From Protonemura montana (taxonomy: Eukaryota; Arthropoda; Insecta; Plecoptera; Nemouridae): 64,000 bases of DNA. Location of the stretch: assembly GCA_947568835.1 (NCBI GenBank), contig OX387611.1:3104001-3168000 (forward strand), in the 5' to 3' direction. The position numbers and the translations under genes were made by a program. This document shows positions 1-64,000 of this stretch, piece by piece (position 1 is the first letter of the stretch; every line of letters begins with the position of its first letter). Below the pieces are notes generated by a model, which did not search any database, was not told the DNA's origin, and saw nothing but the letters and a program-made list of their open reading frames with translations.

Positions 1-154
1 GGCCTATGCTAGTTCCTAGGTCTAAGATGTATTTTTGGCACCACATATGATTACATAATAAAGTAACATAATGTAATCATTTCACAGTCCCGTGGTTTTA
101 CTCCTTGAACATCTGTCAATCTGAGAATCTCTCTACGATCAAGTCAGGACTTAC

Positions 155-3100
155 CGTGGACAGCCACGGATGATCGTGATGATCGATTCCCCGACGATCG
201 TTCCTCGTTTGAGTGAAAAAGCTTCGAGTCTCGGATGACGTTTGCCGATCATTTGAACGATGCGAGCGGTCAGGGTCATGTCATCAAGGTTTAGTCCAAC
301 GAGGTAGTCACAGTGACCAAGTAAAAAAAGCAGATCTAGAGCGTTAAGAAAAATGATTTAACTTATTAAATTTGTAGTGTTTAACGATGCACTGTTTTGA
401 CAACGTGCCATGCGGCACTGGTCTAATAGTGTCGCTGAATGGGTGAAAATCAACCTAACCTACCCTACAAGGAAGGGGAAACCCGGTGCCGGCACGTAGC
501 CTACTCCTGTCGAAGACTAAGGGGACCACCGGCTTAACGTCCCTTCCGAAGGACGGTACAACGCGAACAACAGGATTCCTCCACAAATCCATGCTGTCGA
601 GAGGTTGATAAGCAAGGCGAGTGAAGTTGCTGTACTAACTTTCATCCCTCCAACCTCTCTCCCGAACAGAACTGGTCATGTGTATGATGGTCACCCATCC
701 AATACCTGACCCAGCGCAGTGTTGCTTAACTTTCATCCCTCCAACCTCTCTCCCGAAAAGAACTGGTCATGTGTATGATGGTCACCCATCCAATACCTGA
801 CCCAGCGCAGTGTTGCTTAACTTTACCCCTCCAACCTCTCTCCCAAACAGAACTGGTCATGTGTATGATGGTCACCCATCCAATACCTGACCCAGCGCAG
901 TGTTGCTTAACTTTCATCCCTCCAACCTCTCTCCCAAACAGAACTGGTCATGTGTATTATGGTCACCCATCCAATACTTGGCCCAGCACAGTAATTAAAG
1001 CTTTATTAACCCCAGCATTGCCAAGATTTATTGGTTTTTACCAGAAGCTTTTGAAAACTTTGACTAAAATACCTGCCTGGTTCTGAAATGCCCGAATTGG
1101 AGAGATCCAGGAATCGCAATGGAAACGATCCAACGATGTGCCTGTACATAGCGGGGCTACAAACCTGAGGAACGTAAAGAAATTGACAATTAATTACAAC
1201 ATCTCGTTAGAGCGTGAAGGGTAGGGGAATGGAGGGTGAAACAGCTGTGTGTTTCAGATGCCGAGAGATATACCACGTTTATTCTGTCACTCAGTCTTGT
1301 AGAGTACAAGAATCGATAAGAGCATCGTATTGGAGTTTGCTCATCACGGAAGCGAATCCAAGCCAGAATCGGTTGATAAATTTTAATAAAAATTTGTGTA
1401 AATCCGTGTCCAGTTGAAAAAGTGGACCAGTTTTCTGTCACGAGTTTTTAATCTTGGGGTTTCAGCTTTTGTCTAGCAGATTTATTCTTTGAAATCTCTA
1501 CAGAAGAAATTATGGGAACTTTTGTAATTTTTATGAAATTTTATGTTTAAGGTAAGGTTTTTGTTGAAAATAGGAATAAAAAAAAAGGAATAAACAACGA
1601 AATTGAGAAATGACAGAGAGTTGAACCAACGTTTTAAAGAATTTTTATGAATTTACAGTTTTGTTTGTTTTTATTAACAATTGATGCAAACTAAAGAAAA
1701 ACTATTTCAACTGGGTTTTCAATGCTAAGTGAAGAACAACTAAATTTCCCAACGTTTCGTAACTTGTACCTGTTACTTTATCAAGGGTAAGAGCAGTCCT
1801 GACAATTTTCCAATAACAAAAGAACCACAAAAAATTATAACAATTACCTAGTTCAAGCATAAACTTGGTAATTGTTATAATTTTTTGAACTTGATAATTT
1901 TTTGAACTTGAAGAAGAAGTAACAGGTACAAGTTACGAAACGTTGGGAAATTCAGTTGTTCTTTACTTAGCATTCAAAACCCAGTTGAAATAGTTTTTGT
2001 TAAAACTAGTGCTAAGTTTACATCAAGTAGACATGAGTCTAAAACAATCATTGAAACAAATTGTTTGAGCACGGCTGGTTTCACGTACCCAAGCTTGTGA
2101 CAAGTTGAGTCGTTTGATTCCTCGCGCCAGCATGAAGTTGAGCTTCCCGGACTTCAGGATCTTCTTTCGCAAGTCCAGGCTCTTGCCGTTCCAGAGCGTG
2201 AGGTCCGTGGACAGGCACGACCAACGCCTGAACAACGTTGAGTATAACCGTCAAAACATGACCCAAGTTTACCGTCCATGTAGTTTGATGTTTTATGGGA
2301 GAAAAGACAAAAAACTGCTGAAGTTCATGCACTCATTTGTATTCTAAAATTTTAATAAAAATTAGAATACAGCTTGGATTTTTGGGGTGTTGAAAAATGT
2401 AACTATTGAATTTTTTTATCGTGAGGGCAATTTTTTTGGACAATGAGTCTCTTAGACTTTCAAATCAAATCTGATTTGATTTGATCTGATAGACTTTCAA
2501 ATTTGATTTTAGAAATCAAATCAAAAGCTATGGATTATTTACTAATGGACCCTGAGCCCCAGAGGTTACTTTTGGTTCCCTAAAAAATTATTCCATTTAT
2601 TTTCAAACAAGGCATACATTTTTCTCTGTGTTTTTTTTATTTTTTATTATATAACTTGATTGGTAAGCAAAATTTGCAGACTGATTTTTGCTGAAAAATG
2701 CATCGAGTCAAAGCCGAGAGGACCATTGTTAAAATTTAATCAAAATCTAAACCTGCAAATCAGATTTTTAAGCACGAAACGCATCCAACGTCAAATTGGA
2801 GTTATTTGAGTTTGACAGGTTGTGACGTGATATAGCGTCACTAGAATCAGAGTGACTGCGAGTATTCACAGCCTCTTGGTTCTACTCCTTGGAGAACTGT
2901 CATCCTCATCAAATACACTAAAATCCTGTCCACAAATGATGTGTCCAAGTAGCTCAATTGGTTAGAGCAACACCCGTGACAGGTGGAGATCGGGGTCCAA
3001 GTAGCTCAATTGGTTAGAGCAACACCCGCGACATGAGGAGATCGGGGTCCAAGTAGCTCAATTGGTTAGAGCAACACCCGCGACAGGTGGAGATCAGGGT

Positions 3101-3937
3101 CCAAGTAGCTTAATTGGTTAGAGCAACACCCGCGACATGAGGAGATCGGGGTCCAAGTAGCTCAATTGGTTAGAGCAACACCCGCGACAGGTGGCGATCA
3201 GGGTCCAAGTAGCTCAATTGGTTAGAGCAACACCCGTGACAGGTGGAGATCGGGGTCCGAGTAGCTCAATTAGTTAGAGCAACACCCGCGACAGGTGGAG
3301 ATCGGGATTTCGAGTCCCCGTTTGGACAAAACTTTATGAGTTATTAATTTTGTTCCTTTAACAAAATCTGTACGGTTATGTTGGGTCTGTCAAGTGGTCT
3401 ACAACATCTACTAATCAGCGCTGTATTGTCAATGTCACCTGCAAACCAACGCCACTTGGTTTAGTGAAAGCAACGGCAGGTTTGTAAATATTTTTATCAG
3501 TATTTCATCGGGAAGCATCGCGATGTTGATGCGGTCTTCGCCGGTCGTTGTTTGTGTTGGATAATTTCCGGTCGGAACATCAGGGTCAACGAAATCCTGG
3601 AAAGAAAGGAGGAACGGTGAAAGAAAATCAAAACGTCTTTTTAGTGCTAAGGCTATGGTTTCATTTGATCAACAAAACCTTAGAAGCTTCTTAAAAAATA
3701 ATCTACTAGTGCAACGATTTTGAAATCCATAGAAAAAACTTTGTGGGGACTTACATCTTTGGAGGGGTAGTCCTCAATGGCATTGTCAACTGCTGGCAGC
3801 TTTAGCCGCTTGCTACGAAGGTAGCTAGAAAAAAAATTCATAAAATAACTGTCAGAATCATCAGCAGCAAGAATAAATACTTGCCGACTTACTTCATTCA
3901 AAAATACTTCACGTTCGATGCCTTGAAACTTCGACAT
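155..3937 (-). CDS. Skp2: SKP2-like F-box/LRR protein, 5' five exons (3' end off window)
   Basis: Predicted substrate-recognition subunit of an SCF ubiquitin ligase. Coding exons in transcript order are 3937-3755, 3596-3439, 2227-2089, 1164-1077 and 335-155; phases close at every junction. Exon 1 starts at ATG 3937 and has a KRLK basic patch. Exon 2 holds the F-box core (LPDEILIKIF...ALVCR), continued in exon 3 by RWSCLSTDLTLW. Exons 4-5 give three consecutive 25-residue leucine-rich repeats, starting LRFLDLSNSGIS, LVGLNLDDMTLT and LEAFSLKRGTIV. This order (KRLK region, F-box, DLSNS-type first LRR) resembles vertebrate SKP2 more than generic FBXL proteins. The exon 4 donor must be GC (CAG/GCAGGT) to keep frame and LRR spacing. 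Exon 1 could contain a short intron, but it reads open throughout. The rest of the LRR domain lies left of base 1. Family assignment is firm; SKP2 orthology is inferred. Confidence 0.8.
371..992 (-). mobile_element. 5S rRNA-headed SINE, copy A (with about 4 tandem 5S monomers)
   Basis: On the minus strand it reads 91-bp 5S-like monomers (992 to about 641), then a unique body with a GGAGGAATCCTGTTG-type core, then a 3' tail ending near TTAAACACTACAAAT at 371. Each monomer carries the 5S A-box/IE region (GTTAAGCAACACTGCGC) and C-box (TTGGATGGGTGACC). It lies between SKP2 exons 4 and 5. Confidence 0.8.
1697..2048. mobile_element. Foldback (MITE-like) element, family A copy 1
   Basis: Two long inverted arms meet around 1880. 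The left arm begins AACTATTTCAACTGGG and includes TTTCCCAACGTTTCGTAACT. The right arm is its reverse complement and ends in AACTAGTGCTAAG / CATCAAGTAGACATGAG. The same arms recur at nine other sites in the window. There is no coding capacity. It lies in the SKP2 intron and ends only about 40 bp from exon 3. Confidence 0.75.
2783..3350 (+). repeat. tRNA-like tandem array T1 (7 x 52 bp) with shared 5' flank
   Basis: From 2943 to 3328 seven 52-bp units each repeat a tRNA D-arm/A-box (TAGCTCAATTGGTTAGAGC) and an anticodon-arm-like segment. Only the last unit (3255-3328) continues into a B-box-like GATTTCGAGTCCCC and a 3' acceptor strand (GTTTGGAC) that pairs with its 5' GTCCGAG. The first six units lack the B-box. 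The upstream flank 2783-2942 (CAACGTCAAATTGGAGTTAT...) is shared with 43675-43790 and, in part, with sequence before array T2, so the array belongs to a dispersed element. The loop lacks the usual T33, so a functional tRNA is unlikely. Confidence 0.8.
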
Positions 3938-5150
3938 GGGAATGTCAACAGGTGGATTGAAAGGAACTTAGGTGGTAGCTATATACCTAGGGTCCATCGC
4001 CTATGAAGTAACATGAAGTAGGTAATTATTTAAATATTTCAAGTTTTGCCAGAACTTTTGCCTTTCTGTGAGGATTTTTTTAGCTGAAAAGAAGGTAATT
4101 CATACCTACTGGAAATAAATGACCAACAAAAATTATTATCACAAGCATGGCAACCAATATGGTTTTAAATCCATTGCATTGGCATGGCATTAATTTTAGA
4201 TAGCGGTCTTCAAGAGTTGACCTGGGTTGCTATGTTCTACAGAATTTTCATGTTTTCTGTGCGGTGGCTTGCATTTTTGCTGTCGTATTTAGAGGTCTTG
4301 ACCTCAAACGATGTCCAGAAACACACGTGCCCTTTTATTTAGAACATCTTTCTCTTTCAATACCAAAGAATGCCTCCAGAAATATTGAGCTACACTCTAA
4401 ACTTCACTCATTTTTAGGTGGTTGGAGCACTTTTTAGTACCAATTCTGTGTGATATTTAAAACAATTTGCTCGCAGCGCAATAGCGAAGTCGAAAGAATT
4501 CAAGTCGATTTTCAGGAAATCTCACAGGCTGAAAATTGTAACACCCCCTCCACCACACAAAATAAAACACAAACAGAATATATTGCATTTCTTTGTTCTG
4601 CATTCAGATGATTCAGCATTGTGGATGAAGCACGTAACCCTACAAAATGCACATTACAATAAACAAAAACAAGAATGTTTTTTTGTTACCTATTGTCGCC
4701 TCCGTAGAAACTTGGTGCTTCATTCATGTTAATGGTTGTAACCAATCAATTATCTGATGATATGCGATCAATATATCAATGATTTATATCGATAAAATAA
4801 AAAAAGCGACTTCTGTGTAAAACTATTGTTCTGGAGCTCAGAGGCCGCCTGGTTCATACTAACCAAACCTAGGCTTCATGATCACAAATTGACACAGGAA
4901 AATAGTTCCACCTTTGACCGTTGAGTTGCGCGTTTGAAGTTGCTAATTAAAATCGAGCGCTCAATTTAAAAAATTCCGAAAATCGTTGAAAAGCAAAGAA
5001 GCCTTTTTATAAATAATAATATTCAGCTAGATTTAATCTTAACTTATGCACAGTCTAACAATTAAAAAGTATTTTTACACCGAGCGTCTCATATATTTTT
5101 ATCAAAACATTATTTTAATTAAACATGAAGAAATCTCTAAGCATTCAAGG
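3938..5150. other. Intergenic, 5' side of SKP2; no gene seen
   Basis: AT-rich sequence upstream of the SKP2 start codon. No splice-bounded conserved frame was recognised on either strand. It should include the SKP2 promoter, but no clear core element could be picked out. Confidence 0.5.
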
Positions 5151-6653
5151 AGTTAAGCAACACTGCGCTGGGTCAGATATTGGATGGGTGACCATCATAC
5201 ACATGACCAGTTCTGTTCGGGAGAGAGGTTGGAGGGATGAAAGTTAAGCAACACTGCGCTGGGTCAGGTATTGGATGGGTGACCATCATACACATGACCA
5301 GTTCTGTTCGGGAGAGAGGTTGGAGGGATGAAAGTTAAGTAACACTGCGCTGGGTCAGGTATTGGATGGGTGACCATCATACACATGATCAGTTCTGTTC
5401 GGGAGAGAGGTTGGAGGGATGAAAGTTAAGTAACACTGCGCTGGGTCAGGTATTGGATGGGTGACCATCATACACATGACCAGTTCTGTTCGGGAGAGAG
5501 GTTGGAGGGATGAAAGTTAAGTAACACTGCGCTGGGTCAGGTATTGGATGGGTGACCATCATACACATGATCAGTTCTATTCGGGAGAGAGGTTGGAAGG
5601 ATGAAAGTTAAGTAACACTGCGCTGGGTCAGGTATTGGATGGGTGACCATCATACACATGATCAGTTCTGTTCGGGAGAGAGGTTGGAGGGATGAAAGTT
5701 CAGCAACACTGCGCTGGGTCAGGTATCGGATGGGTGACCATCATACACATGACGAGTTCTGTTCGGGAGAGAGGTTGGAGGGATGAAAGTTAAGCAACAC
5801 TGCACTGGGTCAGGTATCGGATGGGTGACCATCATACACATGACCAGTTCTGTTCGGGAGAGAGGTTGGAGGGATGAAAGTTAAGCAACACTGCGCTGGG
5901 TCAGGTATTGGATGGGTGACCATCATACACATGACAAGTTCTGTTCGGGAGAGAGGTTGGAGGGATGAAAGTTAAGCAACACTGCGCTGGGTCAGGTATT
6001 GGATGGGTGATCATCATACACATGACCAGTTCTGTTCGGGAGAGAGGTTGGAGGGATAAAAGTTAAGCAACACTGCGCTGGGTCAGGTATTGGATGGGTG
6101 ACCATCATACACATGACCAGTTCTGTTCGGGAGAGAGGTTGGAGGAATGAAAGTTAAGCAACACTGCGCTGAGTCAGGTATTCGATGGGTGACCATCATA
6201 CACATGACCAGTTCTGTTCGGGAGAGAGGTTGGAGGGATGAAAGTTTAGCAACACTGTGCTGGGTCAGGTATCGGATGGGTGACCATCATACACATGACC
6301 AGTTCTGTTCGGGAGCGAGGTTGGCGGGATGAAAGTTAAGCAACACTGCGCTGGGTCAGGTATTGGATGGGTGACCATCATACACATGACCAGTTCTGTT
6401 CGGGAGAGAGGTTGGAGGGATGAAAGTTAGTACAGCAACTTCACTCGCCTTGCTTATCAACCTCTCGACAGCATGGATTTGTGGAGGAATCCTGTTGTTC
6501 GCGTTGTACCGTTCTTCCGAAGGGACGTTAAGCCGTTAGTCTTTCTGGCCTTCGAAGGAAGCTAACTCCGTCTAGACTATGTTACGTTTTTCAGCCAGTC
6601 GTTCACCAACACCATTAAAACAGTGCGTCGTTAAACACTACAAATTAATAAAG
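5151..6653 (+). mobile_element. 5S rRNA-headed SINE, copy B (about 14 tandem 5S monomers)
   Basis: About fourteen 91-bp head-to-tail monomers (5151 to about 6428) are followed by one SINE body and a tail ending CACTACAAATTAATAAAG. Monomers are more than 95% alike by eye and keep the 5S internal promoter blocks GTTAAGCAACACTGCGC and TTGGATGGGTGACC. The 36-bp body segment AGCAACTTCACTCGCCTTGC... is present once here. Confidence 0.85.
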
Positions 6654-7778
6654 AAATCCCTTAGGATATTTCACGGTCGTCCCACTCTAAACTATTTTTG
6701 TTTAACACTTAAAGTTAAATTACACTCGACTCGTTGAACGATTTTTTTTAGTCAATTATCTCTCAGGGTACGAGGATTTAAATTCTCAGAAAAAGTAACC
6801 TCGACCGAAATCACGTATTGATTATATCAGTCCTTTTAGCGAACGAAAAGTTCGATATTTCTTACTAAAATAGTGGAGCAAATTTCTTCTACCATGGAGC
6901 CCCTTGGATTCTTCTCCACAAAATCTGACTTCCCTCTCAAAGTGGACTTCTCTAGACATGGACAAAAGCTACCCACAAATTACCACAAGCATGATTCAAA
7001 AAAATAAAATAAAATAAAATAAATCCATTTTTCATTTAAAATCCAATTTCTTAGGTGTTAAGATAAATAAAAAAAACTTTAATTTGTTTAAGAATTAAAC
7101 AATTTAATTTGTTAAGAATTAATTTTGCAATCTTGAAAATTAAAAATTAAAAAAATAAACTCAAACGAAACTAACCAACAAGTTTATGTAGCCATCTTGA
7201 AGATGACTGGCATCAATATCCAATTATAATTACAACCGAAGTGGAATTAAATTAATTACCCTCGCCGCACACGATTAATGGACGTTTCAATTAACCTGCC
7301 AATCAAATGTCCGGAGCCAGAAACAAGTAATTAAAGCTAAGATTGTGGCAAGACCAGAAACATTTCTTTGTGAAGTGTCAGCTATTTTGCTCCACTTTCA
7401 ATAGTTGCGAATAAACGTCAGATTTAACGGTTTTTCTGTCAAAAGCACTGCCTACTCTAATGAGATCGTGGCACGGCCTACTGTATAATGGTCGTGCGTT
7501 GATTATGAGATGTTGGACTGCACTTGTCTTGACATGCAATTGATTTACTTTTCAGATGAGCGCATTTTCTTTCTTTTGCAGTTTCTTTATTTTTCCAGCA
7601 AAAACGTTGTAAAGTTAAGACGAGATTGATAATCACAACCCGATTGAACCATCGCACTTATTTCGGTAATTTCGATTCACTTAAAAATAATATATGTGAA
7701 ATTTTAAACTGTACTAATTCATTTTTAATGCAAAGAATTTAAGCCTTAATATGTACTAGAAAGGCTACCAAAAAAAAA

Positions 7779-7795
<17 letters not shown>
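6654..7795. other. AT-rich intergenic DNA, nothing recognised
   Basis: Low-complexity AT-rich sequence with short AAAATA runs near 7003-7022. No open, splice-bounded or conserved frame was seen. Confidence 0.5.
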
Positions 7796-7812
<17 letters not shown>

Positions 7813-7990
7813 TTTAGTGTTTTTTTTTGGGTTTTTCAGGCATTTCCATTAGGAAGCTTAAACCAGCAAGCGGATGCTGGAAAGGAAGCTAGACTGGAAA
7901 AATGTGCAACCGAACTGGAATACGAACCCGGGACCTCCCAAGTGCCGGTCGGGTGCTCTACCAACTGAGCTATCCGGACACACATATTCC
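7796..7990 (-). mobile_element. tRNA-headed SINE (second family), copy 1
   Basis: On the minus strand a tRNA-like head starts near 7982 (GTCCGGATAGCTCAGTTGG; A-box) with a paired anticodon stem CCCGA/TTGGG, an Ala-like GGC in the loop and a B-box GGTTCGTATTCC. A body follows (TTTTCCAGTCTAGCTTCC ... TTAAGCTTCCTAATGG). It ends in a T/A-rich tail fused to a TA microsatellite (7779-7813). Related copies lie at 18275-18505 and 39445-39500. Confidence 0.75.
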
Positions 7991-8009
7991 AGCTTTCGTG
8001 GGGTTGGGA

Positions 8010-8930
8010 TAAGGGATCCCCTGAAGGGGGTTGAGGCCGAGGTGAATTGTATGGACGAGTTCGTCAAATGGCCACAGGACAGAATGGTCTGTCACTATTC
8101 CTCGAATCCCGGTTATCTCGAAATAATATTTTGATAAATATTTTTTGTAAATTTAGATTGCTAAGCAACTTTGATAACCTAATCCAAAGAAAAATAATAA
8201 AATATAATATGAAAGAAACTACCTTAATCTCCGAGTCGGACAAACCTTTTGAATCACAGAAGCCGAGCTTGTTTTAGTTTTACGTTATTGTTCTTCAGTG
8301 GCTCGTTAAGTAATTAACAGGCCGTTAACAAACAAAAACATCTTCAAAATGGCTGTAACCAAGAAAATAACAAATGAACGTACTGACAAACCACTGCAAA
8401 TGAAAACGGTAACTCAGATTTAAATCACAACTGTAATTATTTGTGAAGTAAGTTGATTTGAAGAATATCATCTTTGTAATTATGAAAGAGTCAGTTACGG
8501 TAGGTAAAAATGATACCTTGGTACTTGAAGGAAATGAAATAATTTTTACAGAACTGTTTTAAAAGTGTTTTTGAAGAAATTGAAGAAATTTAAAAATTCA
8601 GAGCTGCGATTTGATGAAGACGCAGTTGTCGGTTGTGCTTTGTTTTAAAAGAATTGTGTTCCTTAAAAAGTCCCTGGTCCTCAACCAAATACACAACCAC
8701 TTTATAAATTGTATATATTTTTTTTTTTTATAAAAAAGGAAATATTTCAAAGATATATGTTTGTTCATTACTGTACCAAAAGAAATAGTGAATAATTAAA
8801 AACATCTGACCCCCTGTGCCCCTCTCCACAGCCCTCTACGTTCACGTTGTAAGCCTGGTGGCAACGGGTGGCAACACCCACTCAATGACAGCTGTCACTG
8901 ACAGATCGTAGATGAGTTCTTTTGTCCAGC
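8010..8930. other. Distal upstream region of pdf; no gene
   Basis: AT-rich DNA between the SINE and the pdf promoter. No coding frame was recognised. It may carry distal pdf enhancers, but none can be identified by eye. Confidence 0.4.
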
Positions 8931-9047
8931 CAGTGACGTAACGTGGCGATGGGGTATTTAACTCAGGGGTTTGTTGGCAAGGGACACAGTGTAAGATAAG
9001 GGAGTCTGTGAGCATCTTCGAGTATCTGCAAGACTTTAGAAAGACAT
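8931..9047 (+). promoter_or_regulatory. Candidate pdf core promoter and untranslated exon 1
   Basis: A CRE/PAR-bZIP-like TGACGTAA (8934-8941) is followed by a TATA-like TATTTAA (8955-8961). About 30 bp downstream is an initiator-like CACAGT (about 8985-8990). A strong splice donor, GACAT/GTAAGT, occurs at 9047/9048. This fits a short 5' UTR exon that splices to the coding exon acceptor at 10134/10135. TATA spacing and donor are seen directly; assignment to pdf is inferred from position. Confidence 0.55.
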
Positions 9048-10144
9048 GTAAGTATTGCAGCTCTAAACAAAATAGTCATTATAAATATTGTAGGGTTCTG
9101 TGCTTACTGTCAAATACTATAGGAAAGACCAAAGACGGTCAGACATGTTTTTCTTTTGATGTTAGTGTTTACTTTGAAAGGTAAATGAAATATTTTGTAA
9201 AATATTTTCTTTGGGAAAGTGAGGCGTTTAATAGAATTGATAGAAAAAGGGATTTTTCTAGAGAAGCACAGTTTTCAATAGGAATTTAAAGCAAAATAAC
9301 GGAGAAAAAAGGGGAAAAAAATCTGGCAAAAGTCTCAAACGAGTGTCTATGATTGATAAACTGGGTATTTTAATTTTTAATAATTCGCCAAAAACAAGGT
9401 AAATTCGGTTGAGATTAGATTTCAAGGTCAAAGTAGTATTTCTTGAATTCCTGGCATTTTTTAATATTCAAAAAAACTATAAAAGACTTAAAAACACGTA
9501 AAAACGTGCAATTTAAGACGCCTTGAAGAACAACTTTATCACCATTAGACTAAACTTGGTTTTACTAAAGCAAAGGAAAGATTATTTGAGTGTAAACCAA
9601 TCTCAAATTCGAGTAATCAGCGAGAAACTACTAAATGACATTTTTTGGCACCTGAAACGACGGTGGCTCCGCCTGGCGGCATCTTACATTTTGTCGTGGT
9701 AAAAAAATGAAGCTAACGTTAGAATAAATAGGAAATAACATTTGTGTAACTAACATTAAAATCGTTTCATCAAAAGATGGGTCAGAGCGACTTGAGCCTG
9801 AACGTTAGGCAGCCCACGTTACTTGGGTGTAAATATGATTGCATATCTTTCAGGCATTATTCTTGTACGCAAGACATTTTAAATTTGTTCTTTATTTATT
9901 TAGAATTTCTCTTACGATTGTACAATTAAGTAACGGTGGTAAAATAATAAAATAAAAATGATAATAGGATATAATTTAATGATAAGAATAATAAGAATAA
10001 TAATACAATTAGGCTTAAATAAAGAAAATTATGACCGCAGGATCGGAAATTGACTCTTGTAGATAACGGTTCGTGTTTTCCACGTTTATTTTATTGCTAA
10101 AATATTGATTTTGTTGTTTTTCTCGCTTTTCCAGTCTTTGCATA

Positions 10145-11102
10145 ATGAAAGTCCTGATCGCTTTCACCCTCGTATTCTGCGTGGTATTCATGACGTCAGC
10201 GCTGGCAGCGCCCTACGACGACGTCAGCAAATACGACGAAGATAAGGAGGTGAGATCATCGAAGTTAAGCAACACTGCGCTGGGTCAGGTATTGGATGGG
10301 AGACCATCATACACATGACCAGTTCTAATCGGGAGAGAGGTTTGAGGTATGAAAGTTAAGCAACACTGCGCTGGGTCAGGTATTGGATGGGAGACCATCA
10401 TACACATGACCAGTTCTAATCGGGAGAGAGGTTGGAGTGATGAAAGTTAAGCAACACTGCGCTGGGTCAGGTATTGGATGGGTGATCATCATACACATGA
10501 CCAGTTCTGTTCGGGAGAGAGGTTGGAGGGATAAAAGTTAAGCAAAACTGCGCTGGGTCAGGTATTGGATGAGTGACCATCATACACATGATCAGTTCTG
10601 TTTGGGAGAGAGGTTGGAGGGATAAAACTTATCAACCTCTCGACAGCAACTTCACTCGCCTTGCTTATCAACCTCTCGACAGCATGGATTTATGGAGGAA
10701 TCCTGTTGTTCGCGTTGTACCGTCCTTCGGAAGGGACGTTAAGCCGGTGGTCCCCTTGGTCTTCTACAGGAGTAGGATACGTGCCGGCACCGGGTTTCCC
10801 CTCATCCCTTCTAGGCTAGGTTATGGTTATACTGACTTATTCACCAACGCAATTGCATCAACAGTTCATTGTTACAATGTTATAGATTGTTTGTGTTGGT
10901 AACGTTGGTAATGTTTGTGTTTGTGTTGGTAATTTAAGTGATGTTTTGTTGGCTGCAGCTTGCCCGGGAGTTGGCCAGCCTGATTTACCAGGCAAGTCGT
11001 CGCGGAGAGCCGACTTTGTTTGCAGCAAAGCGCAACTCCGAGCTGGTCAACACCCTGCTCGGTCTGCCGAAAGTGCTTAACGATGCCGGACGTAGGAAGT
11101 AG
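10145..11102 (+). CDS. pdf: Pigment-dispersing factor (PDF/PDH) neuropeptide precursor
   Basis: Secreted neuropeptide precursor of 82 aa in two coding exons (10145-10249 and 10959-11102, phase 0). Residues 1 to about 21 form a signal peptide (MKVLIAFTLVFCVVFM..ALA). The PDF-associated peptide region follows, then a KR cleavage site (59-60), then the 18-residue mature peptide NSELVNTLLGLPKVLNDA (61-78) with the amidation/cleavage signal GRRK and stop. Insect PDF and crustacean beta-PDH are 18-residue amidated peptides of this form; PDF is the main circadian clock output peptide and acts on the class B receptor PDFR. V5 and T7 replace the usual I and S. The acceptor TTTTCCAG sits 10 bp before the ATG. 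The intron holds a 5S-SINE that begins within a few bases of the donor. Identification is firm. Confidence 0.95.
10250..10875 (+). mobile_element. 5S rRNA-headed SINE, copy C, in the pdf intron
   Basis: 5S homology begins right at the pdf donor: GTGAGATCATCGAAGTTAAG aligns with the 5S segment that reads GTGAGATTACCGAAGTTGAG in the 33.2-kb copy. About four 91-bp monomers run to about 10620, followed by the SINE body and a decayed tail. The 36-bp body segment (CTTATCAACCTCTCGACAGC...) is present twice here (10627-10682). Confidence 0.8.
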
Positions 11103-12345
11103 ATGTCGAGGACAAAGGTTTGTTCATAAACATAAGGATTTAGATAGAATGGAGACTTTTTTTTGTTAGCTTTTTGAATACGTCTTTGAAAACTTTCGAC
11201 TTGAGCTGGAAACAAGATTTACTGACTTATATGACTGATAATAAAGGCTCTCGTGGTTCTTTCGAAATTTCCAATTCAATCAGAAAGTGAAAACTTCTTA
11301 ACTTTTATAAATTTGCTTTTAAATTGCAACCAATTTAAACTACCTGCTTTTTTGATAAAAATTATATAATTTTTTTTTATTTATCCCTTTTTAACACAAA
11401 GGTAAATTTGATAATTTTGATTCTTCAATATTTTCTGTAATTGAAGTCTCAGTCCTTTGTCTCTGTAAAACCAGGTTCAATTCTTTATTTCATCCCAATT
11501 CATCCCATCCTGTGGTCTTCCTTCCCTCCTTGTTGTATACTTCATTTTAAACAACTTATTACGTTACCTATTTTCCTCCATTCTCACCACTTTACCAAAA
11601 AGCTTCAGCCTTTACTTGCAAATTAAACCTACCCTAAAAACTCCTTCCTATTGTGTTTCCAGCAAATCTTTTGAAAATCAGTCCCAAAAGTTTCCAATGC
11701 TTTGTAAGCAACATTTTTTTCTTATCATGAGCACCTCTCAAAATGTTGACCTAAATTAACAGCCTCGTGGTTCAACTCCTTGGAGATCCGTCATTCTCAT
11801 CAAATACATTATCATCTGAACAAATTATGTGTCCAAGTAGCTCAATTGGTTAGAGCAACACCCGCGACAGGTGGAGATTGGGGTCCAAGTAGCTCAATTG
11901 GTTACAACAACACTTGCGACAGATGGAGATCAGGGTCCAAGTAGCTCAATTGGTTAGAGCAACACCCGCGACAGGTGGAGATCGGGGTCCAAGTAGCTCA
12001 ATTGGTTAGAGCTACACCCGCGACAGGTGGAGATCGAGGTCCAAGTCCACGTTTGGGCAACAATTATTGAGAGGTTATTGGTGTTTAAAATAATAAAAAA
12101 TTTTGCCCATTGCAAGTATGTGAAATTTAAGTCAGATTTCCAAACTTCACTAACCACAATCCGTTTTTTTCCCGCAGGCCGTAGCAAGACGTGGCATGCG
12201 ATTCCAACGAACCAGAGCATTGATACCAACCCGATAAAGCTGGATGCAAGACTGGAGGACACTTAACCAATACCAACCTTTTAAACCTAATGCGCTGTAA
12301 AACATAACCTGTGATGCAAAAATAAAACAAACATATTATAAAGTA
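11103..12345 (+). other. pdf 3' UTR region with candidate last exon and poly(A) signal
   Basis: After the pdf stop, a possible donor (GACAAAG/GTTTGT at 11117) could splice to an acceptor CCCGCAG/GCC at 12177/12178. That would give a non-coding last exon ending with AATAAA at 12321-12326. The intervening DNA holds tRNA-like array T2. The donor is weak and an unspliced 3' UTR is equally possible. Confidence 0.4.
11755..12130 (+). repeat. tRNA-like tandem array T2 (4 x 52 bp) with flanks
   Basis: Four 52-bp units with TAGCTCAATTGGTTAGAGC occur at 11831-12040. Upstream is the ACTCCTTGGAGATCCGTCAT flank shared with T1. Downstream is a CATTGCAAGTATGTGAAATT tail related to the motif at 27690, 32700 and 43625. 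The conserved 5' and 3' flanks around variable array lengths mark it as a member of the same dispersed element. Confidence 0.75.
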
Positions 12346-12494
12346 TCTGAATAACGTTCCATTTATTTCAACGTTTCGCCGAGGTTCTAAAAACTAAGCT
12401 GCGTACAATTTACAATTCACCTCGGCAACGAAAAGCAAAACCTGTTTTACCATCGAGTTTGTAAGAAGTTTAGAGTCACAGCGCTAATGTTAAA

Positions 12495-13095
12495 TCCACT
12501 ACACACGTGGTAACGGTAGGTGCCACCTGATGGCGCTTGCTGCTGAGCAAACGAGGCCGGCAACACGTGGTAACGGTAGGTGCCACCCGATGGCGCTTTC
12601 TGCTGAGCAAACGAGGCCGGCAACACGTGGTAACGGTAGGTGCCACCCGATGGCGCTAGCTGCTGAGCAAACGAGGCCGGCAACACGTGGTAACGGTAGG
12701 TGCCACCCGATGGTGCTTGCTTCTGAGCAAAGGAGGCCGGCAACACGTGGTAACGGTAGGTGCCACCGATGGCGCTTGCTGCTGAGCTAACGAGGCCGGC
12801 AACACGTGGTAACGGTAGGTGCCACTCGATGGCGCTTGCTGCTGAGCAAACGAGGCCGGCAACACGTGGTAAGGGTAGGTGCCACCTGATGGCGCTTGCT
12901 GCTGTGTGTTTTTTTTTAAATAAACCTCTATAGTTAAATAAGAACGACTCAAAATTTTGATTAATGTTTATCAATCGTTGAGGTTAGCATTAATAAAGAT
13001 TAATTGAGTGTAAACCAGACTCAAATGCGAGTAATCTGCAAGAAATAACGAAATGACATTCCTGACAAATTGAAATCTGCTGATTACCATCGTAA
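12495..13095 (-). mobile_element. Composite element C1: 7 x 60-bp minisatellite plus foldback-type arm
   Basis: Seven 60/61-bp units (12505-12905), each with CACGTGGTAACGGTAGGTGC and a GAGGCCGGCAA segment, are followed by an arm (12930-13090) with TATCAATCGTTGAGGTTAGC, TTGAGTGTAAACCAGACTC and GCGAGTAATCTGCAAG. The same arm plus the same unit occurs at 15578-15800 (one unit) and 55745-56300 (six units), so unit number varies between copies. It lies between the pdf and CDK11 3' ends. Confidence 0.8.
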
Positions 13096-13339
13096 ATGTC
13101 GATATTTAATTACGATCTCGCAAAGACGGTTAAACATAAGCGCTGTGTCTCCAACTGAAGCTACGGACCCGATGTTGAGGGACAAAAAATTGTTTAAAAA
13201 AGATTATAAAAAAAGTTAAGAATCGACTTAAAAGAGACGATACTCGAATGGATTTCTTGACCAGGATTGAGTGACAGAACTGAAATGTTCTCGGCTGCGT
13301 GGATGAAGTGGGATGGGAAGGGAGGGGGGGGGGGGATTA

Positions 13340-16300
13340 TCAGAACTTGAGGCTGAACCCGGCTCCCATCGTTATCCGCCTGTTTTCCGTCACTCCCATG
13401 TGGAAACCTTCCGCGTCCGGAACTCGATCGTCCGTATCTCCCTGCAAAGTTGAAGTCAGAATTATGTTTAACCTAAAACCGTTGAGTGTGCAGGTTCTAG
13501 GTAGAGTTTCAACGTCAATGTTACAGTCTCTGTGTGAAAGATGGCCGCCAAATGACTGCCTTACCGACAAAAATGCAGAGTACCGGAACATCACGTTAAG
13601 TGGAGCCACTGTCGTATGAAATTTAATTTCGATATTTCTCGTAGGTTAACTCGTTTTTTAATATCGTTACGTGTTTATCAATCGTTGAGGTAAACATTGA
13701 TGGAGATTTTTTGAGCATGAAAAGTCTCAAAAGCGAGTTAACCTACGAGAAATATCGAAATTAAATTTCAATCGGATGAAATCAAATCAGTGAAATCAAT
13801 TAAAACGGACTCGATAGCCACATTTTGTCTGATTTTATTTTGCTCACGAAATGGTTGCAAAGTAACATATCGATAGTAATGTGCCAGAACTGCATACCTC
13901 CACTTTTTCCAAAAATGGGTTTATTTATGAAAAACGTAGAGGAAAAAAATTATGGATTTTTGTGGCATAATCTCACATTCTCCATTGAATTTAAATTATA
14001 ATTTTTGAATTTTGAATTTTGATTAGAATATTATTCATGGGTTTTTTGTTGACATTTCCACGCATGAGTTTCACTTATATAACGTTTCGTTGCTCAGTTT
14101 TTTCAAACACTTTTATGTTTATCCCGAACAATTCTTATTTCGGAGAAGTGAGGTTATGCCACGTAACCATCGATATACGAATTATCATCGCAAGGTAGCT
14201 CTGAATTGTTTTGATAAAAAATTTACTGAAATGTTTGATAAATCTTCATTGCCAAACCTTTGATAAGTCGAAGTTGTCAATGTCTACTGCAAATACCAAT
14301 GAAATCAAAGAAGCCGTTTGGCCAGTAAAGCTCTAACCATTGATAAAGTAACAGGTACAAGTTACAAAACGTTGGGAAATTTAGTTGTTCTTCACTTAGC
14401 ATTGAAAACCCAGTTGAAATAGTTTTTGTCAAAACTAGTGCTAAGTTGACATCAAGTAGACATGAGTCTAAAATCACACATAAGTTCAATTTAACCGGGC
14501 GAAAACATAAGAGACCTTGAGATTTTGTTGATATTGGTACTCACCAGCTGTTTGTATCCGGCACCGCCCGGTGGAGGTTTCGGGCTCGCCTGTCCGGCAG
14601 GTTTCCGGTGACCAAGCTCGCTCTTAGCCGGCCAAGTTGGAAACATTGCCGGGTCGATCGCGAGCGGAGACTCATCGAAGTAACCGTGCTTCAGAGCATC
14701 GTCCGCCGTTACCCGGGCATCCGGCTCGTACGTCAGGAACCTGGAAGCAGAAAGCCATATCTTGAGCTGGACGACAGCATGGACTGCAAGCCATGTCTTG
14801 AGCTGGACAACAGCATGGACTGCAAGCCATGTCTTGAGCTAGACAACAGCATGGACTGCAAGCCATGTCTTGAGCTGGACAACAGCATGGACTGCAAGCC
14901 ATGTCTTGAGCTGGACAACAGCATGGACTGCAAGCCATGTCTTGAGCTGGACAACAGCATGGACTGCAAGCCATGTCTTGAGCTGGACAACAGCATGGAC
15001 TGCAAGCCATGTCTTGAGCTGGACAACAGAATGAACTGCAAGCCATGTCTTGAGCTGGACAACAGCATGGACTGCAAGCCATGTCTTGAGCTGGACAACA
15101 GCATGAACTGCAAGCCATGTCTTGAGCTGGACAACAGCATGGACTGCAAGCCATGTCTAGAGCTGGACAACAGCATGGACTGCAAGCCATGTCTTGAGCT
15201 GGACAACAGCATGGACTGCAAGCTATGTCTAGAGCTGGACAACAGCATGAACTGCAAGCCATGTCTTGAGCTGGACAACAGCATGGACTGCAAGCTATGA
15301 AACTGTTTAACACTCACTTGTAGAAGAGATCGAGACCGAGCTCTGTGATCATTGTGCCGAAGCGTTTGCGTAGTTGGCCACCAGGGTAGGTCGTGAAGTT
15401 CATCTTCTGAACGGCCGGCAGATTTTTGTAGTCGGGCCAAACTTTGTCCGTTGGTGTGCCGAGATCCTGTCCAGGAAAAACATATGATTTAGCGATTTTC
15501 TCAAATTATTCTCATCTTTTGCGTTCATATTTGTAAATAGCTTTGTTCAGTGGCATTTTTCAACGGCTTCGAGTGAAAAGAAATTTCATTTTGTTATTTC
15601 TTGCAGATTACTTGCATTTGAAACTGGTTTACACTCAATTAAACTTTATTAATGCTAACCTCAACGATTGATAAACATTTAGCGATATTATTTAATCGTA
15701 GAGGTTTGTTAAAAAGGCAGCAAGCGCCATCGGGTGGCACCTACCGTTACCACGTGTTGCCGGCCTCGTTTGCTCAGCAGCAAGTTTAACATTATCGCTG
15801 TGACTCTGACTTTACCTACCAACACAAAGGTATTACCAACTTAGGAAAAACTATTAGAAATGGGTTTTGAATGCTAAGTAAAGGACAAATAAAATTTCCC
15901 AGAATTTCAACAACAGAATTTCTCAAGGAAATCGTTGTTGTCATTTACTTAGCATTCAAAACCCAGATCAAATAGTTTTTGTTAAAACTAGTGCTAAGTT
16001 TAGATCAAGTAGACATGATTCTAAAAACCCTAGGTATTACCAACTTGTTGCTAAAATATCTCAGAATGTCAATGTGCTTGCCAAACAACTTATCTCTGAA
16101 TACTTTTCTGTGTTTATAACATTTTTTGTTTCCGAAACAAGTCTTAGGATGGCGTTGCGTTGCACGTACCTTAAAGATTCTGTTGATTTGGTCGACTTCT
16201 GACTTCCCAGGGAACAATGCCTCCATTGAGAGGAACTCTCCAAAGATGCATCCAACTGACCACATGTCGATTGGGGTCGAGTATTCCTGCGGCAAAAACA

Positions 16301-19300
16301 TAACAACAGCTTTATTGGCTGAGATGATACTGGCTCTATCCAGGTTATTTGAGATCAGCTGGCTGGATCCTATGCTCTATCCAGGTTATTTAAGATCAGC
16401 TGGCTGGATCCTATGCTCTATCCAGGTTATTTGAGATCAGCTGGCTGGATCCTATGCTCTATCCAGGTTATTAGAGATCAGCTGACTGGATCTTATGCTC
16501 TATCCAGGTTATTTGAGATCAGCTGGCTGGATCCTATGCTCTATCCAGGTTATTTGAGACCAGCTGACTGGATCCTATGATCTATCCAGGTTATTTGAGA
16601 TCAGCTGGCTGGATCCTATGCTCTATCCATGTTATTTAAGATCAGCTGGCTGGATCCTATGCTCTATCCAGGTTATTTGAAATCAGCTGACTGGATCCTA
16701 TGCTCTATCCAGGTTATTTAAGATCAGCTGGCTGGATCATATGTTCTATCCAGGTTATTTGAGACCAGCTGACTGGATCCTATGCTCTGTGAAGTACCTT
16801 GGTGCAGAGGAGAAGTTCAGGAGATCGATACCAGAGTGTCACTACGATCGGTGTGTACGCTTTCAGCGGCGACCCGTATTCACGAGCCAGACCGAAGTCG
16901 CCGACCTTGAGGATGCCCTTGTGGCTCAAAAGAAGGTTGGAAGTTTTGAGATCTCGGTGTAGGATCCAGTTGTCGTGGAGATGGGAGACGGCTCGAAGAA
17001 GCTGCTGCATCAGACACTTGACTTCACCTGCAAGTACAAGATTCACAGCCTCTTGGTTCTACTCCTTGCGGATATGTCATCAAATACACCAAAATCCTCT
17101 CAAAATATATATGTCCAAGAAATTAAAATAAAATAGGACATAACAAAAACTATTTGAAATGAGTTTTGAATGCCAAGTAATGGGCTACTAAATTTCCAAT
17201 ACTTTTGATCTGCAAAAGTAAATTTGTTCGTTACAAACCCAAATTTTCTTTCTTGTGTCTTGAATGGTTAATTTATTTCTGCAGATCAAAGGTATGGAAA
17301 ATTTAGTAGCCCTTTAATTAGCATTCAAAACACAGTTCAAATAGTTTTTCTAAAAACTTGTGCTAAGGATAAATCAAGTAGACATGAGTTTAAAAACCAT
17401 CATAAAATAGGACATAATTGAGTGAAGCTTTTTTTTGGTGGTATATAAATTAAAATGTGAAGAGCCGTGTGTTAAAGAGATCACAAAAGTTAAGCAACAC
17501 TGCGCAGTGTCAGGTATTGGATGGGTGATCATCATACACAAGACCAGTTCTGTTTGGGAGAGAGGTTGGAGGGATGAAAGTTAAGCAACACTGCGCTGGG
17601 TCAGGTATTGGATGGGTGACCATCATACACATGACCAGTTCTGTTCGGGAGAGAGGTTGGAGGGATGAAAGTTAAGCAACACTGCGCTGGGTCAGGTATT
17701 GGATGGATGACCATCATACACATGACCAGTTCTGTTCGGGAGAGAGGTTGGAGGGATGAAAGTTAAGCAACACTGCGCTGAGTCAGGTATTGGATGGGTG
17801 ATCATCATACACATGACCAGTTCTGTTCGGGAGAGAGGTTGGAGAGATGAAGGTTAAGCAACACTGCGCTGGGTCAGGTATCGGACGGGTTATCACTTGC
17901 CTGGTATAAAGACTTGTTTCTTCTGTTTCATGGTCTCCATGAGGGACTTAAGATCGTGTTCAACGTAATCCATCACGATGAAGATCTTGTCCATGTTGCT
18001 ACCGACGACAATCTCTCGTACGGTCACGATGTTCAGGTGCTGGGCCTGCGAAGATTAAACCTTATGTTGTAAAATCTGATTTAAATTGCAAACGCTTGTA
18101 AAATGCAAAGTATATTTTGAGAGGTTAAGCGATCCTTACAATAAATTAAATGCTCTTTCTTTAGTCTTTGACGTGTTTTAAAAACGAGGCCAACTTCATC
18201 GATGAGTTTTAACAACTTTAATGTGCATCTTTGTTCCTAACATTTTTTTCCCAAAATGTCTAACAATCAAAACATTGCAGTTTTTTTTCTTGGTTTTTCT
18301 GACATTTCCACTAGGGAGCTTAAACCATCAAGCGGATGATGGAAAGAAAGCTAGACTGGAAAAATGTGCAACCAACCTGGGATACGAACCCGGGACCTCC
18401 AAATTGCCGGTCGGGCCGGGGCCAAAACCCGACTGGCAATCGGGAGGTCCCGGGTTCGTTTCCCGGTTCAGTTGCACATTTTCCAGTCTAGCTTCCTTTC
18501 CATCAGAACAATGTTTAAAAATTTGAAGCTCATCAGAACGCTACGTTTGACTCCATTTTTGGCACAGATTGATACATAAAAAAAAACTCAACGTATTTTG
18601 AACCCAACGCTCTTGTCTGGCTAGGACTTGAAAATACTTAAACAATTATAAATTAACCGCTAAACCCGATGCCGATGGTCCTCGTTGATAGTACCTTGAG
18701 CAATGTGTTGATTTCCCGTAGCGAAGTTATCGGAAATCCTTCTTTCTCCTTCTCCATCTTGAGCCGTTTCAATGCGACTACCTCCTCGTTACTGCGATCA
18801 CGAGCTCGATAAACCACGCCGTACGTTCCCTCTTCGATGCTGAAAGCAAGCAGTGGGTAAACCTAGTGCCGCAAAGCAGCCTGCTCCTGTCCAACAGCAC
18901 CAAGGACCGGCCACCGCTTAGCCTTGTCACTTTGACACACTGTGTTGGCTGCTCTTGTCCAACAGCACCAAGGACCGGCCACCGCTTAGCCTTGTCACTT
19001 TGACACACTGTGTAGGCTGCTCCTGTCCAACAGCACCAAGGACCGACCACCGCTTAGCCTTGTCACTTTGACACACTGCGTAGGCTGCTCCTGTCCAACA
19101 GCACCAAGGACCGGCCACCGCTTAGCCTTGTCACTTTGACACACTGTGTTGGCTGCTCCTGTCCAACAGCACCAAGGACCGGCCACCGCTTAGCCTTGTC
19201 ACTTTGACACACTGTGTTGGCTGCTCCTGTCCAACAGCACCAAGGACCAGCCACCGCTTAGCCTTGTCACTTTGACACTCTGTGTTGGCTGCTCCTGTCC

Positions 19301-22300
19301 AACAGCACCAAGGACTGACCACCGCTTAGCCTTGTCACTTTGACACACTGTGTTGGTTGCTCCTGTCCAACAGCACCAAGGACCAGCCACCGCTTAGCCT
19401 TGTCACTTTGACACTCTGTGTTGGCTGCTCCTGTCCAACAGCACCAAGGACCGGCCACCGCTTAGCCTTGTCACTTTGACACACTGTGTTGGCTGCTCCT
19501 GTCCAACAGCACCAAGGACCGGCCAACGCTTAGCCTTGTCACTTTGACACACTGTGTTGGCTGCTCCTGTCCAACAGCACCAAGGACCGGCCACCACTTA
19601 GCCTTGTCCCGTTGACACACTGTGTTGGCTGCTCCTGTCCAACATCACCAAGGACCGGCCACCGCTTAGCCTTGTCACTTTGACACACTGTGTTGGCTGT
19701 CTCTGTGTTGGAATAAATCTCACCGATTAAGACACTGGAATTCCTCAACGCTGCGGCACCCGGATACTGCTGGTAGGTACGGAGGAAGTTCATCTTCTTC
19801 TTCCTCCTCCAAGGTTTCCGTCGGCTCTCCTGGACTGCTTCCTGCGGGAAGAAAGGGAAACTTAGCACGAAGGTAGAAACTACAAAACGTATTGTTCTTG
19901 TTTGTCTAGGTTGAAAATGGGACAGATTAAAAAAAAAGTTATTTTGATATTTGGGAAAAAACTACTTACTGGTTCCTAATTTCTGCCTCAGCAGATCAGA
20001 TTTGGAGGCAGATTCACAAATTTTTGGTAAATAAGGATTTACCAGAGTTTAAAAATAATCAGCCAATGATTTATTTAATGGCCGATTGCATAAGAATTGC
20101 ATGAGAATTGCATGAGAATTGCATGAGAATTGCATAAGAACGTTGAAAAAAGTGAAGATTATTGCCAGCAAATGTTGCTGATTTTTAAAGGCATTTAATG
20201 AAAATACACAGAGACAGATAAGGGATAGAATCATGGGAAGGACAGACGTGAAATTGAAAGGAGAATGTGGCAAGGAAACAACCAACTGAACTGGAATCCG
20301 GTCTTAGATTTTTTTCGCCTTTCGCTCTTCTTCCAAATAGATGGAAACCTGAAATCTGACCTAACCAAAAATGAAAAAATTATGAAAAGAAAAAACCAGG
20401 TCAAAAAGGTTCAAATCTAAAAGGAGGCAAATAACTAAACGATTAAGGACATAGTTGAGCCTTGAAACCTTTCAAAACAGGTAAACCTGAAGAAATGTGC
20501 TAACAAAAACTATATCAACCAAGTTTTCCATACACATAATTGTTTAGTTAGTAAAAAACACCAATTTGTTCGGTATTTTAGTTCAGAAAATACAAAATAC
20601 ATTAGTTTTTGAGTTATTGACCCTGATTATTTTATTTAGATGCATTTAGGAAGCTTGAACTTGGTAATTGTTATAATTTTATGTGGTTCTTTTGTTATTG
20701 GAAAATTGTCAGGACTGCTCTAACCCTTGATAAAGTAACAGGTACAAGTTACGAAACGTTGGGAAATTCAGTTGTTCTTTACTTAGCATTCAAAACCCAG
20801 TTGAAATAGTTTTTGTTAAAACTAGTGCTAAGTTTAGATCAAGAAGACATGAGTTTTTGTTAAAACTAGTGCTAAGTTTACATCAAGTAGACTTGAGTTT
20901 TTGTTAAAACTAGAGCTAAGTTTACATCAAGTAGTCATGAGTCTATTAGCCTTAAAAATAAAGGTGCTGTTTTTGCAGCCCCATTCTATGTTAGAAGCCC
21001 ACGAGGTTGACTCACCGTTATGCCCCTCCCCCTGCCTTCTGTCCGCAAACGAGTCGGTGTCGTCGTCGGACACGGAAGCCGCTCGCGAAGTCGCGACCTT
21101 CTCGTCGTCCGTTTCCCCGCCCGGAGATTCGTCCGTGTCCGCAGCTGCAACAGGTTGACATAACCTAGCTTTCCTAGATCTTGACAGACTTAACCTAGCA
21201 TTATTAGAAAAACTACCTCTTTTAACAGACAAGACTTCTTAACCAGGCCTTCGTTTCACAAACATAACCGAGCTTTCAAACGAATTTCAGACAAAACACA
21301 TGCACTTTTTTAACCCTGTTGCTTGAGGATGATGGGACATAAGAATTTTTTAAGTCGTCCGCATTGGCCACTGCAATAAGTTGACATAACCTAGCTTTAA
21401 TTAGATTTATATTATTTATTTGTTGTGTTTAATGTTGCACTGTTCTGACATCTGGGCATGCGGCACTGGTCTAATGGCGTCGGTGAATGAGTGGATGATG
21501 ATGAACCTAACCTAGCCTAGAAAGGAGGGGAAACCCGGTGCCAGCACGTAGCCTACTCCTATCGAAGACCAAGGGGACCACCGGCTTAACGTCCCTTCCG
21601 AAGGACGGTACAACGTGAACAACAGGATTCCTCCGCAAATCCATGCTGTCAAGAGGTTGATAAGCAAGGCGAATGAAGTTGCTGTACTAACTTTCATCCC
21701 TCCAACCTCTCTCCCGAACAGAACTGGTCATGTGTATGATGGTCACCCATCCAATACCTGACCCAGCGCAGTGTTGCTCAACTTTCATCCCTCCAACCTC
21801 TCTCCCGAACAGAACTGGTCATGTGTATGATGGTCACCCATCCAATACCTGACCCAGCGCATTGTTGCTTAACTTCGGTGATCATACGAGAACCGGTGTT
21901 TCCAACACGCCAAACCGTTCCTAAGTGCTAAGTGCAGATGGTCTTAACGGCTTCAACTTGAGTTTCTTCTCTCTTTAGCGATAAAGGCAAAAGCCGAGAC
22001 GTATTCATATTATATCATATTCATATTCATATTCATATAGCAGAACCCGCTGCCTAACGGCCTCTTCAGATTTTGAGGGAGTGGGCATTTTGGTTTAAAT
22101 GTAAAGCCTCTTATGGGACCACAACCAAAAATACCATGCAATACCATACAGTAGCCCCATTTATTTTATTTGAAATTTGCCGCTTATGTCACTCGGGGTC
22201 ACTGCATTGTGGAAACTCTGTGAATTCCAAAGTGACCACGATGACAATTTCGAAAACAAACGACGTTGGCATATATCATATATCATATTTCATCATATTC

Positions 22301-25300
22301 TTGTAATCTGAACTCACCTGCTTGCGTGTCTGTGTCAGTCTTGGAGTCGGATTCATCGTCAGCTGACTCGTCTGAACTTTCCTCCTCCTCTTCTTCCTCT
22401 GCCCCGCCCTCTTCTTCCGACTCCTCCCCTTCCTTGCCTTCTTCCCCCTCCACCGCTTCGTCCGTGGCGGAGGAATCATCTGACACATCAACAACGTCCA
22501 TCTGCTCTGGAACTGCAGAAAAAATATTTTGAGATAAAATCTAATAAATAATAATAACGAATTTTTGCGACGTTTCGTTAAGTTTTGCTACGAGCTTCGG
22601 TATTTATCGAGTTTAAAACAAAAACGTGTCGGCTTTTACTGCTTGGAAAGCGTGCAGAGATGTGAATTGAAAAAATAGAACAGAAAGAGTAAAAAATTTA
22701 ATGAAAATCACCTACTTTTCATTTTTTTTTGTTTACTGCTCTTACCCTTGATAAAGTAACAGGTAAAAGTTACAAAACGTTGGGAAATTTAGTTGTTTTT
22801 CACTTAGCATTGAAAACCCAGTTGAAATAGTTTTTGTTAAAACTAGTGCTAAATTTACATCAAGTAGACATAAGTCTAAAAACCATCAGCTTGGAGAAAT
22901 GTTTGTGTAGTTTTTTAACATGGCACGCTGGGATAAGAAATATGCAAATGCATTTCTAAATTCTTTCTGTATTTTTGTATAAAGGCACATAGGAAAATAT
23001 ATCCTCGACCGCTGAGATACAATTTGATTTAACCCATTTTTTAGAACCACGCACTGGGTCCTAGCAGAGGTCCAAAAATATTCTTTTAAAAACCCAAAAA
23101 TAACACAAAAACCAAACGCGCAAAAGAGAATAATTCCTAGGTTACGTAACGTTGACAATTTAGCAAGTCAACAACGATGTTTAAATGTCGGTCAACATAC
23201 CTGGCTCCTCTTCCGGTTCATCGACTTTGAGTTTCTTCCGCTGCCGGCTGCGACTTCGCTCGCGCTTGCGTACGATTTCATGCATCGCCCGTTCCTTCTC
23301 CTTCTCCACCTTGTGCCGCTCCCGACGCGCCTCAAGCTCCCGGCGGTAGATCTCCTTCTGCCGATCTGCGTAGCATAAGTGAGGTTAGAGTGACCATCGA
23401 GTTAAGCAACACTGCGCTGGGTCAGGTATTGGATGGGTGACCGTCATACACATGACCAGTTCTGTTCGGGAGAGAGGTTGGAGGGATGAAAGTTAAGCAA
23501 CACTGCGCTGGGTCAGGTATTGGATGGGTGACCATCATACACATGACCAGTTCTGTTCGGGAGAGAGGTTGGAGGGATGAAAGTTAAGCAACACTGCGCT
23601 GGGTCAGGTATTGGATGGGTGACCATCATACACATGACCAGTTCTGTTTGGGAGAGAGGTTGGAGAGATAAGAGTTAAGCAACACTGCGCTGGGTTAGGT
23701 ATTGAATGGGTGACCATCTAATAAAAAAAATCTTGAAAAATAAATCAATTATGAAGGATAAACTCACTGGCTTCTAGAAGGAACTCCCTCCGCGGGGCTC
23801 CTTCCCCTCGTTCCGCGACTTTTTCCGCCACCGGCTGACGTTCCCGGCGATCTCGATGCTCTTCAGAACGCTTGTGTTCTGCGCTTTCCGTCTTTCGTTC
23901 CGCGCGTTCTTCCACGCGCCGCGATTCCGACCGCTCGTGTCGCGGCGCGTCGCGGAACTCTGCGAAAATCAACAATTGGCAAACGTGAAAAAAAAGGAAG
24001 TTATATGACAGAGTTTAATTCAAAAGTTTACGTTTTGTGATGTAAAAATATTTTGCAATTTTGTCCAGCGCTTTATTCTTTCAACTCAATTTTAACTCGA
24101 GAAATGTTGATCCAGGTGTAAATATTTAACAGAGATTAACACATAGAGAAATGTTAATAAAAGTAAATGATTTTACCCACTCTTGACCTTTTACATTTGT
24201 CACCATTGAATTGACCATTTCACATGTATTTGCATAAATAAATACTGACGTGGTCTACACAATCCAATTAATATCATCGTTGAGTGTAGGTTATAGGTAG
24301 AGTTTCAACGTCAATGTTACAGTCTCTGAGTGAAAGATGGCCGCCAAATGACTACCTTACCGACAAAAATGCAGAGTACCAGAACGTCACGTTAAGTGGA
24401 GCCACTGTCGTATGAAATTTAATTTCAATATTTCTCGTAGGTTAACTCGCTTTTGAATATCGTTACATGTAAATCAATCGTTGAGGTAAACATTGATGGA
24501 GATTTTTTGAGCATGAAAAGTCTCAAAAGCAAGTTAACCTACGAGAAATATCAAAATTAAAATTCATACGACAGTGGCTCCACTTAACGTGACGTTCCGG
24601 TACTCTGCATTTTTGTCGGTAAGGTAGTCATTTGGTGGCCATCTTTCACGCAGAGACTGTAACATTGACGTTGAAACTCCACCTATAACCTACACTCAAC
24701 GATACAACTGACCAAATAAAACTAAAAATACTAATAAAGCTAAAAAATTTATTTTGTTTTTTCGATGTGATAGAACTGTGCCATTTTGAAAAAACATTGA
24801 ATGTCGAGTTTTTATGTTATTATTTTATTTTGAAATGTTAAGCTCGTCGACTGTGAACTCGGCCAGAAGAGAAAGTCTGATTTTGTCGAAAAACCTACCT
24901 CGGTGATCAACTTCTTCCGTCCACGCTGTCGGCCGTTCTAACCGCACTTCTTTGCTCTCCCCGCTTCGTTCCTTCCGCGTTTCCCGCTCCGCGCGAGAAT
25001 CCGTCCGTTGTTCGCGCGGATCTATCCGCACCTCGCGCTGCTCCGTACGTTCTGTACGTTCCGTTCGTTCCGTTCGTTCCGGTCGCGCTTCGGACGGGAA
25101 ATCCAACCGCGAATCACGCGGATCTGCAGCTCTTTTGTCGGCGTGGCGGCTAAAAAGTAAAAAAAAAAAAAAAATCAACTTATGATTATGGTTTTTATCA
25201 CATTTATCCCATATCAGTCCCATATGATAACCAAGTTTTAAGATCCTTGTGTGCCATGCTTGTGCTTATTGCTATGTCAATTGTGTGCAGTCCCATATGA

Positions 25301-28300
25301 TAACCAAGTTTTAAGATCCTTGTGTGCTATGCTTGTGCTTATTGCTATGTCAATTGTGTGCAGTCCCATATGATAACCAAGTTTTAAGATCCTTCTGTGC
25401 TATGCACGTTGTGTCAATTGTGTGCAGTCCCATATGATAACCAAGTTTTAAGATCCTTGTGTGCTATGCTTGTGCTTATTGCTATGTCAATTGTGTGCAG
25501 TCCCATATGATAACCAAGTTTTAAGATCCTTGTGTGCTATGCTTGTGCTTATTGCTATGTCAATTGTGTGCAGTCCCATATGATAACCAAGTTTTAAGAT
25601 CTTTGTGTGCTATGCTTGTGCTTATTGCTATGTCAATTGTGTGCAGTCCCATATGATAACCAAGTTTTAAGATCCTTGTGTGCTATGCTTGTGCTTATTG
25701 CTATGTCAATTGTGTGCAGTCCCATATGTTAACCAAGTTTTAAGATCCTTGTGTGCTATGCTTGTGCTTATTGCTATGTCAATTGTGTGCAGTCCCATAT
25801 GATAACCAAGTTTTAAGATCCTTGTGTGCTATGCTTGTGCTTATTGCTATGTCAATTGTGTGCAGTCCCATATGATAACCAAGTTTTAAGATCCTTGTGT
25901 GCTATGCTTGTGCTTATTGCTATGTCAATTGTGTGCAGTCCCATATGATAACCAAGTTTTAAGATCCTTGTGTGCTATGCTTGTGCTTATTGCTATGTCA
26001 ATTGTGTGCAGTCCCATATGATGACCAAGTTTTAAGATCCTTGTGTGCTATGCTTGTGCTAATTGTCCAGGTAACATGATGAGATGTTTGCCTACTGTTG
26101 TTTACCTGTTCTCGCCACGCTTGCGCTTGTCTAGCAGACGTTTGCGCAAGTCGTCCAGTTTGTGGTCGGCGGCAATCTCTTGAAGCCGAGCTGCCTCCGC
26201 CGCCCCCCGGCCTGCTGCCTCCCTCCGCTCTCTGCAAGGGGCGGAAACAATTTAGGAAACAATAGCAGACAGATCGGCTGGAACGTTTATTGTGAGATTC
26301 ACTTATAATGCAACGCACAAGTAATTTCAATCGAGTTCTTTATCAGCTTAGTTTCTTTACTCGAAAGATTAATATATTTTTTTGGTAAAAAATGGACATG
26401 GTTGACACATAATGATGTTGACATACATTACGATTGTTTTTAGACTCATGTCTACTTGATGTAAACTTAGCACTGGTTTTAACAAAAACTATTTCAACTG
26501 GGTTTTGAATGCCAAGTGAAAAACAACTAAATTTCCCAACGTTTCGTAACTTGTACCTGTTTGTCAGGACTGCTTTAACCCTTGATAAAGTAACAGGTAC
26601 AAGTTACGAAACGTTGGGAAATTCAGTTGTTCTTCACTTAGCATTCAAAACCCAGTTGAAATAGTTTTTGTTAATTTGTCTTAATTTTTTCGATTAAAAT
26701 TGAAGAAAATCTTTACCAATTTTATTTAGTAACTTATTTTTCTGATCGATTTTCTTGAAAAACACAGCAAGTCTTTAGTGCAAACACGAAAAGATGTCTC
26801 GAAAAGTTGACATGAACTGGATCAGCCGTTTGGTTAGTAGAGCCAAGAATAGACTCAGCGGTGATATCCTAGTTTTGTTCCGCTAACTGAGAGACTGACA
26901 TGATATCCTAGTTTTGTTCCGCTAACTGAGAGACTGACCTGTGCGAGCGTTTCTTCTCGTGCTGCCGCTCATTATGTTGATCTCGATGATCGCTGCGAGA
27001 GCGATGATGACCCTTGCGACTGCTATAATGCATCGATGCATCTCCCTTCGCGCTGTGACTCTGAAACAAACAGACCATCAACATAGAATACAATTAAATA
27101 GAACGGGTAAAGTTGAAATGGAACGAAGAAAACTGCAATGGAAGGGAACTGAAAAATATGTTAAAATTTTCAGAAGAAATAAAGTTAGAATTAGTATTAG
27201 AGTTTAGGTCAATAGTTTTAGTTTTTTTTTTCTGCTACTTGTATGTTACATGCAAATTGCAGTTTTTTTCTAGGAAAAAATTAAATAAATAAATAAATAA
27301 ATACTGCACTTTATTGCACTTTACATTTTAGCAGAAATTCTTTTTGTTTTCTGATTTTTCCAAGCAGTTCGGTGTAGCTTTGCAATTGTAATCGACCCTT
27401 TATTTTGTCCTTTAATCACAAAGTGTACAACCAAAGAATAAAAGAATACAGACTTGTCCAAAAAAAAAAAAAAAAAAATTATTATTAGAAATAAATCACA
27501 AATAACTTACAAAAACAAAGAGTAATACTAAAATAAACAAGTGGAATATAAAAAGTTTAGTCAGTCAATTGTCCTTCGCGTCTAATTTACGATATTACCC
27601 GACATTATAAAATCCATTCTACAATAACAAATTCTTGATAAAGCATCTAAACTTTAAAACATCACCCATTGAGGCCCGGGCATTGCCTGCGCATTGCAAG
27701 CGTTTGCAATTTAAATTAGATTTCACATAAGAAGAAATATTAGACGATTAGGGACAACAAGGAAATCATTGAAATTGAATGTCTGAAATTTTCTGTAATT
27801 TTTTTTTTCAGCTCATAAGACTAGTAATATGTAGGGAATAATATGAATCAGGTATCTAAGAAGCAAGGATGAAGCAATGAGTTGAAAATTTGACTTCATT
27901 TCACTAATTTTTTAATTAGTTAGGTAGTAAATAAGCAATCTAGCATTTAAATCCGATGATTCCTGCTTAGCACAATTACACTGCCACGGATCTACCCCAG
28001 GTTTACATCGAACCTAAACGCTTTCTGGCAAGATAAGCTTTAACTTAATTACTCACATGGCTAGAAGTATGATCCCTCCTAATTTCGCCACGTTCGCTGT
28101 GCTTTTCTCTTCGTGTGCTGCTACTGCGGCTAGTCGGTTGACCTATCCTAGCGTGGTACAACTTGGCTTGCGGAGGTTTTATGTCCAACGAATCTGCCGT
28201 GTCTTCGTTTTCTTCGTCAGACATCCTACAAATACCACATGTTTCAGAATTCAAAATGTCTGTTTTGTTTGACAATGCATTTACAATGACAGCACAATAG

Positions 28301-28857
28301 AGATGCTACGAGAAATACTGTTACTTTTCACTAAAAATAATAGAGATCGAATGTGAAGCTAGGAAATTATCTCGGCGCTAACGAAAACAGATTGGTGGGA
28401 TCAAACTAAAAGATCTGGAATAGAGTCATAGACAATACTTCCAGAGCGACATATCTGTTCTACTAGTGATTCTGATCATTTCAACTTACGTTTATTAACA
28501 TAGATATTAGATGTTAGGAATTATTTGAATTTAGGGAATGATGAAATGCGACAGTTAAGATCACGAAACTGGCCTAAAAAATAGGGTTAAGGTACTGTCG
28601 ATTTTTTTTTGTGGCGGAGTAATATGTTAGAGAATCCAAAGTAGTGTCGCTCAGCAATAAAAGGGAACATTTAGAAAGGGTACGAAATATATCGCGGTAG
28701 TTAATATTTTTGTTTATCGATACCAAAACGTGTGCGTAACTTACGAAAACATAGCATTGTCCTTGGATAATTGCATAGGTGAATCGCCAGTAGGGCTCTC
28801 CATTTCCCCGTCTTCAACCTGATCGTCAACGCCAACATCCAAGTGGTAGCTCGACAT
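13340..28857 (-). CDS. Cdk11: Cyclin-dependent kinase 11 (PITSLRE kinase), complete, 17 exons
   Basis: Nuclear Ser/Thr kinase that partners with L-type cyclins in transcription and pre-mRNA splicing. Exons in order: 28857-28745, 28225-28057, 27060-26939, 26231-26106, 25149-24899, 23959-23768, 23365-23201, 22512-22318, 21144-21016, 19841-19724, 18839-18695, 18045-17901, 17027-16798, 16286-16170, 15466-15318, 14740-14545, 13441-13340. All phases close, giving 2664 nt and 887 aa (human CDK11 is about 795 aa, fly Pitslre longer). The protein ends GAGFSLKF, the conserved CDK11 C-terminus. The start chosen is [11 protein letters not shown]; an in-frame upstream ATG at 28926 is also open but gives an atypical hydrophobic leader. 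Fifteen introns are GT-AG; the one after exon 12 is GC-AG. The gene is head-to-head with MUL1, 743 bp between start codons. Identification is very firm. Confidence 0.96.
13478..13790. mobile_element. Palindromic MITE, family B (truncated copy)
   Basis: The left arm (GTTTCAACGTCAATGTTACA ... CTGTCGTATGAAATTTAATT) is intact. The right arm stops after GAGAAATATCGAAATTAAAT, so most of the second arm is missing. It lies in CDK11 intron 16, about 40 bp from the exon 17 acceptor. The intact copy is at 24281-24706. Confidence 0.75.
14338..14478 (+). mobile_element. Foldback element family A, single arm
   Basis: One arm only (TTGATAAAGTAACAGGTACA through GACATGAGTCTAAAA), in CDK11 intron 16 and ending about 65 bp from exon 16. 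It matches the right arm of the 1697-2048 copy. Confidence 0.7.
14757..15299 (+). repeat. 36-bp minisatellite, about 15 units, filling CDK11 intron 15
   Basis: The unit includes CTTGAGCTGGACAACAGCAT and GGACTGCAAGCCATGT. The array fills nearly all of the 577-bp intron (14741-15317). It is open in several frames only because 36 is a multiple of 3. Confidence 0.9.
15578..15800 (+). mobile_element. Composite element C2 with a single 60-bp unit
   Basis: The arm TTCTTGCAGATTACTTGCAT ... CTCAACGATTGATAAAC is followed by one CACGTG-bearing unit (GGTGGCACCTACCGTTACCA). It is the minimal-copy relative of 12495-13095 and 55745-56300, in CDK11 intron 14. Confidence 0.7.
15848..16024. mobile_element. 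Foldback element family A, diverged copy
   Basis: A short hairpin: AAAACTATTAGAAATGGGTT facing CCCAGATCAAATAGTTTTTG, ending in AACTAGTGCTAAGTTTAGAT and GTAGACATGATTCTAAAAAC. It lies in CDK11 intron 14. Confidence 0.65.
16330..16792 (+). repeat. 41-bp minisatellite (BamHI/PvuII-type unit), about 11 units, CDK11 intron 13
   Basis: The unit reads CTATCCAGGTTATTTGAGAT then CAGCTGGCTGGATCCTATGCT. It fills the intron between exons 13 and 14. The same unit forms arrays at 35829-36350 (same strand) and 37028-37600 (opposite strand). Confidence 0.9.
17140..17398. mobile_element. Foldback element family A, diverged copy
   Basis: Inverted arms AACTATTTGAAATGAGTTTT and AACACAGTTCAAATAGTTTT surround a spacer with ATCTGCAAAAG / TCTGCAGATCAAAG. 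It lies in CDK11 intron 12. Confidence 0.65.
17484..17892 (+). mobile_element. 5S-derived tandem array, copy D, abutting a CDK11 GC splice donor
   Basis: About 4.5 monomers of 91 bp with no SINE body. The last monomer breaks off after GGTCAGGTATCGGACGGGTT, about 9 bp from the end of CDK11 exon 12 (17901), so 5S-derived sequence sits beside the non-canonical GC donor. Confidence 0.8.
18275..18505. mobile_element. Inverted pair of tRNA-headed SINE fragments (hairpin), CDK11 intron 11
   Basis: From 18345 to 18415 the sequence reads one way (AGACTGGAAAAATGTGCAAC, AACCCGGGACCTCC). From 18430 to 18503 it reads as the reverse complement (GGAGGTCCCGGGTTCG, GTTGCACATTTTCCAGTCTA). Two SINE heads thus meet head to head near 18416. 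The body of the left copy extends to 18275. Confidence 0.75.
18880..19702 (-). repeat. 68-bp minisatellite, about 12 units, CDK11 intron 10
   Basis: On the minus strand (the sense of CDK11) the unit contains GTGTCAAAGTGACAAGGCTA, GCGGTGGCCGGTCCTTGG and TGCTGTTGGACAGGAGCAGC. The same unit in the same orientation relative to transcription fills MUL1 intron 3 (30864-31612). Confidence 0.9.
20648..20945 (+). mobile_element. Foldback element family A with a triplicated 43-bp end
   Basis: The right arm (GTAACAGGTACAAGTTACG ... GTTGAAATAGTTTTTG) is followed by three tandem copies of a 43-bp terminal segment (TTTTTGTTAAAACTAGTGCT AAG TTTACATCAAGTAGACTTGAG). CDK11 intron 9. It shows the same end expansion as 47955-48315. 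Confidence 0.75.
21412..21920 (-). mobile_element. 5S rRNA-headed SINE, copy E, near full length
   Basis: On the minus strand the 5S head starts near 21911 and includes GGAAACACCGGTTCTCGTAT and GATCACCGAAGTTAAGC, i.e. 5S sequence upstream of the A-box that the tandem monomers replace. About two monomers, the full body and the tail (AACACAACAAATAAAT) follow. This is the best copy for deriving the ancestral SINE. CDK11 intron 8. Confidence 0.85.
22738..22885 (+). mobile_element. Foldback element family A, single arm
   Basis: ACCCTTGATAAAGTAACAGG ... CAAGTAGACATAAGTCTAAA, one arm, in CDK11 intron 7. Confidence 0.7.
23385..23720 (+). mobile_element. 5S-derived tandem array, copy F, CDK11 intron 6
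   Basis: Nearly four 91-bp monomers, beginning TGACCATCGAGTTAAGC, fill most of a 402-bp intron. No SINE body follows. Confidence 0.8.
24281..24706. mobile_element. Palindromic MITE, family B (intact, about 425 bp)
   Basis: A near-perfect inverted repeat: ATCGTTGAGTGTAGGTTATA at the left and TATAACCTACACTCAACGAT at the right. The arms run through GATGGCCGCCAAATGACTAC and CTGTCGTATGAAATTTAATT. The central loop contains CAATCGTTGAGGTAAACATT. CDK11 intron 5. Relatives at 13478-13790 and 38498-38897. Confidence 0.85.
25209..26072 (+). repeat. 73-bp minisatellite, about 12 units, CDK11 intron 4
   Basis: The unit contains CAGTCCCATATGATAACCAA, GTTTTAAGATCCTTGTGTGC and TTATTGCTATGTCAATTGTG. One unit near 25390 has a short internal deletion. 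The array occupies almost the whole intron (25150-26105). Confidence 0.9.
26441..26680. mobile_element. Foldback element family A, compact hairpin copy
   Basis: Left arm GACTCATGTCTACTTGATGT ... GTTTCGTAACTTGTACCTG and right arm GTAACAGGTACAAGTTACGA ... AAACCCAGTTGAAATAG with only a short spacer. CDK11 intron 3. Confidence 0.8.
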
Positions 28858-29600
28858 TCTAATCCGTTTAAACACGAAAATTATAATTGTAAAGTCACCA
28901 GTGAGTTTATGATGCGTCTTGAACAACGAAAATACTCCCTAAATATTTATAAATGTTTGACTCGTAGGACTCAAACCACTGACAAGCTTTGAAAATAATG
29001 AATATTAACATGATGTTAAAATAAAAATGGAGAAGTAAGACTGGCGTAAGAACTATTGCCATTCCCAGAGAACAGAGATACAAATGAGAAACATATCCAA
29101 GCGTTTAACTTCTTTTCAGTAAACTTCAAAACACGAGACCGTTTCAGAAAACCTATTCAAGCTATCTGACTGTTGCAAGCATTACCCGATAGAGAGCGTC
29201 GTGGACCAAAAAAACGCGATTAATACACAGCGCCTAACTCAAACAAACATTTATTTATAATATTAAAACTATCTTTTAATGTAGATCAAACAACATGACC
29301 GAACCCTATAAAAAATTGATCTCGAAAACATATTCCTTGATTCTTTCGTGCATATTTCATAATCTAGCAGTGTAAAAGGTACTTAAAAAGTACTTTGATC
29401 TCACATAAGTTGTCTCCAAGTCGTTGACGGTGCTACGACCTCGTTGTCACTTTGACTTAAGATATAAGCTAAAGAATAGAAGATACTACAATAACTTAAA
29501 TCTCCGTTTGATTATGACAGTTATACTGTGAACAATAGTTTCTATGGAAACTGACATCAACAGGTGCTCTGAAGGTACTTTGTGACCCATATCAAATGTC
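28858..29600. promoter_or_regulatory. Shared CDK11/MUL1 head-to-head promoter region
   Basis: 743 bp separate the CDK11 start codon (minus) from the MUL1 start codon (plus), with no repeat array in between, unlike nearly every neighbouring interval. This fits a bidirectional housekeeping promoter. No convincing TATA box was found for either gene. Confidence 0.55.
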
Positions 29601-32600
29601 ATGGAAGGAGTGGAAGAATTTTTGAATCCTGTGCTGTTTGGTATCGTCGCATTCGAGTTTGTCTGGGACTTCTGTGAATACCAATATTACAAACGGATTC
29701 TAGAAGCAATAAAGGTGAATGAAATGACATGCATGGCGAAGTAAATGAACCCGCATTCGAATTGCACGCAAGTTTTATTCACCTATGACATTAATAAAGT
29801 TAAGCAACACTGCGCTGGGTCAGGTATTGGATGGGTGACCATCATACACATGACCAGTTCTGTTCGGGAGAGAGGTTGGAGGGATGAAAGTTAAGCAACA
29901 CTGCGCTGGGTCAGGTATTGGATGGTTGACCATCATACACATGACCAGTTCTGTTCGGGAGAGAGGTTGGAGGGATGAAAGTTAAGCAACACTGCGCTGG
30001 GTCAGGTATTGGATGGGTGACCATCATACACATGACCAGTTCTGTTCGGGAGAGAGGTTGGAGCGATGAAAGTTAAGCAACACTGCGCTGAGTCAGGTAT
30101 TTGATAGGTGACCACCATACACATGACCAGTTCTGTTCGGGAGAGAGGTTGGAGGGATGAAAGTTAATACAGCAACTTCACTCGCCTTGCTTATCAACCT
30201 CTCGACAGCATGGATTTGTGGAGGAATCCTGTTGTTCGCGTTGTACCGTCCTTCGAAAGGGAAAATAAGCCGGTGGTCCCCTTGGTCTTCGACAGGAGTA
30301 GGCTACGTGCCGGCACTGACTCTAACTCAGCTTCCTGTCAACAGACTGCGCCACAGTTCGACAGCGCTGTGGCGTCGTCTCTACGTTCGGGACAGACAGT
30401 GGCGTATGGCGTGGTCCACGGGACGGTACGAGCTTTGGACGCTCCAATAAAGAGTGCGCTTGTTCCGGGGTTAACAGGTGTGGTACAAAGGTTCAAGGTC
30501 GTGCGGTATCTGGCCTCGAAGGACTTCTTCGGATCTTGGTAGGACATGGACCAAATTGATTGATTGTATTTTACATTTTTTATACCAATTTTTTGGCATT
30601 TTTCTTTTAATTCTTGTCTACCAGGCGTCACAGCAAGGAGACGGTGCGGGATGGCATCGAGAAAACACGGTTTGGACTTCTTTGTGGTGAACACTTGGTC
30701 CATCTTACAGACAAATTCACAGAAAACCTGAGACTTGTGCACCTTGCAAGGACCGGATACGAGATCAAACAAGTGTCCGATGTGGCTACCGGGTTGCAAC
30801 AAGTCTTCGAGCTCACAGAGGTAAGCAAAGCAAGACTCCTGCTCTTCCAGGCTAGCTTAACCAGCCCGACGCAGTGTGTCAAAGTGACAAGGCTAAGCGG
30901 TGGCCGGTCCTTGGTGCTGTTGGACAGGAGCAGCCAACACAGTGTGTCAAAGTGACAAGGCTAAGCGGTGGCCGGTCCTTGGTGCTGTTGGACAGGAGCA
31001 GCCAACACAGTGTGTCAAAGTGACAAGGCTAAGCGGTGGCCGGTCCTTGGTGCTGTTGGACAGAAGCAGCCAACACAGTGTGTCAAAGTGACAAGGCTAA
31101 GCGGTGACCGGTCCTTGGTGCTGTGAGACAGGAGCAGCCAACACAGTGTGTCAAAGTGACAAGGCTAAGCGGTGGCCGGTCCTTGGTGCTGTTGGACAGG
31201 AGCAGCCAACACAGTGTGTCAAAGTGACAAGGCTAAGCGGTGACCGGTCCTTGGTGCTGTGAGACAGGAGCAGCCAACACAGTGTGTCAAAGTGACAAGG
31301 CTAAGAGGTGGCCGGTCCTTGGTGCTGTTGGACAGGAGCAGCCAACAAAGTGTGTCAAAGTGACAAGGCTGAGCGGTGACCGGTCCTTGGTGCTGTTGGA
31401 CAGGAGCAGCCAACACAGTGTGTCAAAGTGACAAGGCTAAGCGGTGGCCGGTCCTTGGTGCTGTTGGACAGGAGCAGCCAACACAGTATGTCAAAGTGAC
31501 AAGGCTAAGCGGTGGCCGGTCCTTGGTGCTGTTGGACAGGAGCAGCCAACACAGTGTATCAAAGTGACAAGGCTAAGCGGTGGCCGGTCCTTGGTGCTGT
31601 TGGGCTGAGATTTTCTTTGTGATTTCTTAGCGTCTTCTTACGGAAGATACTCCAGCTACTGCGCTGGGTGAGTTGTTTTTCGACGGCACCAACTTCGTGA
31701 TGAAGGCGCCTAGTGACGGCATGAACCACTTCCTTACCACGGGTTCGGTGTCTGCAATTGAAGAGAGCGTTGACAGCTTTAGAGCTACTTCCAAGTAAAA
31801 TTATTTCATTCTTTTTAACTTGTGTTTAACGACGCACTGTTTTGACAACCGGTCTAATAGCCAAAGTCCAAAGTACTCAGAGTGCCTTTTTTTCTCTAGG
31901 ATTTTTGGAATCATTTTTGGTGGACTCTCGACGGTCATCGTTTGTGGATTCCTGTATCGTAGGTGGCAGGATTACCGGGTAAGTGAATGATACTTGGACC
32001 CCGATCTCCACCCGCGAAAGGTGGAGATCGGGGTCCAAGTAGCTCAATTGGTTAGAGCAACACCCGCGACAGCTGGAGTTCGGGGTCCAAGTAGCTCAAT
32101 TGGTTAGAGCAACACCCGCGACAGGTGGAGATCGGGGTCCAAGAGGCTCACTTGGTTAGAGCAACACCCGCGACAGGTGGAGATCGGGGTCCAAGTAGCT
32201 CAATTAGTTAGAGCAACACCCGCGACAGGTGGAGATCGGGGTACAAGTAGCTCAATTGGTTAGAGCAACACCCACGACAGGTGGAGATCGGGGTCCAAGT
32301 AGCTCAATTGGTTAAAGCAACACCCGCGACAGGTGGAGATCGGGGTCCAAGTAGCTCAATTGGTAAGAGCAACACCCGCAACAGGTGGAGATCGGGGTCC
32401 AAGTAGCTCAATTGGTTAGAGCAACACCCGCGACAGGTGGAGATCGGGGTCCAAGTAGCTCAATTGGTTAGAGCAACACCCGCGACAGGTGGAGATCAGG
32501 GTCCAAGTAGCTCAATTGGTTAGAGCAACACCCGCGACAGGTGGAGATCGGGGTCCAAGTAGCTCAATTGGTTAGAGCAACACCCGCGACAGGTGGAGAT

Positions 32601-33018
32601 CGGGGTTCAAGTAGCTCAATTGGTTAGAGGAACACCCGCGACAGGTGGAGATCGGAGTTCGAATTTTTGAGTGGTTTATAGTATAGTAAAATGCCCGGCG
32701 TATTGCAAGCGTTCGCAATTTAAAGGCGATTTCGTATATTTTATCTTAAGATTCAGCTTTTTTTCTTTAAGTTTTGATTTATCTTTTCAGTCTTATCGGC
32801 GTCGTCAAGAAGCTATTGGGCAGCGTGAGATGGTAGTCCCTGATGACGACTTACCCTACACGCTACGTTGCGTTGTTTGCCGTTATTACGCCAGGGACAT
32901 CGTGCTCATGCCATGCCGACATTACTGTCTATGTCGAGCATGTTTGCACCCTGTCAGCAAGCATTGTCCGGTTTGCAGAGCTTACTTTCACACCGCCATT
33001 ACTGTGTACGTGGCATAG
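29601..33018 (+). CDS. Mul1: MUL1/MULAN mitochondrial outer-membrane E3 ubiquitin ligase, complete, 6 exons
   Basis: RING E3 ligase of the mitochondrial outer membrane, known to limit mitofusin and act beside PINK1/Parkin. Exons: 29601-29714, 30345-30538, 30625-30820, 31631-31794, 31900-31978, 32791-33018; all phases close, 324 aa (fly Mul1 is of similar length). The N-terminal hydrophobic segment (NPVLFGIVAFEFVWDF, about residues 9-24) is TM1. The intermembrane BAM/GIDE domain follows (VAYGVVHGTVRALDAPIKSA; LGELFFDGTNF). TM2 is IFGIIFGGLSTVIVCGFLY (about 224-242). The C-terminal RING has CVVC (276-279), MPCRHYCLCRAC and CPVC. All introns are GT-AG. Introns 1, 3 and 5 are filled by a 5S-SINE, a 68-bp array and a tRNA-like array. 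Confidence 0.95.
29797..30316 (+). mobile_element. 5S rRNA-headed SINE, copy G, MUL1 intron 1
   Basis: Four 91-bp monomers plus the body, truncated after GGAGTAGGCTACGTGCCGGC. It stops less than 30 bp before the MUL1 exon 2 acceptor (30344), so the local branch-point region is SINE-adjacent. Confidence 0.85.
30864..31612 (+). repeat. 68-bp minisatellite, about 11 units, MUL1 intron 3
   Basis: Same unit as CDK11 intron 10 (GTGTCAAAGTGACAAGGCTA; CTTGGTGCTGTTGGACAGGA), in the sense orientation of MUL1. Some units share a GCTGTGAGACAGGAG variant (31120, 31256), suggesting two-unit duplication. Confidence 0.9.
31822..31865 (-). mobile_element. 5S-SINE 3' tail fragment, MUL1 intron 4
   Basis: GTGTTTAACGACGCACTGTT TTGACAACCGGTCTAATAG matches the tail of copy A. 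It is a solitary fragment in a 105-bp intron. Confidence 0.6.
31991..32730 (+). repeat. tRNA-like tandem array T3 (12 x 52 bp) with hairpin 5' edge, MUL1 intron 5
   Basis: Twelve 52-bp units with TAGCTCAATTGGTTAGAGC run from 32033 to 32668; the last ends in GGAGTTCGAATTT. The 5' edge (31991-32041) is a perfect 22-bp inverted repeat (TACTTGGACCCCGATCTCCA.. / ..TGGAGATCGGGGTCCAAGTA) around a 7-nt loop. The 3' flank GTATTGCAAGCGTTCGCAAT is the tail motif also seen near 12108, 27690, 40150 and 43625. Confidence 0.85.
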
Positions 33019-33089
33019 GTGCAGTAATAACATGAACATTGGCTTTTATTTGCTTTTGTATTGGGTTTGTGTGAGATCTTGGAAAGCAA

Positions 33090-33313
33090 CCTTACACTGA
33101 GTCAGGTATTAGATGGGTGACCATCATACACATGACCAGTTCTGTTCGGGAGAGAGGTTGGAGGGATGAAAGTTAAGCAACACTGCGCTGGGTCAGGTAT
33201 TGGATGGATGACCACCGAACGGCTAGACGTATTGGAAACACCGGTCCTCGTGAGATTACCGAAGTTGAGCAACACTGCGCTCGGACAGGTTTTGTATGGG
33301 TGATCACCGAACG
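33090..33313 (+). mobile_element. 5S-derived repeat, copy H, with the longest 5S-like stretch
   Basis: One or two 91-bp monomers lead into a 5S segment with the upstream part retained (GGAAACACCGGTCCTCGTGA, GATTACCGAAGTTGAGC, GGTTTTGTATGGGTGATC). This gives near head-to-tail 5S-like units rather than the SINE monomer. Both ends of 5S are missing and the C-box is mutated, so it is a pseudogene or SINE head, not a functional 5S gene. It lies between MUL1 and COPS7. Confidence 0.7.
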
Positions 33314-33799
33314 ATTTGCTTTTGTGTGTAGGAACAGGAAGGACTGTTTGCCGATGAAAATTTGTCCGTGTAGTCGTAGAAGTTAGAAAGCTGTTTTGAT
33401 TTATCACATCGTGCCCGTGTCAAGTTTTTAAAGGAAAAAATTCTTTGAAAACAAAACAAGTTGTCTAAAAAAAGAATGATGGCGGTCAATTTTGAATAGA
33501 TTTGTCTTAGAATGAAAATGTTGTTGTTTAAGTTGGCAAAACTGCAAAGAGCGTACAAACTCGTATGTCACCGCTAGTATTCTATCATTCTTTGCTATTT
33601 TGCAAGTAATTTCGTGCACGATTGAACACGATTGACAAATAACGAAACACGCTCTTACGAGGATTGTAAAGTGTCTTTTTATTTTCTTAGCTGGTTTAGT
33701 GAGTCTACTTTCTCGATTTAAATGACCAATTTATAACCTATAAATCTTTGAAAAAGTTTCAATTTGCCAACCTTGATTAAGTTTGGTTTCATTTAAAAA

Positions 33800-36602
33800 A
33801 TGACTGACGATCTGGAGTGCGTTGTGCCGGAGAAGCCGAACTCTAGCCAGCCTCTGGAACAGTTTGTCTTACTTGCGAAATCAGCCAAAGGTGCCGCAGC
33901 CGTTGAACTTGTCAAGCAAGTGTTGGAAGCTCCTGGCGTTCATGTTTTCGGAGAACTTCTCGACATGCCCAATGTTATTGAAGTAAGTATCATATTTACT
34001 AAAATACGTCTATTATATATTTCCATGCTATATCATAGATTGATTTTTCAGCTGCAAGGAACACCAAATGCAAAGTACTACAATCTCCTGCACATCTTTG
34101 CGTACGGAACGTATCGTGAATACTTGGAGAAGAAAGCTGAACTTCTTGACTTGACTGCTGTACAGAAGAAAAAACTACAACACCTTACAATTGTCACAAT
34201 TGCCACCAAAGAAAAGGTACAATCTATTGCCAAATTATAAATTACCTTAGAAAATATGTAGAGCCTAGTTAATGATAGAAAATGAATAAAATCCAGAAAT
34301 TTACTTTGTGCTAATCCAGCGTTTTGTTTCAGTGCATACCATACTCCAAGCTTCTCGTGGAGCTGGATATGAAAAACGTGCGAGATCTCGAAGATTTGAT
34401 AATCGAGGCAATCTATGCAGGTTTGTATCTTAAAGTCCACCTGATTTTATTGGTTAGCATTTTGTCGGTAAATAATTATTACATTACCAATAAACAGAAT
34501 AAAAATAATTCCCACTGATGCCAAAAACGTAATCCTTGTTCAATTCTCAATCTAGAGTGACATTTTACACAGGAAATAGCTACAAATCAATCAAACTATG
34601 ACCAAATTGCAAAATATATTTGCTTGTTTTCCTTTGCACTACAAGAAACTCCTTGCCTTTCTTTGCACAACAGACTAATATAATTAAATGAAGGTTTCTT
34701 GCCAAAACTCAATGTATTTCCCGTCTTCAGAATGCTTCCAGTAAGCTCTGTTTGCCATGACAGTAGGTCTTAGATTGTCCAGTGTTGTGGTTAAGAATCG
34801 AATAAAAATATATTTGTTTACCGACAAAACTTAGAAACATTAAATACCGAAAGCTACCATTAATTACGTAAACCGTAATCGATCGGCCCCACAACCAGGC
34901 CTAGGTCTTGTAAGAATAATAATAATAATAATAATTGTTTATTTATCACGATTGCCCACTTTTGGCAGGAGACATGTCGAAAAATACGATTCACAATTCA
35001 CAAATTGTAAAAGACAAAAATTCATCAGTTGAATTAAATGCATTTTGAACAAGAAAGTTTCTCACAATACTCTTACAATATGATATATTCACAGTTGTTG
35101 GTTTAATATTGCAAATTGCTACGGCTTTACTGTAAAATATTAAACCAATGACGTAGGGATTCTCAGTATCGTATTCAGTCATTCTTTTTTTGCTTTTAAA
35201 CGGTGCTCATACCTTGTTTTTTCCTTCTCATTGGTATTGTCTACGCATAAAGATGCTATTCTATTTTCTAACATCAGACAAATGACTTTATAAATATAAA
35301 TACGATATCGTGAACCCAATAACTAACTAACGCCGGGGTTCAGACATAATCCAGGGTAAACTGGATCAGAAGAACAGCCAGCTGGAGGTGGACTTTGCTA
35401 TCGGTCGCGACATCCAACCGAAGGACATCGGCGCCGTGGTGACGACGCTGCAGGAATGGTGCGACTCTTGCGAAGCCGTGCTCTCCTGCGTAGATACTCA
35501 GATCAACAAGGCCAACAGCGAGAAGGCCCGAGTACTCAAACTGAAGGAGAACATTGAGAAGGAGGTACGTGCTGGTGACCAATCCGGGATAGCGGTTGCC
35601 ATTGACGTCATCTTGACAGTCCATGATTATAAATCCTCTTAAACGTGTTATTTTTCATGTATTCAACAATAGTTTTTGTCATTTTCAAAGTTTTTGCAGC
35701 TTAAAAGATCAAAATTAGTTAAAAACATGTTTAAAAAACTAAAAGAAATAGCATTAAAATCATACGAATGCCTTGGTTTTAGGGACTCTTATTTGTTGCC
35801 AATTATGGGTTGCTTGACTCTAATTTTGATCAGCTGGCTGGATTCCATGCTCTATCCAGGTTATTTGAGATCAGCTGACTGGATCCTATGTTCTATCCAG
35901 GTTAATTGAGATCAGCTGGCTGGATCCTATGTTCTATCCAGGTTATTTGAGATCAGCTGGCAGGATCCTATGCTCTGTCCAGGTTAATTGAGATCAGCTG
36001 GCTGGATCCTATGCTCTATCCAGGTAATTTGAGACCTGCTGGCCGGATCCTATGTTCTATCCAGGTTATTTGAGATCAGCTGGCTGGATCCTATGCTCTA
36101 TCCAGGTTATTTGAGATCAGCTGGCAGGATCCTATGCTCTATCCAGGTTAATTGAGATCAGCTGGCTGGATCCTATGCTCTATCCAGGTTATTTGAGATC
36201 AGCTGGTTGGATCCTATGCTCTATCCAGGTAATTTGAGATCAGCTGGCTGGATCCTATGCTCTATCCAGGTTATTTGAGATCAGCTGGCTGGATCTTATG
36301 TTTTATCCAGGTTATTTGAGATCAGCTGGCTGGATCCTATGCTATTTGTCTGGTGAAAATTAGCCGTTTGGCCAAGTATGAAAAAAAAAAACACTCAAAT
36401 ACAAACTTATTTGATTTTTGTCTGTGTTTTTCGCTGGCAGGTGTTAAACATCAAGAAGACGTTGAAGACGCAGAGCCAGGACGTGGACGACCCAATGGTG
36501 ACAGATACGCGCGAGGCGATCGCGCAGGGTGGAGACAAGAACAAGAAGTCGATGAAAGCAAAGACAGGACTGCGAGGTACGAACAAGTTCTGGCAGAAGT
36601 AG
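33800..36602 (+). CDS. CSN7: COP9 signalosome complex subunit 7 (CSN7/COPS7), complete, 5 exons
   Basis: PCI-domain subunit of the COP9 signalosome, which removes NEDD8 from cullins and so tunes SCF ligases. Exons: 33800-33982, 34052-34216, 34333-34420, 35344-35564, 36441-36602; phases close, 272 aa (human COPS7A/B about 264-275). The N-terminal helical part includes [20 protein letters not shown]. The PCI core includes [17 protein letters not shown] and [11 protein letters not shown]-like [17 protein letters not shown]. The winged-helix part includes [20 protein letters not shown] and [21 protein letters not shown]-terminal helix precedes a basic tail ending RGTNKFWQK. The same chromosome segment encodes an SCF F-box protein (SKP2-like), a possible downstream functional partner, but the linkage may be chance. 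Confidence 0.95.
34421..35343 (+). other. COPS7 intron 3, repeat-poor
   Basis: 923-bp intron without a large tandem array, apart from a short (ATA) run near 34915-34933. Nothing else was recognised. Confidence 0.5.
35829..36350 (+). repeat. 41-bp minisatellite, about 12 units, COPS7 intron 4
   Basis: Same GGATCC/CAGCTG unit as in CDK11 intron 13, same strand. It ends about 90 bp before the exon 5 acceptor. Confidence 0.9.
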
Positions 36603-37027
36603 CGTGTCGGTCATATGTGGGATTTTGAAAACACTTCACGTGCAATTACTTCTTTTGGTGTATTTTACCGGCTGCCCGGGCCTAGTCTTGAAATGTTTCG
36701 CTGTGGATGATTCCCGTATCCTGTATTTAATTAAGTAAAACGAATATATATTTCCAGCAGAGAAAGTTTTCTAGACGTGCTGTGCATCAGGACCAATCTC
36801 CATATTGAATTTTTAATTACGAGAATTTTGATGGTGCAATTGGAAAGATAAAGATCGTATCTGTAAAACCTGCCCTGGTGCAGGCCCGGTCGGAAATGAC
36901 TCAAATGACAAAAATGTTTGAATTTCACCGCATGTGAATCTGCAATTCTTTTACCCTATGATTTTTTTTTAAAACTTAGCCTAAAGTTGGAATAATGGAT
37001 AGACTTAAAGTATTTTCCTTGCCTTGA

Positions 37028-37600
37028 CTCAAATAACCTGGATAGTGCATAGGATCCAGTCAGCTGATATCAAATAACCTGGATAGAGCATAGGATCCAG
37101 CCAGCTGATATCAAATTACCTGGATAGAGCATAGGATCCAGCCAGCTGATATCAAATAACCTCGATAGAGCATAGGATCCAGTCAGCTGATCTGAAATAA
37201 CCTGGTTAGAGCATAGGATCCAGCCAGCTGAACTCAAATAACCTAAATAGAGCATAGGATCCAGTCAGCTGATCTCAAATAACCTGGATAGAGCATAGGA
37301 TCCAGCCAGCTGATCTCAAATAACCTGGATAGAGCATAGGATCCAGCCAGCTGATCTCAAATAACCTGGATAGAACATAGGATCCAGTCAGCTGATCTCA
37401 AATAACCTGGATAGAGCATAGGATCCAGTCAGCTGATCTCAAATAACCTGGATAGAGCATAGGATCCAGTCAGCTGATCTCAAATAACCTGGATAGAACA
37501 TAGGATCCAGCCAGCTGATCTCAAATAACCTGGATAGAGCATAGGATCCAGCCAGCTGATCTGAAATAACCTGGATAGAACATAGGATCCAGCCAGCAAG
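37028..37600 (-). repeat. 41-bp minisatellite, about 14 units, inverted, downstream of COPS7
   Basis: Reverse complement of the intron-4 array (AATAACCTGGATAGAGCATA GGATCCAGTCAGCTGATCTC on the plus strand). Together the two arrays flank COPS7 exon 5 in inverted orientation. Confidence 0.9.
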
Positions 37601-38036
37601 TTTTCCAGATTATTTGATATCGTTGATAACTACTTTGCACGGTGTAAGCTTGAACTACTTTTAATGCATTTCCTATTTTGTCCAGACCTTTGCCAGTAGC
37701 TTATTCTGTTGCTAAAGTAATGAAACTTTCCGTGAGTTTCTCAAACAGCTTAAATGCGGTTTGAATGGAGTGAAACTGGGAGTGAGCCAATGTACATTAA
37801 GGACAAATCGTCGTGAGTTTGATCTCAAAATGTGTTGGAAAATGCACTCGGCCAAAATGCAAATGAAACCAAATTTTTATTTGGTTATGTTTTTAAGAAA
37901 AACTGTATGATTGTAAATTAGACTTGTTTAAAATATGTCAGTCGCTTGTATAACCTAACTAAATCTTATCGTATAGCACCGTAGCAATATAGCTTGTACT
38001 AACAATTTAAATGGGACTATGTATTTGTGAAAATGT

Positions 38037-38268
38037 CTTTGTGTTATTCTTATGGGCCATGTTTTTCCAAGCAGTTCAATGTACTAGGTGCTAGGGGTTG
38101 AAAAATGTCTCTGTGTTATTCTTATGGGCCATGTTTTTCCAAGCAGTTCAATGTACTAGGTGCTAGTGGTTGAAAAATGTCTCTGTGTTATTCTTATGGG
38201 CCATGTTTTTCCAAGCAGTCCAATGCACTAGGTGCTAGTGGTTGAAAAATGTCTTTGTGTTATTCTTA
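38037..38268 (+). repeat. Three tandem copies of a 72-bp unit
   Basis: The unit includes TGTGTTATTCTTATGGGCCA, TGTTTTTCCAAGCAGTTCAA and TGTACTAGGTGCTAGTGG. A related TTTTTCCAAGCAGTTCGGTG occurs once near 27355. Confidence 0.8.
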
Positions 38269-38351
38269 GGAAACCTAACCATAAAATTTTTACTTTGATC
38301 ATTTTTGCTCGGGGTTATGGCTACATAAAAATGTTCTGGTACACGAATGAT

Positions 38352-38482
38352 TGATTTGTTGTGTTTAACTACGCACTATTTTGACTGTTCTGTGGCACTG
38401 GCATCTTTTCACTGGTCTAATGGTGTCGGTGAATGTGTGGGTGATGGTGAAGATGAAGATAAACCTAACCTAACATAGAGTA
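38352..38482 (-). mobile_element. 5S-SINE 3' tail fragment (copy K)
   Basis: TGTTGTGTTTAACTACGCAC, TCTAATGGTGTCGGTGAATG and AAACCTAACCTAACATAG match the tail of copies A, E and J. It is truncated next to a family B MITE. Confidence 0.7.
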
Positions 38483-38497
38483 GAAGATGGGAAATCT

Positions 38498-38897
38498 AGT
38501 ATCGTTGAGTGTAGGTTCTAGGTAGAGTTTCAATGTCAATGTTACAGTCTCTGCGTGAATGATGGCCGCCAAATGACTGCCTTACCGACAAAAATGCAGA
38601 GTACCGGAACATCACGTTAAGTGGAGCCACTGTCGTATGAAATTTAATTTCGATATTTCTCGTAGGTTAACTCGCTTTTGAGACTTTTCATGCTCAAAAA
38701 ATTGCCATCAATGTTTACCTCAACGATTGATAAACACGTAACGATACTAAAAAGCGAGTTAACCTACGAGAAATATCTAAATTAAATTTCATACGACAGT
38801 GGCTCCACTTAACGTGATGTTCCGGTACTCTGCATTTTTGTCGGTAAGGTAGTCATTTGGCGGCCATCTTTCACGCAAAGACTGTAACATTGACATT
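38498..38897. mobile_element. Palindromic MITE, family B, third copy
   Basis: Left arm from ATCGTTGAGTGTAGGTTCTA and right arm through GTCGGTAAGGTAGTCATTTG to TGTAACATTGACATTGAAAC. The outer few bases of the right end are lost. Confidence 0.8.
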
Positions 38898-38934
38898 GAA
38901 ACATTGGTAACATTGAAAGACTTCGTTGAGTGGC

Positions 38935-39160
38935 CGCTACATTTGCGTTACTAACTTTTGGCTTGGAATCGTCGCTCTGTGATAATCGTCTAACCAGCAA
39001 GTGTTGACCACGCAGGTCGCTCTCCACGAGTCGAACAGCAGAAAAAGTGAACGGAGCGGAGCGTGGAATTGGACGGTAATCGAACGTGGACCGAGCCGTT
39101 TTGCCGTCGTCGGGGATTTTGTGGCGTCGGCCAAATTGTGACTCGGCGTTGAGTGTGTTA
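38935..39160. other. CpG-rich unassigned segment
   Basis: Unlike its AT-rich surroundings, this segment is dense in CG dinucleotides (CCGTTTTGCCGTCGTCGGGG; GCGGAGCGTGG). No conserved protein frame or splice-bounded exon was recognised on either strand. It could be a promoter, a 5' UTR exon of an unrecognised gene or a decayed element. Confidence 0.35.
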
Positions 39161-39444
39161 ATAAATGTATTTCACTTCTATCTTTGTTTTCGTATGTGCG
39201 TTTTATTTGTATGAAATAAAAACTTTGGACTTTGGTCTGGTTTTACTAAAGTTTCAAATCCTCGTACAAGAGTTTGTTGAAACGGTTGCTGTGGTGTTTT
39301 CGAATTGCGTGCAAGAAGCTCTACTTTTGGCTGGTTCTTCAGTTGTTTGTTAAGAACTTAACAGTCTGTTAGTTTGCTATTTCCCTGGCAAGAGCCAATC
39401 TTTTTATGGAATAGTTTAATTACTGAACATTTTTAGATTACAAT

Positions 39445-39500
39445 TTTTTTTGGTTTTTCTGGCATTTCCATTAGGGAGTTTAAACCAGCAAGCAGGTGAT
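39445..39500 (-). mobile_element. tRNA-headed SINE 3' fragment
   Basis: TTTTTTTTGGTTTTTCTGGC ATTTCCATTAGGGAG ... AAACCAGCAAGC matches the tail and body end of the 7796-7990 copy. Confidence 0.65.
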
Positions 39501-39544
39501 GGTTAGTTCATTTTTTGATTATTTTCTCGAAGATGCCCAAAAGC

Positions 39545-39852
39545 AGAGGTTGATAAGCAAGGCGGGTGAAGTTGCTGTACAAACTTTCATCCCTCCAACC
39601 TCTCTCCCCAACAGAACTGGTCATGTGTATGATGGTCACCCATCCAATACCTGACCCAGTGCAGTGTTGCTTAACTTTCATCCCTCCAACCTCTCTCCCA
39701 AACAGAACTGGTCATGTGTATGATGGTCACCCATCCAATACCTGACTCAGCGCAGTGTTGCTTAATTTTCATCCCTCCAACCTCTCTCCCGAACAGAACT
39801 GGTCATGTGTATGATGGTCACCCATCCAATACCTGACCCAGCACAGTGTTGC
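39545..39852 (-). mobile_element. 5S rRNA-headed SINE, copy I (5' part)
   Basis: Three 91-bp monomers on the minus strand plus a short stretch of body (GAGGTTGATAAGCAAGGCGG), abutted on the right by a family A foldback element. Confidence 0.8.
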
Positions 39853-40085
39853 AAAAACTATTTCAACTGGGTTTTCAATGCTAAGTGAAGAACAACTAAA
39901 TTTCCCGACGTTTCGTAACTTGTACCTGTTACTTTATCAAAGGTAAGAGCAGTCCTGACAATTTTCCTATAACAAAAGAACCACATAAAATTATAACAAT
40001 TACCAAGTTCAAGCTTCCTAAATGCATCTAAATAAAATAATCAGGGTCAATAACTTAAAAAACTAATGTATTTTGTATTTTCGAT
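39850..40085. mobile_element. Foldback element family A, left arm with extended core
   Basis: AAAACTATTTCAACTGGGTT ... GTAACTTGTACCTGTTACTT, then a core (AACAAAAGAACCACATAAAA, AACAATTACCAAGTTCAAGC) shared with 1800-1880 and 20585-20700. It interrupts 5S-SINE copy I, so it is probably the younger insertion. Confidence 0.7.
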
Positions 40086-42381
<2,296 letters not shown>

Positions 42382-45300
42382 TCACACGGCATTTTCTGCG
42401 TTCACAAAACTAGCGACCCTCTGATTGTTCGGACAACTTCCAGCAGAGCCGTTGGAGACCCGCGCACTTCCGTTTCCGCCCACCAGCGTCGTCAGAGTCG
42501 CTTCACTCACATTCGACTCTTGACGCTTCCGGTAATGGCCGCTTGGATTTCCTGCAAGGCTGACGTTGGTGATGTTGTGACGTTGGCAGCGTTGGCAGCG
42601 TTGGCAGCGTTGGCAGCGTTGGCAGCGTTGGCACGGCGACGAAGAGTGGTGTTAGAAAAGAGAAAGACAAAAATCTCAATAAAATAACTGGGTAAAGGTC
42701 CTCGTATCTAGTATTTCCTTACAGGGGCATTTACCCTTCAAATTCACTTTTTACTAAAGATTTGTAACTTTAGGATGAATTGAAATTAACCTATTTAAAA
42801 GAATTTTCTGAAAAAATGGCTCTGCAATTAATTATCTAAGATTTGTGGCTTTTCGCGCGGCGCGATCTGCGAGATGAGTTCGATTCTCTTGTAGACTACT
42901 GTCTTTCCCTGCGGCCGCTCCGTAAAAAATTTCGAATTGCCACTTTTTTTTTTAACAATTCTGAGTAATTTTCTTTGCGAATCAAAAGCGTATCAAAATA
43001 TAGATAAACCATAAAAAAAAATATATAGTTTTACCTTTCAGCCAAATTTAAACCAAGCTTAACACGAAGTTACTCAACCGTTAAAAACCATTGTCCAACT
43101 CAACCCAAACAAGTCGCATTTAAAATCACAGACTCAACTTTGACCTGAATTCACTCACCCAAATCATTGCAAGTACACAGTTAGAGACAACAAACACAAG
43201 CAACGACAACAGCCAATCAGCGACGAGAATCCTTTGAGCGAGTAACTATCTCGTTTACCCTGGAGACCTGGAGCTAATAATCCACCCTGGCGCCCTGGCG
43301 GCCAGGTCACGAGCCAGATCCTGCTCAGTTACAACCTGCAGCAGCGTCGTACTAATTCAGTGCTGAATAAAACATTGGCTGGGAGCCGAGGGCAGCTTTC
43401 CAAGGCGAAGCGGGTAATTGCAAGATGGGGGTAAATAATTACTAGACGAGTACCGGCTGGGATTTTACCACTTGTTGCTTTTGGTTTAATGGACGTCGGT
43501 TCTTTAAGGAGCAATAAAATCGATGGTGAATTGTTGATGTATTTTATGATTATGAAAACTATAACCGTCGTTTGGGCATCAATTTTTGAGACGGTTATAG
43601 TGTTGATAATAATAAAATACCACGCGCATTGCAAGCGTTTGCAATTTAAATAAGATTTCATTCTAATACAGCAACGAATCCAACGTCAAATTGGAGTTAT
43701 TCGAGTTTGACAGGTTGTGACGTGATATAGCGTCACTAGAATCAGAATGACTGTGAGTATTCACAGCCTCACGGTTCTACTCCTTGGAGATTTCTGAAAA
43801 AATCTGACAATGATTTGAAAAGGCCTAAATATAACCACAAATTTAACCACTCCCACATCTGACCTTCAGTGAAAAGAAAAGAAAGTTGAGCTAAACGAAA
43901 ACGTCTCCCGGATGTTGACGTGAATCCGGCCGTCGTGAGCAGGAAACACATTCTAGATAATTGAGAAGTTTAATAGAAAATAAACTCGGTGCTGTTTCTT
44001 TTCTTCCAAACGTTGAGATGGATATCTTGCCAGTGGCATGAGGTCTACGTCATACGCGAATAGGGTATGACACAGGCTTCCCACTCACATTTCAATCCAA
44101 AAAAGTAGGAATAGTAGGACAAAAGTAGGACTAATTCAAACCGATTTGTAGGAATATATGAGTAAGGTAGTGTGATTTGTGCAATCCAAAAGTAAATTGC
44201 ACGCAATTTTACACTGCGGTTTAATTCTTCTAATAAAACGAGTACATTCTTATATAATGTATGCATAGGTAAAGTTGACATTTGAATATTTCTGATGATT
44301 GATGATATACCGATAATGATAATAATTGTGATAGGAACTGACGATATGCCTGGCCACCCGAAAATTGCGCCAAATTCGAGATTTAAGCAGCCTTGCGAAA
44401 ATAAACTCAAATACAAACTGGACAAAATGTGGCTGGTTTAATTTCACATCGATTTCACATTTTATAATTAAATGTGACGAAAAAGTAGGAAAAGTAGGAA
44501 CGAGTGGGAAGCCTGTATGACGTGATAGGGTCATAGGGTCATAGGGTCATACGCGATCAGCCTGGATTAAGGTTGCCCGACGTGCCGCTTACGGTGGGAC
44601 AGTCCTGATTTTCACTCAAAAGTCCCGCGTCCCGCTCGATCGTTATTTTCTCTTAAAAAATCGCGAAATCGAACATTGCATTTGCATTGCATTTCCTTAT
44701 AAATAGCTAATTGTTCCTCTAATTGTGTCAATGGCATTATGATTGTAAATTTGCTGAAAATGGCCCTCAAATCCTGTTCCCACATCCACAACCTTATTTT
44801 TTGGGGGGCTTTGTCTCTCCCCCTAGCCTCCGGCCTAACTACTTGTCGTTGGTTAAAATTTGTCCCGCCATCCGAAATTTTTATTATGGCAACCCTATAC
44901 GCGAATACATATATTTTTTCCTCTTCCAGTCTTTTTGTTTGTTGTTGTTTTAAGTTTTTACCCCACCTTTAGGGCGCTGGCTTAAGGTAAGGAGCACCTT
45001 TAGGGCGCTGGCTTAAGGTAAGTAGCACCTTTAGGGCGCTGGCTTAAGGTGAGTAGCACCTTTAGGGCGCTGGCTTAAGATGAGTAGCACCTTTAGGGCG
45101 CTGGCTTAAGGTGAGTAGCACCTTTAGGGCACTGGCTTAAGGTAAGGAGCACCTTTAAGGCGCTGGCTTAAGGTCAGTAGCACCTTTAGGGCGCTGGCTT
45201 AAGGTCAGTAGCACCTTTAGAGCGCTGGCTTAAGGTAAGTAGCACCTTTAGGGCGCTGGCTTAAGGTAAGTACCACCTTTAGGGCGCTGGCTTAAGGTAA

Positions 45301-48300
45301 GGAGCACCTTTAGGGCGCTGGCTTAAGGTAAGGAGCACCTTTAGGGCGCTGGCTTGTACCCACCTGCCAAGGTAAGTAGCACGCCTGCAAGTCGCCGAGG
45401 TCGAGACGTTATGCTCTGAACTAGCGACTGTAATATCGGTCGTCAAGCTACGTGGGTCGTTAAACAAGGTGCACTGGGTGGCCACTCTAGTTGATGGATT
45501 ATTTTGTCCGCTGCTCCAGTTATTACACGAGTATTAAGTTACGATAAATAAGGTTTATGTTTCGGTTATTTTTATGTGAAAGCTGTTAGCAAAGTGTGTT
45601 TTTATTTTGAGTTTATTTTGAGTTTTATTTTTCTAGCGCAGGAAAAAACAGTTGAACGGAATAAAGTTATTGTTATTTGTGGTTAATATTGCTAAGATTA
45701 ACAATTGACTGAAGAATCTACTTTTGTTTTGGCGGAAAATTGAAGAAAACTGAAGATACTCATGATAAATGTCATCTACATCCTTCTACATCCTCCAGTC
45801 GTTCTCTTATCTCGAGTCTCGCCAATCTATCTTCTAACTTCCCACGTTTCACCCCAAAGAGATTACATAGAGATAACAGCGGAGTGGGAAGACACATAAA
45901 TCGCTCAGACGCGCTGTCAGTAGATCCTCCTAACAGCGGAGTGGGGAGACCCATGAATCACTCAGACGCGCTGTCAGTAGATCCTCCTAACAGCGGAGTG
46001 GGGAGACCCATGAATCACTCAGACGCGCTGTCAGTAGATCCTCCTAACAGCGGAGTGGGGAGACCCATGAATCACTCAGACGCGCTGTCAGTAGATCCTC
46101 CTAACAGCGGAGTGGGGAGACCCATGAATCACTCAGACGCGCTGTCAGTAGATCCTCCTAACAGCGGAGTGGGGAGACCCATGAATCACTCAGACGCGCT
46201 GTCAGTAGATCCTCCTAACAGCGGAGTGGGGAGACCCATGAATCGCTCAGACGCGCTGTCAGTAGATCCTCCTTACAGCGGAGTGGGGAGACACATGAAT
46301 CACTCAGACGCGCTGTCAGTAGATCCTCCTAACAGCGGAGTGGGGAGACCCATGAATCGCTCAGACGCGCTGTCAGTAGATCCTCCTAGCAGCGGAGTGG
46401 GGAGACCCATGAATCACTCAGACGCGCTGTCAGTAGATCCTCCTAACAGCGGAGTGGGGAGACACATGAATCACTCAGACGCGCTGTCAGTAGATCCTCC
46501 TAACAGCGGAGTGAGGAGACCCATGAATCACTCAGACGCGCTGTCAGTAGATCCTCCTAACAGCGGAGTGGGGAGACCCATGAATCACTCAGACGCGCTG
46601 TCAGTAGATCCTCCTAACAGCGGAGTGGGGAGACCCATGAATCGGTTAAAGAGTAAGGTATCTTTGCTCATTCTGTCCCATTTGTTCCAATATGGGAAGC
46701 TTGTCTGGCGAGGTCCAGGGCTTACCGGATGCTCTCTGTCCGGGAACGAGGTGACCAGTCCTTGCTGTAGTTGTAGGTGTATCTTCTGCCACCTGCCGCC
46801 AGGCTGCGTGCTTCTTGCCAGCGACCGAAATGATGACGTACCGTGTTCTGGACCTCCGTGTTCAGGAAGCAGTAGAAAATGGCGACCGTCAGACCCTGGG
46901 GAAGTTAGAAATGTGTTAACTGCCCAAGCAATGCAATCAGCTTCAAATTGAAGACAATATATTTTACTGTTTTCAAATTTCAAAGTACATTTGGGTGAAA
47001 TCAAGTTAAGAAAGTGAGTTTTTTTTGCTTTGTTTGCTAGGTCTTATGCCGTTTGCCTAAAATACTTCATCTAAATTCATCTATACTTCTTTATGCTTTG
47101 TAAACTTCATCAAGGGTGACATCTTTTCACAGAGAAAACTTCAGGAAAATTTGAAGTTTAAATCAGGATTAAAACGCCAGTCTCAAAAAGATTGTTTCTT
47201 CAAAACTAGCGACAAGATTAAATAAATGAGACTCGAGTTTTAAAGCTAAAATATCTCGAGGAATTTTTTGAGACATTTTGCTATCAAAATAAAAATAAAA
47301 AGCCTTTTTTTGTTGTTTTTCATAAAAATATCCGAGTTTTTGCAGCAGCACCTGTTGACTCAACCAAACTACACGTAAAAAATAAAATACTTGAGCCAAA
47401 TATTTTGAAAAACCATTCTTAAAAGTAGAATCTAGTTTTTATAAATAATATTATTTTTATTTGTATTGATATTGCGGAAAATGTGCACCACTTCGGAGGT
47501 AGGTGTTATTGTTGAAACAGTTTCCAGCCACAATTGAAGAATGAAAATATGATTTTGTATCCTAGCCCCCCCCCCCCCCCACCCCACCCCTCCAGGGAAG
47601 AAGATGGACGCAATATAAACCCCCTTAAGTTAAACTTTATTTGGAGGCAATTTTTGACATTTGATAAAATTTTTATGAAAAAAAAAAAAAAAAAAACGCC
47701 CCGTGGAGGTGCCAAGTTTATTGCTCTGCGGGTTGCGTTCAGGCGAAAATAGGTATAAACCAAGTTTATCGAATTTTTTCGAAATCTCTCCATATATTTT
47801 TATGGTGAAATCATTTTCTGTGAATTTTAATTAAAAAATAAACTCCCGGATTGAATTTAATAAGCTTAATAATAACAGTAAAACGATTTGTTGACAGGTA
47901 AAGTATTGTTGCAGGTGGTCTGCTTTGTGCGTACTTGTACTAAAAATAATAAAACCCTTGAAGAAGTAACAGGTTCAAGTTACGAAACGTTGGGAAATTC
48001 AGTTGTTCTTCACTTAGCATTCAAAACCCAGTTGAAATAGTTTTTGTTAAAACTAGTGCTAAGTTTACATCAAGTAGACTTGAGTTTTTGTTAAAACTAG
48101 TGCTAAGTTTACATCAAGTAGACTTGAGTTTTTGTTAAAACTAGTGCTAAGTTTACATCAAGTAGACTTGAGTTTTTGTTAAAACTAGTGCTAAGTTTAC
48201 ATCGAGTAGACTTGAGTTTTTGTTAAAACTAGTGCTAAGTTTACATCAAGTAGACTTGAGTTTTTGTTAAAACTGGTGCTAAGTTTACATCAAGTAGACA

Positions 48301-51300
48301 TGAGTCTAAAAACCATAAAAAACACTTTACCATTTAGCAGTTGCTACTTAAGGTTAGCTTTGAAGCCAGCGCCGCCATCTTGAGAGTGATATTTGAGTTG
48401 CCTACCTGTGTGGAGAGCAGAATAGCTCGCACGTAAGCGTATATGTTTGCAGAAACGCCTTCTGTCGGTCCTGCAATGACCAGGATGTAGGTGATCCCAA
48501 GCAATGGAATCAGAACCAGCAAAGCTTTGGTCGCTTTACGATATTGTTGGGTCTCAACGTTGTTAGCTGAACGAAGCTTCGTGATTAGCACCTGTCAGGT
48601 GGGCAAGAGACATTGAGATTAAACACATAAAGTATAAGAAAGTAAATGATTGGCTGTCGCTGTGAACATGAATATTTAACAGATATTTCTCTTTGATTGA
48701 TTTGTTGGGTTTAACTTAGCACTGTTTTGACATCTGGTCATGTGGCACTGGTCTAATGGCGTCGGTGAATGAGTGGATGATGATGAATCTAACCTAGCCT
48801 AGCAGGGAGGAGGGGAAACCCAGTGCCGTCACGTAGCCTACTCCTGTCGAAGACCAAGGGGACCACCGGCTTCACGTCCCTTCCGAAGGACGGTACAACA
48901 CGAACAACAGGATTCCTCCACAAATCCATGCTGTCGAGAGGTTGATAAGCAAGGCGAGTGAAGTTTCTGTCGAGAGGTTGATAAGCAAGGCGAGTGAAGT
49001 TGCTGTCAAGAGGTTGATAAGCAAGGCGAGTGAAGTTGCTGTCGAGAGGTTGATAAGCAAGGCGAGTGAAGTTGCTGTCGAGAGGTTGATAAGCAAGGCG
49101 AGTGAAGTTGCTGTCAAGAGGTTGATAAGCAAGGCGAGTGAAGTTGCTGTCGAGAGGTTGATAAGCAAGGCGAGTGAAGTTGATGTTGAGAGGTTGATAA
49201 GCAAGGCGAGTGAAGTTGCTGTCGAGAGGTTGATAAGCAAGGCGAGTGAAGTTGGTGTCGAGAGGTTGATAAGCAAGGCGAGTGAAGTTGTTGTCGAGAG
49301 GTTGATAAGCAAGGCGAGTTAAGTTGCTGTCGAGAGGTTGATAAGCAAGGCGAGTGAAGTTGTTGTCGAGAGGTTGATAAGCAAGGCGAGTGAAGTTGCT
49401 GTCGAGAGGTTGATAAGCAAGGCAAGTGAAGTTGGTGTCGAGAGGTTGATAAGCAAGGCGAGTGAAGTTGCTGTCGAGAGGTTGATAAGCAAGGTGAGTG
49501 AAGTTGCTGTCGAGAGGTTGATAAGCAAGGCGAGTGAAGTTGGTGTCGAGAGGTTGATAAGCAAGGCGAGTGAAGTTGCTGTCGAGAGGTTGATAAGCAA
49601 GGCGAGTGAAGTTGCTGTCGAGAGGTTGATAAGCAAGGCGAGTGAAGTTGCTGTCGAGAGGTTGATAAGCAAGGCGAGTGAAGTTGTTGTCGAGAGGTTG
49701 ATAAGTAAGGCGAGTGAAGTTGTTGTCGAGAGGTTGATAAGCAAGGCGAGTGAAGTTGCTGTCGAGAGGTTAATAAGCAAGGCGAGTGAAGTTGCTGTCG
49801 AGAGGTTGATAAGCAAGGCGAGTGAAGTTGCTGTCGAGAGGTTGATAAGCAAGGCGAGTGAAGTTGCTGTCGAGAGGTTGATAAGCAAGGCGAGTGAAGT
49901 TGTTGTCGAGAGGTTGATAAGCAAGGCGAGTGAAGTTGTTGTCGAGAGGTTGATAAGCAATGCGAGTGAAGTTGCTGTCGAGAGGTTGATAAGCAAGGCG
50001 AGTGAAGTTGTTGTCGAGAGGTTGATAAGCAAGGCGAGTGAAGTTGCTGTCGAGAGGTTGATAAGCAAGGCGAGTGAAGTTGCTGTCGAGAGGTTGATAA
50101 GCAAGGCGAGTGAAGTTGCTGTCAAGAGGTTGATAAGCAAGGCGAGTGAAGTTGCTGTCGAGAGGTTGATAAGCAAGGCGAGTGAAGTTGCTGTCGAGAG
50201 GTTGATAAGCAAGGCGAGTGAAGTTGCTTTCGAGAGGTTTATAAGCAAGGCGAGTGAAGTTGCTGTCGAGAAGTTGATAAGCAAGGCGAGTGAAGTTGGT
50301 GTCGAGAGGTTGATAAGCAAGGCGAGTGAAGTTGCTGTCGAGAGGTTGATAAGCAAGGCGAGTGAAGTTGCTGTCGAGAGGTTGATAAACAAGGCGAGTG
50401 AAGTTGCTGTCGAGAGGTTGATAAGCAAGGCGAGTGAAGTTGCTGTCGAGAGGTTGATAAGCAAGGCGAGTGAAGTTTTAAAAGTTGAAAAGAAAAGAAT
50501 CAATAATTTGCAAATGCCCAATTAGGAAAATGCAGCCAAAAAAATGCATCGTTTATAATCGAACAATTACCGCATCTGCATACATTTAAACAAAGAGAAA
50601 AGGTTTTGAATTCCCAACTTCTCTTTCTCAACTGAGAAATGGCCTCTTTGTGTACCTTTTTTAACTAAAGACAAGAAACCTCTAGCTTTTACCGCTGAGC
50701 GAAGGTACAAAAGACCAATGTGCAAGCTTTTATACGAGGAAAACCACAAAAGACATTGTTACCAGATAATGCATTGCCCCCATATAATGCCAGACTTGCT
50801 TTCTACTTATTTCTTAGACACAATAGACGACCACTTGGCCTCGTTTCTTAGAATCTATATCCAGTGAGAGAAGATACCAGCACAAGGACTGTCCCAGCGT
50901 TGCAACAGTCTAGCCCGTGAGAGAAGATACCAGCACAAGGACTGTCCCCTGCATTGCTACAGTCTAGCCCGTGAGAGAAGATACCAGCACAAGGACTGTC
51001 CCCTGCATTGCTACAGTCTAGCCCGTGAGAGAAGATACCAGCACAAGGACTGTCCCAGCATTGCTACAGTCTAGCCCGTGAGAGGAGATACCAGCACAAG
51101 GACTGTCCCCTGCATTGCTACAGTCTAGCCCGTGAGAGAAGATACCAGCACAAGGACTGTCCCCTGCATTGCTACAGTCTAGCCCGTGAGAGAAGATACC
51201 AGCACAAGGACTGTCTCCTGCATTGCTACAGTCTAGCCCGTGAGAGAAGATGCCATCACAAGGACTATCCCCTGCATTGCTACAGTCTAGCCCGTGAGAG

Positions 51301-54300
51301 AAGATACCAGCACAAGGACTGTCCCCTGCATTGCTACAGACTAGCTCGTGAGAGAAGATACCAGCACAAGGACTGTCTCCTGCATTGCTACAGTCTAGCC
51401 CGTGAGAGAAGATACCAGCACAAGGACTTTCCCAGCATTGCTACAGTCTAGCCCGTGAGAGAAGATACCAGCACAAGGACTGTCCCCTGCATTGCTAAAG
51501 TCTAGCCCGTGAGAGAAGATACCAGCACAAGGACTGTCCCCTGCATTGCTACAGTCTAGCCCGTGAGAGAAGATACCAGCACAAGGACTGTCCCCTGCAT
51601 TGCTACAGTCTAGCCCGTGAGAGAAGATACCAGCACAAGGACTGTCCCTGCATTGCTACAGTCTAGCCCGTGAGAGAAGATACCAGCACAAGGACTGTCC
51701 CAGCATTGCTACAGTCTAGCCCGTGAGAGAAGATACCAGCACAAGGACTCTCCCCTGCATTGCTACAGTCTAGCCCGTGAGAGAAGATACCAGCACAAGG
51801 ACTGTCCCCTGCATTGCTACAGTCTAGCCCGTGAGAGAAGATACCAGCACAAGGACTGTCCCCTGCATTGCTACAGTCTAGCCCGTGAGAGAAGATACCA
51901 GCACAAGGACTGTCCCCTGCATTGCTACAGTCTAGCCCGTGAGAGAAGATACCAGCACAAGGACTGTCCCCTGCATTGCTACAGTCTAGCCCGTGAGAGA
52001 AGATACCAGCACAAGGACTGTCCCTGCATTGCTACAGTCTAGCCCGTGAGAGAAGATACCAGCACAAGGACTGTCCCAGCATTGCTACAGTCTAGCCCGT
52101 GAGAGAAGATACCAGCACAAGGACTCTCCCCTGCATTGCTACAGTCTAGCCCGTGAGAGAAGATACCAGCACAAGGACTGTCCCCTGCATTGCTACAGTC
52201 TAGCCCGTGAGAGAAGATACCAGCACAAGGACTGTCCCTGCATTGCTACAGTCTAGCCCGTGAGAGAAGATACCAGCACAAGGACTGTCTCCTGCATTGC
52301 TACAGTCTAGCCCGTGAGAGAAGATACCAGCACAAGGACTTTCCCAGCATTGCTACAGTCTAGCCCGTGAGAGAAGATACCAGCACAAGGACTGTCCCCT
52401 GCATTGCTACAGTCTAGCCTGTAAGAGAAGATACCAGCACACGGACTGTCTCCTGCATTGCTACAGTCTAGCCCGTGAGAGAAGATACCAGCACAAGGAC
52501 TTTCCCAGCATTGCTACAGTCTAGCCCGTGAGAGAAGATACCAGCACAAGGACTGTCCCCTGCATTGCTACAGTCTAGCCCGTGAGAGAAGATACCAGCA
52601 CAAGGACTGTCCCCTGCATTGCTACAGTCTAGCCCGTGAGAGAAGATACCAGCACAAGGACTGTCCCTGCATTGCTACAGTCTAGCCTGTGAGAGAAGAT
52701 ACCAGCACAAGGACTGTCCCTGCATTGCTACAGTCTAGCCCGTGAGAGAAGATACCAGCACAAGGACTGTCCCCTGCATTGCTACAGTCTAGCCCGTGAG
52801 AGAAGATACCAGCACAAGGACTTTCCCAGCATTGCTACAGTCTAGCCCGTGAGAGAAGATACCAGCACAAGGACTGTCCCTGCATTGCTACAGTCTAGCC
52901 CGCGAGAGAAGATACCAGCACAAGGACTGTCCCCTGCATTGCTACAGTCTAGCCCGTGAGAGAAGATACCAGCACAAGGACTGTCCCTGCATTGCTACAG
53001 TCTAGCCCGTGAGAGAAGATACCAGCACAAGGACTGTCCCAGCATTGCTACAGTCTAGCCCGTGAGAGAAGATACCAGCACAAGGACTGTCTCCTGCATT
53101 GCTACAGTCTAGCCCGTGAGAGAAGATACCAGCACAAGGACTGTCCCTGCATTGCTACAGTCTAGCCCGTGAGAGAAGATACCAGCACAAGGACTGTCCC
53201 CTGCATTGCTACAGTCTAGCCCGTGAGAGAAGATACCAGCACAAGGACTGTCCCTGCATTGCTACAGTCTAGCCCGTGAGAGAAGATACCAGCACAAGGA
53301 CTGTCCCTGCATTGCTACAGTCTAGCCCGTGAGAGAAGATACCAGCACAAGGACTGTCCCTGCATTGCTACAGTCTAGCCCGTGAGAGAAGATACCAGCA
53401 CAAGGACTGTCCCTGCATTGCTACAGTCTAGCCCGTGAGAGAAGATACCAGCACAAGGACTGTCCCTGCATTGCTACAGTCTAGCCCGTGAGAGAAGATA
53501 CCAGCACAAGGACTGTCCCTGCATTGCTACAGTCTAGCCCGTGAGAGAAGATACCAGCACAAGGACTGTCCCTGCATTGCTACAGTCTAGCCCGTGAGAG
53601 AAGATACCAGCACAAGGACTGTCCCCTGTATTGCTACAGTCTAGCCCGTGAGAGAAGATACCAGCACAAGGACTGTCCCCTGCATTGCTACAGTCTAGCC
53701 CGTGAGAGAAGATACCAGCACAAGGATTGTCCCCTGCATTGCTACAGTCTAGCCCGTGAGAGAAGATACCAGCACAAGGACTGTCCCCTGCATTGCTACA
53801 GTCTAGCCCGTGAGAGAAGATACCAGCACAAGGATTGTCCCCTGCATTGCTACAGTCTAGCCCGTGAGAGAAGATACCAGCACAAGGACTGTCCCCTGCA
53901 TTGCTACAGTCTAGCCCGTGAGAGAAGATACCAGCACAAGGACTGTCCCTGCATTGCTACAGTCTAGCCCGTGAGAGAAGATACCAGCACAAGGACTGTC
54001 CCTGCATTGCTACAGTCTAGCCCGTGAGAGAAGATACCAGCACAAGGACTGTCCCTGCATTGCTACAGTCTAGCCCGTGAGAGAAGATACCAGCACAAGG
54101 ACTGTCCCTGCATTGCTACAGTCTATAGCCCGTGAGAGAAGATACCAGCACAAGGACTGTCCCCTGTATTGCTACAGTCTAGCCCGTGAGAGAAGATACC
54201 AGCACAAGGACTGTCCCCTGCATTGCTACAGTCTAGCCCGTGAGAGAAGATACCAGCACAAGGACTGTCCCCTGTATTGCTACAGTCTAGCCCGTGAGAG

Positions 54301-57300
54301 AAGATACCAGCACAAGGACTGTCCCCTGCATTGCTACAGTCTAGCCCGTGAGAGAAGATACCAGCACAAGGACTGTCCCTGCATTGCTACAGTCTAGCTT
54401 GTGAGAGAAGATACCAGCACAAGGACTGTCCCCTGCATCGCTGTTGCATTGCATGTTGGTGTCGAGTGGTTAATAAGCTTGGCGTGGTTTAGGTTACTGA
54501 CCCACATGATCATGACGAGGAAGGCTGAGTTGACGACCAGGACTCCGACTGCCGGCGCCTGGTAAATCCAGTCGTAGTTATGTGGACTCATCCATGGACA
54601 GTGACGTAGTAGCGAGTCGGGGTGGACCTGAAAGTGAGGTTAGAGTGACAAGGTAAATACAAATCATTTATTGATTGTTGATAGGAGACAACAGGAAAGC
54701 TGTTTAGATCGAAAACCTTAATTGTTATGTTGGTTTTTAGACTCATGTCTACTTGATGTAAACTTAGCACTAGTTTTAACAATAACTATTTCAACTGGGT
54801 TTTGAATGCTAAGTGAAGAACAACTAAATTTCCCAACGTTTTGAAACTTGTACCTGTTACTTTATCAAGGGTTAAAGCAGTCCTGAGTTAAAGCGAAAAG
54901 GTAAATAAAAGCTATTAATTTAATGTCCCTGTATGGTCCCTGTATGGTCCCTGTATGGTCCCTGTATGGACCCTGTATGGTCCCTGTATGGTCCCTGTAT
55001 TGTCCCTGTATGGTCCCTGTATGGACCCTGTATGGTCCCTGTCTGGTCCCTGTATGGACCCTGTATGGACCCTGTATGGTCCCTGTATGGTCCCTGTATG
55101 GTCCCTATATGGACCCTGTATGGTCCCTGTCTGGTCCCTGTATGGACCCTGTATGGACCCTGTATTGTCCCTGTATGGTCCCTGTATGGTCCCTGTATGG
55201 ACCCTGTATGGTCCCTGTATGGTCCCTGTATGGTCCCTGTATGGTCCCTGTATGGTCCCTGTATGGACCCTGTATGGTCCCTGTATGGTCCCTGTATGGT
55301 CCCTGTATGGACCCTGTATGGTCCCTATATGGACCCTGTATGGTCCCTGTATGGTCTTTGTATGGTCCCTGTATGGACCCTGTATGGTCCCTATATGGAC
55401 CCTGTATGGTCCCTGTATGGTCCCTGTATGGTCCCTGTATGGACCCTGTATGGTCCCTGTATGGACCCTGTATGGTCCCTGTATGGTCCCTGTATGGTCC
55501 CTGTATGGTCCCTGTATGGACCAGGTCTGGTCCCTGGATTGTCTTACCGGTATGTCATCGGAGACTGGTGCGAAGCTTTTCACGATGCTCCAGAGCAACA
55601 CGATGAACACTGGGATCGCTGTGAAACCAAGAACAAAGTTTCGAGGTCAGTTGAGTTGTTGCGTAACTTACAGGTAAAAGTGACTTAAAGTTGGGTAACT
55701 GAACATCAATGTCAAGTGTTGAACGATGCCGCCAGGTGGAGTCACCGTCGTCTCGAGTGTTAGGCAATTTAATTTCGTTATTTCTCGCAGATTACTCGCA
55801 TTTGAGTCTGGTTTACACTCAATTAATCTTTATTAATGCTAACCTCAACGATTGATAAACGTTTAGTGATATTTTGAGTCGTAATTATTTAACCATAGAG
55901 TTTTATTAAAAAAAAAAAAAAAAACAGCAGCAAGCTCCATCTGGTGGCACCTACCGTACCACGTGTTGCCGGCCTCGTTTGCTTAGCAGCAAGCGCCATC
56001 TGGTGGCACCTACCGTTACCACGTGTTGCCGGCCTCGTTTGCTTAGCAGCAAGCGCCATTAGGTGGCACCTACCGTTACCACGTGTTGCCGGCCTCGTTT
56101 GCTCAGCAGCAAGCGCCATCGGGTGGCACCTACCGTTACCACGTGTTGCCGGCCTCGTTTGCTCAGCAGCAAGCGCCATCGGGTGGCACCTGCCGTTACC
56201 ACGTGTTGCCGGCCTCGTTTGCTCAGCAGCAAGCGCCATCGGGTGGCACCTACCGTTACCACGTGATGCCGGCCTCGTTTGCTTAGCGGAAAGTTTAACA
56301 ATAGCTCTAGCCAACGATATTGAAGAAAATATATTCTTGGCTATTTAAAATCTGACTCGACGTGAAGTTAATGATGAATGACGTTGCATGTATTTAGTTG
56401 TTGAAATGTCAAGGCGGTCACTAGCAAAACAAAATGGCGCATTTAATGTGACATCGATTCAGTAAGAACACTTTTGTTGCAGTCAGCCACTCTTGCCGTA
56501 CCGAAACTCTCTTTCAATCACGATTTTTGTGTTTTAACAACGCAGCTGTCATCTGCATTGGCTACATGAAGTGAGAGAGACAGAGACAGAGAGCACTCAG
56601 TGCCACGTAGCAACACCGGGGGGTCTTTGATTTCGTTCTCGACCACCTGGATTTTCTTATGAAAACTTTGTCAAGACGCTTTTCCAATATCGCCAGTCGC
56701 CAGGAATCCAATCTTGGCTGGAAAACCTCGACCTTAATAATATCTTTATGTCTTGCTCCTTATGCGGCAAAGACTAGCACAGATAAGCTTGCACAGATAT
56801 TCCATCCTTATGAGGCAAAGACTACCACAGATAAAGCTAGCACAGATATTACATCCTTATGAGACAAAGACTAGCACAGATAAAGCTTGCACAGATATTC
56901 CATCCTTATGAGGCGAAGACTAGCTCAGATAAAGCTTGCACAGATATTCCATCCTTATGAGGCAAAGACTACCACAGCTAAAGCTTGCACAGATATTCCA
57001 TCCTTATGAGGCAAAGACTACCACAGATAAAGCTAGCACAGATATTCCATCCTTATGAGACAAAGACTAGCACAGATAAAGCTTGCACAGATATTCCATC
57101 CTTATGAGGCAAAGACTAGCTCAGATAAAGCTTGCACAGATATTCCATCCTTATGAGGCAAAGACTACCACAGCTAAAGCTTGCACAGATATTCCATCCT
57201 TATGAGGCAAAGACTACCACAGATAAAGCTAGCACAGATATTCCATCCTTATGAGGCAAAGACTACCACAGATAAAGCTAGCACAGATATTCCATCCTTA

Positions 57301-57692
57301 TGAGGCAAAGACTAGCACAGATAAAGCTTGCATGTATATTCCATCCTTATGAGGCAAAGACTAGCACAGATAAAGCTTGCACAGATATTCCATCCTTATG
57401 AGGCAAAGACTACCACAGATAAAGCTTGCACAGATATTCCATCCTTATGAGGCAAAGACTACCACAGATAAAGCTTGCACAGATATTCCATCCTTATGAG
57501 GCAAAGACTAGCACAGATAAAGCTTGCACAGATATTCCATCCTTATGAGGCAAAGACTAGCCCAGATAAAGCTTGCACTGATATGTTTTAATTAGTTATT
57601 ATGTAACTCACCCCAGCCAATGGCAATGTAGACGCGAAGGCGAATGTTCTCGCCGGTGAATGTCTCAACTACCAGCATGTACAGGTACAAAC
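42382..57692 (-). CDS. Dh31-R: DH31 (calcitonin-like diuretic hormone) receptor, class B GPCR, last six coding exons
   Basis: Secretin-family receptor for diuretic hormone 31, Gs-coupled in insects. Exons in order: 57692-57612 (TM3 end to TM4 start: [20 protein letters not shown]), 55618-55548 (TM4: [15 protein letters not shown]), 54627-54502 (ECL2 with HCPWM, and TM5), 48591-48406 (ICL3 with [15 protein letters not shown]6 [23 protein letters not shown]3), 46895-46726 (TM7 [17 protein letters not shown], helix 8, [19 protein letters not shown]), 42559-42382 (tail [20 protein letters not shown], stop). Phases close, 812 nt. TM6-TM7 and the [13 protein letters not shown] tail are typical of arthropod DH31 receptors rather than PDF or DH44 receptors. 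The hormone-binding ectodomain, TM1 and TM2 lie past the right edge. The final exon uses acceptor ACGTCAG rather than the nearer TTGCAG, which would break frame. Confidence 0.92.
42581..42636 (+). repeat. 9-bp repeat, six units, beside the last DH31-R exon
   Basis: Six direct GTTGGCAGC units start about 20 bp beyond the acceptor of the terminal receptor exon, so on the minus strand they lie in the branch-point region. Confidence 0.85.
42637..44966. other. DH31-R intron, mostly unique sequence with a dispersed repeat at 43610-43790
   Basis: Within it, 43610-43790 holds the GCATTGCAAGCGTTTGCAAT tail motif directly followed by the CAACGTCAAATTGGAGTTAT flank of array T1: the flanking parts of the tRNA-array element without any array. 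The rest is AT-rich with nothing recognised. Confidence 0.5.
44967..45375 (+). repeat. 31-bp minisatellite, about 13 units, with splice-signal-like content
   Basis: The unit is CACCTTTAGGGCGCTGGCTT plus AAGGTAAGTAG. Each unit holds an acceptor-like CACCTTTAG/G and a donor-like AAG/GTAAGT on the plus strand, antisense to DH31-R. Confidence 0.9.
45877..46645 (+). repeat. 57-bp minisatellite, about 13 units, DH31-R intron
   Basis: The unit includes AACAGCGGAGTGGGGAGACC and GACGCGCTGTCAGTAGATCC. Because 57 is a multiple of 3 it yields a 403-codon open frame of 19-residue repeats that has no gene support. Confidence 0.9.
46896..47954. other. DH31-R intron segment, unique AT-rich
   Basis: Contains a poly-C/poly-A-rich patch (47567-47590 and 47678-47696). 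No exon or element was recognised. Confidence 0.45.
47955..48315 (+). mobile_element. Foldback element family A with a six-fold 43-bp end
   Basis: One arm (CCTTGAAGAAGTAACAGG ... GTTGAAATAG) followed by six tandem 43-bp copies of its terminal segment (TTTTTGTTAAAACTAGTGCT ... CATCAAGTAGACTTGAG). DH31-R intron, about 90 bp from the TM6 exon. Confidence 0.8.
48695..50480 (-). mobile_element. 5S-SINE body (copy J) with about 43 x 36-bp expansion
   Basis: On the minus strand the SINE tail and body occupy 48695-48935. Where the 5S head should follow, the 36-bp body segment (GAGAGGTTGATAAGCAAGGC GAGTGAAGTTGCTGTC on the plus strand) is repeated head to tail about 43 times to 50477. No 5S head remains. 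The array is open in several frames as a 12-residue repeat but is not a gene. Confidence 0.9.
50859..54445 (+). repeat. 53/54-bp minisatellite, about 67 units, DH31-R intron
   Basis: The unit includes AGCCCGTGAGAGAAGATACC, AGCACAAGGACTGTCCCCTG and CATTGCTACAGTCT. Main variants are CCCCTG, CCCTG and CCCAG spacers, in mixed blocks. The reverse-complement array lies at 61243-62685. A decayed 36-bp SINE unit follows at 54455-54490. Confidence 0.95.
54731..54892 (-). mobile_element. Foldback element family A, single left arm
   Basis: TTTAGACTCATGTCTACTTG ... GTACCTGTTACTTTATCAAG, in the DH31-R intron between exons 55548 and 54627. Confidence 0.75.
54924..55532 (+). repeat. 11-bp minisatellite, about 55 units
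   Basis: Repeats of GGTCCCTGTAT with GGACCCTGTAT as the main variant. It fills most of a DH31-R intron and ends about 15 bp from the exon 55618-55548 donor. Open frames in all three plus-strand frames are artefacts of the unit. Confidence 0.95.
55745..56300 (+). mobile_element. Composite element C3: arm plus 6 x 60-bp minisatellite
   Basis: The arm TTTCTCGCAGATTACTCGCA ... CTCAACGATTGATAAAC and a poly-A stretch (55910-55923) are followed by six 60-bp units with CACGTG. Same architecture as 12495-13095, in opposite orientation. Confidence 0.8.
56745..57585 (+). repeat. 49-bp minisatellite, about 17 units
   Basis: The unit includes CCTTATGAGGCAAAGACTAG, CACAGATAAAGCTTGC and ACAGATATTCCATC. 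It ends less than 30 bp from the receptor exon at 57612. Confidence 0.95.
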
Positions 57693-57962
57693 CTGCAAAA
57701 CAAATCAAGCACCGACCTGCAGTTTTACCAACAAAACAAAGTTCAAGGCAAAATCTTGCAGCTAAATATAGACACACTTTGTCGGAAATTTCTTGTGTTT
57801 TAGCGATTTTTACTTATAATCCATTTAAAACTTTCTGTCAACAGTGTTTGAAATTTCATTTATCTTTCTTTTAGTCTTATCAAAATTGAGATCTTAAATA
57901 TGAAAAAAAAGGTCTTTTGAGGTTAAGTTTTTAAATTCTTACAGCGTGTATAAAAATGATCA

Positions 57963-60836
57963 CGTGTTCGACTAAGAAAGTGACTCTGCCCCAGTGCAAC
58001 TTTCACGTGTTTGACTGGACATGTGACTCCGTCCCAGTGCAACTTTCACGTGTTCGACTGGGCATGTGACTCTGTCCCAGTGCAACTTTCACGTGTTCAA
58101 CTGGACATGTGACTCCGTCCCAGTGCAACTTTCACGTGTTCAACTGGGCATGTGACTCTGCCCCAGTGCAACTTTCACGTGTTTGACTGGACATGTGACT
58201 CCGTCCCAGTGCAACTTTCACGTGTTCGACTGGACATGTGACTTTGTCCCAGTGCAACTTTCACGTGTTCGACTGGGCATGTGACTCTGTCCCAGTGCAA
58301 CTTTCACGTGTTCGACTGGGCATGTGACTCTGTCCCAGTGCAACTTTCACGTGTTCGACTGGGCATGTGACTCTGCCCCAGTGCAACTTTCACGTGTTCG
58401 ACTGGGCATGTGACTCTGTCCCAGTGCAACTTTCACGTGTTCGACTGGGCATGTGACTCTGTCCCAGTGCAACTTTCACGTGTTCGACTGGGCATGTGAC
58501 TCTGTCCCAGTGCAACTTTCACGTGTTCGACTGGACATGTGACTCTGTCCCAGTGCAACTTTCACGTGTTCGACTGGACATGTGACTCTGCCCCAGTGCA
58601 ACTTTCACGTGTTCGACTGGGCATGTGACTCTGTCCCAGTGCAACTTTCACGTGTTCGACTGGGCATGTGACTCTGTCCCAGTGCAACTTTCAAGTGTTC
58701 GACTGGGCATGTGACTCTGTCCCAGTGCAACTTTCACGTGTTCGACTGGGCATGTGACTCTGTCCCAGTGCAACTTTCACGTGTTCGACTGGACATGTGA
58801 CTCTGTCCCAGTGCAACTTTCACGTGTTCGACTGGGCATGTGACTCTGTCCCAGTGCAACTTTCACGTGTTCGACTGGACATGTGACTCTGTCCCAGTGC
58901 AACTTTCACGTGTTCGACTGGACATGTGACTCTGCCCCAGTGCAACTTTCACGTGTTCGACTGGGCATGTGACTCTGTCCCAGTGCAACTTTCACGTGTT
59001 CGACTGGACATGTGACTCTGTCCCAGTGCAACTTTCACGTGTTCGACTGGGCATGTGACTCTGTCCCAGTGCAACTTTCACGTGTTCGACTGGACATGTG
59101 ACTCTGTCCCAGTGCAACTTTCACGTGTTCGACTGGACATGTGACTCTGCCCCAGTGCAACTTTCACGTGTTCGACTGGGCATGTGACTCTGTCCCAGTG
59201 CAACTTTCACGTGTTCGACTGGGCATGTGACTCTGTCCCAGTGCAACTTTCACGTGTTCGACTGGGCATGTGACTCTGTCCTAGTGCAACTTTCACGTGT
59301 TCGACTGGGCATGTGACTCTGTCCCAGTGCAACTTTCAAGTGTTCGACTGGGCATGTGACTCTGTCCCAGTGCAACTTTCACGTGTTCGACTGGGCATGT
59401 GACTCTGTCCTAGTGCAACTTTCACGTGTTCGACTGGGCATGTGACTCTGTCCCAGTGCAACTTTCAAGTGTTCGACTGGGCATGTGACTCTGTCCCAGT
59501 GCAACTTTCACGTGTTCGACTGGGCATGTGACTCTGTCCCAGTGCAACTTTCACGTGTTCGACTGGGCATGTGACTCTGTCCCAGTGCAACTTTCACGTG
59601 TTCGACTGGGCATGTGACTCTGTCCCAGTGCAACTTTCACGTGTTCGACTGGGCATGTGACTCTGTCCCAGTGCAACTTTCACGTGTTCGACTGGGCATG
59701 TGACTCTGTCCCAGTGCAACTTTCAAGTGTTCGACTGGACATGTGACTCTGTCCTAGTGCAACTTTCAAGTGTTCGACTGGGCATGTGACTCTGTCCCGG
59801 TGCAACTTTCACGTGTTCGACTGGACATGTGACTCTGTCCCAGTGCAACTTTCACGTGTTCGACTGGACATGTGACTCTGTCCCAGTGCAACTTTCACGT
59901 GTTCGACTGGGCATGTGACTCTGTCCCAGTGCAACTTTCACGTGTTAGACTGGACATGTGACTCTGTCCCAGTGCAACTTTCACGTGTTCGACTGGACAT
60001 GTGACTCTGTCCCAGTGCAACTTTCACGTGTTCGACTGGGCATGTGACTCTGTCCCAGTGCAACTTTCACGTGTTCGACTGGACATGTGACTCCGTCCCA
60101 GTGAAACTTTCACGTGTTCGACTGGACATGTGACTCTGCCCCAGTGCAACTTTCACGTGTTCGACTGGGCATGTGACTCTGTCCCAGTGCAACTTTCACG
60201 TGTTCGACTGGGCATGTGACTCTGTCCCAGTGCAACTTTCACGTGTTCGACTGGGCATGTGACTTTGCCCCAGTGCAACTTTCACGTGTTCGACTGGACA
60301 TGTGACTCTGTCCCAGTGCAACTTTCACGTGTTCGACTGGGCATGTGACTCTGTCCCAGTGCAACTTTCACGTGTTCGACTGGACATGTGACTCTGTCCC
60401 AGTGCAACTTTCACGTGTTCGACTGGGCATGTGACTCTGTCCCAGTGCAACTTTCACGTGTTCGACTGGGCATGTGACTCTGTCCCAGTGCAACTTTCAC
60501 GTGTTCGACTGGGCATGTGACTCTGTCCCAGTGCAACTTTCATGTGTTCAACTGGGTATGTGACTCTGTCCCAGTGCAACTTTCACGTGTTCGACTGGGC
60601 ATGTGACTCTGTCCCAGTGCAACTTTCACGTGTTCGACTGGGCATGTGACTCTGTCCCAGTGCAACTTTCACGTGTTCGACTGGGCATGTGACTCTGTCC
60701 CAGTGCAACTTTCAAGTGTTCGACTGGACATGTGACTCTGTCCCAGTGCAACTTTCACGTGTTCGACTGGACATGTGACTCTGTCCCAGTGCAACTTTCA
60801 CGTGTTCGACTGGGCATGTGACTCTGTCCCAATATT
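57963..60836 (+). repeat. 43-bp minisatellite, about 67 units, each with an E-box-like core
   Basis: The unit includes TGACTCTGTCCCAGTGCAAC and TTTCACGTGTTCGACTGGGCATG. Nearly every unit has CACGTG; a minority read CAAGTG. Three-unit (129-bp) duplications are visible near 59278 and 59407. It lies upstream of the DH31-R TM3-4 exon, presumably in its preceding intron. Confidence 0.95.
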
Positions 60837-61242
60837 GCAAACAGAAAGTAAAAACTTACAACTCAATGCTCTTCTCCAAGAACTCAAAATCAATACGATA
60901 TTCAAATCTACAACTTAAATGTCTCATGAATAATTTAAAACTAATTAAAAAGGTCTAAAAATGAACGTTTTATGAAAGTATCTTTTTTACTGCTTAATTT
61001 TATAGCGTATGCATTTAATTAAATTTATGACCGTCTAGACAAGTTAATTGATTTCTCGTTACCTCGTTTCTTGTCAAACTCGTTAAACGGAATAACAGTT
61101 TGCTGGATGCATCGTTAAGCTGCATGTTTATACTTAACTCGCTTAGTGTGGGAGAAATATGAGCTTTTTTAGTTTAATGAAAATTTTTTTTTAATTCTAA
61201 GAGTTTTTAAATTTATTGCAGTCGTCGCACTATTCCTGGTAA
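60837..61242. other. Spacer between two minisatellites; nothing recognised
   Basis: AT-rich unique DNA of about 400 bp with no exon-like segment on either strand. Confidence 0.5.
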
Positions 61243-62685
61243 CACCACGGGACAGTCCTTGTGCTGGTATCTTCTCTCACGGTCTAGACTGTAGCAATGC
61301 AGGGACAGTCCTTGTGCTGGTATCTTCTCTCACGGGCTAGACTGTAGCAATGCAGGGACAGTCCTTGTGCTGGTATCTTCTCTCACGGTCTAGACTGTAG
61401 TAATGCAGGGGACAGTCCTTGTGCTGGTATCTTCTCTCACGGGCTAGACTGTAGCAATGCAGGGGACAGTCCTTGTGCTGGTATCTTCTCTCACGGGCTA
61501 GACTGTAGCAATGCAGGGGACAGTCCTTGTGCTGGTATCTTCTCTCACGGGCTAGACTGTAGCAATGCAGGGGAGAGTCCTTGTGCTGGTATCTTCTCTC
61601 ACTGGCAAGACTGTAGCAATGCAGGGGACAGTCCTTGCGCTGGTATCTTCTCTCACAGGCTAGACTGTAGCAATGCAGAGGACAGTCCTTGTGCTGGTAT
61701 CTTCTCTCCTTGGCAAGACTGTAGCAATGCTAGGGACAGTCTTTGTGCTGGTATCTTCTCTCACGGGCTAGACTGTAGCAATGCAGGGGACAGTCCTTGT
61801 GCTGGTACCTTCTCTCACGGGCTAGACTGTAGCAATGCAGGGGACAGTCCTTGTGCTGGTATCTTCTCTCACGGGCTAGACTGTAGCAATGCAGGGACAG
61901 TCCTTGTGCTGGTATCTTCTCTCACGGGCTAGACTGCAGCAATGCTAGGGACAGTCTTTGTGCTGGTATCTTCTCTCACGGGCTAGACTGTAGCAATGCA
62001 GGGACAGTCCTTGTGCTGGTATCTTCTCTCACGGGCTAGACTGCAGCAATGCTAGGGACAGTCCTTGTGCTGGTATCTTCTCTCACGGGCTAGACTGTAG
62101 CAATGCAGGGGAGAGTCCTTGTGCTGGTATCTTCTCTCACTGGCAAGACTGTAGCAATGCAGGGGACAGTCCTTGCGCTGGTATCTTCTCTCACAGGCTA
62201 GACTGTAGCAATGCAGAGGACAGTCCTTGTGCTGGTATCTTCTCTCCTTGGCAAGACTGTAGCAATGCTAGGGACAGTCTTTGTGCTGGTATCTTCTCTC
62301 ACGGGCTAGACTGTAGCAATGCAGGGGACAGTCCTTGTGCTGGTACCTTCTCTCACGGGCTAGACTGTAGCAATGCAGGGGACAGTCCTTGTGCTGGTAT
62401 CTTCTCTCACGGGCTAGACTGTAGCAATGCAGGGACAGTCCTTGTGCTGGTATCTTCTCTCACGGGCTAGACTGCAGCAATGCTAGGGACAGTCTTTGTG
62501 CTGGTATCTTCTCTCACGGGCTAGACTGTAGCAATGCAGGGACAGTCCTTGTGCTGGTATCTTCTCTCACGGGCTAGACTGCAGCAATGCTAGGGACAGT
62601 CCTTGTGCTGGTATCTTCTCTCACGGGCTAGACTGTAGCAATGCAGGGACAGTCCTTGCGCTGGTATCTTCTCTCACGGGTGAGA
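61243..62685 (-). repeat. 53/54-bp minisatellite, about 27 units, inverted relative to 50859-54445
   Basis: Reads GACAGTCCTTGTGCTGGTAT CTTCTCTCACGGGCTAGACTGTAGCAATG-type units on the plus strand. Shared variant patterns recur 538 bp apart, i.e. a higher-order unit of about 10 monomers. Confidence 0.95.
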
Positions 62686-64000
62686 CCGTAGATTTGCGTA
62701 ATAATATTCCGCTTTTGCAAATTACATTACCTTGCTTCTGTGTTGCCTGATATTTACAGGTGAAATGCTTCTGGCAATTGAAGGTATTTATGGAAAATTC
62801 AATTCAATTTTCTGCTTTAAATCCTTGCGTTTGTTCAAACCTGTTTGGTTTATTCTGGTATGTGATTCAGAGATACCAGATTTTCACGGAATATAGATTT
62901 TTCGATTCTATTATTTTAGAAATGAGGTTGATTATAAAGATGCTCGTAGCTAAAGCTTTGAATAGATTTTTTATTTATTATTAAAAAAAATTGATTTTTA
63001 TGTACGGTTTAATAAATCAAAAGATGTCTGGATTTTTTTATTGAATGCTGAAAGGGATTTGAAATGTTGTGAGCTGTAATGGTCTTCAATTAGTGGGTTT
63101 GACAGATCAAAGACAACTGCAGAGTTTTTTGCTAAAAGATGAAAAGATATTTTGATGAAACCGAAGCAAGTTCACGGGGCCGTGTCTTGAATTCTTTATC
63201 CGTAAAGTCGACTTAAGCCGAAGATTAGCGGGATTAGCCGAGCGCGTTCAGGTTAAGACTGCATTTAATAATGAAGAATTTTGGAATTGCTTTACGTGTA
63301 AAATAAGAAGCTGTTTTATATGCGAGGAGTTCGCCACTTAAAATTAAGTCACGTTGCGTATGAATGTTAAATTTATTGAAAGTTAAACTTAATTGTTTTG
63401 TTCTTAATTGTTTTTCTAATCAATTTAAGGGAATGTTTGTAGATTAAAGTTTTTTTTTTAACATTTCTCCTTACTTAAATTTTCTAAGCTTTCTAACGGT
63501 GTTTTTATTTTTTCGTTATCATTAACGGTTCGTTAGCTAGAAGCCTAAACGTCTTAGAAGGCGAACCAAATCACTGAAAAGTGCTAAAGTTCAAACTGCT
63601 ACTGCGCATGAACGGTGCGGGACAAAATTTTGAAAAAAATAGTGAAAGTCTGTTCTAAGTCCACTTTATGCCTAAGCATACTTTTATTTCATATAAAAGT
63701 TGGTCAGGTTTAATGATGTGTTGATTTTGTGAGAACTTTCCCATATGCACGTAAACACATGTAAAAACATGACATTTTTTATACACGGCGACACTTTTCC
63801 ACACCATTCTCTCGCTGTCTTATTTTGAAACTTTCAGAACACAGAGTTTATACTTCTATCATATGCTATATGTTTATATGCTATCAAATAGAATTTTTTC
63901 AAGCAAATCAAACAACCACTTTGAAAGATAATGGGGTAGAAAAAATAAAAATGGGGAATGGATATAATATATATATTTTTTTAAACGAATTTTATGTTTT
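62686..64000. other. Right-edge AT-rich region; no exon recognised
   Basis: Probably more of the DH31-R intron. No class B receptor ectodomain cysteine pattern or TM1-TM2 frame was found on the minus strand. Confidence 0.45.

Follow-up and report, generated by a model that had tools for sequence, protein, structure and literature searches.

SVA is a retrotransposed composite whose central VNTR varies in unit number, in which respect it is like the variable tandem part of the SINE described here, but this VNTR is not known to serve SVA as a promoter head, the role that is putative for the tandem part considered in this work. In mouse L1Md elements the 5′ end is described as a variable number of promoter-bearing monomers, with starts inside the array, and duplication of the monomers is said to help promoters survive a mode of retrotransposition that is prone to truncation (PMC6454616). 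In squamate reptiles, the satellites termed sSats are described as arrays of part of a SINE that end on one side in the remainder of the element, with several unit types and a subtelomeric preference (PMC10702118). Insect SINE3 or 5S SINEs, specifically HaSE3 of Helicoverpa, PxSE4 and PxSE5 of Plutella and SINE3-1_TC, are described as made of a 5S head, a body and a 3′ tail and as flanked by target-site duplications (PMC3272025, PMC8010984). A type 1 promoter that is copied without its upstream signals has been argued to be silent or weak (an argument cited in PMC3272025), which should handicap 5S-headed SINEs.

We analysed a 64-kb stretch of DNA (the window) located 3.1 Mb into the 13.1-Mb contig C14, the SINE-related features of which are collected in Table 1. 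The units of the array that starts at position 5151 showed 94.5–100% identity to the unit sequence, and units 3–6 have one private change in common. Columns 1–44 of the unit align with nt 49–92 of the host 5S rRNA (locus L001), whereas the remaining 47 bp are non-5S. The first-pass annotation had read the monomers as carrying 5S promoter blocks and the array as a 5S head amplified in tandem, and had asked for an alignment to the host 5S rRNA. The unit scored 29 in this alignment, whereas the highest score among 1000 shuffles was 15, and the head of fuller copies together with the unit scored 57 against a shuffle maximum of 17. The repetition of the head was borne out, as was the presence of a 44-bp 5S-like stretch in each monomer, but 5S sequence makes up only about half of the unit. 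The head itself is absent from the copy at 5151–6653. The bases from 6424 to approximately 6534–6561 were matched at 91–99% by 39 other best-scored places in the genome.

The window contains nine copies that have one or more near-complete units, eight of them with two or more, and the body is missing from three of the arrays. The number of units ranged from 1 to 14 over these nine copies, so that the earlier figure of 2 to 14 per insertion was nearly right. The two copies noted at first pass for their extra upstream 5S sequence are probably those at 21410–21920 (−), which has a full head, and at 33215–33306 (+), which has a diverged one; the Rfam 5S match in the former (21803–21923, 61.6 bits) was above cut-off. 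For comparison, ten random 10-kb regions, fetched from 100 drawn positions and picked for spread over contigs, contained eight elements with a unit, none of them with more than two units, and the window is richer in arrays than these regions.

Table 1. SINE copies and SINE-derived arrays in the 64-kb window.
Feature	Positions	Strand	Evidence
Array of the 91-bp unit, 14 units, all containing a stretch similar to 5S nt 49–92	5151..6424	+	Repeat finding and 5S alignment
SINE body, consensus (body query) positions ~1–140	6425..6563 (end approximate)	+	Body match
SINE 3′ tail, body query positions 266–299	6618..6651	+	Body query match
4 units (first cut at 5′ end), body, tail	363..992	−	
4 units and body whose first part has a partial 36-bp duplication	10262..10828	+	
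4 units and a partial unit, without body	17487..17895	+	
Full-length copy: 5S-like head, 2 units, body, tail	21410..21920	−	Rfam 5S
3 units and a partial unit, without body	23400..23718	+	
4 units and body positions 1–159	29797..30316	+	
A near-complete unit and a partial unit, followed by a diverged 5S-like head with half a unit (33215–33306)	33084..33306	+	
3 units (first cut) and first 42 body bases	39545..39852	−	
Positions 14–49 of the same SINE body arrayed 43 times as a 36-bp unit, without 5S head	48700..50477	−	
68-bp array related to SINE body positions 106–149 (78–83%)	18855..19699	−	
Second 68-bp array of the SINE-body kind	30872..31603	+	

Full copies consist of a 5S-like head of approximately 47 bp, at least one 91-bp unit, a body and tail of approximately 300 bp and a short simple repeat of AAT or AATC. 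An element with head, unit(s) and body was present at 17 of the 20 loci fetched for an intact head–unit junction (L052–L071, the first 20 of 40 head matches listed). Both the unit and the body start with AAGTTA, and the unit therefore sits between short direct repeats. Allowing up to one mismatch, genome-wide searches returned 23,969 unit–unit, 7,555 unit–body and 7,207 head–unit junctions as well as 4,120 tail matches, while reversed-pattern controls for these junction and tail counts gave 0 matches genome-wide. The 258.5-Mb genome thus contains approximately 24,000 unit junctions. The head–unit count takes in some arrays of a second tandem register, with a 5S-derived unit of approximately 91–92 bp, which was seen at L029:4-246, at C1:1225130-1225613 (−) and at 33084–33306 of the window. 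Its unit seems to be made of the head and the 5S part without the 47-bp linker, and on this basis heads seem to have become tandem in at least two registers.

Several sets of loci were used in the analyses that follow. Loci L010–L038 were picked by their likeness to the window body and were kept in the unit and target-site statistics. Loci L075–L094 were picked by exact unit–unit junctions on contig C1, and L095–L114 are exact unit–body junctions with no listed unit–unit junction nearby, which makes them no fair sample of unit numbers. Locus L009 was left out because it duplicates the window.

Exact target-site duplications of 9–15 bp flank 16 of the 61 copies for which both ends could be read, against a null of 0.7% from mismatched pairs, in which the two flanks were taken from different copies, one upstream and one downstream. 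Duplications become rarer as unit number rises, from 10 of 26 single-unit copies to 3 of 15 doubles and 3 of 20 copies with three or more units; copies with four (L013), seven (L026) and three (L072) units were among those with a duplication. At the copy at 5151–6653 no clear target-site duplication was found, the longest exact repeat being 4 bp. Since a 5S-like head, a common body and tail and target-site duplications occur together, the element is a 5S-headed SINE. The SINE3 interpretation given at first pass is thereby upheld, together with its statement that some copies run on into one common body and tail and its requirement of target-site duplications in genome copies, although not at the copy from which it was made.

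At three loci on C1 (L072, L073 and L074, at 8.95, 23.32 and 20.98 Mb) arrays were observed as inverted tail-to-tail pairs, with the SINEs 2.6–2.7 kb apart. Approximately 500 bp of outer flank is common to both arms of L072, and L073 matches L074 at 95% over 5.1 kb. The arrays may mediate rearrangements.

The time at which units became tandem was approached through dimers and through a variable site of the unit. With site 22 excluded, the divergence between the two units of a dimer was 4.47% in 13 full-length dimers, and that between units taken from separate dimers was 4.38%. These equal distances exclude late duplication and are still compatible with duplication within one RNA at insertion, on which only site 22 bears. 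At this site two unit types, A and G, segregate, with A22 in 30% of array units and in 13 of 18 single-unit copies. The 13 dimers were GG in five cases, GA in three, AG in two, AA in two and GT in one. Both types were mixed in 41 of 67 arrays, and random dealing of the units gives 41.7 ± 3.0. Agreement at site 22 within arrays was 66% for adjacent pairs (n = 186) and 68% for non-adjacent pairs (n = 399), above the 58% expected by chance, so that mixing is incomplete and some array structure is present. We conclude that more than one unit lineage took part in founding many of the arrays; later growth of a one-unit insertion was therefore not the sole route to an array, and probably not the main one. 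The founders may have come from multi-unit sources, from transcripts joined in reverse transcription or from exchange between arrays. A late mutation hotspot or hypermutation at site 22 was also considered and was rejected, as A22 is common among array units that are unaltered elsewhere (14 of 36) and its frequency shows no increase with divergence.

Arrays have also undergone real local turnover after insertion. Among 42 arrays of at least three units, units differed by 4.5% within and by 5.0% between arrays, the within-array value being the lower in 27 of the 42; the corresponding values in a set of 32 arrays were 4.2% and 5.1%. The nearest neighbour of a unit lay in its own array for 26% of 169 units, where 3.5% is expected by chance. 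These lower within-array distances and same-array nearest neighbours indicate local growth for part of the arrays. L074 (+) contains a repeated block of units, and one array has 3 units in L073 and 13 in L074, which are two copies of one segment of approximately 5 kb; the likeness of the smaller array of this duplicated segment, in L073, to L074 starts at the array. Overall, we judge it fairly probable that many copies were retrotransposed as multimers and that local turnover followed. Counting against the multimer reading are the incomplete mixing at site 22, the lower within-array distances, the scarcer target-site duplications of multi-unit copies, the crowding of multi-unit arrays towards one end of C1 and the features of the 5S-derived columns given below.

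A plausible sequence of steps for this origin as multimers can be proposed. Pol III transcripts would run through the array, the unit consensus being without a T4 terminator (T4 was present in 8 of 303 units), and the reverse transcriptase of a partner LINE would then make new copies carrying several units. Such copies could be copied from multi-unit sources or be joined by template jumps at AAGTTA. A multi-unit copy truncated at its 5′ end would keep an internal promoter stretch, as proposed for the monomers of mouse L1, and arrays would turn over locally like minisatellites after insertion, more so near chromosome ends. A more specific form of this scheme, which we offer tentatively as a Pol III counterpart of the mouse L1 monomers, is that the SINE joins promoter-bearing units of different transcripts by template jumps at AAGTTA during reverse transcription, so that copies would be born with multiple 5S-type promoter stretches and could survive 5′ truncation with one left. 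Twenty-five elements, judged by eye, start inside or at a unit and away from the edge of the locus: five exactly at a unit without a head remnant, nine with a recognisable head remnant and 11 elsewhere in the unit. These starts are no more than suggestive of a 5′ truncation peak at the unit start.

The unit, by its 5S nt 49–92, would cover the A box and the greater part of the C box. It has diverged from 5S at approximately nt 62–69, close to the IE box, and its alignment to 5S stops at nt 92. By alignment to the host 5S rRNA the putative promoter boxes of the unit appear incomplete. The 5S-derived columns showed no sign of better conservation, with 2.6% variants against 2.2% in the rest of the unit (CpG left out), and the CpG columns change most (6.6%), both of which are as expected for neutral decay after insertion. 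From their sequence, the arrays are predicted to be transcribed.

Of the other explanations, gene conversion would exchange units between dispersed arrays, keeping the arrays alike and mixing unit types, and may act alongside multimer retrotransposition. We regard it as rather unlikely, though it can draw on a divergence test in which the 5′ part (units and body 1–80) was compared with the 3′ body and loci L010–L038 were left out. In copies with at least three units the 5′ part was 2.6% diverged and the 3′ body 7.6%, with the 3′ value the higher in 20 of 20. In single-unit copies the values were 3.6% and 5.5% (17 of 23; Mann–Whitney p = 0.013 against the copies with three or more), and doubles lay between (2.6% and 6.0%, 17 of 20). 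The inverted arms of L072, which have the outer flank and the SINE in common but not the inner flank, and the beginning of the L073 likeness at the array point in the same direction. The contrast in divergence thus fits array-centred gene conversion; however, trouble in aligning the 3′ body, which has CAT repeats and subfamily differences, could add to it, and singles trend the same way weakly. The divergence of units is moreover star-like, the distance to the consensus being approximately half of the between-array distance, which speaks against such exchange.

We consider it unlikely that this is an ordinary single-headed 5S SINE whose arrays are minisatellites, expanded after single-unit insertion by slippage or unequal exchange between AAGTTA repeats as in the reptile sSats, a process that is nonetheless compatible with the other readings. 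Such growth would account for the local duplications inside arrays and for the site-22 concordance above chance within them, but not for dimers whose units are as different as those of separate dimers, nor for a mixture of unit types in about as many arrays as expected when units are dealt at random. Its further support comes from the 36-bp and 68-bp pieces of the SINE body, which are arrayed too, and from chromosomal place. The junction of the 36-bp array was found 2,516 times; on C1 it has 68 exact places in about seven clusters, all in the last 2.1 Mb of the contig. The 91-bp arrays are also enriched near one end of C1: among the matches listed (the first 100 exact unit–unit places, which all fall on C1), the initial 2.3 Mb contains 21 of 34 clusters, and among those listed for unit–body sites on this contig it contains 16 of 80, with 64 beyond (Fisher p = 2.5 × 10⁻⁵ against the array clusters). 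Against this, the remaining 13 array clusters lie between 2.3 and 25.1 Mb. The four-unit and seven-unit copies with target-site duplications also count against growth from single units, but these duplications do not date the growth. Across contigs, 21 of the 37 best body copies (KS p = 0.002) and 18 of the 37 best head copies (KS p = 0.06) lie within 15% of a contig end, where 11.1 were expected in each case. Lastly, a tandem array of 5S genes or pseudogenes, or an rDNA-like array unrelated to retroposition, is extremely improbable despite the stretch like 5S nt 49–92 in the unit, being ruled out by the non-5S body and tail that are common to dispersed copies, some of which lie within target-site duplications.

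The repetition of the head belongs to a broader tendency of this genome, in which the 36-bp and 68-bp pieces of the SINE body were put into arrays as well. Thirteen other array units in the window (60, a second 36, 41, 44, 73, 72, 31, 57, 54, 11, 49, 43 and 52 bp) showed no match to the SINE above shuffles. Of these, the 52-bp unit, arrayed at 2943–3306, 11831–12046 and 32009–32655, is the 5′ part of a tRNA-like sequence and contains a putative A box. A T-arm part occurs once after the first of these arrays and in degraded form after the other two, and Rfam called a tRNA at 11987–12059. The promoter-multiplying habit may affect tRNA-like repeats also. Minisatellite units were observed in both orientations for 54 bp (50864–54442 and 61249–62691), 41 bp (35828–36343 and 37028–37597) and 60 bp (12503–12904 and 55925–56287). 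A 44-bp unit occurs at 20808–20942 and 48039–48305 and starts again at the end of locus L052 (right flank), beside a stretch of inverted repeat recognised by eye; given this unit, tandem arrays may sit in non-SINE repeats too.

Two further observations concern other parts of the assembly. The 5S genes on C11:70-105743 lie in both orientations, at first every 9.5 kb, an arrangement that points to linkage of 5S with some longer repeat, possibly rDNA. On the small contig C34, COX1 is readable in the invertebrate mitochondrial code, and one near-complete and one partial COX1 copy are present besides on the chromosome-size contig C4 (C4:5760925-5777755), as either a nuclear mitochondrial insertion or a mis-assembly. 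The C34 COX1, together with a host 5S similar to that of arthropods, indicates an arthropod genome.

Likened by description only, the present SINE and the insect 5S SINEs both have a 5S-derived head, a body, a 3′ tail and target-site duplications (PMC3272025, PMC8010984). Tandem heads are not described for the insect SINEs, the word "tandem" occurring 0 times in the main texts of these two papers, and a limited literature search found no report of tandem 5S heads. The nearest parallels would be the promoter monomers of mouse L1 and the SINE-derived satellites of reptiles. Mouse L1 and the present SINE both have tandem 5′ monomers in variable number per copy, with starts inside the array (PMC6454616), the promoter role being putative here; mouse L1 is a LINE with monomers of approximately 200 bp, and its promoter is of the Pol II type (PMC11602158), whereas here a SINE has a 91-bp unit with a 5S-type stretch. 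As described for the reptile sSats (PMC10702118), part of a SINE is in tandem, a longer terminal unit runs to the SINE end and several unit types occur. The SINEs of the sSats are tRNA-related, whereas the unit here has a 5S stretch and dimers look as if inherited as dimers. If the SINE does multiply a promoter-bearing unit, it would offer a second answer to the difficulty that the monomers of mouse L1 are believed to overcome, and the approximately 24,000 unit junctions make the conversion of a dispersed retroelement into satellite DNA testable. By analogy, the arrays would work most like the promoter monomers of mouse L1 and look like the SINE-derived satellites of reptiles.
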